NCBI GenBank assembly: GCA_021904315.1
Contig: CM038915.1
Coordinates: 19,592,001-19,656,000 of the forward strand
Direction of reading: 5' to 3'
Source of the DNA: Sphagnum magellanicum
Taxonomy: Eukaryota; Streptophyta; Sphagnopsida; Sphagnales; Sphagnaceae
DNA: 64,000 nucleotides
Part shown: one piece after another, positions 1-64,000 of the stretch
Layout of the letters: every line of letters begins with the position of its first letter
Numbering within the stretch: the first letter of the stretch is position 1
The notes under the pieces: generated by a model
Told to the model about the DNA's origin: nothing
The model's database searches: none
What the model saw: the letters and a program-made list of their open reading frames with translations, nothing else
Program-made: the position numbers and the translations under genes

Positions 1-3000
1 TCACATCCTAGCTTTGAAGTGCATATTGCACCAAATTATAATTTTGGCCAATATGTCAAGATTAGAAGTGATGTTGAGAGATTTAATGTGTTACATAAGA
101 AATGTTTTACATGAAGATAACAAAATAGATCAAGGAAATGGACAAACTTCCAAACACATTACTCTTCCTTTTCTTCAAAGTACACACAAATGCAAGCATT
201 CCATACACTAATGGTTGTCATGCACAACTTTCAGCAATTAAACCAAAAACTTACGCACTTGTGTAAAAGCTTAAATGGAAGTTGAAGACCTAGACACACT
301 AAACATATGTCACACCCTAATCATTTGATGGACCCATTGTTTCAACTACAGTTCACCCTTTGTAGATGGTCACAATAATCAAATAAGAGTGAGGAAAAAA
401 AACTCTAATGATCTAACATGTGCATAGTAATCTACCCACCAACTTCAAAATACTTTTGAACATGCTGCCATTAAAACATCAAATTAAATTCTTAAACATG
501 GTAATTAGGTTCACAAAGAAAAATAGAATCCAAAAGTTACTATGAGAACAAAAATTACTTGACAAATTTGATAAACTATCAAAAATGGTGAGCTTGAATC
601 AAAACAATGGTGGAATTAAAAAAAAACTTGATCGAAACTATCAAAGTTTGAACTTGAAACATGCTAATAGGCAATCAATCCCCAAGTTTGATCCCCCAAT
701 TGCTACCACATGTTTGAACTTGAATTGGGCTAGGTGGATTGCAAAAAGGTGGCGGCAAGAAACTTGAAAAATCGTCAAAATGTCCTAATACTTATGGATT
801 GCAAAATTTGATGGCAAGAAATTTCAAAAGTTGGAAGAAAAATCCAAGCTACTTGAATTGAGCTAGCAAGGGATTGCACAAGGTGGAAGTGAGAAGTTTG
901 AAAGAACATAAAACATTAAGTTTGAATTGACCCAACTAGAATGCACAAAGTGGCAACACAATTGTTAATCCAACATGTGGCTTGTCGAGTGGTGGTGCCA
1001 TGAAGATGCTCGAAAATTGGAGCTACTCATTAATTTGAAGCATCAAGTTAATCAAAACTTTACCTTCTTTGATCCAATGGTCTACTTGTAAAGAGGACTA
1101 GGTATGCAATGTAAGTCTAAATGTATGTAACATACAATTTGCTAACCATTTGGACCTAGCAAGGACCCATTTATTTGGGGTGGCATGAAATAAAAATAAG
1201 GGAAAACAAAAAGAAAAAATAGCAACTTGAAGGACCTCCCCTTCTTTCACTTGACATGCTTATTTCATAAAAATATTTAGTAATATTTTTATGACTTTCA
1301 AAAACTAAAAAAAGATGCTTTTTTATCACTATGCTTAAATAATATTAACATTTTTACAAAATGGTGGATTGTCTTTTTTAATATTATTGTCGTTGTTCAC
1401 CTAAATTTTCATACAAAAATATCATTTATATTCTCATTTTTGAAATATGTTTCTTATTTTTCATACTTTATGATGGGTATCATTTTGATTTAAATAACTC
1501 ATCACATATAAAATTTTCATCTTACTTTCAAATTTTTTGAATTAACTAAATCAAGTTCTAAAATTTTCAAATCTATTTAAAATTCTCAATATTGCCATTA
1601 AGTTTGGTAAACACATCTTGTCAAAGTTTTGAAATGTAGAAGAACTATTCTATGACAACAATTTTGAAGGACTTTAATGTGGTTTCACCTAAATTTAAAT
1701 TATTTTACTGTTGCAATAAAAAGAAAAAATTAGGCAAAGGTTTGGTAATTTTTCCTTTAACAAGGTTGTCATATATTAATCTCTTTTATGATTGTTACTA
1801 TGTGCATGCCAGGAGAAAAGGTGTATTCTCCTCATGTGCATGCCAACGTTATTTTATAATTACAATATTCCATTGGTCATACAATTATAAAGTGCATTTA
1901 AAAATTTAATGTTGTAGTTTTTGAATTCAAATTAGCAACTTTCAATTTTCAAAAACAAATCCATATGGTTTGAACACTTGAACCTTTACAATTATATGCA
2001 CTCCACAAAGTCAAAATGGTTCAAAATGCAATATCCAATTCAATATCTTTAAATATACCCACATATCATAATTTCAACTCCTAAGGAATAAACAAACTAA
2101 ATTATATTTCATATTTGACACTACATAATAAAACATTCAAATAATTGAAAGTCATCAAATTGCTTTTAGTTGGTTACCAACATTTATAAATATCATTTCC
2201 AAGATAGGACCAATATTACAAACTAATCATTAAATGTAGAAATCTTTTACGTTATCATTTCATTCATGTTATGACATATAATATTGAATTCAATAGATAT
2301 TAGTCAAGGTTGTTTTCCATGCTACTTTAATGTCATTTTTCCAAAATCTCTAATTGTTTACATTGTGTTGTCATTCCACATCAATATCAAATGGTCAACA
2401 TAAAATGAATGAAAGTTTGACATAATTGGGTTGAAATTTGAGTGTTTGTGTGCAAATCTATTATCTCACATTAATAATAGTAGTGTTTTCCTTCAATTTC
2501 TTGATGGAACTAGGGTGGTGAACATCCCTAGGTAGATTTCAACTTGACTAGTGACATTATTTCAAGGAATTCTTAAAATTGTAGCCAATAAGGATAAATG
2601 TGATGATGCCCTCCCCCAAAAAACGTTTCTTTCACCTTTTAGACAAATTTTTCCAAAAAAAAATATTTGCGACAAAATATTCCATTTAAAAAAAATTCAT
2701 CACGTTTTGACAAATTTTCATCAAAACAAAATCACTAATTAACAACTCCAAAAAGACATTCTAAAATTTTCATTTAATCATTGTTGCAATTCTAATGAAA
2801 ACATGGTCATCAAAATCAATATGAAATGGAAACTTCTTCCCCCATAGACAATAATAAGGTTTGACATGTTGTAAATAAACCCACTTATGTACCCATGCTT
2901 AAAGACATCAATTAATAATTGCCTTACAACTTTGGAAGTACTTGGTTCCTATTGTGGCAAGTGTATTCACGTGTGGAGCTCTTATCATCTCAAGATGGAA

Positions 3001-3071
3001 CCAAAATCATATACTTGCCATGTTACTTTTACATCATTTGTTAAAATTCATGGTTTTTAATTGCTATTCAC
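1..3071. other. AT-rich intergenic DNA, no gene seen
   Basis: About 3 kb of AT-rich DNA with many A and T runs. Short open frames on both strands lack codon structure or any recognisable domain. This stretch lies downstream of the receptor kinase gene, whose stop codon is at 3,072-3,074 on the minus strand. No RNA gene or mobile element with clear ends was seen. Confidence 0.6.
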
Positions 3072-6000
3072 CTATAAAATGGAAAGTTCAATGCCAGATA
3101 GATTTGAACTTGTTACATTCACACTAGCATTTGAATGATTATAAAACACTAGTGAGCTAGTTTCTGAGCCTTCAGAATTATTGGAAAGTTCCAATTTAGA
3201 TTCTAAACTAGATAATGAACTTGGAGGCAATTTTATACTTGATCTTCCTAATGCTAAATCATTTTCCACAATCTCTGATTCCACCTCCCCTTGTAACATT
3301 GCCACCACACGAGCCATAGAAGGTCGTTTCTCTCCATCATTTAACAAACACAAAAGAGTTATGTTTAGTAGTCGTTGTGCTTGAATGGTTTCATCATTGA
3401 GTAAATGGAGATTTTGATCCACAATGTCAATTAAATTGCCTTCCCTATGCAATCTCCAAGCCTACACAAACCACATTCCTTGGTCAATTTTCCATCTATG
3501 GAAAAAAATTGTACTAATTATTATGTCCACTATATGAAACCAAAAGTACATTCACATAACAAATTCATCCACTATGACTAACATTTTTGTAGGCCAATAT
3601 CTAGTTCCAATTTACTTTTGACATTAACTTGAGTATTTTTTACATCTCAAACATATCTCATAATCAAAAGATTTGAAATTAATAGCTATGACAAATTGTA
3701 AAACCATCACTATTTAAAAAACCATATAAACCAATCTAATTAATTGACATTTGAATGCATTTCATACAGTTATAGGGGGCCTTACTTTTTCGACAAGATA
3801 TATATCTTCTAGTGGCAAGCTGTGATCTATATTCTTTCTTCCACTTATAATCTCAAGAAGTAAAACCCCGAAACTATAAACATCAACTTTTATAGTGAGT
3901 TGGCCACGTGTTGCATATTCAGGTGCTAGATAACCTCTGCATGAATGACCACATTACACATAAGTAAATAAATGATGAACTTGAATTAAAATATGTATTG
4001 AGAATTTAAATGCCAAAAAAATCAATGTAACTCACTTTGTGCCAGCAACATGCTCTGTATTAATGTAACTTTTGTCATCTGGAAATAAAAAGGCCAATCC
4101 AAAATCTGCAATTTTTGGTTGCAACTTCTTATCAAGCAAAATATTGCTTGCTTTGATGTCTCGATGTATGATTCGCGGTTGAGAAATGTCATGAAGGTAA
4201 TGCAACCCACGAGCAATTCCTAAACAAATGTTGAATCGTGTTGGCCAAAACAAAACTTCCCTGTTGTTTTGTCCACCTAGAAAAACATCACAAAAGTTGA
4301 TTTAATTAGAATTTACGTCTCTTCTATTGATTGAATATGAAAATGAATGAGATAAAACCTTAAAGTCCTACTACAATTAGTGAATATGGTTAGACACAAA
4401 AATGAAGGAAAAAAAAAAATGATTAAATGTGAAAATATTTGTCAAAGTTAAATAACTCACCAAATAACAAATTGGCCAAATCCCCATTTTCAAGATACTC
4501 ATACACCAATAGTCTTTTGTCGTCACGTACGCAGCAACCTTTTAATTTCACTAGATTTCGGTGTTTCACTCCACTGATGATGACAACTTCATTAAGAAAC
4601 TCATCTATGTTATTTTGGGTTTTCACGAGCAATTGTTTTATTGCCACTTCTACCCCATTTGCAAATATTCCCTGGTAGAATCAAACAAAAACATTATTCA
4701 TCATGATGGTAATACATATTTTCTTAAATGTCCCAATGTGTTCAATGCATAAATAACATAAATTTTACCTTCCCAATACTAATGTATATTGTATTGTCAA
4801 AAAAAACAATGATCAATAGTTCAAATTATATGACATTAATTTTTCAAGACAAAATGTTATATGAAATATTAAGTTTTTCAATATGTCATTATTTGTTAAA
4901 CAAGTTACCTTATAAACAACACCAAAATTCCCTTCACCTAGCTTCATAGTTGGATGAAAATCTCTCGTAGCAGCCTTGAGTTTAGTGTATCCAAAGATTG
5001 TAGGTTGAACTTCATGTTGTGCAAATCCTATAAAATGCCAAATGATTTAACAAAAAAATATGTTAAATTTATGAAGTCATGTGTCATGTATTCTTTGTCA
5101 ATATGCCCCAAAATGAACAAAAGAAAAGATTGTTTAACAATAATATTTAGAATTGGACATATATGCTCATCAAAATTAGGACCCATGGTATTGAAAAACA
5201 CTTTGTGATTTAGGTGATGTTTCTAGTTTTTATGAAATCATTAATATAAGTGAAAAAATCAATGTGAACAAAAGATAAGTTTACACGCAAATTCACTTAC
5301 TTTCATGAAGTTGAAGAAGTAGGTACCGTTGTCTTTGTCTACTCTTCCAAAACAAGCAAGTGGTGATGGCAATGACGAGTGCTAGGACAATACCACTTAT
5401 GATTGTTGAAATCAAAATCACCTTTCGAGTATTGTTGTTACTTGTGTCTATAAGAAAACAAAACCACACACCTCTGTATGAACTTTGACAATTGACAAAA
5501 GTTTCATAAAATTTAATCTCCTTAGAAACTATTTAAAACCTTAATCACTTACATTCCTAGTTTATTTTTTGAAGTGAACTATTCTTGTTAGTGTATGTAT
5601 GATCAATGGTTTCATTAAGACATTTTGGAATTGAATAATATTTTTTGTAAAAATATGTATAACAACATATTGATCTATTCATAAATCAACTTCGTGTACA
5701 AAAGACACCATTGTATTATTATCAATTAGATATACAATGCAAAATACATTATATATGATAAAGTTTTATCCAACATAGGTACTAACCAAGTATAACAAAA
5801 CAATTTTGTGCACAATAACATCTTTGCCCATTTGTTTGTAATGATGTTTTTGAACAATATGTACTGTTTTCAAGTCTGCACATAAAAATAACCATCATTT
5901 GATATTAAGTGACATGTATTGCATAGATGTTTTACAATATTAACTTTTATGTTATTTTAAGAGGTCATTCAAGTTCAAAAAAATAAAAATACATGTGAAT

Positions 6001-9000
6001 ACATAATTTCATATTTTTTCATTACATTATGTTCATACTTGTACAGAACCTACCCGTAACATTTAGTATTTAAATTAATGAAATTAAAATTAAAATGACA
6101 TGGACAATCTATGTTTGGCAACTTTTGGAAGTGATCAAAATATCTACTTACATGATAGTAGTAGTCACATCTGTGATGTCAGATGAATTGTAATCAACAT
6201 ATGAGATATTTGTTTTTGTAAGATTTAAGGATTGTAAATGCCCATCAATAGTGCCATTGGGCAACTTCCTACTCAAGCCTGAAATGTTTCCTATGTATAA
6301 GGTCCCATTGAAGTTGTTGTTGTCAAGATTCCTGAAAGAAGTAATTAGAGAAAGAAATTGCATTAGGTAGGCTTTGAGCCAATAGCCCCAACAATTTAGA
6401 CTTTTGGTTATTTGAAAAGTGGTTGTGATTCAAATCATCCTATTAATCATACTACACACTATTTATTATAACCAACTCAAATTCTCTAAAAAAGGTTGTT
6501 TGTTCAAGTAATTGTTAGAAACCATGTTTCGGTCAAATTTGGTTTAAAGGATTATGAATCCTTTTGTTTTATATTTAAAATGGAAAACTATAACATAATA
6601 TATATTAAGGTGAATCATGAAACATAAACTAAAAAAAATAAATTGCTTTGTTTTTTTTGTAATGTACACATTTAGATCAAGAATAATAAGGGTGTGATAT
6701 ATAAGTATAATCTTTGATTCTTGAAACTACATACACACATGTACATCAACTTGAACCAAGGTTGAAAACTTCTTACATGGTTTGTAATAGTGGAAAGGAA
6801 CTTGCTAATTGATATGGAAATGAACCAATTAAGCCACATCCACTTAGTGCTCTGCAAATATAACAATACCCGTAACCTTCATATTTTAATTTATGTTAAA
6901 TATGAGATCAAATGATGTGCCAAATATCAAACAACAATGTTTAATTCAACCTTAAAAGCTGAAAAGAAACATTGTCAATAGATTTAAATTGTATTCACAT
7001 AACAATCAACAATGTCAACCAATAATTATGACATTTAAAAACACAACTACATAATGATCAAATCATATATATTGTTAGGAACCAAATCACAAACCACCAA
7101 CTACCCTCTCAAGTGATGTGAGATTGTTATATCATTAATGCCCATTTACTATTTCAAAAGAAAAATCAACAACTAATAATCTAAATTTGATCTTGTTGGA
7201 GAAGTTTTTAGGTACATAAAATTAAAAAAGTCATTTGTCATAAGGGTTAGTTCATCATATTCATAGAAAACAAAAAGGCTTGGGAAAAGCATGTACTTAC
7301 AATGTTTGTAGTTGATTGAAGTCAGAAAGCCAAGTAGGAACTTGTGGTGAATTGAACCCACTGTAATTCAAATCCCTAATGTAACACATGAAGACAAATC
7401 TGTTAAAAATTTGGGTTTCATATGGATACATTAATTAGTGGTTTTCATAGTGGAAATATCAACTTCAAATGACCAGTGAGGAACAAGCAATGTGAACTCA
7501 CAATTGTTGTAAAGAGGTTCTGAATAAACCAAAGTCAGGCAAGGGGCCACTAAAATTGTTTCGTGATAAATCTAACACTTTCAAGTTGGAAGATGGATTG
7601 AAGATCGATGCAGGATGTAAAGGACCGCCAAAGTTGTTCATACTTAAATTCCTGAAAAATAATTTGCATTTCCAATACACAACTAGATCAAATGATTTAA
7701 CAACATTCAAAAGAATGGACCAAGGTAAAAAGTAGTAAGAAACATATCTTCTCAATTGGACAATTTGGTGAAAATCAGAAAATGCATCTAACCAAATTCA
7801 TATTCCACATAGAAACCTAAATCAAAAGACTATTTAATCATGTTTTAAAAAAAATAAAAATAAAAATAAATAAATAAATATAACATGTACATGTGATTTT
7901 TGGTTGCATGTTAATTGAGATGAAGAACACGTTATCCCACAAGAATTCTGATGTTCCATATCTTAGAAATTAGTTCTTAAAAAGAATGCATACACATGTG
8001 ACCAATTAAATATTTTCAAGCTACAACCATCTAAGAGCCATAACAAATTAAGAACGTACGAAAAACTAACAATACTCTTGCCATAAATTGTCTTGTCACA
8101 ATTCCAAGATTTAAATGGCATGATAAATTGGGAAAACTTCAACCATTTTAATCATTTGCAGTTCCCATTAACATGTGTCTTGCCACCTTTAGCAAATTTG
8201 CAATTTCTTTGCCCTTTAGATAAGGTTTATAATTATAAAGAGCAAAAATACTTATATATGTAGTGTTACATATGGATACACACATGAACAAACACCCACC
8301 TGATTTGAGCATTCTAATTTAATGTCCAATCTTAAGACATTGCATGATTTGTTTGAAAAGATAACCAAGGATGCAACACAGAAGAAAAGGAAATTTCCAA
8401 AATTTTACAATATTTCATAGTTCAAGAAATAGTCACTCACAAATATTGAAGCATGTGCATTCTTGTCAGGTTAGGTGGGGATCCAGACAAAAGATTATTT
8501 GACAGATCCCTACATGACAAAGATGAATGCTTAGAATCCAAATATATGTACACCTTCAACAAATATATTGTAATTTAGCAATGGGCATTCCAACAAGACT
8601 TGATATTAAGTACATCGAAAGTTGGAAGAAATCACTCAATACACATTCACTATGGAATTACACCTGGTAAACTTGAGGCCAAATATTAAAATCTCAAACA
8701 AGACCACATACACCAAGGAAAATGGTAATCTCATTTGTTTACTTAGGTGGTGAAACTTCATCTTACAAGGTTGTTAGAAATGTTAGGTTCGCAAGGCCAG
8801 TTGATGTGGTGCTATCAAGGAATACTGGACTTGGCCCAGATAATTGATTCCCGGACAGTTTAAGGGTTTCCAACCATTGAAAGCCACCAAAGTTGGGGAT
8901 CACCCCAGTCAATTGATTCCCACTTAAGTCTCTGAAATATGAACAAAAATGAATTAGTTCAATCTCTTCACTCTCCTCAATGTGGAAAGCGACAATAATC

Positions 9001-11431
9001 ATGCAGATATATCCCAAAGTTAGATACAAGAAAGTGAACATTTCAAATATCATGTAGCTGCAATTTCTTACATTGTTTGTAGCTTTACATCCATGCCCAA
9101 AACATCATATTCCATCTGATTATGTTATATGTATGTTGTAAGACGATATTCTTGCCCTTTCATCCAAATACAATTTTCCCTGAATTATGTTTTGGCCATT
9201 ACCCACTATTGTTGGTTTAGGGCTCAGCATTTCCATGTCTAGGGTCCGGGGTTTAGAAAGGGCCCCCAAACCCTAAACACAGCAATAAGCGGTTAATATT
9301 GGTACCTGACTACAAGGTTATTGTGATTAGGTCTCGCAAACATCACACACTGGCAAATGGTTTATTGGAAGGGAAATTTAGACTTACAACTGTTGCATGC
9401 CCCATTGCATGTCCCAAGACCCCGGAATGGTTCCATTGAAATTGTTATCATGTAGATCTCTGGAGGAAAAAAGTAGAAACTATCAATCATTGATGTGCAC
9501 AAAATTCATTCTGTTTTAGTACTTTAAAATTAAGAAATTATGTTCATGCAATAGATGACACTATTGTCAAACAAGTAGAAATAAAGGATATTAATGTCAA
9601 TGTTAATCCTAGCCTATGCAGATGTAACATGCATTTTCAACAAAGTGTTGTGGAATAGACCCAACAACTGTTTGATAAGATTTTCTTACAAAATCTGCAA
9701 AGATGACAAGTTCTCAATCTCTGCAGGAATGGGACCAGTAAGCCCTGGGTTCCCTGTCAAACTTCTGCAAAAAATATTCATGTCGCACAAATTTGTCAAA
9801 AGAAGTTTTGAATGGTTCATTTCTAAAATATGAACTTCAACAGCTAAAAGGGACACAAAATGTTGCTCTTTTGCATAATTTGAGAGAAGTACCCCGGAGG
9901 GTTCTTGGTGACTTTCTGTACCCATTGTTTGTCTTCCTGTGTAGCCAATTATTAGTCTAGTTGTAATCATTATAATTATTATAGAATTTGCATTTGCATT
10001 TCTAAAATATTAACTTCAGTGCACATGATTTCAACTATCTTCACAAACTTACAAGATGACAAGATTTGTCAGGTCTCCTATCGCTGATGGCAAAGTGCCC
10101 ACTATAGAAGCATCATCCAAAATCCTGCTCATCCACCACCACCCACATTGAATTGTCAAAACTGAAACTAACCACAAAAATGGAAGGTCCTTTCCAAATC
10201 AAATTAGGATCTTCCCGAGAGTGGAAGTTTCACTTCCATTTCAAAAAGCCATTTTTGCCAAGGGAGCGTCGTTGGAAATATATTGCACGGGGAAAATTTG
10301 AAAAGTTCTTTACAATGCTGTAGCAGGTAGTAGGAAGTCTTACAAGCCAACAACAATACTCCATCTGTTGCTAGAGTTGGCGATGGGATATTGCACGCAA
10401 AGTACTCCTTTCCAAGCATCAGAGAAGCAAGGAACGGCGGTCGGATTGGAAATCGGTGGGGGGTATGTTTACCCTATATGTTTTGACATGTTTTGCAATC
10501 CATTTTGCAAAAAACCCAAGAAGGGATGTACTTGTACTGGATTGAGAAACATGTCAAAACATGTACTTACACAGCAAGAGATGTACTTTATTCGATTAGG
10601 AAAAGAGCTTCGACTTTTGTAAGGCTCCCAAATTTGGAAAGTTCTTTTCCCTATTGTAAGGAACATCTTTTAAGGCTCTGCTTGAGTTTTGAGGGCCCAA
10701 TGAGACTGGGAGGGAAACCGAAGAAGAGCCCGAAAACAAAATTCCTCGAAGCTCTTGAAAGAACTTTTCAAATTTTGGGAACTTACAAAAGTGGAAGTTC
10801 CTTTCCTAATCAAATTAGGATCTTTAGCAAATGGAAGGTTCAGTTCTATTATTTTTGAAGAGACATTCTGACTAGGAAGGTCACTGTAAATGCAAGGAGA
10901 AAATTTGAAAACTTTACGATGTTGTAGTAGGTAGTAGGAAGTCTTACAAGGCAACAACAACACAATTTATGTTGGTAGAGTTGACGATGGGAGATCGCAC
11001 GCAAAGTACTCCTTTCCATTCTTCGTTGAAGCAAGGATAGGGATTCGTATTGGGATTCCAGCCAGGCAAGTTTGTAGCGATGTTGGGAGTGCTCTGGTTC
11101 CAATCTCCGAAAATGGCGTGCAACGCATTTACTGCAGCAGAATACACGGTGCAACATTATTCACATGTATGTAGTATTCTTCAACACCTCGAAAAAAAAC
11201 TTCCAAATCTACAAATTCTTGGACTGGAGTCACCATCACATTATTACAATTGAAAAAATGAGCTGCTGCAGTATATATATATCTTGAAAGTAATTCACGT
11301 AGGCTGCATAATCAGCTTGATGAAATCTTACTTTCGTTTTCCTGGTAAATGATTTCGAAACAATTGCTGGAGACAGCCCTGGAAAGAAATACAAGTGCAA
11401 AAAGAACAAGCTTCATGACTCGGATACTCAT
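3072..11431 (-). CDS. LRR receptor-like serine/threonine kinase, 18 exons, intact
   Basis: A plasma-membrane receptor kinase of about 854 aa. Exons, read on the minus strand: 11431-11332, 11131-10948, 10124-10053, 9764-9690, 9459-9388, 8931-8767, 8509-8441, 7651-7502, 7375-7301, 6851-6777, 6331-6152, 5875-5787, 5447-5301, 5027-4909, 4671-4461, 4276-4036, 3936-3786 and 3461-3072. All junctions are GT-AG and keep frame; the LRR introns share phase 2. Order: signal peptide (about 1-22), N-terminal cap with WKGVLC (30-94), LRRs (95-400), a Cys cluster (C413, C425, C427, C431), a membrane helix (445-468), then the kinase (about 510-790) with [21 protein letters not shown] and APE, so it is an RD kinase that looks active. 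The ectodomain resembles LRR-VIII-1 proteins such as HPCA1, while the kinase resembles LRR-VIII-2. Ligand and pathway are unknown. Exon ends are read by eye, but the unbroken frame over 2,565 nt supports the model. Confidence 0.88.
10190..10470 (-). repeat. partial duplicate of exon 2 of the receptor kinase gene
   Basis: This 270-base stretch in intron 2 matches 10,800-11,070, which holds the end of exon 2, its donor site and the start of the intron. The copy still encodes an open cap segment ([13 protein letters not shown]...) ending in VVGL with a GTAAGA donor at 10,343-10,342, in the same phase 2 as the true exon. The 5' part of the exon, including the rest of the N-terminal cap, is not recognisable. 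It may be a dead duplicate or a minor alternative exon; no clear acceptor of its own was identified. Confidence 0.75.
10590..10816. repeat. small foldback (inverted-repeat) element in intron 2
   Basis: The segment 10,590-10,650 is closely matched in reverse complement by 10,757-10,816 (arms about 60 bases, about 85 percent identical by eye, spacer about 105 bases). It lies between the duplicated exon 2 copies. It looks like a MITE or foldback element; no target duplication was established. The arms could also form an RNA hairpin in the pre-mRNA. Confidence 0.6.
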
Positions 11432-14238
11432 GGTGCTCGATTAAATTCCCCTTTGTTTCTTTTCCAAAATTCCAAAGTGTTGGATATCTAGTAGAAGTCA
11501 GTCAGTCAGTGCTCAAGACAAAATCAGTAATGTAACAATCGGCTACCCAACATGAGCTCGATTATAACACCATGATCAGGTCCTTCAAACTACCGTCTCA
11601 AGAGGCGTTGTACACTGCACAACAAATTCAAGCAACTCAAGTTCACCCTTATGTGATAGATAGATCTTTCCAATTTTTCTTCGTCTCTAATTCCCTAGGC
11701 GTCCCCCCCTTCCCGATTGTTTGCTGACATGAGCATCTTATATACGGACGATATAATTAATGATATAAAACATAAGAAAAGGACTGAGTAGAGCGTTTAC
11801 ATATCAAAGTAAAGAATTGCGTTGCAATCCAGTCGCGTATTAGATATGGCAGGTTGATACCGAGCGAGCGTGGCAAGAAATCCAGGCGTCCCTAGTGTGG
11901 GTCTCTCTGCGCTTCTGTGTGTGTACACGCGAAGTTCTGCAATGGGTCACTCTGATGCAAACTGTCGTAGTGGGAAGGAGATTAAGTGAGGTGTATGAGA
12001 GAAGTCACTGAGTTGGGCCCTTTATATGCTCCACTTCTGACAACTTGGGAGTGGGGTCAGGGCGTCACTTTTCCAGAGCAGCATCGTCCCCTGACTTGAA
12101 ATTAGTCGTAGACTTTTGGTACGAGAAGGAATCCTTGTGCGGGAACTCTGGAGTACCACGACAGCAGTCCACTTGCCTCGCACTGATCCATAAGCTTCTA
12201 ATCTTCCTGTGTAGGACCCCCGGCCCCATATGATGATCACAACTCTGACTCACAAGATGCTGGAGGATGATTCATCTAATATTGCGCCATTGCTGGAGTA
12301 ATTGCTGAGCCAGATCTGGTCCTTAGAATTATATCAGATCTCCGCAGATGTTGGCAATCCAGCAAATCTGGGAAGATTTGTGTGAATTGAGGAAGAGAAA
12401 TTGGCATAAGATTTCCCCGCAAGGATCAAGAAATTCTGGATCAGATTTTGCTGCTTTTACACCGTGGTCCTGTTTACTGTTTTGTGTGATAATTGACAAG
12501 TTACTATGGGGCCAACCATTTTGAGGCGATTTTGCTCACAGTTTTTGCAGGTGAAGTTACAGTCAAATAAGTTACATCCAGATGTGGGCACACAAAATGT
12601 TCTGTAACCAACTTAACTCTTCAGTGAATTATTTGAGAAAAGCAGGGTAGTGCAGGTCAAGGACTCCTCTGGTCTCGTGCAGACTTGAAGACATAATGAC
12701 ATTTCACACCTTCCTGTTGCTATCCTCATCAGTTTGAAAACCCAAGTAACAAAAACTTGGTCGGTCCACTACAGTGCCTACAGTTTGCAACCAAAATTTC
12801 CCTTAACATTTTGTCAGGTGCTAAAGCCTAAGGAGGTGAAACATTCCTCGGTTTAAAAATGGTGTTGAATGCTGTTGCTGTCCATTTGCTGTGGGAAGTC
12901 ATTTTCAGGTTCCCATGAATTTACTATTTGCCTATTTGTAATAATATGCTTTTATTTAAACAGTAGTAGTTGAAAGCAGTGTACTTGTTTTAAAAAATTG
13001 TCAGGAAGGTCCAGGGGGGACCCTCCACAAGAGACTTAGCCAAGTTTGCAGGACAAACAGACATTATTTTGCAACCCTGCTATAATATTCTGGGGACATC
13101 CTAAAGATATGGTCTAAAGGTCACAAATTCAACTTTTTTCTCCTCAAAACATGGTGACCTTGTGCCATTTTTTATAAAAGAATCCTCTGTAGGAGTGGTA
13201 GTCCCCTTGTTTTTTTGGTCACCAGGTGGGGAAATTTTGCCCAAAAAATGGGCCATGCATTCTTTAGTGGGTACTCATCAAGGGCCTTCCAATGATATCA
13301 AGAGTACCAAGAGGTTTTGTAGGGTATATGGTGATATGATAGTGTATTTGGCATGTTTCATAGAATAACTAATGTTTGCACCATTGATTCCCCACGGTAC
13401 CCTCCTAAGTACCCACGAACCTATAAAACTGAAGCTTGCAGACCACCACCCATAATCTCACCTTAAGAACAAACCAAGACAACAGTACAAGATTAATACT
13501 CTCAATACCAGAGATTTTTTTGGTGCAAAATTTGGCACTTTTTTGAATTTAAAATAGAAAAGACTGATTTTGTGGCTTTTATTGCCAGACTTTAAAGGTA
13601 TATTTATGGAATCACAACCCTTGCTTCAGTCCATAGTCAGAATAGAAAAGGATGTCTGAATAGTTAATTATGAATGATTGCCAGTTTGTTTACCACCCTG
13701 TTGTTGATGATAGCCATTTTTGGCTCTGCCCTTTTGTGGACTTGGGGTTGCATCAAAAAATTGACAAAAAGTAACAATGCCTAAAACTGATTGGCTTTTA
13801 AAAGGCCAACAAGATAAACTTGAACATAGAAAAGTGCAAATATTGTTCTGTTGGCCTCTCCGGTTGACAATGAGCACACCCAGCTCATGTGGGTATGGGT
13901 CAGTTCCATGGGCCTACCCACCCATTCTTTTTAGAACACCTACTAAGGAATCAGTAAAAGTGTAGGATGAAGCATTCAAATGTCATACCCACATCTCAAT
14001 TCCATTACGATTTATTTGTGTTTTAAGCACTTGGCATTGATAGTGCCATCAAAATAACAAATAGTGGGCACGGCATCCAATGTAGTGGGTAAGGAGAGGG
14101 CCAACAGCCCACTGGAAGACCCACTATGGAGGAAGACTCAGCAAATAGTAGTTGGGTGGTTGGATCCAACTATGCACATGAAAACCACCGCCAGCAACTC
14201 CATTTTCAAAAATAGGTGGGCCACATAGTAAAGGAGCA
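11432..14238. other. upstream region of the kinase gene and intergenic DNA
   Basis: The first 1 kb has a more balanced base composition than the rest and probably holds the 5' leader and promoter of the receptor kinase gene. Short open frames near 12,022-12,253 overlap on both strands and show no domain. Beyond about 12.5 kb I see only AT-rich DNA without a gene. Confidence 0.5.
11737..11744 (-). promoter_or_regulatory. candidate TATA box of the receptor kinase gene
   Basis: On the minus strand TATATAAG lies about 306 bases upstream of the chosen start codon (11,431). It would suit a 5' leader of about 270 bases. AT-rich DNA makes chance matches common, so this is only a candidate. Confidence 0.3.
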
Positions 14239-14975
14239 TAAGGGCCACTGTAGACAAGGGCAGAGGAACCAAAAGCCTAAGGACCAATTTGAAGCAAATT
14301 AAACCTTGAATTGGACCCTTTCTCACATTTAAAAAAATAAATCTTAAGGTACAGCAAGTGTGTCTAAAGGCTTGGGATCCAATTCGAGGGTCTAATATAA
14401 AAATGTGTGATTGACATGTAAGAGGATTAGATTAACTTTCAATCTTCTTGCCTTTTTTCATGTTTTTTTAAAGTTTTGTTTTTCTTCAGATTCACCTGTA
14501 TTTGGTGCACTTGAACAACTAAAAATGCATTACCACTGACAATCACCTTGTGAGCAATAGCAATTCTAGAATTGGTCAAAATTTGAGGAGCTGGTTTGCT
14601 CTCAACAATCTCCTCAATTCACAGCATGTTTTCCATAGTATGTCTTCCATTCTCACAGAATTTGAGCAACAAAGGTAAGAGAAAACACAGTGAAAAAGAG
14701 CCCCTACACACAAAAAAAACAAAGAAATGAACAACCTTGAACCCTAGCTTACACATTGGTTCTCCAAAAACTTAGCTCCTTTAAACTCTGGCTTTTAGTC
14801 CAGACCAATTGGTTCTCCCTCCAAAATGATGCCATTAAACTAAATCACAGTTTGATTTGTTTTGGTCTTGAACCCTCATCTAAAGGCCTTGGGACCAATG
14901 TAGAACTCTTGACTAATACAAATGCTTAATGTCATTGGACCCTGCTCCTTGGAACCCTGGCTAAAGTGGCCCTGA
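14239..14975. mobile_element. MITE-like element, hAT-type TIRs (copy 1, about 737 bp)
   Basis: The ends are inverted: AGGGCCACTGTAGACAAGGG at the left is answered by CTAAAGTGGCCCTGA at the right. The same terminal and subterminal sequence bounds the shorter copy at 50,943-51,275, which has an apparent 8-bp target duplication. No transposase frame is inside, so it is non-autonomous. A target duplication is not clear for this copy, which looks older. Confidence 0.6.
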
Positions 14976-17900
14976 GTACTTCGAGAGGCCCCATCAAAAA
15001 GCCAGAACAGATGACCACATAATTGTCAAACTAAATACTTCATATTCACTTTCCATAAACTAAGAGCCTCCACACTCAACTTGACAAAAAATTAAAGCAG
15101 AATAAGAGTTCCAGAATCATTTGAAAGACTCTTCTGTGGAGGTGCTCTACTATTGTGAATTATTACGAGAACCTGAGCAAAACAAATACAAATCAAAATG
15201 GAATATTATTTGGGAAAATGTTTTGCCACATTTGTACTCTGATTTTAGTTTTGGCAACAATTTTTGTAACTAGTTTTTTAAATATTTAGATATGGGAATT
15301 GTGAAATGGAGTCATCCAGGCGACCTTGTTTCTATGCCTCCATTTGGAAGATACAGAAAAAAATTAGTCACGCTAGATTGTGGACTATTGGTGCTTTTCC
15401 CATTGCACCGCCTCGTATTAGTGGGGAATGGTGTCTCCTCTGCCAGCCACCCCCACCTTTTGGGATGATTTTGTTTTGGTTCCTGTAATTGGTAAAATAT
15501 CTTTTGCGTTGTCCAATATCAAACAGAGTTGAAACTTTCCCATCTTTCGGGATGATTTGTTTTGATTCCTGTATTCGGTAAAATATCTTTTGTATTGTCC
15601 GGTATCAAACAGAGTTGAAAAAAAACCAAACAACCACAAAAAAAACAAAAAACAAAGTCAGTTCCACAGAATCATCAGAAAAGCTATTTCTGGGGCATCC
15701 CCACCCCACTTGCCAAAAAACCAAAAAACAAAGTCAGTTCCACAGAGAGAAAAACTATTTCTGTGGTACGGAACAACCTCGTATAGGTGTCCTAGTTGAA
15801 ATTGAGGACGTCTTATAGTACAGTATGTAATTTCCCATTCCCTTCTGAAGTGAGATCTTACACATAAGTTCCCTGGGGCAAAGAGCATAAGGTAATCTAA
15901 AGCCCGTGGTCCAGGGTGGAAGGCATCTTATTTGCCTTCTCGTGTACATTATGTGTGTACATTATGAATTCAAGAGAACCTGCAGGTACGGAATTTTAGA
16001 AGCTCAAGAATTAATGTTGCAAGAAAATCAGATCAAGTAATCAGGACTCAGAAAGGTTACAATTTATAATGCCCAAAGTTTTTCATTCTACCAACTGTAG
16101 GTGCTGGTTCACTCAAGGGACCCCTATTCCTATCATGCTCTTAGTGTGCTATCTTTCATCCAATGGCACCATTTTGGTGACAATTCAAATGAAATAACTT
16201 ATAGGTATCCTCTAGTTATATGATTGGTTATGAATAGTGTGGAGGCAAATCACCTATAGAACAACTGACATCTTACCTACCTGAGCAGGGGCGACCTTGT
16301 AAAATAGTTATAATCTAGGTTGTGATGCTGACTGTGGGTAACTTTGCACTTGAGAAGTGTGAGCTCCTTAGAGCTCCTAGTCTTTCAAAAAAAATCGTCA
16401 TCAATAGATAAATGTGTATATATCCAGTGTTATAACCTTATAACCTCCGGGGCTTTGGTGGGCATTCTCATAAATGTTCAACATTGGTCATCACACAACA
16501 AACCAAATCCATGGGATAAGGTAGTGCTAATATAAATCCAATACAAATCCAGATCTCAAGGAGTGTCTGTGAACCCATGTCGACAGATTATTGAAAAACG
16601 ACCTAGTTATCAATCAGCGTCTGGGTCTGAGTGTTAGATAACCTACCTGCTGATTCTACTTTTCTGCTATACCTGACCAAGAACCTACCCGGTGTGATAT
16701 CAATGTTTTAGATACCCTGAAAATACCTATACCATGATGAGGACCTCTCACACCTACTACCTAGGTAGGTTCTATATTTTCCATTCAAGTTTTTCATCCT
16801 TTTTCTCATCCCAAAGCTTTCATCGAGTTAGAGTTTCATTTTGTCATTTGCCCTAAACCTAAAACCTTAAAGTAAAACTCCATCTCTCATCATCTGTCAC
16901 TCTCAATATCTGCGTTCAGCTGGGCTTTTCTACTATCTTTAAAACAGATTCCTTCTCTTTCAGCTTGGCTTCCTTCAATAGTCATCTATAACTTTTGCTT
17001 GTGATTTCCATTGAATGCTTTGGTGCAGGTAGGTGGAAATCTTACTTCAGTGAAAGAAGATTGGTAAAAATTTTGCTTTTTAAAAAGAATCCAAGAAATT
17101 ACTGTTTGATAACTGACCTAGGCACTATGTTGGCTGGTTTTCAATAGGGTCTTGCAAAAATCGACCCTTATGCATACCAGCCAGTCCTTAGCCATAAATT
17201 TAACCAAAAAACAAATTGACCCTTATAATTTCAGCAAGTTGATACCAGGCGAGTATCTAAAAATTTTAATTTTTTAATATCTGATATCCTGTGTGTAAAT
17301 TAAATAAAATAAATAATAATAACCAACCCAGTGGATATTGAAAAAAAATCAATAACCAACCAACAACACTGGTGTGAACCCAGGCCGCAAATTGTGCAGT
17401 GGGGTTTTCTGGGGGGGGCTTATTTCTATGCTTCCAATTGCAACATATTTAAGAAAAAATTTCTTCCCACTGTGTTGAAGAATCTTGGTGCTATCCCAAT
17501 TATGGCCCCTAATTTTGTTGAGGAAACGTGTGCACCCCTCCACACAAGCACCACTTGGGATGATTCCTGTAGTCGGTTAGCTAGGTAGCTATTCTAATAT
17601 CCAACATAAAAAATATGATATAGGGTTGAAATTTTTGCACCTTCTATACTCTGAATACCCGTGCCAGCAACATTAAGCCAATGAGGAGACGGTATTCAAG
17701 GAGAATGATAAGGGAGACATTGTTATGTTTTGTCCTGCTATAATATATTTAGACTCCTAAACATGAATTTTCAAAGCTCTAAATTTAAACTAAAAAAGTT
17801 TGTCAATTCTTGGGAGAGGGAAATGAACTCTACTTCATACTCCATGCCCCCCAAGTCATGTGTCACATGCTCAACTTGACAAGCACATTTGGTGGACGCC

Positions 17901-20900
17901 CACAAAGTTCTTGTTTGGTGGATGCATATACACCACTCTCCACGGAATTGGGGAACATAATTGAAATTTCCACCCCAGGCCTCAATCTAGTGGGAAAATA
18001 TCCTTTTGAATTGTGGGCATCAAAGCAAGCTCACCAAGTCGCCAAGCCCCCACACATGCCAGAAATTACAGACTATCAAAGTACCTTGGCAGCTTCAACA
18101 TTAAATATATTATTTCTAGAGATGTTGAAATTTTCAAAACTACTTTTTTCCATGAAGAACAAAAAAAATTTGTGAAGGAAAGTAAAGCATCTTTTGAAAT
18201 ATTTTATTTTCAACATGGAACCTTCAATTTTAATAAATTATTCAAAAGACATGCATTGAAGCTGCCCTAATATTAGGGCAATAGCTTTCACTACATTAAT
18301 GTACAAAACTGGTTCTTGTGGTGAAAAAAAGACAAGAATGCAGTCTTGTTGAGCCTTTTTTGGGTCAAGTTCAGTGTGGCCCACTTTATGGAAAACACGC
18401 CAAAATTGGTGGGACTTACAGTTGTATTTTCATCAATTTTTGCCCTTATGATGAGACCTTTTGCTCAACATGTTTTATTTTACTCTTTGGAAAAAACAAA
18501 CACAACACTTCATTGCAAGGAAACAAAGCAGCAAGCCAAATGCAAGAGGTAAAGTAAGAAACAACAAACACAAAACAATCACCTATTGACCTACCTTCAT
18601 TTCATTATTGAATTTAATTCACTGTTTATTTTTGTAATTTCATTGGATTCTGCAATGCATTTAATATTTTGATTAATTATAATAATTATAATTTTCTTTA
18701 CCCAAAGACTTTGGTTTTAAGTGGTCGATTTTGTAAGTAATATTGTAATTCAAAATATAATTATTTCAATACCTTTTCATGGACTACCTTTTTTATTTCC
18801 TTCATAATTACTCCCCTCTTTTCCCCTGGCCATGACCTTCATCGACATAAAACACAATGTCCATGTTATATACTAAAATCAAAATTCTAATGAAGATGAT
18901 TCATTGGAGTTGGTTTAAGTAGGATAACTTTAGGTTCCATATGTCATTTCTTGGACAATTTCAAAACTTAAATTTTTTTAGCCCATTCCTGAATAAATAG
19001 GCACTGAAAGATGTATTTTTGGATCTGTGTTTTTTTAAAGGTTTTTTTTCCAACACCATATTCTCAAAAATATTTTCAATATTTTCTCCACCAATTTGCA
19101 TTTCATTTTTCTTCAATTGAGTTTTAATTCAATTTAATGGAGTCTTAATTTAATTGTTGATTTAATTTAGTTGAATTGGAATTAAATTCAAATTTCATTC
19201 AATGTATTTGAATTCAATTCAATTAATTCGATTCAAAATGCATTTAATGTCATTCAAATGTAACTTAATTTCCACAAAATACATTCAATTTTTCATCAAT
19301 GGATTAGTTGATTGTGACTAGTAATGTATAACAATGCAAAGGCCAAGTTTAGATTGACATAAATAATGATGAACCCTTGCAAACCATATCAGAACGTATG
19401 AGCGAAGTAAAGGGAGGGGGAGCTAAAACTCAATCTCCTTTACAATTATTCTTACCTCTTTCTCAGATTTTTCTTTTCAAGGTGAAGCTTAAATTTAAAT
19501 TTAAAGATCTATTTAACTACTAAAGTACATTCCATAAATCCAAAGGTTTTTTCCTTGGCCACAAGATTCTAGTTTGTTTCAAAAATTCAAAAATAGTGTT
19601 TTGAATCTCAAGTGGGCTACAAATTCAAATATATTCATTTAAATTACTTTTTTTTTCATTTTTGTAATATCATCACTTTATTTTTAATAATTCATTTCAT
19701 AATTTTTTAAAATGTAATATTTTCATTTGGGTCATAAATTCAAAAAATATATACTTTCATAATAAAATAAATTTCACATGTGAAAATTTGTGATCTTTTT
19801 CAAATTTATATAATTTCGTAATTACATTTCATTTAATAATGATTTTGTTTCAAATGTAAAGACATGACATTAATTTCACATGTTTATGTCAACATTTCCA
19901 ATGTAAATTTTCTTAATTACAATATTGTAATTATGTATTTTCTTTTCAAATTAATTTCAATTCATGTGTGAAGTACACAGTTATAACTTGATTAAAAATT
20001 TCATATAAAATTCATAATTACATTTAATTAATAAATAAAGGCATCATATACATTATACCACATATGACCCGAAAAAATAGGACATTTCATTGACAATGCC
20101 ATCTAAATTAATAAAAATAGCATGTTTTATTCATAATAATCATATATGATGACAGATCACCATCTTTATCATATTTTGGTGATTGAATTTAGTCATGATA
20201 TTTGCACTATGATTTTGGTGTAATCTTCTATGGTCCACATGTCACCCATAATGTTTATTTTGATTCAAACAAAGATTGAACTTAATCAAATCGAACATGG
20301 CTCTTTTTTAGTTGAAATTTTTGGGTTATTCAATATAAATTAAAATAGTTGTGTTATTCAAGTAACAATGATTTTAGAATCACCTTAATCACAATCTTGT
20401 ACCAAAAACATGTTTTTGTTATGGTGATTAGAGGGAAAACTATCTTGCATTGTTCCATCGTACTCACCAAAACAGTGTGATGTTTGTTTTATGCTTTCAA
20501 ACCAACTCCAAATTGTTTTGCAATTTCTTCTATTGGCAAGTTCATGGTTTGAATTTTTGTCCACCTTCATCTTTGGCATCTTGAAAACAATAATATTTTA
20601 AATAATTGAAATAATAATGAAGTCAATCATCTTCACTAGTTTGTCAATGTTATAGGAAGGAAACATTGTCCATTTAAACCTTCTAAGTGGTTTGATCTAA
20701 TTGACATTCCTAGGATTCGATCAAGTAATTATAGATTTTACATGTGGACAAATGAATATTTTTACTTGGGATGAAGGCATGATTTTATCATTTTGCTTAA
20801 CTTTTCAATATTGCAAGAAAAAGTTCAATTCAAAAAATAAATAGCTTGAAATATAACTAACACCATCGTTCTTGTATTTAATCCTCAAATTATGATAATG

Positions 20901-21519
20901 GATGACAATGCTATGAATTAAATAGGTAATTTTGGTGTATAAATAATGAGGTGCAAAAATTATTAAAATCAATGTATTTCAAGATTTTGCTTGGATTAAA
21001 ATTTGGTGAATGGTTTCGAAGCTTGTAACAATAATTTTAACAATTTGATTTTTTTTTGTAAAGCTTCAAGGAAATGGGAGCTTAAGTAAATCCCTAAACA
21101 AGTTTTTTCATGAAAACATTCTATAAAGTAATTGCAGCAAAATTTCCTTGCATTTGAAAATTTGACATAAAATCTGATTTGAATTAAAAGTTTATTTGTG
21201 GGTGACAAAAGAGAGATCAAATTACATTTTCTACATCATTTTCATGAAGTTCCAATAAAACACAACATTTGCTTACAATTGGTAACATAGAAAATGTAAT
21301 TAGGCTTTTAATTGTTGAATGTTAACAATTGATTATTATATCAAGGGGTCCAAATGGGCTATAAAGAACCACCTTAAGACATAACTAGCGCTTAATTTAC
21401 ATTGTGTTAAATGATAATTTAAGTGATTTGAGATTTTTTGAATCAACTTCTACAATAATATTTTTTATGTATTATGTGAATGTTTTGAAATTTTTGAAAT
21501 GAGCCAATAAGTATTAAAT
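14976..21519. other. intergenic DNA with degraded repeats
   Basis: No gene was recognised. A segment at about 15,320-15,540 is related to one at about 17,418-17,640 (both contain TTTCTATGC..CCA and later TTGGTGCT..CCCATT), so this is a dispersed repeat. Two 75-80 base units at 15,469-15,620 repeat in tandem, each ending in TCAAACAGAGTTGAAA. Another pair, at 15,644-15,690 and 15,722-15,768, shares AACAAAGTCAGTTCCACAGA. From 18.6 to 21.5 kb the DNA is very AT-rich with AATTCAATT-like runs. Confidence 0.5.
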
Positions 21520-21690
21520 ACTGGAACCACCACGACGACCGCTTCCAGCTTCCGAAGACATTGCTGGTCCTTCCTTGGTGCGGTCCTCCTCGTGAGGTTG
21601 TGGAACAGATCTTTTACTAGTCTTTTCTATTTCCTAGAGAAGCACTGGCAAGTTCTGCAAAACACAAGAGAGTCGGTTAAAGAATAACAT
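21520..21690 (-). other. possible 5' gene fragment, unassigned
   Basis: A short island of higher GC content in very AT-rich DNA. On the minus strand an ATG at about 21,562 opens a frame MSSEAGSGRRGGSS before a stop, with a purine-rich leader upstream. This resembles the leader and first codons of a gene, but I cannot name the gene and no second exon is seen. It could equally be a chance GC island or part of an unrecognised repeat. Confidence 0.25.
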
Positions 21691-22098
21691 AACACAATCC
21701 CTGCCTTTTCAAATCTGTAACCTCGCTTACCTGCCTGCCTGACTGCCTGCCCAGCTTGTATTGCACAATACTAATCTACAGTGTAAAGTTTAGATTATAT
21801 TTTTTCTGACCCAGTTGTGTGTTTGAATCCACTCCAAATCCAATATGGTCAATATTTATTTGTATTCTTATTTTTATGATGTTTTGATAAAAATATTTTA
21901 CGTTCTATTGTACATTATTACTGAGTCCTAAGTCCTAACCAGTGTTTCTATTTTTTTCAATTTTGTGCTGTTGCTCAACTGACAATCATCCCAGGGTTTT
22001 TTTTCCCCAATTTTGTGATCTAGCTGAAGTGACAATAATCCATAAGATGATTAGGCCAGATTTGGCTACATGCTAGATATGAAAGTAGGGAAAAAACC

Positions 22099-22966
22099 AG
22101 AATCCTTGTATATTCTTGGCTACCTACTGGAACTTATCATTAAAATCTGGCAAGTTGAATTTTCTTCTTCAAAATCTGGCCAATTCAGGCCAATTTTTCA
22201 ATGAAAAATCCTTTGTACAACTTGTTGAAATTTTGCGAAATTTCGCCTCATAAAAAACACTGAATCATCCATAAATATATTTAGCCAAATTTGACAATAT
22301 TCAAACTATAAAAGTAAAAAACCCTTCATATTTTTAACAAAATGGCCTAAACTCTCCTAAAAAATCAGTGCTACCGAGTCGCGACCCACTTGTTACCTTA
22401 TCCACTAAACGTCAAGGTGGAACAAATTGGTCCACTTGTCAGTGTTCTTTTGTCTTTCTCTGACGTTTACATACCTGTACTACAAATCTGAAGTGGTCAA
22501 TAATGTTAATAGCATTTATTTCTTATAGTAATTCTGTTTTTGTAAAATCCTAATAAGGCTGGACAGAATAGTCGCAGTTTTATTTTTCTGGTCCAAAGCC
22601 GGGTTTTTCTTAAAAAGCTTCCTCAAGTAGGTGCACTGGCTAGGATCCTAGCATTAGTTAGCAGTAAACGGCGACTGTCCTGGTGAACAAGTAGATTTTT
22701 TTTTGGAATCCTGTCTAGTTCTGGCAACTACTACACACTGTCTATATGTGGTGACTTCTAGCTTTTTGTCCTCAAAATATGGATGATTCAGTGTTTTTTT
22801 GGGGCTAAATTTTGCAAAATTTCAACCTCAAAAAAATGATTCCAAGTTGTTAAAAGGATTTTACATCGAAAATTGGCCTGAATCTGTCAGATTTGAAGAA
22901 GAAAATTCAAATTGCCAGATTTTAATGATAAGTTCCAGTAGATAGCCAAGAATATACAAGGATTCT
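22099..22966. mobile_element. foldback element with about 175-bp inverted arms
   Basis: The left arm (22,099-22,274) and right arm (22,777-22,966) are inverted copies of each other, about 85-90 percent identical by eye, around a spacer of about 500 bases. Shared blocks include AATCCTTGTATATTCTTGGC, GGAACTTATCATTAAAATCT and CACTGAATCATCC. No protein is encoded. A more diverged single arm lies at 50,395-50,640. The structure fits a foldback or long-TIR non-autonomous DNA element. Confidence 0.65.
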
Positions 22967-23460
22967 GTTGCAAATCAGCTTTGACATTTCTATTGTTTTT
23001 TTCCGTAAGGATGGTTTGTAATATATTCATTGTTAAATTTTTTTCACAATGCATCACATCCAATGTGTGTTGTATTTGAAGGTCCTAACAAGCACACAAT
23101 GTGTAACTAGTCATGGCAAAAGATCATACCATCCCAAGAGTGGCAGCCCTAAAATTGATGAAATTTTGAATGCTATCATTTGGCATAAGTCAAACCAACA
23201 ATGGTACCTCAAATCCTTTAGGTCAATTAGAATTATGGAATACATCAAATGATAGTCATGATTTTCTTTTTTAGGGGCAATTATCTTCCCTTCAAATAAT
23301 GGACATCTTTATTACCAAGTGAGAAAAGGACATTGTAATCAATAGAGTAAAACATATTGAAAATGACCAATCAAAATTTTGTAGGTCTGACATCATCCAT
23401 GTAATAAAAATTCAAATTAGACCAATGAGGTTAACAAAACTAACATGCCAAAGTGGTAAA

Positions 23461-23870
23461 TCATGTAAACAACTTTTGCACTTCATTTTGTTGAAAAGGA
23501 TTGTCCTCCTCCTTCCCACCTTTTAGTTTCCAAGTTTCAAACAAATTGGCTTGCAAAAGAACATCAAAAGCTAACATGATAGGTGGGGGTGGACTTCTTC
23601 CAGACTTCCCATTGAAATCACCAACATCAGTTTGATATGAGTGGTTTCGTCGCAACCACCTATGGTGATGGACATAGGTAGATTTTCCAAGCCTTTTTGA
23701 ATGACGACTAGTTGTGTTTGGCCCACACATTGGACATCCTTTGTAACCTTGAGTTACTTGGTTTGAAAGTAGTCCATATCCAAGCAAATCATGGATTGCT
23801 CACATAAGCAAGCCTTGCATTATGAACCTCCATTGCCCCTTTGGTCTTTTCACATCCCAAGCATGAACCC
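23461..23870 (-). pseudogene. CACTA (En/Spm) Tnp2-type transposase remnant
   Basis: On the minus strand a decayed coding stretch resembles the plant Transposase_21 (Tnp2) domain of CACTA elements: AIHDLLGYGLLSNQ, then YKGCPMCGPNTT (the CPxC pair), HHHRWLRRNHSYQ and NGKSGRSPPPP. Family members read roughly FPAYGxLSGWSTKGxLACPxC, DHRRFLPxxHxWR and FNGxxExRPPP. A TGA replaces the usual Trp just before AIHD, and the domain is cut off on both sides. No CACTA ends were found. It is a dead fragment of an ordinary DNA transposon. Confidence 0.72.
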
Positions 23871-25440
23871 CCTTTCAAATTATAATATTTAATCTTTCAT
23901 TTTGTCATTGGTTTTTTCAATTTAAGTATTGGAACCCTAAACCTTAAGATTATGTACTAGTTCAACTTTCTTGGTGTAATTAATCGATACCCAAATATTT
24001 TATACTAGATATGTTGTTTGAATTAATTTTATATTGTTGGGGGACCACCTTGTGTTGTAGTCATATTCTTAGGTAGTTATGAAATCATAATCTTAGTTTT
24101 GGAGTCATGCAAATGACTCAAAATGGTTATATTTACTATTCATGTTCATAGAGTCGTATTCATGATAACCTTGTCCATGTCCATAGTAAAAATGATTATA
24201 GTGGACATAGTCATTTAGTGTCCTAGTCATGAAAGTCATGATTATACGTAGTGTACAGGTATGGCCTAGGGACCCCAATTGTTGCTACCTACTCCCAACT
24301 CATCGCCAACTTTTTAGTGTGACTTTGGTTTGCTCCTAGCTACTACTCTTCTTCTTCCCTTTCTTCCTCCTCCCTTCCCTTCCTCCATTTCCATCTCTAT
24401 TGAATTCTCAATGTAGAATGCAGGATTAACAGCTTCAGGCTCACCAAGTGCAAAACAAAATGGGAAGATTGTCAAAGCTCAGCTACATGAGTTTCATGAA
24501 TATCCATTAGCTACTAGTCACCAAGCAAAACTGCATTTGTAGTTCCAGGAGCAGGAGCTTCGTGCTCATCAGTTAGCTACTGGTCTACCATGGACAAAAA
24601 TGTTCACAAAGAGACCCATTGCAAAGATTAAGAGGAAAACATTGCAAGCAAAGAGGTTCAAAATCTAAATGAAATTTGTGTAGGAGTATCTGGGTGGAGA
24701 AAAAGACAAGATGACTGAGGATCATGCATGTTTTTATAAGAAGCTTAGAAGAAGCAGGACAAAGACAGAGAGCACATATCTAATATAAGAAAACCTAAAG
24801 CCTTCAACTTTTGGCACTTGAAATTTTCTTTAAAAAAATTCAGCACTTTGGGCAGCTAATGTTGAAAAAATTGGGCATTTATCGAATTTTTTAAAACTAA
24901 TGCCAAAATGATGAAGGTACTATGGTAGACCTTTTGCACACTGCCAAGTATCTTAGGGTTGCTTCAGATGTAGCAACTTGCCATGGATGATGATGGGTGA
25001 ACCAGCATCTATACTGACACCTTCATAAACAGCCCAAATTTTTTTGGTTCCAAGATGGAACTTACTTCTAATTTGTAAACGTCCAAAACTTCCTATCCTC
25101 ACCAGCGATTCTTAGGAAATGTAGAATATCGCACAGATGGCAATCATTAATGCAAAACTGGTGCTTTTATGGCTATAAGAGAAAGATTGAGACAAAAAAT
25201 GTGGTGCACTTAATGGCTGCAAGAATATTTATAGCATTAGCTAATATAAGATATTAGCGACAAGATCAGTGAAAAAGGTGCTCCGCTGGTGATGCTCTTT
25301 CAATTTCTTCTTAGTTAATTTTGAAGGGTTACTGGCACACTTCGCAATTTGGCAATAAATCGGCAACAAGAAAAAGACTGATCATCATTGCTGGGCTGAT
25401 GTAGACTGACTGATATAGCCCATTCTGGGAAACCGAAACC
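23871..25440. other. intergenic DNA, unassigned
   Basis: No gene was recognised. A stretch at about 24,415-24,780 on the plus strand has slightly protein-like composition (for example MFTKRPIAKIKRKTLQAKRF) broken by stops, so it may be a worn coding remnant, but I cannot assign a family. Confidence 0.4.
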
Positions 25441-25450
25441 TCCAAAAAGG

Positions 25451-26225
25451 TCCTGGGTTTCAAACCCAGTGGTGTGCAGGTGAAACTCCTGCTGGCCCTC
25501 TGCCATTGAGCTTGACTTTGGGGCCTTGCGGAAGGCTTTCCACAAAAACAAATGAAAATGATGGCCTATCTTTTGTACCTTTTCTGCTTTCCAATGGATT
25601 GTTTTCAATTTGTGCAAAAAACAGAAATCCCGTGTTATTGGGTTTCACCTGGCCTAATAATGCTAGGAGGATTCGTTGAGTTATTTCAAACCCAGTGGTG
25701 TGCAGGGGAAACTGCTGCTGGCCCTCTGCATTGAGCTTGATTGAGCTTGACGTTGGGGCCTTGCCAAAGGCTTTCCACAAAAATAAATAAAACTCATGGC
25801 CTATCTTTTGTACCTTTTCTGCTTTGCAATGGATTGTTATCCATTTGTGCAAAAAACAGAAATCCGGTTTTTATTGGGTTTCACCTGGCCTGATAATGCT
25901 AGGAGGATTCGGTGAGTTATTTCAAACCTAGTGGTGTGCAGGGGAAACTGCTGCTGGCCCTCTGCCATTGAGCTTGATTGAGCTTGATTGAGCTTGACTT
26001 TAGTGACTGCCCCTGGACTTTCCAGGTTCGGACCCCACATTATTTCAGGCACTTGTAAGTCATAAATGTGTCCTTCGTTTGAAGGTGAAACTACTGTCTA
26101 TGTGCTGGTTCCCCCTAGCTCAATAATACTAGGACGATGACCTGAGTTATTTCAAACCCAATGGTGTGCAGGGGAAACTGCTGCTGGCCTTCTACCGTTG
26201 AGCTTGACATTGGGGGGCAGGGCGA
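25451..26225. repeat. tandem repeat, about 230-bp unit, roughly 3.4 copies
   Basis: The landmark TTTCAAACCCAGTGGTGTGC recurs, with small changes, near 25,459, 25,685, 25,920 and 26,150, giving a period of 226-235 bases. Each unit goes on to GCTGGCCCTCTGC, CATTGAGCTTGA, then CTATCTTTTGTACC and GGTTTCACCTGGCC; the third-to-fourth unit has partly different content. Units share CTGGGTTTCAAACCCAG, a 5-bp stem with a 7-base loop recalling a tRNA T arm. Overlapping minus-strand frames in it are repeat artefacts. It may be a tandemly amplified worn SINE or a local satellite. Confidence 0.7.
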
Positions 26226-28530
26226 ATTGACCCTCGCATTTGGATCAAGGTAAAAACCTCAAAACCCATTTAAATAGCCTTATTAGGCCCCAAATATTAT
26301 GTATTTTCTAAGTTTCTCTCTCTTTCCCCTCCCTGTTTTTCCTACACATTCAATAACATTGATCTTGATCGTGTGAATCCGTCATGAAAAAGGTAAGTTT
26401 TTTTAGAAATTATAATTTAAATTAACAGTAATATAGTTGTGAATGGAAAGCAAAAAAATTAAGAAACAATTCAAGTTAATGCTACTCTAACATAGTTGAC
26501 TTTTTGTTTTATGGTATTACCTAGATGTTAAGTTACTTAACACCATAAACCCTAAAAAAAAGTGTGATTGCACCTTTAAAAGTGTACTTGAAGCATTGGG
26601 TAACTGGTTATCGTAGGAAGTTGCCAACCTACCTAGTTTAAGCAGGTCCAACAACAAAATAAGGTTTGAAGTTCAAACCAGCATTGTACACATCTTGGAT
26701 TTAATTTTCAATTGATTTTGATCGCCAGCTCTACAATTCCAGTTTTTAAAATTTTAGAAATAAAAGACTTTCTGGTTCTGATTTTTTGAAAATTTTCAGA
26801 TTTACAAAACCTTGGGTTCTTTAATTTCTAAAACCCCTCTTGTTCCTTTTATTTAATTTCAGAATTTCAAAATTCTTGTGTTCCAATTCTGTTCTCTGCA
26901 AGGTTTTAGAAATCTTGAAAAGAATTGACAAAAAATGCCAGGAAATAAAAACATTGAGTAGGCCAACTTCTGGACTTTGGAAAGTGTCTTCAAAATGAAC
27001 CTCATGTTGTTGACCCCACCCATCCCACATACTTGTAACCGTGTGTACATGAGGAGCTCTGACATCAATGTATGCCTTGATGAATTAGGATAATTTAGGC
27101 TAGGGTGAAACAACATTTATTCTAGTATCTTCATTTCACTAGTGTACGTGTAACAACAAAAATTACTAGGAGTTATAATTGCAAATAATAGTATTATGGT
27201 TTGAGATAATAGTATGAATAAAAAATGGGGAATAAAATAATGAGTTTCATGGGCCTTACAACAGCTGATAATCTTTTGACTAAGGGCATAAAGGTTGATT
27301 ATGAATAATTTACATAACTATTTTAGGTTAGTAATAATGGGAGGTCAACTATGTAAACTTGATCAAATCTTAGACTCCAAATAATGTAAAACCTATCCAT
27401 AGAAGGATGAAAAGTTATGAATGGCACTTGATGATTGATTTGATATATGAGGAATAGATGCAGATGAATGTGGTTGACCATTCATTTTTTTCCTTCAAAT
27501 ATATAAGGGGTAGATATTGAAACTTTTGATTCATAATTTGCATTTAATAATTTCATATTGTTAGTTGGATCAAGACTTATAGAAATATCATATGTGAATA
27601 GGAAACTTTGAAAAAATAAAATGTGAAAATTATTGTGAATGTCATTGTGGAAACTTTATAGTCTTTCAATGAGTAATCCCCATAAATGAGAATCTCTAGG
27701 CGCGTGTGATGAAACTCCCTTGGGGTATAATTTTCAGATTAAGATTTAACTTTAGGTGTGTGAGTGATCCTATTCCAAAAGAGTAAAAAATTTCATGTTG
27801 GAAATCATGTGAATGACAAATATTGCAAGTGTTGTTTTGAAATATGTTTGATAATCTATTTATGTGCTAGAAGGGATTAATAATAATAATCCTCATAGTT
27901 CTAGACCCCCTCCTAGGCTACATACCAATGTAACTTCTTGTTCATGGCAAACATTAAACATGCCAAAGGAAATGAATGGTTCAATACAAACGTACTACCA
28001 CCTATCCATGACATCAGCAACCCTACACCTGCCCATAACCCATCAACCTGTTGGCATAACTGCTATGTAGGCATGTTACACCCCCACCCCACATAATGTC
28101 CCCCCCATCCCATTACATCCATGGGATCATCACATGCCATGTACTGGCATGGCCCATGTCAAGTTATGAATCACTTTGCTAACCTATAACCCTAACCAAT
28201 TTCAAAAGCTATAGCCATTTTGTGTGAGACAAAACCACGTAATGTTTTCAGAATTAAAAACCTTAAACCTTAAAGCAAGTGTAGTACCTTCTCACTTATC
28301 TCCATCATTGTACAGCTTCAAAGTATTTTGTAATTGCGCTCAATAATGTTTTGTTGTCAATGAAAAGTTTAATTTGCCCTTGTCAAATTATTCTAACAAC
28401 TTTGGCAATGAGGGCAGTGGAGGCAACGAAATGGGAGCACAGGAAAATCTGCAAGTTAAAGACATTGCTCTGGTCAGCTTTTTAACTTGTTACAAATCGA
28501 TGGCTTCAAATATTTGTGGAAGTGGCCACG
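26226..28530. other. intergenic DNA, nothing recognised
   Basis: AT-rich DNA with no coding potential that I can support. Short frames are scattered and overlap on both strands. Confidence 0.45.
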
Positions 28531-28539
28531 TATAGCAAA

Positions 28540-28655
28540 CAACATTTTGTTAGGGCGTGTTTGTTGATGGCACAAAATGTTTTGTTGAAGAAATGTCTTG
28601 ACAACATTTTGTTAGGGCGTTTGTTGATGTCACAAAATGTTTCAGTGAAAAAATG
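28540..28655. repeat. two-copy tandem repeat of about 58 bp
   Basis: ACAACATTTTGTTAGGGCGT followed by TTGTTGATG(G/T)CACAAAATGTTT occurs twice in a row. The unit ends in an ATGTTTTG-like motif, itself part of a run of ACATTTTGT and ACAAAATGT inverted words. Confidence 0.6.
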
Positions 28656-29734
28656 TTTTGTAGTGTGTAAACATTAGTAGAGGAGCCCTATGCATGTTAC
28701 AAAGTTTTCTTCCTCAACAAATTGTAGTTCACAATTTGTAATTCAAGTTTTAACTTTAAATAATCTATAGTTTGAACTATAACTGTTACAAATGTAATTC
28801 GACACCTATAGGTTTGATGGATTGATCAATTTATAATATGTATTCATCTTCTGAATGTTACAAACTTGTGTTTATATAGGTTTTAGGTTCTTCAATGGTG
28901 CAACAAAACATGAAAAACAAAGAACTGAATCAAATATCTGCAAAAGTTAAAACAAACCTTCTTACACATGGGTTGATGCGCTGCTGCATCTTCGTGAGAC
29001 ATGGGTGAAACAACTTGTCACTGCAGAGTTGTACAACGAGTTGAAACTAGAGTCTATTGCCATAAAGATAAAAAATTTGCGTTAGATCCCATTGCGGCAT
29101 TTGTGGCAGTTTTGTCCCACACAGGACCCACTGGGGTGCAGTGAGGGAGTGGGTGAACAATAAATGACAAGGTCTTTATGTGTAAACTTCAAGGCCCTGA
29201 GCTTTACGAGAATAAGGACTCACATGAGGTGGAGCTGAGTGCAAGGCTGATTCTTGCGAAGACTGTGGGTGAGGGCTTTACTGAGTCTATAGACCAGCGT
29301 TTTTTTTTGTGGCGAAAATTCGCCACTTAGCTATAAAAAAAAAGTGCCCAGCAACATGGTCAGTGCAATTTTTTAAAAAATCCCCAAAAAATTGCCATAT
29401 TTTTAGTAAAAAAGTTTGGGGTTCGTTAAGATTTTTGGAGAATCTGAGAATATTTATAGCCTGCCTCTTTTGAAATCTCCATATTTAGCTAATAGATTAA
29501 AGTGGTTCACCAAATTGTGATACAAATCCAAGTTTGCAATCTCAAAATTCCTTTCTTCTTTACAATAATTTTTCCTATTTAAACTTTTTCAGGCATGAAT
29601 CACCAGAATTCTACCTCTTGGTGAAAAAAATGGATCCTTCAAAATGTCAAGGTTCCTACTTTGAAATTGCCAAATTTGGCTAGAACTTCTTGTGGTTGAT
29701 TGCCCTAAGTAACAACCTATGTAATACCCCATAG
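28656..29734. other. intergenic DNA with a short perfect hairpin
   Basis: No gene was recognised. GTGGCGAAAATTCGCCAC at about 29,309-29,326 is an 8-bp inverted pair with a two-base centre. The text around 29,190-29,220 (GAGCTTTACGAGAATAAGG) is related to 50,047-50,068 (GGGCTTTACCAGAATAAGG), so this area is part of a dispersed repeat. Confidence 0.4.
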
Positions 29735-30065
29735 TGAACCTGCACCTGGCAGGGCACTGTGAAGGATGAATTGCAAGTGGTCAGCAAACAGTTTTCTGTT
29801 GGCTTCCAGTTCATTAGCTAACCACGGGTGTTAGCTAAGTTGCTTTTTTTCCTACCTACCTACCAACAACCTGCATAACAACCCACAAGCAGGTTGTTAG
29901 TAGGTAGGTAATAAGAACATCCCTTGACTATGTATAAACTATCTACATACATAATAGATACCCATTTACCTCCTTATCTACCTATACAAGAGACCTCTTT
30001 CCTACAAAATTGGTTACCAAGGTGAAACCAAATATTAACCCAGTCAAGATTCCTCCACAACTGAG
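29735..30065 (+). repeat. dispersed repeat, copy 1 (related to 49,395-49,680)
   Basis: This stretch is colinear with 49,395-49,680. Shared blocks include AACAGTTTTCTGTTGG, TTCCAGTTC.TTAGCTAACCA, AACAACCCACAAGCAGGTTG and TTGGTTACCAAGGTGAAACC. Both copies are in the same direction and lie one on each side of the Helitron block. Homology runs beyond the MITE-like core seen in the second copy. Confidence 0.65.
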
Positions 30066-31453
30066 TAATAACAGGCGTCCAGTGCATGGTGAGCTGGTGC
30101 GTGATAGTTTACTATGGCCCCTAGATGATACCTTTATAGAAGCTGGAAATGTGGGGTGGCTTAGTCGGTATCAAGTTACTTGTTGATGCTATTGTTCATG
30201 CTTGGCATGTAGTGTCAACTTTCCTGACTTTTGATAATTCTCATAATTCAATATATTTTGATTGATGAGTGACCAAGTTTTATAACGTTATTTAATGCAT
30301 GTTGCACTAGAAGAATCATCATTGGTACCAATAGTACATGTGAACAGTAATACCTGTTCACAAGGCTTTTTGCCCATACCTGGGGCTACAAGTTGAACAT
30401 ATCTTCAAGCATAGCTTTTTGACTATGTAGCACATGCTTGACATGTTTGCACTGGTTGTGAGAGTAAAGTGGAACAGAGGGCCTTGCTGGGTAACACTAT
30501 GCTCCTGGACGTTTCTCGAGGGTACACGTCTGATGTGCATCCCAACAGGAAGATGGGCTCATGGGGGCTATCCCCCAGATGTAGACTTTCGGGACTTGTT
30601 GGCAAAAATTTCCCCCCTTGTCTTTGCGTGCCTTATTTCAAGGCTTTTGGATTCTCACCCTCATATCTACCTTGAGCTCATGGGGCTCTCCCCCCGATGT
30701 AGACTTTTGGGACTTGTGGGACTTATTTGGCAAAAATGTGTGTGTTTTTGTTTTTTTTGCTGCGAGTTTTACCCCAATAGCTCCACCTCATGCAGGCCTT
30801 TATTCTGAGCCCTTATTCCTGGAAAGCCTATGGCATCAGGCTTAAAGTACTGGGTCTTTGTAATATTGGCAAGATTTTCCACCGTTTGCCATGGCCAGCC
30901 TTCATTTTGGGATTCTCACCCTTATTTACACTGGGCTTAGTCTGTCCCCACTTGTAGATATTTAGGACATGTGGGAATACAACTTGTGGGGCTATTGTTT
31001 TTCCCCCAGACAAAGTCATGCATTGCATGATTTTTGGCTGGAAGACCCACATGATTGGGCTGATGCTAGCCTTTCAATTCACAATGCCATTAACGGTTAA
31101 AGTCAGCATCACTCAAGGCAAAAAAATTCCTCATTTTCCATACAATTTGGCCCAACACCTCTCTTCCATCCACCAAAATCAACTATAGGATATCCTGCCC
31201 TATCACCATACATTGTAGAACACCAAACAAAGCATCACAAACATGCTGGCGTTGCGAATAGATAAGATGTTGTACATCTGCCTACTGTGTCCATACTCTG
31301 AACACCAAAACAATCCATTCCAATCTAAACAGTCTAAACACTTTCACCAAAGAGACCACTTCACCTAATGTGAAACTGATTCTAATAAGATAAAACTTCC
31401 AAAAGTTGTATTGAATGCTATAGTCCTTGTCCCTGTGGGGGAAGAGCCCAACA
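30066..31453. other. left flank of the Helitron block, with a degenerate local repeat
   Basis: A word close to CCCCCGATGTAGACTTTTGGGACTTGT recurs, with changes, near 30,570, 30,690 and 30,945, giving overlapping open frames that are repeat artefacts. No gene was recognised. The Helitron block begins at about 31,454. Confidence 0.45.
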
Positions 31454-32708
31454 AAATTGTGACCCCTGTGCATAATGCACAGGTGAAATAAAAACCACCC
31501 CTTACCTTTCTGAAACCACAACCTGCTTACCTACCTATTCATCTACCTATCGAATTTCCTACCTACCTATGTGCTTTTTTTCCTACCTCCCAGGCTCTTG
31601 TACCTACTTTCTCATTTCCTGTTTTCTCACTACCCACCTTACCTACCTTCTCACTATTTCTCTCAAAAATCACCCCTTACCTTTCCAAAACCACAACCTA
31701 CCTACCTACCTATTGGGAACATATTGGGAACCCATTAGGAACTTAGAGGAAACATTGTGAGAACACATTGGGAAACAGGGAAAAATGGAAAAAAAAATCC
31801 TTCCCGCCCCCCAAACTTAAAAGGAATAAAAGCAAGGCACCTTGGGCCTTCCCATTGGCTGAAAGGAAAATAAATCCTCCCCCCCGCGCCCAAATAAAAC
31901 TTGCATGGAAAGGCCACTGTCCACTGTCCAAGTGGACATGGACTGTCCACCCTCCACACCAAATACAACTTGAAAACAAAAACCTCCCCTCCAGCCTCCC
32001 ACCACCCCCACCCGGGCAGAAAGCTGCAGTGTCAGGGACCGGACGGATGACGGACGGATAACGGACGGATGGGTGACGGACCGGACGGCTTCAGGGGATG
32101 CTTCATTTAAACATCCACGTGCCCGCAGCCGGTTGGGCCAACTGTCCGTCCGGATAGTAAAGGAAGGATGGTACCGACAATGAAGCCGCCCCTGAAGTCG
32201 AACGGACAGTGTACACTTTCTGCCGCTACTGCTTCGGTGACGTGCCCTGCACAGTTTCCAAAAGCCGGGACTTGGGGGCAATTCCAGTAGGAGGAAGAGG
32301 GTCTCCGTCCGACGGACAATACCGGGACTTTTGGGAGGAAGAGGGTCCATCCGTCCGATGGGCATAACCGGGATGGGGAAGTTTTAGGGGAAGTTTCATT
32401 TCATCCCGACGTCCTTTAATAGTTTCATCCATCCCGTCATCCGTAGCTACTGTCCGTCCGGATTCAGGGGAAGCTTCATTGTACTGTTCGTCCGGCTTCA
32501 GGGGAAGCTTCATTCTACTGTCCGTCCGGCTTCAGGGGAAGCTTCATTCTACTGTCCGTCCGGCTTCAGGGGAAGCTTCACTGTTCCTTTACTATATGTA
32601 ATAATCGTCCAGACGGATGGACAGAGGGACGACAGGGACGGATGACGAGACGCGCGGGTTCAGGGGCGGCTTCATTGTCGGTACCCATCCTTCCTTTACT
32701 ATATGTAA
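31454..32708 (-). mobile_element. Helitron H8, non-autonomous, worn 3' end
   Basis: The 3' hairpin CCTGTGCATTATGCACAGG (31,465-31,483 on the plus strand) is intact, but the expected terminal CTAG reads differently here (31,454-31,457), so this leftmost end is worn. The 5' end meets the CTAG of H7 at 32,709 and starts TTACATATAGTAAAGG, related to other 5' ends but without TC. Inside are CCTA-rich DNA shared with H5 (31,557-31,700), GGACGGAT-type short repeats (32,038-32,085) and three tandem 34-bp units holding CAGGGGAAGCTTCATT (32,483-32,585). The long open frame over 31,817-32,365 is a by-product of the repeats. Confidence 0.72.
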
Positions 32709-33318
32709 CTAGTGTGGGCCCCGTGCATAATGCACAGGTGAATTATATACCCCGTAGAGCCCCCCCCCCTGCCGGTCCTTCCCATTTTCCACTCTGGTTC
32801 TTTACCCCGTCGACCCCCCCCCCCTTCCGTCGGTCCTTCCCATTTTCCACTCCGGCTTTTTACCCCGTCGACCACCCCCCTTCCGTCAGTCCTTCCCATT
32901 TCCCACTCCGGTTCTTTAACTCGTCAAGCCCCCCCCGCCGGTCCTTGGCATTTCCCACTCCGGTTATTTAACTCGTCGATCCCCCCCGGCTGGTCCTTGG
33001 CATTTCCCACTCCGATTATTTAACCCGTCGATTCCCCCCGGCCGGTCCTTTGCATTTCTCACTCCGGTTCTTTAACTCATCGATGCCGCCCGACCGGTCC
33101 TTCGCATTTCCCACTCCAACTATTTAATGATTATGTGATTTTGTTATTTTTTATGAAATACCCTAACCCAGTGATTCTTTTGATTCTGAAAATTTTTCAA
33201 ATACCTAGAACTAATGAGTCCGGCTTGATGGAGGACGGGACGGATTGAGGGGAAGCCGACCAAACGCACGGATTTAAAGGAAGCTTCATTTGGTCGGGAC
33301 CATCGTTCGTTTACTATA
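32709..33318 (-). mobile_element. Helitron H7, non-autonomous, 610 bp
   Basis: The 3' end has hairpin GTGCATTATGCAC, then GGGGCCCACACTAG, ending at 32,709 on the minus strand. The 5' end begins TATAGTAAACGAACGATG at 33,318, five bases shorter than the full TCCTATATAG start, directly against the CTAG of H6. The 3' half is a GC-rich minisatellite of about 52-bp units (32,755-33,120). Confidence 0.82.
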
Positions 33319-33845
33319 CTAGTGTGGGCCCCGTGCATAATGCACAGGTGAGTTATATACCCCGTAGAGCCCCCCCCCCCTCGCCGGTCCTTCCCATTTT
33401 CCACTCCGGTTCTTTACCCTGTCGACCCCCCCCCCCTTTCCATCGGTCCTTCCCATTTCCCACTCCGGTTCTTTAACCCGTCGAGCCCCCGCGGCCAGTC
33501 CTTTGCATTTCCCACTCCGGTTCTTTAACCCGTCGAGCCCCCTCGGCCGATCCTTCGCATTTCCCACTCCAGTTCTTTAATGATTCTGTGATTTTGTTTG
33601 TTTTTATGAAATACCTTAACCCAGTGCAACAAAAACACAGACAAATCAACCCACATAAAAATTGTAATAACTGAAGAAAATTAATATATTAAATAATTAC
33701 AACAAAAATTGAGAGAAAATCAAAAACACATAAAATTTGCAAAAACTGCAACAAAACCACACACACACACACACAAAATCACTTGACTCTGATTGGACAG
33801 AGAAAAGAACAAAGAAAAGGAAGAGCTGAGGAAAGTCCAATAGTG

Positions 33846-34345
33846 GTACCGTCCTCAATATCCACATGCAATAACTCTCGAACAGCTTCCTTTAGGTGCA
33901 ATTAACCCTGATACTCCATAAACTCTTCAAGATGGGCGGAATCTTGATCTCGCGTTTGATCTTACCGTGCCATCATCAACACCCAGGCACAAAAAAGTAA
34001 CCCTTGTCAGATGTTCATGTAAAATACTATTATAGCAGGCGTAAAATCTTTGAAGAACCTGTCTCAACCATGTAAATTTCAAATTTCCGAAGGTCGTACC
34101 GTCCTTAATATCCACATGTAATAACTCTGGAGCAGCTTCCTCTAAGCAGCTTCCTCTAGGTGCAACTAATCCTGATACTCTAGAAACTCTTCAAGATCGA
34201 CGGAATCTTGATCTTGCGTTTGATCTTAACATGCAATCATCAACACCCAGGCACAAAAAAGTAACCCTTTTTAGATATTGATGCAAAATACTATTATAGT
34301 AGGCATGAAGTCTTTGAAGAACCTGTCTCAACCATCTAGACTTCA
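33846..34345 (-). repeat. 250-bp tandem duplication inside H6
   Basis: Two copies of about 250 bp, sharing TATCCACATG, CTCTTCAAGAT, ATCATCAACACCCAGGCACA and GAACCTGTCTCAACCAT. On the minus strand both read LRQVLQR...YNSILH...RVTFLCLGVDD with mostly silent or mild changes. It follows the CK2 alpha exon and its donor, so it may be captured intron or an unrelated captured exon. I do not recognise the peptide. Confidence 0.65.
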
Positions 34346-34392
34346 AATTTTCGAACGGCAGAGGCAACAAAAAAGAAAGAAACCCTCCTTAC

Positions 34393-34478
34393 CCCCATTG
34401 AACAGTTAGGGCTTCATAGTCGTAGTAGTCTTTGGGACGTTGAACATTCACGGTCGCACAAACTCGGGTGTTGGACAT
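34393..34478 (-). pseudogene. captured first coding exon of casein kinase 2 alpha
   Basis: The minus strand reads [20 protein letters not shown] and on to YEALTVQWG, then a GTAAGG donor. Plant CK2 alpha starts MSKARVYTDVNVxRPKEYWD then YESLTVQWG, so this is its N-terminus ending at a real splice donor. CK2 alpha is the catalytic subunit of a Ser/Thr kinase, but only 29 residues are here, without the ATP-binding loop. The frame is open upstream through what is probably 5' leader (to about 34,600). It lies in Helitron H6 on the element's sense strand. No catalytic function is possible; it could supply a transcript start or a chimeric exon. Confidence 0.85.
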
Positions 34479-35023
34479 AACACCCGGCCGTCGTATCGAC
34501 TTTCCTTCCTTTTGAGCTACTGACAGAAGGCTGAAGATGCTTGAGATGAAGTAGTTCTTTGATAGAGCAAACTGGTTGTGGTTGTGATCAGTTTCCATCT
34601 TGGTGGGCAGAAAGCTGCAGTGTCAGACTCAGCAGAGGGGTGGTGTGCAGTCAGTAACCTCATCGGTGCATTACAAAATTGACCGGAAAACAACAAAAAA
34701 AAACATTATTTATGCACCATCCAGCAAGCAAGCAACACATGGAGGATGATGATATATCTAAATAGGGACATGGATGGAGGGCCATTCCTGGTTTATTTCC
34801 TTCCCATTCTTGGTGGCCAGAAACCTGCTGTGCAGTGTCAGATGTATTTTTAAAAAATATGGGAAAGATAACACACCTGTCCACACACACGGACGGACAG
34901 AGGAGGGATGGGGGGACGGATGACGGGATGCGCGGGTTCAGGGGCGGCTTCATCGGGCGGCTTCAGGGGCGACTTCATCACGCGGAGTTAAGGGAGGCTT
35001 CATCCTTCTTTTAATATAAGAGA

Positions 35024-35905
35024 CTAGTGTGAGCCCTGTGCATAATGCACAGGTGAAATAAAAATCCCACTCTCTCCCAAAACCACAACCTACCTACCTA
35101 TCGAATTTCGTACCTACCTATGTGCTTCTTTTCCTACCTCCCAGGCTCTTGTACCTACTTTCTCATTTCCTGCTTTCTCACTACCCACCTACCTACCTTC
35201 TCACTATTTCTCTCAAAAACCACCCCTTACCTTTCCAAAACCACAACTTACCTACCTATCTACCAACCCACGTACCTATCAAATTTCCTACCTACCTATG
35301 TGCTTCTTTTCCTACCTCCCAGGCTCTTGTACCTACTTTCTCATTTCCTGCTTTCTCACTCCCCACCTTACCTACCTTCTCAATATTTAATTACTACTGT
35401 CCTTAATCCGGACGGACAATAGCTACTGGACTTAAATGGAAATTGTCCATAGCCACTGTCCGTCCGACTCGAAGGGACGCTTCATTCGTCTTATCACCAA
35501 CATCTGCCTTTCCTTTTCTCTACAATAATTCTCTACCCTAAATTACAACATACCTAGCAATACCTATTCAACACCAACACCCTGTCTGTATATGGGATAA
35601 AAGGGAGGTGCTGCTGTTAGGAGCTCTCTGGGGAACATGACATGAAGTTGGGATCTCTTTGCTTTGATTTCCCCCCACTGGGAAAAAAAAAAAAAAAAAA
35701 AAAAGGCTTGGATAGAAAGTCAACTGTCCAAGTGGACAGTCTGCTGCCTCCCCTGACTCCGGACGGACACTGTCACCAATCACTACTCGCCACGCGGACC
35801 ACATGATGTTCGAACGGCTTCAGGGGCGGCTTCATCACGCGGCTTCAGGGGCGGCTTCATCGCGCGGAGTTAAGGGAGGCTTCATCGTTCCTTTAATATA
35901 AGAGA
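35024..35905 (-). mobile_element. Helitron H5, non-autonomous, 882 bp
   Basis: The 5' end TCTCTTATATTAAAGGAACG starts at 35,905 directly against the CTAG of H4. The 3' end has a perfect 9-bp stem (CCTGTGCAT/ATGCACAGG) and CTCACACTAG ending at 35,024. Contents: GGCTTCAGGGGCGGCTTCAT repeats near the 5' end, an A run at 35,683-35,704, and two copies of a CCTACCTACC-rich unit (35,109-35,390) also found in H8. No gene was recognised. Confidence 0.85.
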
Positions 35906-36538
35906 CTAGTGTGGGCCCCGTGCATAATGCACAGGTGAGTTATATACCTCGTAGAGCCCCCCCCCCCCCCTGCCGGTCCTTCCCATTTTCCACTCCGATT
36001 CTTTACCTCGTCGACTCCCCCCCCCTTCCGTCGGTCCTTCGCATTTCCCACTCCGGTTCTTTAACCCGTTGAGCCCCCTCGGCCAGTCCTTCGCATTTCC
36101 CACTCCGGTTCTTTAACCCCTCGAGCCCCCCTGGCCGGTCCTTCACATTTCCCACTCCGGTTCTTTACCCCGTCGACCCCCCCCCTTTCCGTCGGTCCTT
36201 CGCATTTCCCACTCCGGTTCTTTAACCCGTCGATTCCCCCCGGCCGGTCCTTGGCATTTCCCACTCCGGTTCTTTAACCCGTCAATTCCCCTCAGCCGAT
36301 CCTTCGCATTTCCCACTCCGACTATTTAATGATTCTGTGATTTTGTTATTTTTTATGAAATACCCTAACCCAGTGATTCTTTTGATTCTGAATTTTTTTC
36401 AAATACCCAGAACCAATGAGTCGGGCTGGATGGATGACTGGACGGATTCAGGGGAAGCCGACCAAACGCACGGCTTTAAGGGAAGCTTCATTTGGTCGGG
36501 ACCATCGGTCGGGATCATCGTTCGTTTACTATATAGGA
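35906..36538 (-). mobile_element. Helitron H4, non-autonomous, 633 bp
   Basis: Complete by its ends: 5' TCCTATATAGTAAACG at 36,538 directly against the CTAG of H3, and 3' hairpin plus GGGCCCACACTAG ending at 35,906. Most of the 3' half is about seven units of the 52-bp GC-rich minisatellite (35,948-36,325). It carries no coding sequence. Confidence 0.88.
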
Positions 36539-37577
36539 CTAGTGTGGGCCCCGTGCATAATGCACAGGTGAGTTATATATCCCGTAGAGCCCCCCCCCCC
36601 CCACCGGTCCTTCCCATTTTCCACTCCGGTTTTTTACCCCGTCGACCCCCCCCCCCCTTCCGTCGGTCCTTCCCATTTCCCACTCCGGTTCTTTAACCCG
36701 TCGAGCCCCTTCGGCCAGTCCTTCGCATTTCCCACTCCGGTTCTTTAACCCGTCGAGCCCCCCCGGTCGATCCTTCGCATTTCCCACTCCGGTTCTTTAA
36801 CCCGTCGATCCCCCCCGGCCGGTCCTTGGCATTTACCACTCTGATTATTTAACCTATCGATTCCCCCCGGCCGGTCCTTCGCATTTCCCACTCCGGTTCT
36901 TTAAGCCGTCGAGCCCCCCCTGCCGATCCTTCCCATTTTCCACTCCGGTTCTTTACCCCGTCAACTCCCCCCCCCCTTCCGCCGGTCCTTCGCATTTCCC
37001 ACTCCGGTTCTTTAACCCGTCGAGCCCCCCCGGCTAGTCCTTCGCATTTCCCACTCCGGTTCTTTAACCCCTCGAGCCCCCCTGGCCGGTCCTTCGCATT
37101 TCCCACTCCGGTTCTTTACCCCGTTGACCCCCCCCTTTCCGTCGGTCCTTCGCATTTCCCACTCCGGTTCTTTACCCCGTTGACCCCCCCCTTTCCGTCG
37201 GTCCTTCGCATTTCCCACTCCGGTTCTTTACCCCGTTGACCCCCCCCTTTCCGTCTCTCCTTCGCATTTCCCACTCCGGTTCTTTAACCTGTCGATTCCC
37301 CCCGGCCGGTCCTTGGCATTTCCCATTCCGGTTCTTTAACCCGTTGATCCCCCCGATCGAGCCTTCACATTTCCCACTCCGGTTCTTTAACCCGTCCATT
37401 CCCCTCGGCCGATCCTTCGCATTTCCCACTCCGACTATTTAATGATTCTGTGATTTTGTTATTTTTTATGAAATACCCTAACCCAGTGATTCTTTTGATT
37501 CTGAATTTTTTTCAAATACCCAGAACCAATGAGTCGGGCTGGATGGATGACTGGACGGATTCAGGGGAAGCCAACCC
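36539..37577 (-). mobile_element. Helitron H3, non-autonomous, lacks its 5' end
   Basis: The 3' end (CTAG at 36,539-36,542 with hairpin) is intact. The body holds about 16 units of the 52-bp minisatellite (36,585-37,440), the longest array here. The 5' subterminal text GAATCCGTCCAGTCATCC is present, but the terminal 90 or so bases seen in H4 and H1 are missing where it meets the 3' end of H2 at 37,578. Confidence 0.82.
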
Positions 37578-37984
37578 CGCGTGTGGGCCCCGTGCATAAT
37601 GCACAGGTGAGTTATATACCCCGTAGAGCCCCCCCCTCGCCGGTCCTTCCCATTTTCCACTCCGGTTGTTTACCCCGTCGACCCCCTCCTTTCCGTCGGT
37701 CCTTCCCATTTCCCACTCGGTTCTTTAATCCGTCGATTCCCCCCGGCCGGTCCTTGGCATTTCCCACTCCGGTTCTTTAACCCGTCGATCCCCTCGATCG
37801 AGCCTTCACATTTCCCACTCCGGTTCTTTAACCCGTCAATTCCCCCCGGCCGATCCTTCGCATTTCCCACTCCGACTATTTAATGGTTCTGTGATTTTGT
37901 TATTTTTTATGAAATACCCTAACCCAGTGATTCTTTTGATTCTGAAAATTTTTCACATACCCAGAACCAGTGAGTCCGGCTACA

Positions 37985-39069
37985 ACCTCAGAACCATCTC
38001 CTACCATCAATGCAGCGACTTCATCGGCCGTTGGCACATTGTATTGGCAGGCATCCTTTGTTCGAGAGGCAATGAGACGCAATTTCAGATCCATGGGAGC
38101 ACCTTCTGTTGCCATCATATCCCTTGCCATTTTGAACACTTCGACATAGGGATTGATATTGTACATCATGGTCAACAACTGATCCAACGTCGTTGGATCA
38201 AGCAAAGGCATAACAGCATGCCGGTTTTGACGTTCACGTTTCGTATCATGAATGTACAACTGTGCAAACTGTGGCCGTTGTCCTTCGGCAGGACACAAGG
38301 ATCCGATTTTGTGATAAAGTTCACCTTGAATGCGAAAGGAGTACGGTCCAGGGCCTCCTGTTACCGAGTCATCAACTTTGGCACCGAGCGAAGTGAATGC
38401 CAACACTGAATTGTACATGCGAATTCCATCTCGAAATTTGACGGCACTACTCTCTTTGCTGGTTAAAAGAACTTCCAGCTCTTGCGGTGTTGCAGGAAGA
38501 TTCGGTAACAGAACTTTGCCATTTTCGCAACACATAAAAAATTGTGGGTTGTTGTTCGTTGAATTTGCTGATCGTTCTTTGATCCACATTTTCGCGCTGC
38601 ATAATCCACATATTGTGTCCATTTCTCCAAAATCCCATCGTCCCGGGGCTAACGCATTTGCATCTGTAAAGAATTGTAATGCATCATTGCGAAGAAAAGG
38701 TTGTTCACGTTGCTTAGCACGCCGTTCTCTCTGTAGGCGATTGCGACGTTCTCGTGCAGATTCTGACATGCCTTGAGCTGACGCATCTCCATCTCTAAAC
38801 AATTGTAATGCGTCATTGCGAAAAGAAGGGTGTTCACGTTGCCTAGCACGCCGTTCTCTCCGTAGGCGATTGCGACAATCTTGTGCAGATTCTGACGTGC
38901 CTTGAGCTGACGCATCTCCATCTCTAAACAATTGTAATGCGTCATTGCGAAAAGAAGGCTCTTTACGTTGCTGACCACGCCGTTCTCTCTGTAGGCGATT
39001 GCGACGTTCATGTGCAGATTCTGACGTGCCTTGCGCTGAAGCATTTTTCTCTCCAAACAATTCGAGCAT
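37985..39069 (-). pseudogene. truncated Helitron Rep gene in H2
   Basis: This is the same as the first 362 or so residues of the Rep frame in H1: the three 43-residue basic repeats and the CxxC-bearing N-terminal domain. It ends at the H2 chimera point, after GDGSEVV, and then runs about 27 residues into unrelated non-coding DNA to a stop at about 37,900. The HUH nuclease motif and the helicase are absent, so no transposase activity is expected. A truncated N-terminal protein could act as a competitor, which is only a guess. Confidence 0.85.
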
Positions 39070-40933
39070 GTTGGGGCGGGGGGTTTCTCCTACACTCTTC
39101 GAGAAAGGTCAAGGTTACACATAAATTAATTTGTAAATCCCCATCAAATCCAGATGATTTAAGATTAATGGAAAGTTCGCAAAGTTCTCAATGATCTAGC
39201 GCTAAACTAAAAGTTTTTTTTTTAATTTACTTTCATGTGTTTTTTTTTTTACTATTCTTTTGTATAATAAAAATAAAGTGTTTGTTTTTCACTTTTTTAT
39301 TTTTGATTATTTTGTCATTTTTTTTAATTTTTATTTTCTTAAATTCCTACTTTTTTTTGGGTTTTATCTTTTTTGTAATTTTTTTGTCTCTTAAAATTTT
39401 CCTGTATTTCTCTTTCGTTGTTTCAATTGTTTCCATGCCTTTTTTCTATTTTTTATGTTTTTACTTTTTTTTTGTTTATGTTTGTTTCATGTTTTAATTA
39501 GTAAGATACAAAATTGCTTTGATGACAATATAGTCTGATGGGCATTCAATTGAACAAAGAAAATCCAATCTCTGAGTGCATGGAAAGAAATGGTACGAAA
39601 CAGAATTACAGTGCATAATGTATATAGTCTTTGTGACATACTTGAGTGTGGACCCCCGAACGAATTTGAAGGCTTTTAATTCTCTCACCTCCCCTACCAA
39701 AGATCAACCCAACCTGGGAAAACCAAATGAAATGCTCAATTTCAGATTTGTGGAGTCCACAACTTCAACATTCACTAATCGGTATATGAATCAGAAAGTT
39801 GCGGCAGCCTCGCTATATTCTTGCCAAAAACCGGGTACCATTACGTCAATCACAACCCATATGGTTCCGTCCACGTATGCATTCCACCGGGCAGGCAACC
39901 TGGCTCCCTCCCTCCTTCCGTCGGTCCCATGTGTGAGTCTCGTTCTGTTTCTCTCCCCAGCGGTTTTTTATATTTTTCCAATTGCTGCTAAAAGAAAAAA
40001 GAGAGAAAAAAAAAGGCCTAGGAAAAAAGTGAGAGCAAGGAAAAAAAAAAACATGATAAGAAAAAGGCTCAAGGGAAAAAAAAATTAAAAAACTACTGAC
40101 CAAATAAAAAAAGAGAGGAAAAAAAAGGCCCATGAAAAAAGTGAGAGAAGGGGAAAAAAAAAGCATGATAAGAAAAAGGGTCAAGGGAAAAAGAAAAAAA
40201 AAAAATACTGACGAAGTAAACTGACCCCTGGGATTTGTGGCTTACCTGCTTTCCTTCACTGTCGGTAACTTTAGGGCCTCGCTATATTCTTGCGAAAAAC
40301 CGGGTACCATTACGTCAATCACAACCCATATGGTTCCGTCCACGTATGCACTCCACCGGGCAAGCAACCTGACTCCCTCCGTCCTTCCGTCGGTCCCATG
40401 TGTGAGTCTCGTTCTGTTTCTCTCCCCAGCGGTTCTTTATATTTTTCCAATTGTTGCTAAAAGAAAAAAGAGAGAAAAGAAAAGGCCCAGGAAAAAAGTG
40501 AGAGCAAGGAAAAAAAAAAACATGATAAGAAAAAGGCTCAAGGGAAAAAAAAATTAAAAAACTACTGACCAAGTAAAAAAAGAGAGGAAAAAAAAAGGCC
40601 CATGAAAAAAGCTCTTTTGTTGCTAAAAGAAAAAAGAGAGAAAAAAAAAGGCCCAAGAAAAAAGTGAGAGCAAGGAAAAAAAAAAAACATGATAAGAAAA
40701 AGGCTCAAGGGAAAAAAAAATAAAAAAACTACTGACCAAGTAGAAAAAGAGAGGAAAAAAAAGGCCCATGAAAAAAGCTCTTTTGCTGCTAAAAGAAAAA
40801 AGAGAGAAAAAAAAAGGCCCATGAAAAAAGTGAGAGCAGGGGAAAAAAAAGCATGATAAGAAAAAGGGTGAAGGGAAAAAGAGAAAAAAAAACTACTGAC
40901 GAAGTAAACTGACCTCTGGGATTTGTGGCTTAC

Positions 40934-41126
40934 CTGCTTTCCTTCACTGTAGGTAACTTTAGGGCCAAGTTTGGCATCATTCGGGCCTCCAAGCTCCAAG
41001 ATCCTCACTTCCCAGTGCCCCTTCCCACGAATCAGCTTGTCGATTTCCCAGGCCCGGATTCTAAATATCCATGACTTTACATCCTATTTCTCGGCTTGTA
41101 GAAACGTACTCCTCATTTCGGGCCAT
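40934..41126 (-). pseudogene. captured ISY1 5' fragment (copy in H2)
   Basis: Identical to the fragment described at 48,221-48,413, at an offset of 7,287. It opens with MARNEE, then REIGCKVMDI and a stop, and resumes in another frame as IDKLIRGKGHWEVRILELGG, ending KVTYSEGKQ at a GTAAGC donor. ISY1 is a spliceosome (NineTeen complex-associated) protein. The piece is too short to function. Confidence 0.85.
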
Positions 41127-41662
41127 GTTTTCACAGAAATCTGACTCTACCTCTGTCTCTATCTCTCTCTCTTTCTTCCCACCGAGGTTCAGTACATGAC
41201 CCTGCAAAAATATTTCCACCGTCCGTCCGGAGTGAGCAGGTGCTGAGTGTAAAAACCCCGGCTGCATGTAAGAGGGAGAGGAGGAGGAGGAGGAGGAGCA
41301 GAAGCCACTTCTGGTGGCAGCACATGGAAGGTCACCTGGAAGGTCACCGACGCTAGAACCAATGAGTCCGGGCTGGATGGATGACTGGACGGATTCAGGG
41401 GAAGCCGACCAAACGCACGGCTTCAAGGGAAGCTTCATTTGGTCGGGACCATCGGTCGGGATCATCGTTCGTTTACTATATAGGACTAGTGTGTGCCCCG
41501 TGCATAATGCACAGGCGTGTGTATTTGACGGTACATATTATAAAATGGTGCTCAATGATATTGGTGTCGCAGTTACTTTGTTTATTTTAAATAAAAAATG
41601 TAGTATGAATCCATTTTTGCCTCTGCATTTGACGATACATATTACAAAATTACACCTACCAA

Positions 41663-44194
41663 CTACATTTCCAAAACCTCTTTATATACAACATTTCGCA
41701 TGTATCCATCAGGACCCCGGCTGTTGAAAATCTTAATGTTTGCACTACTTGTGACCCGTGAAATAGCAACATAGAGCTGACCATGGGAATAAACCGGAGA
41801 CGGCAAATATACCCCAACGTTGTTGAATGTTTGACCTTGACTCTTGTTGATTGTGATCGCAAATGCCACTCGAACTGGAAATTGACGACGACGCAAAACA
41901 AATGGCCAATCAGTCCCGGAGGGGGACATGATGATGCGAGGTATGAACACACGTTTGCCGACATTGTTTCCTGTGATGATTTCCGCTTCAATGACACGCT
42001 GACCCAATCTTTTGACAATCAACCTCGTACCATTGCACAATCCTATTGATTGATTGAGATTACGCAACAAAAGGATTGGCACACCCATTTTGAGTTCGAG
42101 CTCATGATTTGCGATACCGCTAAATCGCAAAGTGTCTAAAAATTCCACTGGATACAATGAATCCATTGAAACTCCTGCAGCAACACTTGCACCTTCTTCT
42201 GTTGGGGTCAAAGAATTTGCGCTCAGGTACGTGTGCGATTCTTCAGATAGCGATTCTAAAATTGCATTGTTGACTTCATCAACATCAGTATTTTTAGGGG
42301 CTAGAATGCTGCGTTGCATAAGATACATGGCATCTCCAGAGTGGCATTGGTGATCCGGATAGATGGTTCGGATTAATCCTCTTAAGTTGCAATCTTCTGC
42401 TGGCAGCCTCATATGGGGTGGAATCTTGATCCAATTTGGATCGGCACCTTCTTCTCCTGCAATGGCAGGAAGACTACCGTCTCCAACATTCAACACCCAT
42501 TTGGCAAATTCTCGCTGCTCTTCGGAATTGGTTGCCATGACTCGTATGTTGATATGAAGACAAAGAATTGTAACATGCTGCCAAAGATACGATCGAAGCA
42601 AGGAAGCACTGACAATGTCTTCTCGTCCTCCCTTGGGAACCACAGGTAAGATCTGTCGAAAATCCCCACCAAGGACCATGGTTTTTCCACCAAAGATTTT
42701 CTCGGTTGCTTGTGCGTCATCCAACTGCATCAAATCACGCAAGGTGCGATCAACAGCTTCGAAAGCTCGGCGATGCATCATCGGTGCCTCATCCCAAATG
42801 ATTAGATCAGCTTTACGCACCAACTCCGCCACTTTCATTTGTTGTGTGATGTTGCAAGTTGACTCATCGTGCAGGTCAATTGGAATTTTGAATCTTGAAT
42901 GGGCGGTTCTGCCGCCCGGAAGTAACAAAGATGCAATTCCTGATGAGGCAACTGCAAGCACGATTTTGCCTTGCCCTCGTAGACGGGACAAAAGTGTTGT
43001 CCAAACAAATGTTTTGCCAGTCCCACCACTGCCATACACAAAGAACAGCTTGCCCTGTTTGTTTGTCACGGCATTCAAAATAGTTTCGTATGCGTTTCGT
43101 TGATCATCATTGAGCCTATCTTCTGCATTGTTCGCATCTGTGGTCAATGAATGCCGATCATAAGCCAGTTCTTCTTGGACCAATCGGTTTCCCCCATGAA
43201 CAGAAGGGATGTAATTAGACTTGGGAAGGGTTGGAAAATCTTCCAGGCGGTGTCCATTGCGGATGAGAACCTGATCGATCTCATACAGTGCACGATCCTT
43301 CAACACATCCTCAGGAAGGGTGACAGTTGGATCAGCACGCTCGCAGCGTGTCATTGCTTCAATGTCATCGCTCAAAGACTCCCAATGTGCATCCCATAGT
43401 TGTCTGGGGTTCGTGACCTCGCAAAACATCAACATGGAGGCAAACATGTCACGCAGCTGCCGTCCTGAGGCCCAAACACTGGCTTCTTCCAAGGCTTGAT
43501 GCCATTCATTGTCGTTTGCAAGCAAACCCATCGCAATGCATGCATCTTTGAATGTGTCGTGCACTCTGCCATCCACTGTCCGCAAATGTTCGTAAGATGT
43601 GGCACCTTTGACGCAATTCAGCAGCATTCGCAAATAGTAACGTTCACCCGATGTCGGGTGTGCATAATACATGCGACCAATGGCAAAGCCTTGTTTGCGC
43701 AATGTCCATCGCTTCAACTTTTGATTCCACACCCATTGTTGAGGGAATTGATCGAACGTAAGGCTTCGTGCAACTTCCGATTCTTGGTTTGTTTTGAACC
43801 ATTCTGTCAGCATCGTTCTGGAAATGGCTGACCGTGTTGCCACTTCTTGTACATCATCGTCATCGCGAAACAACACCATCTGCTGATTGGGCAAATGGTA
43901 TTGCAAACGCTCAATGGTAGGAAAACACTCATGCATATCAAACTTGAAGATGCGCCACGCTGCTTCCGATGCAGATACATAGCGACAGTCGAGATATTTT
44001 TTTATTTCATCAGTATCGACCACATTTCCTTCGGTGGCATTGTCGCTTTGGCGCGAGATCTCAACAGTCGCACGATCATGTCCTTTATATACGTACTTGA
44101 ATAGATACTTGACTGCACGAATGTTGTTGCAGACCTCAACATTGATGTGCGCATCATATTTGGTCGATAAAAGACATTGTGCGGTACCACCCAA
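41663..44194 (-). CDS. Helitron transposase: catalytic Tyr motif and Pif1-type helicase
   Basis: An open frame of 843 codons that continues the Rep/helicase protein. It begins with the end of Rep, including [12 protein letters not shown], whose two tyrosines (about residues 30 and 34) match the catalytic Tyr pair of Helitron HUH nucleases. A SF1B Pif1-family 5'-3' helicase follows: Walker A GSGGTGKT (about 386-393), Walker B IIWDEAPM (about 463), [11 protein letters not shown], and the C-terminal INKSQGQTF and LYVAISRV motifs. It ends [15 protein letters not shown]. It would unwind donor DNA during rolling-circle transposition in the nucleus. The listed start is only the first Met of the frame; the true protein would continue from Rep, which is in another frame in this copy. 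All helicase motifs look intact. Confidence 0.9.
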
Positions 44195-46356
44195 CGATTG
44201 TCCAATTCAATGCCATGAACCAAAATTGTGCGCCCCGTATTTCTACGCCGATAAATAGGGTATCCGTTTACATCCGTCACCGTCTCGGATTGGAACTTGC
44301 GTGGATATTGTTTTTTGCATTTGCCTTCTTCCATGCACGGGGCATTTGGGAAAGCAGCTCCACATGGACCATGCATCGTGCATCTGGCAATTGTCTCGTG
44401 GGTTAACTTGTTTGTTTCTGAATTCGGAAGTTCAGCACTGATCATGCGGTCCACGTCCTCGACCGTGTGTGGCTTGCAATCTTCGGTAAAGAAGATGAGA
44501 ATGTGTGCATGCGGCAGCCCACGCTTTTGAAATTCAACGACATAGATTCCTGCAATCGTGCATCCCAAAATATGGTTCTTGTGAATGTCATTGACCAACT
44601 CCTTCAGCTTGATTTTGAACACTCGGGTTACCAAATCGGGTCGATCTTGAGGTTGTTGTCCGAGCAACAACGCTTTCTTGATTTCAAGCCATTGGGGATT
44701 GCAAGTGAATGTAACAAACGCATCCGGGGAGCCAGCCCATCTACAGATTGCCATGGCATCTTGATAATTTTGAACCATGTTACGTGGACCTACTGTGAAA
44801 GAAGATGGCAAAATGATCCTCTGTCCGATGGCAGCAGCGCTAGTGTCACCTGCAGCAATGGCGTCTTGAAGGCCTTGATAAAGATCCGCACGAAGTTTTT
44901 TTTGATTCAGGCGCAGATACTTCAAGCGATTTTGTTCGATACTCGCATAGGCATCCACAATGTATTGTTGCCGTAATTGGCCACCCCGAAGCAACGCAAT
45001 GCCATCGTTGTCTCGATGTTGAAGTCGATAACCATAAAATTCCGCCATCGTCACATTGCAATGCTTTCTTTGAAGCTCAGATTTTCTCGCATGGTCTTCA
45101 TCCAAATTTGCATCAGCAACAATAGCATTGATCAGAATATTCGGATGCCATCCATCCTCACCGTAAGGAAATAACAACGGATAATGTAGAGCCATGTATC
45201 CGACATGTAGTTCAGAAATGTGCTGAAGCGGGCCAGCTTGCCGAGCAAGGACGACGTCACGTCTGTCTACAACCTCAGAACCATCTCCTACCATCAATGC
45301 AGCGACTTCATCGGCCGTTGGCACATTGTATTGGCAGGCATCCTTTGTTCGAGAGGCAATGAGACGCAATTTCAGATCCATGGGAGCACCTTCTGTTGCC
45401 ATCATATCCCTTGCCATTTTGAACACTTCGACATAGGGATTGATATTGTACATCATGGTCAACAACTGATCCAACGTCGTTGGATCAAGCAAAGGCATAA
45501 CAGCATGCCGGTTTTGACGTTCACGTTTCGTATCATGAATGTACAACTGTGCAAACTGTGGCCGTTGTCCTTCGGCAGGACACAAGGATCCGATTTTGTG
45601 ATAAAGTTCACCTTGAATGCGAAAGGAGTACGGTCCAGGGCCTCCTGTTACCGAGTCATCAACTTTGGCACCGAGCGAAGTGAATGCCAACACTGAATTG
45701 TACATGCGAATTCCATCTCGAAATTTGACGGCACTACTCTCTTTGCTGGTTAAAAGAACTTCCAGCTCTTGCGGTGTTGCAGGAAGATTCGGTAACAGAA
45801 CTTTGCCATTTTCGCAACACATAAAAAATTGTGGGTTGTTGTTCGTTGAATTTGCTGATCGTTCTTTGATCCACATTTTCGCGCTGCATAATCCACATAT
45901 TGTGTCCATTTCTCCAAAATCCCATCGTCCCGGGGCTAACGCATTTGCATCTGTAAAGAATTGTAATGCATCATTGCGAAGAAAAGGTTGTTCACGTTGC
46001 TTAGCACGCCGTTCTCTCTGTAGGCGATTGCGACGTTCTCGTGCAGATTCTGACATGCCTTGAGCTGACGCATCTCCATCTCTAAACAATTGTAATGCGT
46101 CATTGCGAAAAGAAGGGTGTTCACGTTGCCTAGCACGCCGTTCTCTCCGTAGGCGATTGCGACAATCTTGTGCAGATTCTGACGTGCCTTGAGCTGACGC
46201 ATCTCCATCTCTAAACAATTGTAATGCGTCATTGCGAAAAGAAGGCTCTTTACGTTGCTGACCACGCCGTTCTCTCTGTAGGCGATTGCGACGTTCATGT
46301 GCAGATTCTGACGTGCCTTGCGCTGAAGCATTTTTCTCTCCAAACAATTCGAGCAT
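44002..46356 (-). CDS. Helitron Rep (HUH nuclease) N-terminal part
   Basis: An open frame of 784 codons. Residues 1-129 are three 43-residue repeats built on [18 protein letters not shown] and [14 protein letters not shown], highly basic. Next come the Helitron N-terminal zinc-like region (CGLCSAKMW...FMCCENGKV, about 140-175), the Helitron_like_N region ([11 protein letters not shown]), Rep motif 1 ([10 protein letters not shown]) and the HUH motif PHAHIL (about residue 615). The frame stays in register to about NVF (near 44,175), after which the homologous sequence is in the next frame; the last 55 or so residues listed are out of frame. The Tyr pair needed for strand cleavage is therefore in the helicase frame, and this copy is probably not active as it stands. 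Confidence 0.9.
45966..46354 (-). repeat. three tandem 129-bp units coding Rep N-terminus
   Basis: Each unit encodes 43 residues containing [16 protein letters not shown] (or near) and RNDALQLF. The unit is a multiple of three, so frame is kept. The same array is at 38,679-39,067 in H2. DNA identity between units is high, which suggests recent expansion inside the gene. Confidence 0.85.
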
Positions 46357-48220
46357 GTTGGGGCGGGGGGTTTCTCCTACACTCTTCGAGAAAGGTCAAG
46401 GTTACACATAAATTAATTTATAAATCCCCATCAAATCCAGATGATTTAAGATTAATGGAAAGTTCGCAAAGTTCTCAATGATCTAGCGCTAAACTAAAAG
46501 TTTTTTTTTTAATTTACTTTCATGTGTTTTTTTTTTTACTATTCTTTTGTATAATAAAAATAAAGTGTTTGTTTTTCACTTTTTTATTTTTGATTATTTT
46601 GTCATTTTTTTTAATTTTTATTTTCTTAAATTCCTACTTTTTTTTGGGTTTTATCTTTTTTGTAATTTTTTTGTCTCTTAAAATTTTCCTGTATTTCTCT
46701 TTCGTTGTTTCAATTGTTTCCATGCCTTTTTTCTATTTTTTATGTTTTTACTTTTTTTTTGTTTATGTTTGTTTCATGTTTTAATTAGTAAGATACAAAA
46801 TTGCTTTGATGACAATATAGTCTGATGGGCATTCAATTGAACAAAGAAAATCCAATCTCTGAGTGCATGGAAAGAAATGGTACGAAACAGAATTACAGTG
46901 CATAATGTATATAGTCTTTGTGACATACTTGAGTGTGGACCCCCGAACGAATTTGAAGGCTTTTAATTCTCTCACCTCCCCTACCAAAGATCAACCCAAC
47001 CTGGGAAAACCAAATGAAATGCTCAATTTCAGATTTGTGGAGTCCACAACTTCAACATTCACTAATCGGTATATGAATCAGAAAGTTGCGGCAGCCTCGC
47101 TATATTCTTGCCAAAAACCGGGTACCATTACGTCAATCACAACCCATATGGTTCCGTCCACGTATGCATTCCACCGGGCAGGCAACCTGGCTCCCTCCCT
47201 CCTTCCGTCGGTCCCATGTGTGAGTCTCGTTCTGTTTCTCTCCCCAGCGGTTTTTTATATTTTTCCAATTGCTGCTAAAAGAAAAAAGAGAGAAAAAAAA
47301 AGGCCTAGGAAAAAAGTGAGAGCAAGGAAAAAAAAAAACATGATAAGAAAAAGGCTCAAGGGAAAAAAAAATTAAAAAACTACTGACCAAATAAAAAAAG
47401 AGAGGAAAAAAAAGGCCCATGAAAAAAGTGAGAGAAGGGGAAAAAAAAAGCATGATAAGAAAAAGGGTCAAGGGAAAAAGAAAAAAAAAAAATACTGACG
47501 AAGTAAACTGACCCCTGGGATTTGTGGCTTACCTGCTTTCCTTCACTGTCGGTAACTTTAGGGCCTCGCTATATTCTTGCGAAAAACCGGGTACCATTAC
47601 GTCAATCACAACCCATATGGTTCCGTCCACGTATGCACTCCACCGGGCAAGCAACCTGACTCCCTCCGTCCTTCCGTCGGTCCCATGTGTGAGTCTCGTT
47701 CTGTTTCTCTCCCCAGCGGTTCTTTATATTTTTCCAATTGTTGCTAAAAGAAAAAAGAGAGAAAAGAAAAGGCCCAGGAAAAAAGTGAGAGCAAGGAAAA
47801 AAAAAAACATGATAAGAAAAAGGCTCAAGGGAAAAAAAAATTAAAAAACTACTGACCAAGTAAAAAAAGAGAGGAAAAAAAAAGGCCCATGAAAAAAGCT
47901 CTTTTGTTGCTAAAAGAAAAAAGAGAGAAAAAAAAAGGCCCAAGAAAAAAGTGAGAGCAAGGAAAAAAAAAAAACATGATAAGAAAAAGGCTCAAGGGAA
48001 AAAAAAATAAAAAAACTACTGACCAAGTAGAAAAAGAGAGGAAAAAAAAGGCCCATGAAAAAAGCTCTTTTGCTGCTAAAAGAAAAAAGAGAGAAAAAAA
48101 AAGGCCCATGAAAAAAGTGAGAGCAGGGGAAAAAAAAGCATGATAAGAAAAAGGGTGAAGGGAAAAAGAGAAAAAAAAACTACTGACGAAGTAAACTGAC
48201 CTCTGGGATTTGTGGCTTAC

Positions 48221-48413
48221 CTGCTTTCCTTCACTGTAGGTAACTTTAGGGCCAAGTTTGGCATCATTCGGGCCTCCAAGCTCCAAGATCCTCACTTCCC
48301 AGTGCCCCTTCCCACGAATCAGCTTGTCGATTTCCCAGGCCCGGATTCTAAATATCCATGACTTTACATCCTATTTCTCGGCTTGTAGAAACGTACTCCT
48401 CATTTCGGGCCAT
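48221..48413 (-). pseudogene. captured ISY1 5' fragment (copy in H1)
   Basis: On the minus strand, the sense strand of H1, an ATG opens MARNEE, the usual ISY1 start, and continues YVSTSREIGCKVMDI to a stop. In another frame follows IRAWEIDKLIRGKGHWEVR then ILELGGPNDAKLGP and KVTYSEGKQ at a GTAAGC donor (48,220). ISY1 proteins carry MARNEE..., REIGRKV.EIQNEG and EINKLIREKGHWERRI then VELGGPN, so middle parts are deleted. A CT/GA-rich stretch upstream (48,440-48,475) looks like its 5' leader. The short text TGCTTTCCTTCACTG also recurs at 47,534-47,548. ISY1 is a pre-mRNA splicing factor; this piece cannot work as one, but its start region could drive transcription of the element. Confidence 0.85.
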
Positions 48414-48772
48414 GTTTTCACAGAAATCTGACTCTACCTCTGTCTCTATCTCTCTCTCTTTCTTCCCACCGAGGTTCAGTACATGACCCTGCAAAAATAT
48501 TTCCACCGTCCGTCCGGAGTGAGCAGGTGCTGAGTGTAAAAACCCCGGCTGCATGTAAGAGGGAGAGGAGGAGGAGGAGGAGGAGCAGAAGCCACTTCTG
48601 GTGGCAGCACATGGAAGGTCACCTGGAAGGTCACCGACGCTAGAACCAATGAGTCCGGGCTGGATGGATGACTGGACGGATTCAGGGGAAGCCGACCAAA
48701 CGCACGGCTTCAAGGGAAGCTTCATTTGGTCGGGACCATCGGTCGAGATCATCGTTCGTTTACTATATAGGA

Positions 48773-49345
48773 TATGTAATATCAGTACCGATGATTCTTG
48801 TAGGGCAACATGCATTAATTAGTATTAGAGAGCGTACCCACTCGCCAATAAAAGCGTACTGAATTATGACGGTTGTCAGAAGTGAGGACAGTCGGCACTC
48901 CATGCCAAGCCTCAACAACAAAGTGAATCCTTGAACGTAAACGATCTCATGGATGATGATTCGCTGTCATTTAAGTGGGTTAAGTAGTGTTCCAGGTCTG
49001 ACATTCGGCATCACGGCGAGAAGTGGGTTGACAGGTCCATTTGGAGGAAGCTTGTTGCATAGGATGCGTTCAATGCAACACACCCATTGAGTAGCTTGTC
49101 ACCTTCTCGGCGACTACAAACCTCCAGCTTCGATAAAGCTAGCCTACAGGGCCCACAGTCAACAATCACCCACCAGCTCACATCCACTCGACGTCTCTTA
49201 TTATGCAGTTGTGGATGAACCTCAACTGAGTTCATATTTGGTTTCGTCTGGGTAATCAATTTTGTAGGAAATAGGTCTCATGTGTAGGTAGATAGTGAGG
49301 AAAATAGGGAACTACTATGTATGTAGATAGTTTGTACATACTCCA
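48773..49345. other. right flank of the Helitron block, possible coding remnant
   Basis: The stretch 48,800-49,260 has a more balanced base composition than the host DNA around it. On the minus strand 49,259-49,011 is open for 82 codons and another frame reads QWVCCIERILCNKLPP and then MPNVRPGTLLNPL. I cannot assign either to a family. It may be a worn gene or transposon piece. Confidence 0.3.
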
Positions 49346-49573
49346 GGGCTGTTTTTATTACCTACCTACTAACAACCTGCTTGTGGGTTGTTCACAGTGA
49401 ACCAGTACCCACCAGCGCACCATGAAGGATGGATGATAAGTGGTCAGGAAACAGTTTTCTGTTGGATTCCAGTTCCTTAGCTAACCATGGTAGTTGGCTC
49501 AGTTGCTTTTTTTTTTACTACCTACCTAATAACAACCCACAAGCAGGTTGTTAGTAGGTAGTAAAAACAGCCC
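49346..49573. mobile_element. MITE-like element with 45-bp TIRs
   Basis: Ends GGGCTGTTTTTATTACCTAC and GTAGGTAGTAAAAACAGCCC are inverted, and the match runs on through ACTAACAACCTGCTTGTGGG. Size 228 bp, no coding. The GGGCTGTTT start and a TTA on the right recall PIF/Harbinger MITEs, but the left flank is CCA, so a 3-bp target duplication is not confirmed. Confidence 0.6.
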
Positions 49574-50394
49574 TTACCTAGTAGTTATCTATTTTCCTAC
49601 CTACCTATATGAAACCTATTTCTTCCAGAATTGGTTACCAAGGTGAAACCATATACAAACTCAGTTGAGGTTCATAAAGTTTAGAGTTTGGTAATGGACT
49701 TGCCCGGAGGCAAGATTTTTTTTTAAAAACCGCACTTTTATTTTACAAGAGAAATATGTGTAGAGTACAGTGTTTTTTATCAATTTTATTTTAAAATTTT
49801 ATTTATGTGGTTTCACAAGTTGGCGATTATTTCATTTTTTTCATCATTTTTTGTTGTCTAATTTATAATTTAAAACTAAAAATTTCAAATTTTTCTTTCG
49901 AATTTTTTTGTCACCAATAGGATATAATTTGCCCCCAAAAAAAAATTCACTGGTAGCATAACACCCCATGGCCAGTGTGAAACCAGCACTGGTATCTTCA
50001 TCTTCTTGAGTACGGCCTTTTAGTGGTAGGCAAACCCTGAGGCCATGGGCTTTACCAGAATAAGGGTCCATGTAATGGAGTAATCTTTAATTTAATGGAG
50101 TACCTTAGTGCCTAAGCTGGTTCAGTGCCAAGGTGCCTAATAATAAAAAATTTCATTTACTTTCAGCAATAAAAATAATAATAATTTTACAATTTGGCAA
50201 TTCCTAAATTGCCTAGGTACTAGTGTATGTAAACCCCATAAAGTTTTGTGCAACATGGACACTTGCAAGAAAGATGGGAAGAAAAGGAATGGAATCCTAA
50301 ACAACATTAGATTTCATTTACTATCAAGGGAATGAAAATTGTGAGTACAATAATGACTCGAGCTTTGTGATGTAGCCAAAGTGGTGATCATCTA
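49574..50394. other. intergenic DNA
   Basis: Up to about 49,680 this continues the dispersed repeat shared with 29,735-30,065. From there on it is AT-rich with no gene recognised. Confidence 0.45.
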
Positions 50395-50640
50395 CAAAAA
50401 GATTTAGCCAAATTTAGCTATAGACCAGATGAGAAAGTAGAAAATTTAAGAACTTTTTTTTATAAAAATTGGCTACCTGCTGGAACTTGTCATAAAAATC
50501 CCCAGATTTTTATAAGAAAATTTTCTCCAAAATATGGTGAATTAGGACCGGTTTTTGTAACAAAATCCTTTGTCAATTGCATGTGTTGAAATCATATATT
50601 TTTCAGGTAGAGAAAATGAAAAAAAAATTCTGCAAGAAAA
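50395..50640 (+). repeat. diverged single arm of the 22-kb foldback family
   Basis: The order of words (GGCTACCTGCTGGAACTTGTCA, then AAATC...AGATTTTTAT, then AAATCCTTTGTC..TTG, then AACACTGA) matches the left arm at 22,099-22,274. It is clearly more diverged and no inverted partner was found nearby. Confidence 0.5.
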
Positions 50641-50942
50641 CACTGACTACAATAAGAAAAAGTGGAGATTGAGGAAAAGAAAATACATTAGTCCTAGTTC
50701 AATTGCTAACACCAAAGAAGTGATGTATGTAATCTTTTTACCATAAACTAATAATAAGGACTAGATGTTCAATACCGACACGCCTAGTAGAATAGGAGTG
50801 GGAATGGGAAGTGGGTCAGCAGGGGTGGAACCCGAGAGGTACCCAACAATTTTGCTTGCTATCGGGAAATGATAAAATGAAAGCACCCAAATAAGGGAGA
50901 GAAAAAGATACGATGGGCAAGGACCAAGTATGGGTATTCATT

Positions 50943-51275
50943 AAGGCCCACTTTAGACAAGGGTCCAGGGTCCAATTTCCTAGGAATTTGAAGCAAATTG
51001 AATCCTTAAGTTGGACTGTACCTTGGTCCCTAGCCTGATTCTTGCTTCTCTAAATAGAGAGCTCTCCTTTTAGCACTGCATTTTTTGATCCAAACCAATT
51101 GATTTTCCCTCCAAAACAGGTGCCATGTAGGTTTGTTTAGCCTCACTCAATTTGCCACTTTTTGGTCTTGGACCCTTGTCAAAAGGCCTTGGGACCAATT
51201 TAAAGCTTTCGACCAATAAGATTGCTTGAATTCATTGGTCCCTGGACCTTGGACCCTCATCTAAAGTCGCCTGAA
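50943..51275. mobile_element. MITE, hAT-type TIRs (copy 2, 333 bp) with 8-bp flank repeat
   Basis: The left end TAAGGCCCACTTTAGACAAG is inverted against the right end ATCTAAAGTCGCCTGAA. Flanks GTATTCAT (50,935-50,942) and GTATTTAT (51,276-51,283) differ by one base and form a likely 8-bp target duplication, as made by hAT transposases. The interior is related to parts of 14,239-14,975. No coding. Confidence 0.7.
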
Positions 51276-51283
51276 GTATTTAT

Positions 51284-54200
51284 GAATATCATGAAAGGAT
51301 GCTTTTCCAAAAGCATGTCCCCATGAAACTTCCGTATGAGTCACGAAGAGCCTCCATGAAATGATGCCTTCATGAAGCTTCTATGTAGAGTTGAATGGAA
51401 CCAATCTACTGGCCAGAGTGAACAAGCACCACCAACCGAGGGGTGCACCATGCAAGATGGACGGTACGGTATGTGGACAAGAAACACTTTTTCCTTCTCT
51501 TCTTGTTCCATAGCTAACATGGTGGAGGTCAGCTTATGATGTACTAACCATCCACATGTTCTGTAGCTGCATATCCTGCCATGTCCTAATGATCCACTCA
51601 GAAGTTTGTAGTGATTGCTTTGAAAAACAGAGCCTTCTGGAGGACTCTGTGGTCTGTCAGCTGTGGCCAAAGAGGTCAGGAGGGAGGTAGGTGGTTTGGC
51701 AGGTGATAATGGAAAACTGATCTACATAGATCTGATTGTACAAAAAAGCAAACACACAAACCAAAACAAATACACACACACACACACACACATATATATA
51801 TTGGCATAGACTTTTGTAATTTCATGGTTCCAAGGGTTTTAGGATATGTCTTACTTGGAAATATGGTTTTTAAAATTCATGAATCAAACTCAATTGGGAT
51901 TTCATTTTTTTTGTTTTCATAAGTGAAAATCGTAAGCAACCTTGTCAACCATCTTGTGCTCTTGTCATTATCAGGTCGATCATGGTGTCCTCGATGAGCC
52001 TTGCAGAATTAGCCACCAAAGGCCTGTTCCTGCCATGAACCACAGGTTACTCATCATCACCTTGCAAGTCAAGGGAAGGGAACTCCCCCAAATTAGCATG
52101 GTTAGGCACCCGGGGAAGGGCCCAATCAGCCCCCCAATGCATGCATGCATGCTCTTTACATACGAAGAACAACACAATGATATTTTATATGAAACATCAT
52201 GTTTCCAAAAGATTTTGTCATGTTTGACAGGCTTTATTGTTATCTTTGACGAATTTGGCACATTTTGGACTTCACTGCAAGTTGCTCCCCAAATGTACTC
52301 ATATTTAAGTTAGCAATTATTATAGAAAGACACAAAGGCTGCCAGCCTCCAGGACCCAGGTCCCAAGTTTAGCTTCTTATGAAAATGAGCCACAATAGGC
52401 TATGACATTTTATTTGGGACCTATTGCAGCTCTCTCAGCTTAGACTTTTGACAATTGGGTCATGGGGTTCATGTGGGATGGGATTGTACCAAAGAAGAGG
52501 GAGGTATCGAGACTCCTTCCTTGAACCATAAAATCAATTACACTTCCTTTACATCAAATAAATAAATAAAGGAAAAACAAGCAGCAAGAGAACAAAAAGA
52601 AAACAGGAAAAAGAAAGGATCAAAGTCCAAACAAAAGTTCACACTCCAAAGTGCAGAATGTACAAGGGGGAACCCTATGAAGAGAAATCACTAAACCTAA
52701 ACCATCACCAATAACACAAAGCAAATCGTGCAAGGAGATGGGCGAAAAAGCTGGAAGGACAACCCAGAGTCCTTATATCTACTCAGTTTACAGAGAACAA
52801 CAAACAACAAACAGAGGTGGAAACCTATGGAATAAGCCTAATTATATTTCTAATCTAAGGCACATTATGGATGAGCACTTTGCAGAGTTTATTCTCTAAT
52901 AAGGTATCATGGTTTGTCAGAATTGTTCCACAATAAAAGAATCCCAGTCACAAACATCTCAGATTTTCCTTGCAAAAGTTCGCTTACTACAATACCTCAA
53001 TGGTAAATTATCATCCCTTACAATACCTCAATGGTAAATTATCATCCCTCTCTCAGTATGAATCACACCTCCTGACTTCAACAGTTCTCATATATTCAAC
53101 AACTGGTGAAGCTCGGAAACTTGATCTCCACCTTTCCCCCAAAGTTCAGACAAGAAAGGAGAAAAACCCTCTTTGTAAAGTTCTGCAACAATATGAATGA
53201 CAGAATTCCCTCAAGCAAATTTCATACTTTCCCTCACTCAGACTATGCAACTTTTGAAATTTCCACCAAAAGGTATCTCATTCCTTCCCAAATACAAAGA
53301 AAACAGACACCCCAATAACCTCAAGTATATTAAGCTTGAGGCTGTGAAGACGATTTTAGGCCAGTTTTTCAAACTTGTTAAAGACTTTCATCATTTCCTA
53401 ATGTGCCTTTATTCTAAAACATCTACCTATCTCCATGTGTCTAACCTAATCCTCCATACACAACAAAAGAATTCTAGAGAATTTCAAAGATCAACATAGG
53501 GTAACACCATCGCCTTAAGACAACAAACTATGCTAAAGTTCCAAGGAAAATTGTGTTTAGCTTCCCCACAATATGAACACATCCCCTTCTAGCAATTTGC
53601 TTCCACTTAAGTCTTCCTTGCATTCTTCACATCATAAATTGCCTTTGACAAATAGTGCACACCCAAAGAGAGAAGATTTGCAAACATATGAAGACATACA
53701 GAAGCACCAACATTCCCTCATCACAAGCTCCTTCAAGAAGAAGAAGGACAAACACAAGGAAATCGCTTGCAACAAACAAAAAATAACATTATAACACATA
53801 AAAATAACATTGTAAATAAGTTCAACTAAGCTTTCATGCTTCACATGAACATCAACTGGTAAAAGTTTTGGCATTTTTTTTGCATGCCACCATCAATTTT
53901 CTATCTTTCATCCATTAGGTTAAATTTTCATCCAACATTTTCCAAATGCAATTTGATGCCACATGACATCCATTGATATCATATATGTAGAATGAATGTG
54001 GATGAACATGTGATGTCATGGCATTTGGAGTTTCACCCAAAGGTTGAATTCAATGTTGGGCAGGTGTTCACTTTAGCAATTAAGAATCATCCCTTTTGGT
54101 TCTAATTAATAAGAGTTGAACCAAAACTAAGTTTGCTATTTAAAATTGGAACATGTTCTAAAACAAGAATTGGAACCTAATTTTATTTTCTAAAAGAACC

Positions 54201-54747
54201 AGACTTATAACTAGGTTCTTGATCTAAGTGTGGAACCATATAATTGAGATATTTGATAAACAAATGTGACTAAAATCAAGGGTTACCCAACAATGAACCG
54301 TTGGTTTTAATATAGGTTAGTAAAAACTAGATTGAAACCTAGTATGAATTTCAAAATTGGACCCAAATTTTACATTTTTGAAAAATTAGAACTAGAAGCA
54401 AATTCCCAATTCCATTTATGTGTGGAGTTGGAATTAAAATCAAGATAGTTCTAATTTATTTTTAGAATCGCAATCAAAGTTTCTTCATTAAAGAAAATAA
54501 ATGACTAAAAATTAGATGAAATGAGTTGAATTCCTTGTTCAAGAAATTTCTCGAAAGATCAAGTATCACAAGTCGTATCCAATGTGTATTCTTTTTAATC
54601 ATTTAGTCCCACATATAACCTTTACCTTTCATTGCCCACCAGCTCAAATTATGGTGATAAGCTCGAGCTTCCTTTGATGTGCTGTTTTTTTTTCAATCTC
54701 AAATCGTTGATATTATTGATTTTTTTCTTGAAATCATGGTGTGTGTA

Positions 54748-54780
<33 letters not shown>

Positions 54781-55526
54781 TCTGGTTTTTGGTTTTGAAA
54801 GTTTGGCCAAATTTTCCAAATTTTTAGTATTTTTTTATGTACAAAAAAAATTCAATTTTTTAATTAAAAAATTTCTTTAGTGTTACAATTTTCCCCAAAA
54901 AAATGTTCCTTGATATCTATATTGTCAATATCAAACAACTGTTTTTTAGGTCTTGCATTAAAATTCTTATTTTTCTTCATAAATAATTTATATTTTGTTT
55001 GTTGGCTATTTGACTTGTATAATGGTTTTTGGGAATGTGTGTGTGTGTGTAAATCTTGATAATATAAATCAATATTATATACAGTAAAAGCTTGATGGAA
55101 AAAAAATCTATTGTATGGGTTATGTAAATTTTAAAAACATTAATGTCATTAAATGTCTAAAAAAAGTTACCTATGAATTCATCTTAACTTCTTTCTAATC
55201 TAAAACATAAACTGATTTTGATTTTACTATGATTATGACTATTGATTATTTATGTCCATTCAATTTGTACCAAATGTGTAGAGTGCAAATTTTTACTTCC
55301 ATGAACCCATCATAAAAATGTGTTCAATACAAGCTTATTAATCTCATGGTTGAAGAAGTCAATAGTTTAAAATCAAGACTCAAACTCTAAACTACAATTA
55401 TTTGGCCCATGATTTTAAATTATAATTCCTTGGCATGATTCATGACTTTTTTTCAAAGTAATCACTAGTTTTTTTAAACCTTTAAAAGGTAGTTTTTAAA
55501 AATGATTCATGGTTATTACATTTTTA

Positions 55527-55559
<33 letters not shown>

Positions 55560-57438
55560 TCCCATTTCATAATGAATGGGTTATTTATAACTTATAATAG
55601 TGATATAAAAAAAATCATCATTCAATATAATACATGGCTAGTGGGTGGGGTGGGGGAACATGGATACCAGGCGAATATGTAATATGTCAAAAAGTGTATA
55701 TCAAATTGACATTCATCATATATTAAACAATGTCTATTTCAACATAAAAATTTCAAAAAAATAAAGAGCATTATAAAGTTGAAAAACTCGTAATTAGTTC
55801 AAGTTTTGAATATATCATATACCAAGTTTCAACAAAGGTTTGATGAATTAAAACAACCTTCTTTTTTAAATTCCAAAAGTGCAAATTGATGACACCATGA
55901 AGTTGATCGATTAATGTAGGTGTGAGTTATGGTGGTGATTCATACTATGTAAAAATTCAATTTCATGTTTTCACTAAAAAAATAAATTTTTTTTTTCTTA
56001 GTAACAAGTTAAAGACAACCAAAAAGTAGCTTGCTACCAATAAGGACCAATGCAAGGGATGTATGAAAACAATTAGAGGGAAAATGAGTGAGGAACTCAC
56101 AACATGGTTTGGGTTATAATAAAGTTTTCTTTGTTTTCAACACAAATTGAAACCTAGATAATCATCTTAAAACTTGAAATGATTTCAATTAATTTGGATT
56201 CACTCATCATTAATCATGTATTAAGTGCATGATATAATAACAAGTTCAACATGTAAGGTTGTTTTGGAGAACCTTGAGCCTACACATTGTGCTTTGATTA
56301 GTTTCCACAATGAATTTGGTGAACCAACAAACCTTTGCTACAACTCCTTGATGTTCATCACCACATTTTTAAATTTTTTGTTTTTTTGGAACACATGAAC
56401 ATAGCCATTCCAAGAATAACATTGATTACATCCATAATTTCCCCAACAAGTTTGGTCAAAGTGGATGTCCTAAAGCTCATCCTACCAAATGCATATACAC
56501 ATTGTCTCTAACCATCCAACTTAAGTACCAATCAATGAAAGTCTATAAAAAACAATCATTACATTCTATGAAAATGTAACAATTCAACATTTTAAAAGAC
56601 CTTGAATTGATAGTGCAATCAATTTAAATTGGCATGTTATAAATAGTTTTAAAATTAGAAACCAAAGAATTAAGAAACAACACCAAATGCATTTGTGATC
56701 CAACAATGTGTATCCAAGAAAACCATAGTTATTTTATGCACATTGCACAAGAAACACAATAACATGCTTGAAAAGTGCCATACAAGAGAGGTAGGCAATC
56801 CTTGTTAAATTCAATTATGGCCACATACACAATGGTGTCAATTGTTGGATGTAAAAATAGGGCAAGAACATGTATTTAACATCTATTACTAAAGGCATGC
56901 CTTGAATTTCATAAATTTTACACAACTTTCACATCACTTGTGTGTAAGAGTCTAATAATGTTCTTCCTCTTTTTGAAGGGCTATGGCATTGTTTGTATAG
57001 AATGTGTTGGACTCTTTACAACCAATATTAGTAGTCTTTCATTCCATGACAACTTGAGGTCCTTATTCTTGTGCTACCGATGCAACAAACTAATAACATG
57101 CTCCAATAATTAAATTGACAAATCATGTTGATTTTTGACACATCCAAAGCTTAGCTCAATATTCGCATATTGGAAAACCTCAAATAATCAAACCCTTACA
57201 TAGAGAGAAGGAGATAATTTGAAATTCAAAGGAAAAGTATAATACAAATGTTATTTGAAGAAATAACATATCCACCAAAACTTTTGTTATTCAATAAAGG
57301 GTTAAAACAATCATTACATGATTGCACGGAAGTAAACAAGAAAGATATTTTAATGTTCACAACTAGGCATAAAACGTAGGAAAAAAAAAGTTGTCATTAA
57401 AAAAGAAGATATTGCTTAGATTCAAAAGGGGAAAAATG
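51284..57438. other. intergenic DNA with microsatellites, no gene seen
   Basis: Simple repeats: (CA)n at 51,771-51,792, (TG)n then (TA)n at 54,740-54,780, and (GT)n at 55,529-55,558. A 34-base sequence is repeated in tandem at 52,986-53,052 (AATACCTCAATGGTAAATTA). Open frames are short and lack any domain. I see no RNA gene. Confidence 0.5.
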
Positions 57439-58438
57439 CAAGGTTGCCAACATCCCTTTTTTGGGGAATGTCCTTAGAACATAAGGGGCTTCCCAAATAA
57501 GGTGTCCTTGGTAACTTTTAAGTTTAGAAACGTCTTATTTAGGCTTGGGAAATGATAGAGACATGTTTGGGGGATGATAAAGACAATAAAAAGACAATGG
57601 GCAATCATGGGGACAATGAAATGACACCAAGGGATGTTGAAAACATGCCAAGGATGTTGGGCGATGTCAAGGAAACATCAAGGATGTCAAATAACACAAG
57701 GGAAATAATGGAGATGTTGGGCAAAATCAAGAAAATGCCAAGACATTGGGATTTTTTTAAAGCAACAATGAAAGGATGTTGAAAACATGTCAAAGATGTA
57801 AAGCAACACCAAAAAGTAAATTGGGGGTGTTAAGTAGTGTTGATAAAAACACCAAGAACATAAAAAAATAAAATCATGGGCAATGACAAAGGATTTCAAA
57901 AACATGTCAAGGATGTTGAGTAACACCAAGGAGATGACAAGGGGGTGTTGGGAAATGTTAGGAAAACTCCAAAAAACATTTAGGAATTTTTTTGGGGTAA
58001 TAATGAAGGATGCTAGGAAAACACCAAATAGTGCCAAGGAGATGTTAGGGGACATCAAACAATGTTGAAAAAACTCTAGAAGATGTCAAATGGACCTAAA
58101 AAAACTTGAGCAAGTGCAAAGCAACATTGAAAAAAATTCAAAAGATGATGAGGACAACAAGAAAACATGAGAAAAATGTTGAACAATGTGAGGAAAATGA
58201 TGGAGGATGTCAAGTAATGCAAATAAAACCATCAAATAGAGCTGAAAAAACACCAAATAACATTGGGAAGATGTTAAAGGACAACAAGAAGAGGCAAGTT
58301 TGAACAAAGAAAAAACTTTCCATAGAAATGTTTTAAAATAATTATTTCTACCATAGATGTTTGGAGGGATGTTAAGATGTTTAGGAATGTCCCAAATACA
58401 TCCTTAGCCAAGGGACATCCTTCTTAGCAACCTTAAAA
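57439..58438. mobile_element. degenerate repeat block between weak inverted ends
   Basis: About 1 kb of purine-rich, loosely repeated words such as AAGGATGTTG, GGGCAATGTCAAG, AAAACATGTCAA and CACCAAGGAGATG. The outer edges are weakly inverted: AAGGTTGCCAA at 57,440 and TTAGCAACCTT at 58,424, followed inward on both sides by ACATCC/GGATGT words. This could be a non-autonomous DNA element made largely of subterminal repeats, as in CACTA relatives, or a simple minisatellite. No target duplication was identified. Confidence 0.4.
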
Positions 58439-58984
58439 AGACCATGTTTTGATGATTATACAAGGAATAGTTTACATTACATTAGCTTGTTAATGATGAA
58501 AATGTCAAAAAAAATTAACACAACGACTAAATTATGGGAGGCAATAAAAATAATTTCATGATGATGTTGTACATTTGATGGCAAAACATGGAAATGTCAA
58601 CAACATGCAAATACATGATAGAATACAAATGAAGCATGGAAAGGTGATGACAAGAATGAACTATTATGAAATATTTGTTGCATAATTGTACATATATGTT
58701 ATAAACACTAAGAAATGCCATAAGAAAAAATCAACAAGAAGGATGGATCACATTACATCAACAAAAATATTTGACATACAAACTTCAAGAGTTTAATATG
58801 TCAAATTGCAATCTTATAAGCACACATATGCCATCAAGCGTTCATTTGAATAAAGAGGATTGTCCTACTACATATGAATTAATGGATATTACAAGTTGAT
58901 ATCCTTATTCATAAATTGTTGAAACTTCTTAATACATGCAATTGTAAATTCAAAATTAGATTGTGTTTATGTTGTGAATAATTG

Positions 58985-59545
58985 AACACAATATCTTACA
59001 AATCCAAGCCCATCACACATTCAAATTACAAAAAGAATATTGTGCTATATCAAAGGTACATTAACCTTGGGGATAACATACCAACAATTGCCAAATGGTG
59101 ACATTTTACATGGTTTTTCTAATGTTGATTGGGCAAGTGATAAAAAAACTTGCAGATTCACATTTGGTTATTATTTCATATTGGCTAATGGTGTGATTTC
59201 TTGGGGCAACAAGATGGAGTTAGTCACATTGTCTTCAACACAGTCAAAATGCATGGCATTAGCAAAGGCCATCACTAAAGCAATTTGGCTTTGAAAATTA
59301 TTGAATGAAATTGATTTTTCATAATAAAATCCAACCACAATTTTTTGTGACAATCAAAGTGCAATAACCTAATTGAAAATCACAAGTATTATTCAAAAAA
59401 TAAACATGTGGAAACTCAATATCACTTCACACAAGAAAAGGTACCTAAGAAACAAATTTAACTCAAGTATGTTTCAATATCAAATTTGACAATTGATGTT
59501 TTAACAAAATCTTTTCCAAGAGACAAACACATCCAATGTATTTAA
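58985..59545 (+). mobile_element. Ty1/copia retrotransposon fossil (end of pol, RNase H)
   Basis: A fragment of an LTR retrotransposon of the copia superfamily. Recognisable words are YIKGTLTLGITY, DWASDKKT and TLSSTQSK, typical of the RNase H region at the end of pol. Only the 3' part of pol is seen; no LTRs, gag, protease, integrase or primer site were found. It is broken in several places and strongly diverged, so it is old. Confidence 0.8.
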
Positions 59546-60891
59546 AAACCAAGGAATGCGTTTAATTCCAAAACCTAGAACTCTTTCTCAACATCAAGCT
59601 TTGATAACATTCCATGGAGAACAACATTACCTTTCCTTATGTGGGTGATGTTCTTGTGAGTGAATTCATTACACTACAAGATATTCCTCATTTGATTTCT
59701 TTCCACCCACCTTAGCTTTACCACTACAGCCGACAAAAACCCCATCAAAGTGGGAGCAAGATATATAAACCACATCAAATATTCAACATTCATCCAAGCA
59801 TGCAAGGATCTACAAAGCACTATCATTTCAATGGAACATCAAGCCAAGCTCCAAATGAAAAACCAAGTGGACCAAGTTGTCAAAGATAATATAAAAAAAG
59901 ACACCAACACAAACTAATAATCTTTGGTCATTTAAAAAATTACCAAAACATGGAACCTTAAACATGTAGTGCTTATTGTGTCAACACCAGGACCAAAGGT
60001 TCCATGATCCAATTCTTGTGTTGATTCCACCAAAAGAGTGCTAGTCTAGGTCTAGGTCATAAGAACTTGAACCCCAAGCTTAACACTCTGTATTGGGAAC
60101 CTATCATCCTTGGTTATTTCCATGATCAAACCCCAAAATGTGCAAATCTACTCCAACATTTGAAACACACAAAAATTCCAACACATGATAAATGTGGATA
60201 TGATGAAAGTTAATGTGTGTTAATCAAACCCTATGGAATGCCATGATTAAAATTTCAAAATAACTTCATGAGTATGAACCTATAACCAAGGATCAACCAA
60301 TTGCATGCAGTGGCCAAATCATAAATCATAATAGTACATGAAATCCATGAAATTCATTGCTTAATTAGTTGAACGAACATTTGAATGAACAAAAATCCTA
60401 TGCAGTAAATAAAAAATTTAAATATGTACCAATTGTTTCTTGCTCATGGGTTGCACATGAAAATCATAGAATAAGCAATTTGTTAGACTCAACTAAAGAA
60501 AAAGATGAACCACAATTGGAAAAAAAAAAGAGCGGAATTGTTATTTAGTTACCAACTAATTATTGTGTGCTCAGAGTGTGGTGTTTTTCTTGCAGGCAAT
60601 TGATAGCAACATCGAAGATACCATGTGAACACTGAGGTAACAATCATGGTCTTTGGAGAGGTACTTTTAGCATTGAACAATCACTATGATGTGATAACAA
60701 GAAGATTGTCCATTATGAACTTGGAAACCGAGTAGGCATCATACTTGGACACGTCAAAGCCAAACATGGGTGTCTATGTATTAGACTTCTTTTAAAGTGA
60801 TTTAGTAACCGGAGATTTTGAAACCTGAAAATGTAAGTTTGTGATTTAAGGCTTCAATTGCTTGGGGCTTGAAGCTTGAATGGAATTTTTA
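59546..60891. other. intergenic DNA, nothing recognised
   Basis: AT-rich DNA between the copia fossil and the 3' end of the P450 gene. No gene, RNA or element with clear ends was seen. Confidence 0.5.
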
Positions 60892-63792
60892 CTATGTGAT
60901 CCTCTTGGTGACCGTCACCTTTAATCCACCTGCCAACAGGAGTGTAGACATTTGCCTGAACTTGACTGGAAATCCCGGAAATACTTGGAACTTGAAGAAT
61001 CTACAAAGGATGCTTGTTGCCATTTTCAGCTGCAACATGGCTGAATCTTTCCCCAGACATATTCGGGGACCCGCCTGCACAAATATGCTGGACAAAGTTG
61101 AGGTGCTTACAAAACTTCTTGATGCTGCAAACCCATGAACTTCGTAAGGAAGAACAATATTGGGAACCTGAGACACAAATGACCTCATGCCTAGGCACAT
61201 ATGATCTTGCAAAAAGGCATCTCTGACAGTGTCTTGAGAGGGATTCCAAAGGTACAAATTCTAGTAGTTTTTCACAGTCATGGTGGAAATGATTGAGAAA
61301 TTGTGATCCATCAACATGCATCCTAATAGGTGAGTTTGAAAATCTGATAGCAAATCACGTGTTCAATGCTTATCTTATGCTTCGGTGCATGAGAATCATA
61401 ACTCATTGATGATAGCAGCTGTAGGTGCTTGGTTGTGATTTCAAAAAAACCTGGAATGCGGTGAATTTGAAGGGGGATTCAGGTTGAACAACACCATCCT
61501 TGAGCCACCTTTCAGGCTTGAAGTCACATGCATCAGCTCCCCACAATCCAGTCATGCGTCCCATTGCGTAAGCAACATACACCACCAGACTTCCTTTCTT
61601 CACTTTTGTTCCATCAGGCAGCAGGTCATCAGGTATCACCCCTTTGGGATCCTGCCACATGCAGTTGATCACCATCACAACCCATGACTGACATCATTGC
61701 AACACACATAGCAAACCAAACCAAACCAAACCAAGCTCACAAAAACAATGCAACAATCCATGATTGTGCATGTTTGAATAAAGAGAGTCACTCTGGTGTT
61801 GTAAGAATTTTGGTGTTGCAGGTGGCTGGAGTACAAATCTTACCAGTGGAACTGCTGGGTACAGTCTCAAAGTTTCCAGGATTGCAGCATGCAAATACTG
61901 CAGCTTCAAAAGAGATTCATATGTAAGGTGTTGTGAGAATTTTGCCACTCGATGGCTAAAGTTTGACAATGTATCTTCAGGAAAACTTACTCCCACAGAA
62001 TGGTTGAAATTGGCTTCTTCTTCTTTTTCCCTCTCTTTCTCAAAGGCACAAAGCTCTTCATGGATTTTATCTGCAACATCAGGATGAGAACAGATCATGT
62101 ACACAAACCAAGAGAGTGTCACTGCTGTGGTGTCACGCAGGTTCTAGTCGGTGTAAGTCTCTGTTCCCTCCTCATTCAGCAACAGAAACCTGGTGAATAG
62201 ATCTTTTCTCTTGAGGATGTCTGAGCTCCTCGTTGCTTCCTGTTGTGCGATGTCCAGGAACAAAGTTCAAGCTTTTTATTGCTTGCGTAATTTGTACACC
62301 CTGGTAATCCAAAAGATATGAAGAAGGGCCATGTCTGATAGCAAAAATCATGACTGACTAGTGTTCTCTGTACATCTCTCTTTGCTTAACAAAAATATTA
62401 CTCAAGACAAACGGATGCTTGAGGCGAAAAGGAAAGTAGGAATTTCTATGTTGCATAGGTAATGTACCTTAGAATGAGCAAGATGATCACCATTTTGGTA
62501 CTGTTGTAATTCTTTTAGTTCAATTCTCCTGGTGTGGATCACATTGTAAACAAAATCATCAATCTCTTTGGCACTTTGCACCACAGTGGCCTCTGAACTC
62601 ACATTGAGAAACCGTTTCAGCTTCCACAATGGATCCACAAAACGGGCAATAACGATTTCATTGGTAGTCTCGAAAGCTTTTGCAAAAGGGATGGTGGGTA
62701 GAGATGGAACAAGTGATCCCATTTCCACCCCGAAGCTGATTTTGCAAATTGCATCCAGAGTCATCCTCATGAACAAATCCTGTTATAAACAAAAAAAAAA
62801 CTCTGACCCAAAGTCAAGATCACCCCTTTGAGTTGAAAAGATACCAAGCTCCCTCTAGTCTCTGGAAAAAAAAAAAAGGGACTTCACAATGATTCCAACA
62901 ATCTTCAGACACTCCTGGACAACTTCGAGCATTTCAGCTCTCATGAGGTTTTGGAACTTCAATCCAGCTACCTGTATGTCAACAGCTTGATGTGCAGTAG
63001 CAGCATTGTCGAGGATCACAGCAAGGTTCAAAGTGTACTCCTTGAATACCACTGTGCTGAAATCACGAAGTATCTTGGAGGAGAATTCAAAGCTGGCTGT
63101 TTTACGTTGCCTCCGCCATTCCTCTCCATCTGCATTGAATATTCCATCACCAAGGAAGATGTGCATATTCTCCTTGAATGCATCCCCCTGAACATCACAC
63201 CCTCACATGAGGAAGAAATCGTGATGCAACCAAATTAGTTGAATTACACATGCTGCCGTCACAATTGCTGTACTAGAATGAGAAAAAGGGACATGGAAGA
63301 AGAAGCTGATCATAAAGGTGTAGCTTCAAGAATGGTTGCCAACTTCAAGCTCATGGGCATCAAGGATGATGAAAGCTCAATTTGTCATAATGGCAGAAAG
63401 CATAGAGTGATCTTGCAACAACAACAACAACAACAACATTGATGCATTGATGAGCTTCATTGCATCACCAATGCATTGAAGTCTACCTTAGGATAGTTCG
63501 CAAAGTTGTTCTTGAGGATATGCTCAACATTTGAGGGGTCAACAGTGTAAGTGTAGGTGAGACCAGCAGGCAAATCCACATGCATGGTGGAAGCTTTCTG
63601 CAAATATGGCACCAACCAGTCATTGTAGCGGTGGTAGTTCCACAAAACCTCCACAAGGGAGCCCAGCAGAGGCCATTTGATGGGTGCTTTCTTCTCTCTC
63701 CTGCTGCATTGCATCCACAAATCCATCACCACCCATGTCAACATAGCAACCACTCCTGCAGCAACCAGAGCTTGCACCACCACATGGTTCAT
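60892..63792 (-). pseudogene. CYP704-like cytochrome P450, recent pseudogene, 6 exons
   Basis: Related to plant CYP704/CYP86-clan fatty-acid omega-hydroxylases, ER-anchored enzymes for cutin, suberin or spore-wall lipids. Exons on the minus strand: 63792-63487, 63187-62972, 62779-62468, 62239-61844, 61651-61451 and 61074-60892, all GT-AG with phase-0 junctions, about 537 codons. Visible parts: N-terminal membrane anchor (about 5-27), LGDGIFNADGEEWRRQRK (C-helix WxxxR), ETLRLYPAVPL (K helix), FKPERW, and the haem loop FQ-AGPRICLGK with Cys near 483. In exon 4 the frame reads TYTD, stop (62,144-62,146), then NLRDTTAVTLSWF; relatives have LRDT, about 11 residues with AGRDT, then TAV. The I-helix oxygen-activation motif is thus deleted and a TAG stop is present. 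Everything else is intact, so the loss is recent. The start of exon 4 is the least certain boundary. Confidence 0.85.
63418..63438. repeat. (CAA)n microsatellite in P450 intron 1
   Basis: CAACAACAA run on the plus strand within the first intron (63,486-63,188). Confidence 0.8.
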
Positions 63793-63822
63793 GTTGCAAA
63801 GCTTGATGCAGATATTGTAGCT

Positions 63823-63867
63823 GATGGTGGTGGTGGTGGTGGTGGTGATGATGATAATGATGATGAT
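63823..63867. repeat. (GGT)n/(GAT)n microsatellite in the P450 leader
   Basis: On the plus strand GGT repeats then GATGATGAT, ending about 30 bases upstream of the P450 start codon, so it lies in the 5' leader or core promoter. It also creates spurious open frames on both strands. Confidence 0.8.
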
Positions 63868-64000
63868 TTTGCAACTACACTTGTGGGTTTTCTCTTTCAG
63901 ATATGATGATCATGGAGGGGCTCAAACCCAAGCTTCTTGGACTAAATTAAGGACAACAAAATGTACACTAAGAAGATTTTGAGAACACATTTATTCAAAA

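Follow-up and report, generated by a model that had tools for sequence, protein, structure and literature searches.

Head-to-tail Helitrons in Sphagnum magellanicum: an array probably built by successive insertion at resident 5' ends

The question raised by this locus is how several Helitrons came to lie head to tail, on one strand, in a single block. The window, that is, the whole stretch of DNA analysed here, comprises 64,000 nucleotides of the Sphagnum magellanicum genome (assembly GCA_021904315.1, contig CM038915.1), and the block occupies positions 31454 to 48772 of it. We propose that the array probably arose by successive Helitron insertions at the A^T step of resident 5' ends, growing 5'-ward in one orientation.

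Units and genes of the array

The window contains exactly eight copies of the hairpin GTGCATTATGCAC, every one of them on the minus strand (31468-41512), and 100 shuffles gave none; CACACTAGT has six copies, also all on the minus strand, versus 0.29 expected. The 13-nt palindrome ends 10 nt before CTAG, the arrangement of a CTRR 3' terminus with an upstream hairpin, and its DNA fold (-6.8 kcal/mol, z -2.62) was equally good in 3 of 200 shuffles. Six of the ends keep their CTAG, at 41486, 36539, 35906, 35024, 33319 and 32709. At 41486, 36539, 35906 and 35024 the CTAG touches TCCTATATAG or TCTCTTATATT without a spacer, and those at 33319 and 32709 touch TATAGTAAAC and TTACATATAG, respectively. 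Direct inspection of the sequence thus bore out the initial annotation as to the eight hairpins on one strand, the positions of the six CTAG-bearing ends, the four spacer-free CTAG|TC joints beside two joints of other kinds, and the 5' limit of the block at 48772, which reads ...GATATTACATA|TCCTATATAG. Its description of eight joined Helitrons stands as far as the eight unit remnants go, but only six joints keep an intact CTAG.

All units, U1 to U8 from the 5' side, lie on the minus strand. The 5'-most, U1 (41486..48772, 7287 bp), starts with TCCTATATAG after host sequence ending in TTACATA and finishes with GTGCATTATGCACGGGGCACACACTAG; the array 5' flank (48773..48783, minus strand, GATATTACATA) provides the A for the A^T target. 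U2 (37578..41485) is 99.886% identical to U1 over its 5' 3512 bp (4 mismatches) and continues into a minisatellite and then the 3' hairpin at 37592-37604, where the CTAG and the start of the next unit are both lost; the deletion runs across the U2/U3 joint, and U3 (36539..37577) lacks its 5' end and has an intact 3' CTAG. U4 (35906..36538, 633 bp) extends from TCCTATATAG to CTAG, and U5 (35024..35905, 882 bp) and U6 (33319..35023, 1705 bp) each extend from TCTCTTATATT to CTAG. U7 (32709..33318, 610 bp) keeps its 3' CTAG and starts with TATAGTAAACG, lacking the first 5 nt of the TCCTA-type end seen in its relatives; its TATAGTAAAC may be a decayed end. The 3'-most unit, U8 (31454..32708), starts with TTACATATAG, and at 31454 its CTAG is gone and the end reads CACAATTT. 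A TC 5' terminus is therefore found in U1, U2, U4, U5 and U6; U8 begins with TT, and U3 and U7 are truncated.

The Rep and helicase of U1 are encoded by two ORFs that overlap in different frames. ORF1 (44002..46356, minus strand, 784 aa) matches Helitron_like_N (PF14214, 1.7e-57) and has the HUH motif, as HAH, at residue 616, and ORF2 (41663..44194, minus strand, 843 aa) carries the two-tyrosine motif YLFKY at residue 30, a Walker A motif and a PIF1 helicase domain (PF05970, 1.1e-88). The Rep/helicase hallmarks are all there, split over two frames, and the split may reflect a frameshift or an intron. Genome-wide, PF14214 scored at 150 places (576 candidates), and at C6:8218477 the match lies within an open frame of 1508 aa. 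Besides the U1 pair, the only recognisable gene of the array is a Rep fragment in U2. Captured genes, which had been claimed for the block, did not emerge, as none of the 8 ORFs searched in U2-U8 had a Pfam match above the cut-off, the best result being one match below it (E=0.093). An Rfam search of the window gave no match.

Ends, junctions and neighbours across the genome

The census covered 439 Mb, and every count requires an exactly intact core or CACACTAG. Genome-wide there are 980 3' ends of this type (at most one mismatch). A strict pattern allowing up to 30 nt between the ends picks out 64 head-to-tail junctions, versus no head-to-head junction in the matching search, so that a single orientation prevails at resident 5' ends. 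A search for exact CTAG|5'-end junctions, the check suggested in the initial annotation, found 22, and the window's junctions are therefore not unique. The strict-pattern junctions divide into 40 at the exact boundary, 17 in which the 5' end is shortened by three bases, 1 in which it is shortened by five, 5 lying 2-3 bases upstream and 1 at a distance of 21 nt. The tail-to-tail pattern CACACTAG N{0,30} CTAGTGTG occurs at 14 places, on both strands each (control 4 and 4), and at C7:9056538 it has no spacer; all of these are pattern matches only, from which no conclusion is drawn.

The ends fit A^T insertion without target-site duplication. An A precedes 71 of the 72 isolated canonical 5' ends on C1-C8 and a G none, while a T comes after CTAG in 29 of 30 3' ends among the matches listed and in 63 of the 64 junctions. 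Given these preceding bases, insertion of a newcomer just 3' of a resident, at G^T, would be non-canonical. The isolated 5' ends comprise 36 TTACA, 15 TTACT and 21 TC, so that with TT(AC) in 51 of 72 the family overall departs from the TC rule; the candidate reading of TTACATATAG in U8 as a damaged or decayed end was rejected, TTAC being a regular 5' end. Among the 95 canonical 5' ends that are intact on C1-C8, 23 (24%) adjoin the 3' end of another copy, and with the shortened types and their uninterrupted counterparts included the occupancy is 33/115 (29%). As a rough estimate, which assumes 980 insertions, 300 ends and two steps per end, the figure would be about 0.007 genome-wide if insertions were spread randomly over every A^T step.

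Adjoining units are mostly unlike. Identity reaches at least 95% in only 2 of 22 resolved pairs, and the 5' end types differ in both; by blastn, 11 of 24 neighbour pairs have no tract in common that spans 100 bp at 85% identity, a measure in which longer tracts below 85% are uncounted. Neighbours that look like copies of one element are confined to the 5' part of U1/U2 and to two adjoining units on C12, of 840 and 842 bp, which show 7 differences over 842 columns.

The same older element occurs twice on C3, in a locus that is duplicated (15.766 and 15.804 Mb). The element with its 3' side (1556 bp) is 95.9% identical between the copies, and a stretch of 206 bp including the 5' flank is 95.1% identical. 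The newcomers differ, with 292+1054 bp in one copy and 679 bp in the other, and both sets sit in the same orientation at the identical TCA^TATATATT step. The resident appears intact apart from the insertion at these duplicates, and likewise in 8 of 12 chains before shortened ends. Before the three-base-short ends an AT[CT]A flank occurs in 8 of 10 resolved chains, restoring A|TCATATATAG-like ends, versus 24 of 65 elsewhere (Fisher p=0.013); with the U7 array and L062 added, the figures are 8/12 vs 24/64 (p=0.06). More generally, AT[CT]A is a favoured target (30 of 72 isolated ends), and 27 three-base-short 5' ends were found uninterrupted. The insertions that seem to lie three bases inside a resident may thus involve elements whose own 5' end is TATATAK, and stacking holds whichever of these readings applies. 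The nested history of the window array is not cleanly closed, since the five bases missing from U7 (expected TCCTA) are absent from the outer edge, which reads TTACATA. L062, with the flank GTAA before the remainder TAGTAAACG, is a second unclosed case.

How the arrays may have grown

In the proposed mechanism, a newcomer would insert between the A preceding a resident and the first T of the resident's 5' end or, alternatively, at an A^T lying no more than a few bases away. Because the newcomer would lie on the resident's strand, its CTAG would touch the resident's 5' T, and the A would stay at the outer edge, such that the A^T site is rebuilt before the newcomer, ready for a further insertion. 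The expected outcome would be mixed head-to-tail arrays extending 5'-ward, with U1 the youngest and U8 the oldest unit. The order in the window agrees with this, as U1 has long ORFs and U8 has lost its CTAG. A preference of RepHel for resident 5' ends may stem from their terminal sequence, which would be its own nicking site; this site being strand-specific and AT-rich, the reaction that nicks the donor could also pick the target and fix the orientation. In bacteria, the IS200/IS605 elements such as IS608 recognise the left-end cleavage site and the target in a related way, which results in oriented insertion. These elements have no helicase and use a four-base target, so the comparison with Helitrons is an analogy only. 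The DNA itself displays the A^T rule, exact abutment, one shared orientation, neighbours that are for the most part dissimilar and, in the two copies of an old element, insertions of different elements at one and the same base step.

Perfect, spacer-free joints in one orientation would also be produced if the transposase missed the 3' stop on a circular intermediate, at least two copies of one element then being inserted as a CTAG|TC concatemer; circles with such joints are known for Helraiser, as far as the available parts of the sources describe them (PMC4778049, PMC5876387), and the near-identical neighbours U1/U2 and C12 840/842 have the expected look. However, the bodies, and often the end types, differ between most resolved neighbours, and neither spacers of 2-3 bases nor unlike newcomers at one step of the duplicated C3 element are predicted, so we regard such multimers as quite unlikely. 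The concatemer was rejected as a general cause and kept for the two near-identical pairs, for which unequal exchange and a rolling-circle dimer are equally good explanations. Of the two origins offered in the initial annotation, repeated rolling-circle bypass accordingly fails at most resolved joints, where the neighbours are different elements, and may apply to those two pairs; repeated targeting of the element's own junction is supported, but with the site placed at the A^T of the resident's 5' boundary and at neither its 3' end nor an existing joint. A circle could instead recombine by a single homologous crossover with a resident relative, leaving a perfect CTAG|TC joint, head to tail, between two chimeric units. 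This would account for orientation, perfect joints and mixed ends, Helitron circles have been reported, and U2 does resemble a chimera that joins the 5' half of the autonomous element to a 3' end of another type; the 2-3 base spacers (5 of 64 junctions), the neighbour pairs without a shared tract and, again, the unlike C3 newcomers make it very unlikely.

The bias towards ATYA|T targets and the taste of Helraiser for AT-rich DNA, strongest 3' of the insert in the portions available (PMC4778049, PMC5876387), allow for a passive preference, in which 5' ends are chosen as AT-rich ATYA^T sites without recognition of the Helitron end and an asymmetric 3'-side AT preference sets the orientation. The observed occupancy on C1-C8 nevertheless far exceeds the naive estimate from 980 insertions, the motif alone would be too weak to fill that gap (by reasoning, not by a computed control), and head-to-head junctions number zero and are not just fewer; we consider this account unlikely. 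An assembly artefact, or duplicates of one joint made by unequal crossing-over, might be suspected from the near-identical pairs, but is highly improbable in view of the junction contexts, which form 48 clusters among 55 distinct ones over many contigs and different units, and the presumed source assembly is PacBio-based with a contig N50 of 17.5 Mb. Serial insertion at resident 5' ends is thus the reading that we favour. The stronger proposal, that RepHel uses resident 5' termini as a strongly preferred, strand-specific target, the copies acting as self-rebuilding landing pads with stacking at roughly one in four to one in three intact 5' ends, seems to us evenly poised.

Known tandem Helitrons and the meaning of the arrays

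Tandem Helitrons are already known, and insertion at 5' ends was proposed earlier. At the maize r1 region, two adjacent head-to-tail Helitrons resemble the Sphagnum array in that CTAG is directly followed by TC, the contents are unlike and the pair was read as consecutive insertions; the authors named the host A plus the resident 5' T as one possible A^T target (Du et al., 2008, PMC2267711, as far as the text was available). That case is a single pair whose order stayed open, as the line genotypes fitted G^T insertion or later excision (PMC2267711, same portions), whereas in Sphagnum the joints number in the dozens and keep strictly to one orientation, and a duplicated locus was targeted twice. 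Tandem Helitrons of Myotis have perfect head-to-tail joints with no host A between them (Pritham and Feschotte, as cited in the available part of PMC2267711) and were read as tandem repeats, unlike the mostly dissimilar resolved neighbours in Sphagnum. In Fusarium/Metarhizium, FoHeli4 inserted 2 bp upstream of the 5' end of another copy, and three tandem copies were explained by two 5'-end insertions or by rolling circle; these are few cases of non-canonical Helitrons, and the parts of the paper available report no census of frequency or orientation (PMC5148889). Helraiser shares with the Sphagnum Helitrons the TC/CTAG ends, the hairpin and the A^T target, but the available sections report neither self-targeting nor tests at the 5' ends of other copies, and its 701 re-insertion sites in human cells, with no clustering around donor sites, weigh against self-targeting (PMC4778049, PMC5876387). 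The Helraiser set was limited to reads that mapped uniquely, so insertions at the 5' ends of other copies may have been lost from it.

As far as the open-access literature shows, the stacking frequency, the strict orientation and the repeated targeting of the same step seem to be new. Head-to-tail Helitrons had been read both as rolling-circle concatemers and as consecutive insertions (available parts of PMC2267711 and PMC5148889), and the stacking of about a quarter of the sampled intact 5' ends, together with one orientation and the twice-targeted C3 locus, lets the two readings be separated. If resident 5' ends are indeed preferred, the arrays would be readable insertion histories with the youngest member at the 5' side, Helitrons would have a target rule akin to the one followed by bacterial HUH transposons, and a choice of site encoded by the transposon itself would herd insertions onto its own kind, in mixed arrays of one orientation.

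Structure and content of the array

The array consists of eight Helitron units or remnants on the minus strand, arranged head to tail and named from 5' to 3': U1 (48772-41486), U2 (41485-37578), U3 (37577-36539), U4 (36538-35906), U5 (35905-35024), U6 (35023-33319), U7 (33318-32709) and U8 (32708-31454). As claimed in the initial annotation, the 3' hairpin GTGCATTATGCAC is present in exactly eight same-strand copies in the window, all minus (0 in 100 shuffles), and the window sequence bears out the six CTAG ends at 41486, 36539, 35906, 35024, 33319 and 32709, the first four of which touch TCCTATATAG or TCTCTTATATT without a spacer. The sequence CACACTAGT occurs six times, every one on the minus strand. 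At the U2/U3 joint (a joint being the 3' CTAG of one Helitron in contact with the 5' end of the next), CTAG and the start of U3 are gone, and U8 lacks its own CTAG. With six joints, this array is the longest among those resolved.

The first ORF of U1 contains PF14214 with the HUH motif, and the second, in another frame, a two-tyrosine motif and a PIF1 helicase; U2 is 99.886% identical to U1 over the first 3512 bp of U2. Long Rep and helicase frames in U1, at the 5' edge, and a ruined end in U8, at the 3' edge, fit growth of the array toward its 5' side, as thin evidence for order. The captured genes initially proposed for the block did not appear among the eight ORFs tested in U2-U8; the window flanks contain cytochrome P450 matches in five fragments, two of them above the family cut-off, one protein kinase fragment and one LRR fragment. 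A minisatellite of ~50-bp units (GAACCGGAGTGGGAAATGCGAAGGACCG...) lies inside several non-autonomous units (36572-37883 and 32748-33127), and the U1 repeats (47094-48253 and 45935-46349) comprise direct repeats in its 5' non-coding part and, within the N-terminal region of the Rep ORF, a repeat of 129 bp (43 residues).

Joints across the genome

The published Sphagnum divinum assembly (439 Mb, 20 chromosomes, PacBio, contig N50 17.5 Mb) is described in a paper whose main text does not contain the word Helitron. In the 438,994,042 bases and 31 contigs searched, a 27-base Helitron 3' end was found in 980 places with at most one mismatch (457 + 523), and joints like those noticed in the window recur, with 22 exact CTAG|TC joints of the two end types. 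The head-to-tail order, CACACTAG and then the 5' core TATAKTAAASGAA within 30 nt, was found in 64 places (25 + 39; reversed control 0), and the head-to-head counterpart in none genome-wide, nor when the core was shortened on one side (controls 2 and 1). Forty of the 64 meet the 5' boundary exactly; the 5' end is short by three bases in 17 and by five in 1, and the joint lies 2 or 3 bases upstream in 5 and at 21 nt in 1. T continues after the joint in 63. A TATATTG-type end pattern occurs in 14 places with at most one mismatch (7 exact), 4 of which (TATATAG) were already within the 64. When contexts whose alignment crossed the joint and extended 200 bp to both sides were merged, the 55 distinct junction contexts among sampled loci gave 48 clusters.

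Further arrays lie at C12:3.24 Mb, C6:8.21 Mb, C17:12.72 Mb, C9:9.95 Mb and C8:22.06 Mb. The C12 region contains, in opposite orientation, an element of autonomous type that shares 96.5% identity with the 3' part of U1 (locus L083, C12:3238500-3248499, minus strand, about 4262-6115), whose CTAG abuts a TATATATT 5' end, and the C6 region a Rep domain (C6:8218477-8219022) in a 1508-aa open frame, apparently a Rep/helicase (RepHel) frame without stops. At C6:8333184 and C8:11535380, joints reading CACACTA|T, with CTAG minus its final G, stand beside 5' ends. An unrelated repeat, TGCTTTCAACTATATACCAATATAGTAAACGAA, has the same 13-base 5' core genome-wide (e.g., C1:29838379, C2:27861532).

Occupancy of resident (older) 5' ends was estimated from two anchored searches (204 and 143 matches), for which C1-C8 were complete among the matches listed (100 each). 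All 163 rows of C1-C8 were classified: 33 adjoined a 3' end of the CACACTA(G) type, changed in three cases (CACACTA without G, CAGTAG, CAGTAA), 72 were isolated canonical ends and 58 were other, a mix of an unrelated repeat, TCATATATAG-like ends and background, the last indicated by 202 and 90 matches in the reversed controls. Like with like, 23/95 canonical 5' ends on C1-C8 were stacked (24%), or 33/115 (29%) with shortened types and their uninterrupted counterparts included, of which ten were added, one of them TTATCTATAG. Among the first thirty of the 3' ends listed, all on C1, three abutted a 5' end (L014, L019, L022) and 29 were followed by T. A rough expectation under random insertion, with 300 5' ends and two A^T insertion steps assumed for each, is about 0.007 neighbours of this kind in the whole genome. 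The 5' ends at loci L061, L019 and L077 lie within (ATT)n or (ATC)n microsatellites, a source of many ATYA^T targets.

Side of insertion and origin of the joints

Isolated 5' ends were preceded by A in 71 of 72 cases and by the wider motif AT[CT]A|T in 30. A newcomer inserted downstream of the resident would have as its 5' neighbour a G, seen in 0/72, and one inserted upstream, between host A and resident T, would have canonical neighbours on both sides. These bases support the reading that the newcomer takes the upstream side, and the resolved chains (runs of units in front of a resident 5' end) before three-base-short ends appear to agree. Their outer flank, the host DNA 5' of the outermost unit, is AT[CT]A in 8/10, versus 24/65 elsewhere (Fisher p=0.013), and flank plus remainder in the eight reads A|TCATATATAG, A|TCATATATATT, A|TCATATATTG, A|TTATATAATG, A|TTATATATAG or A|TTATCTATAG; the ten omit L066 (a duplicate of L064) and L067 (a chain short of the outer edge), and the two unlike AT[CT]A, L022 and L074, have CTTA. 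Two shortened ends are unclosed, L062 (GTAA before TAGTAAACG) and the window (TTACATA before TATAGTAAACG), and with both added the test gives 8/12 (p=0.06). The history of the window array is weakest at U7, whose five missing 5' bases are not recovered at the outer flank, which reads TTACATA instead of TCCTA, so that the window array closes less neatly than several other chains. It is equally possible that the element proper starts at TATATAK and that AT[CT]A is a target preference; uninterrupted ends of the form ATYATATATAKTAAASGAA number 27. The newcomer would then lie at the exact boundary, and insertion on the upstream side would still follow.

Published work describes circles with CTAG|TC joints, A^T targets and an AT-rich preference strongest 3' of the insert (PMC4778049, PMC5876387). 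Two of 22 resolved neighbour pairs reach 95% identity or more over most of their length, not counting gap columns, both with unlike 5' end types; a third near-identical pair, 840/842 on C12, differs by 5 substitutions and a single 2-nt indel, and U1/U2 counts as a fourth by its 5' part. In 11/24 neighbour pairs blastn gave no 100-bp tract at ≥85%, which is evidence against circle-resident recombination for those pairs. The one result that weighs most against concatemers and co-inherited joints is a duplicated locus on C3, whose copies at 15.766 Mb (L064, C3:15766206) and 15.804 Mb (L066, C3:15804711) lie about 38 kb apart and are 95.9% identical over 1556 bp of older element and 3' side and 95.1% over a 206-bp segment including the 5' flank. 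Between identical ...AACAAATCA and TATATATTAAAGG, one copy carries two units (292 and 1054 bp) and the other a single unit (679 bp); their 3' end types differ, and blastn aligns the newcomers only at the ends. Thus, the same resident, in two copies, was struck at one base step, in one orientation, by different elements; the locus amounts to a natural two-replicate experiment. Loss followed by replacement in one copy after duplication is conceivable but would still require another insertion at that very step.

A probable origin: repeated insertion at resident 5' ends

The initial annotation had offered rolling-circle bypass or repeated targeting as the origin of the block. That interpretation is half right: the latter is supported, refined to resident 5' ends, as the probable origin of the array, and rolling-circle multimers would account for few of the joints at most; our confidence is slightly lower because the flank test weakens once L062 and the window count. 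Insertion at a resident 5' end is not a new idea, as it was raised for single cases in maize and fungi (PMC2267711, PMC5148889), and for the evidence from rate, orientation and duplicate locus we found no precedent in the portions of the open-access literature searched. RepHel nicks at the 5' end (PMC4778049, PMC5876387), and a resident 5' end presents this strand-specific nick site too, between an upstream A and AT-rich downstream DNA; this likeness would make it a preferred target and set the orientation of the newcomer.
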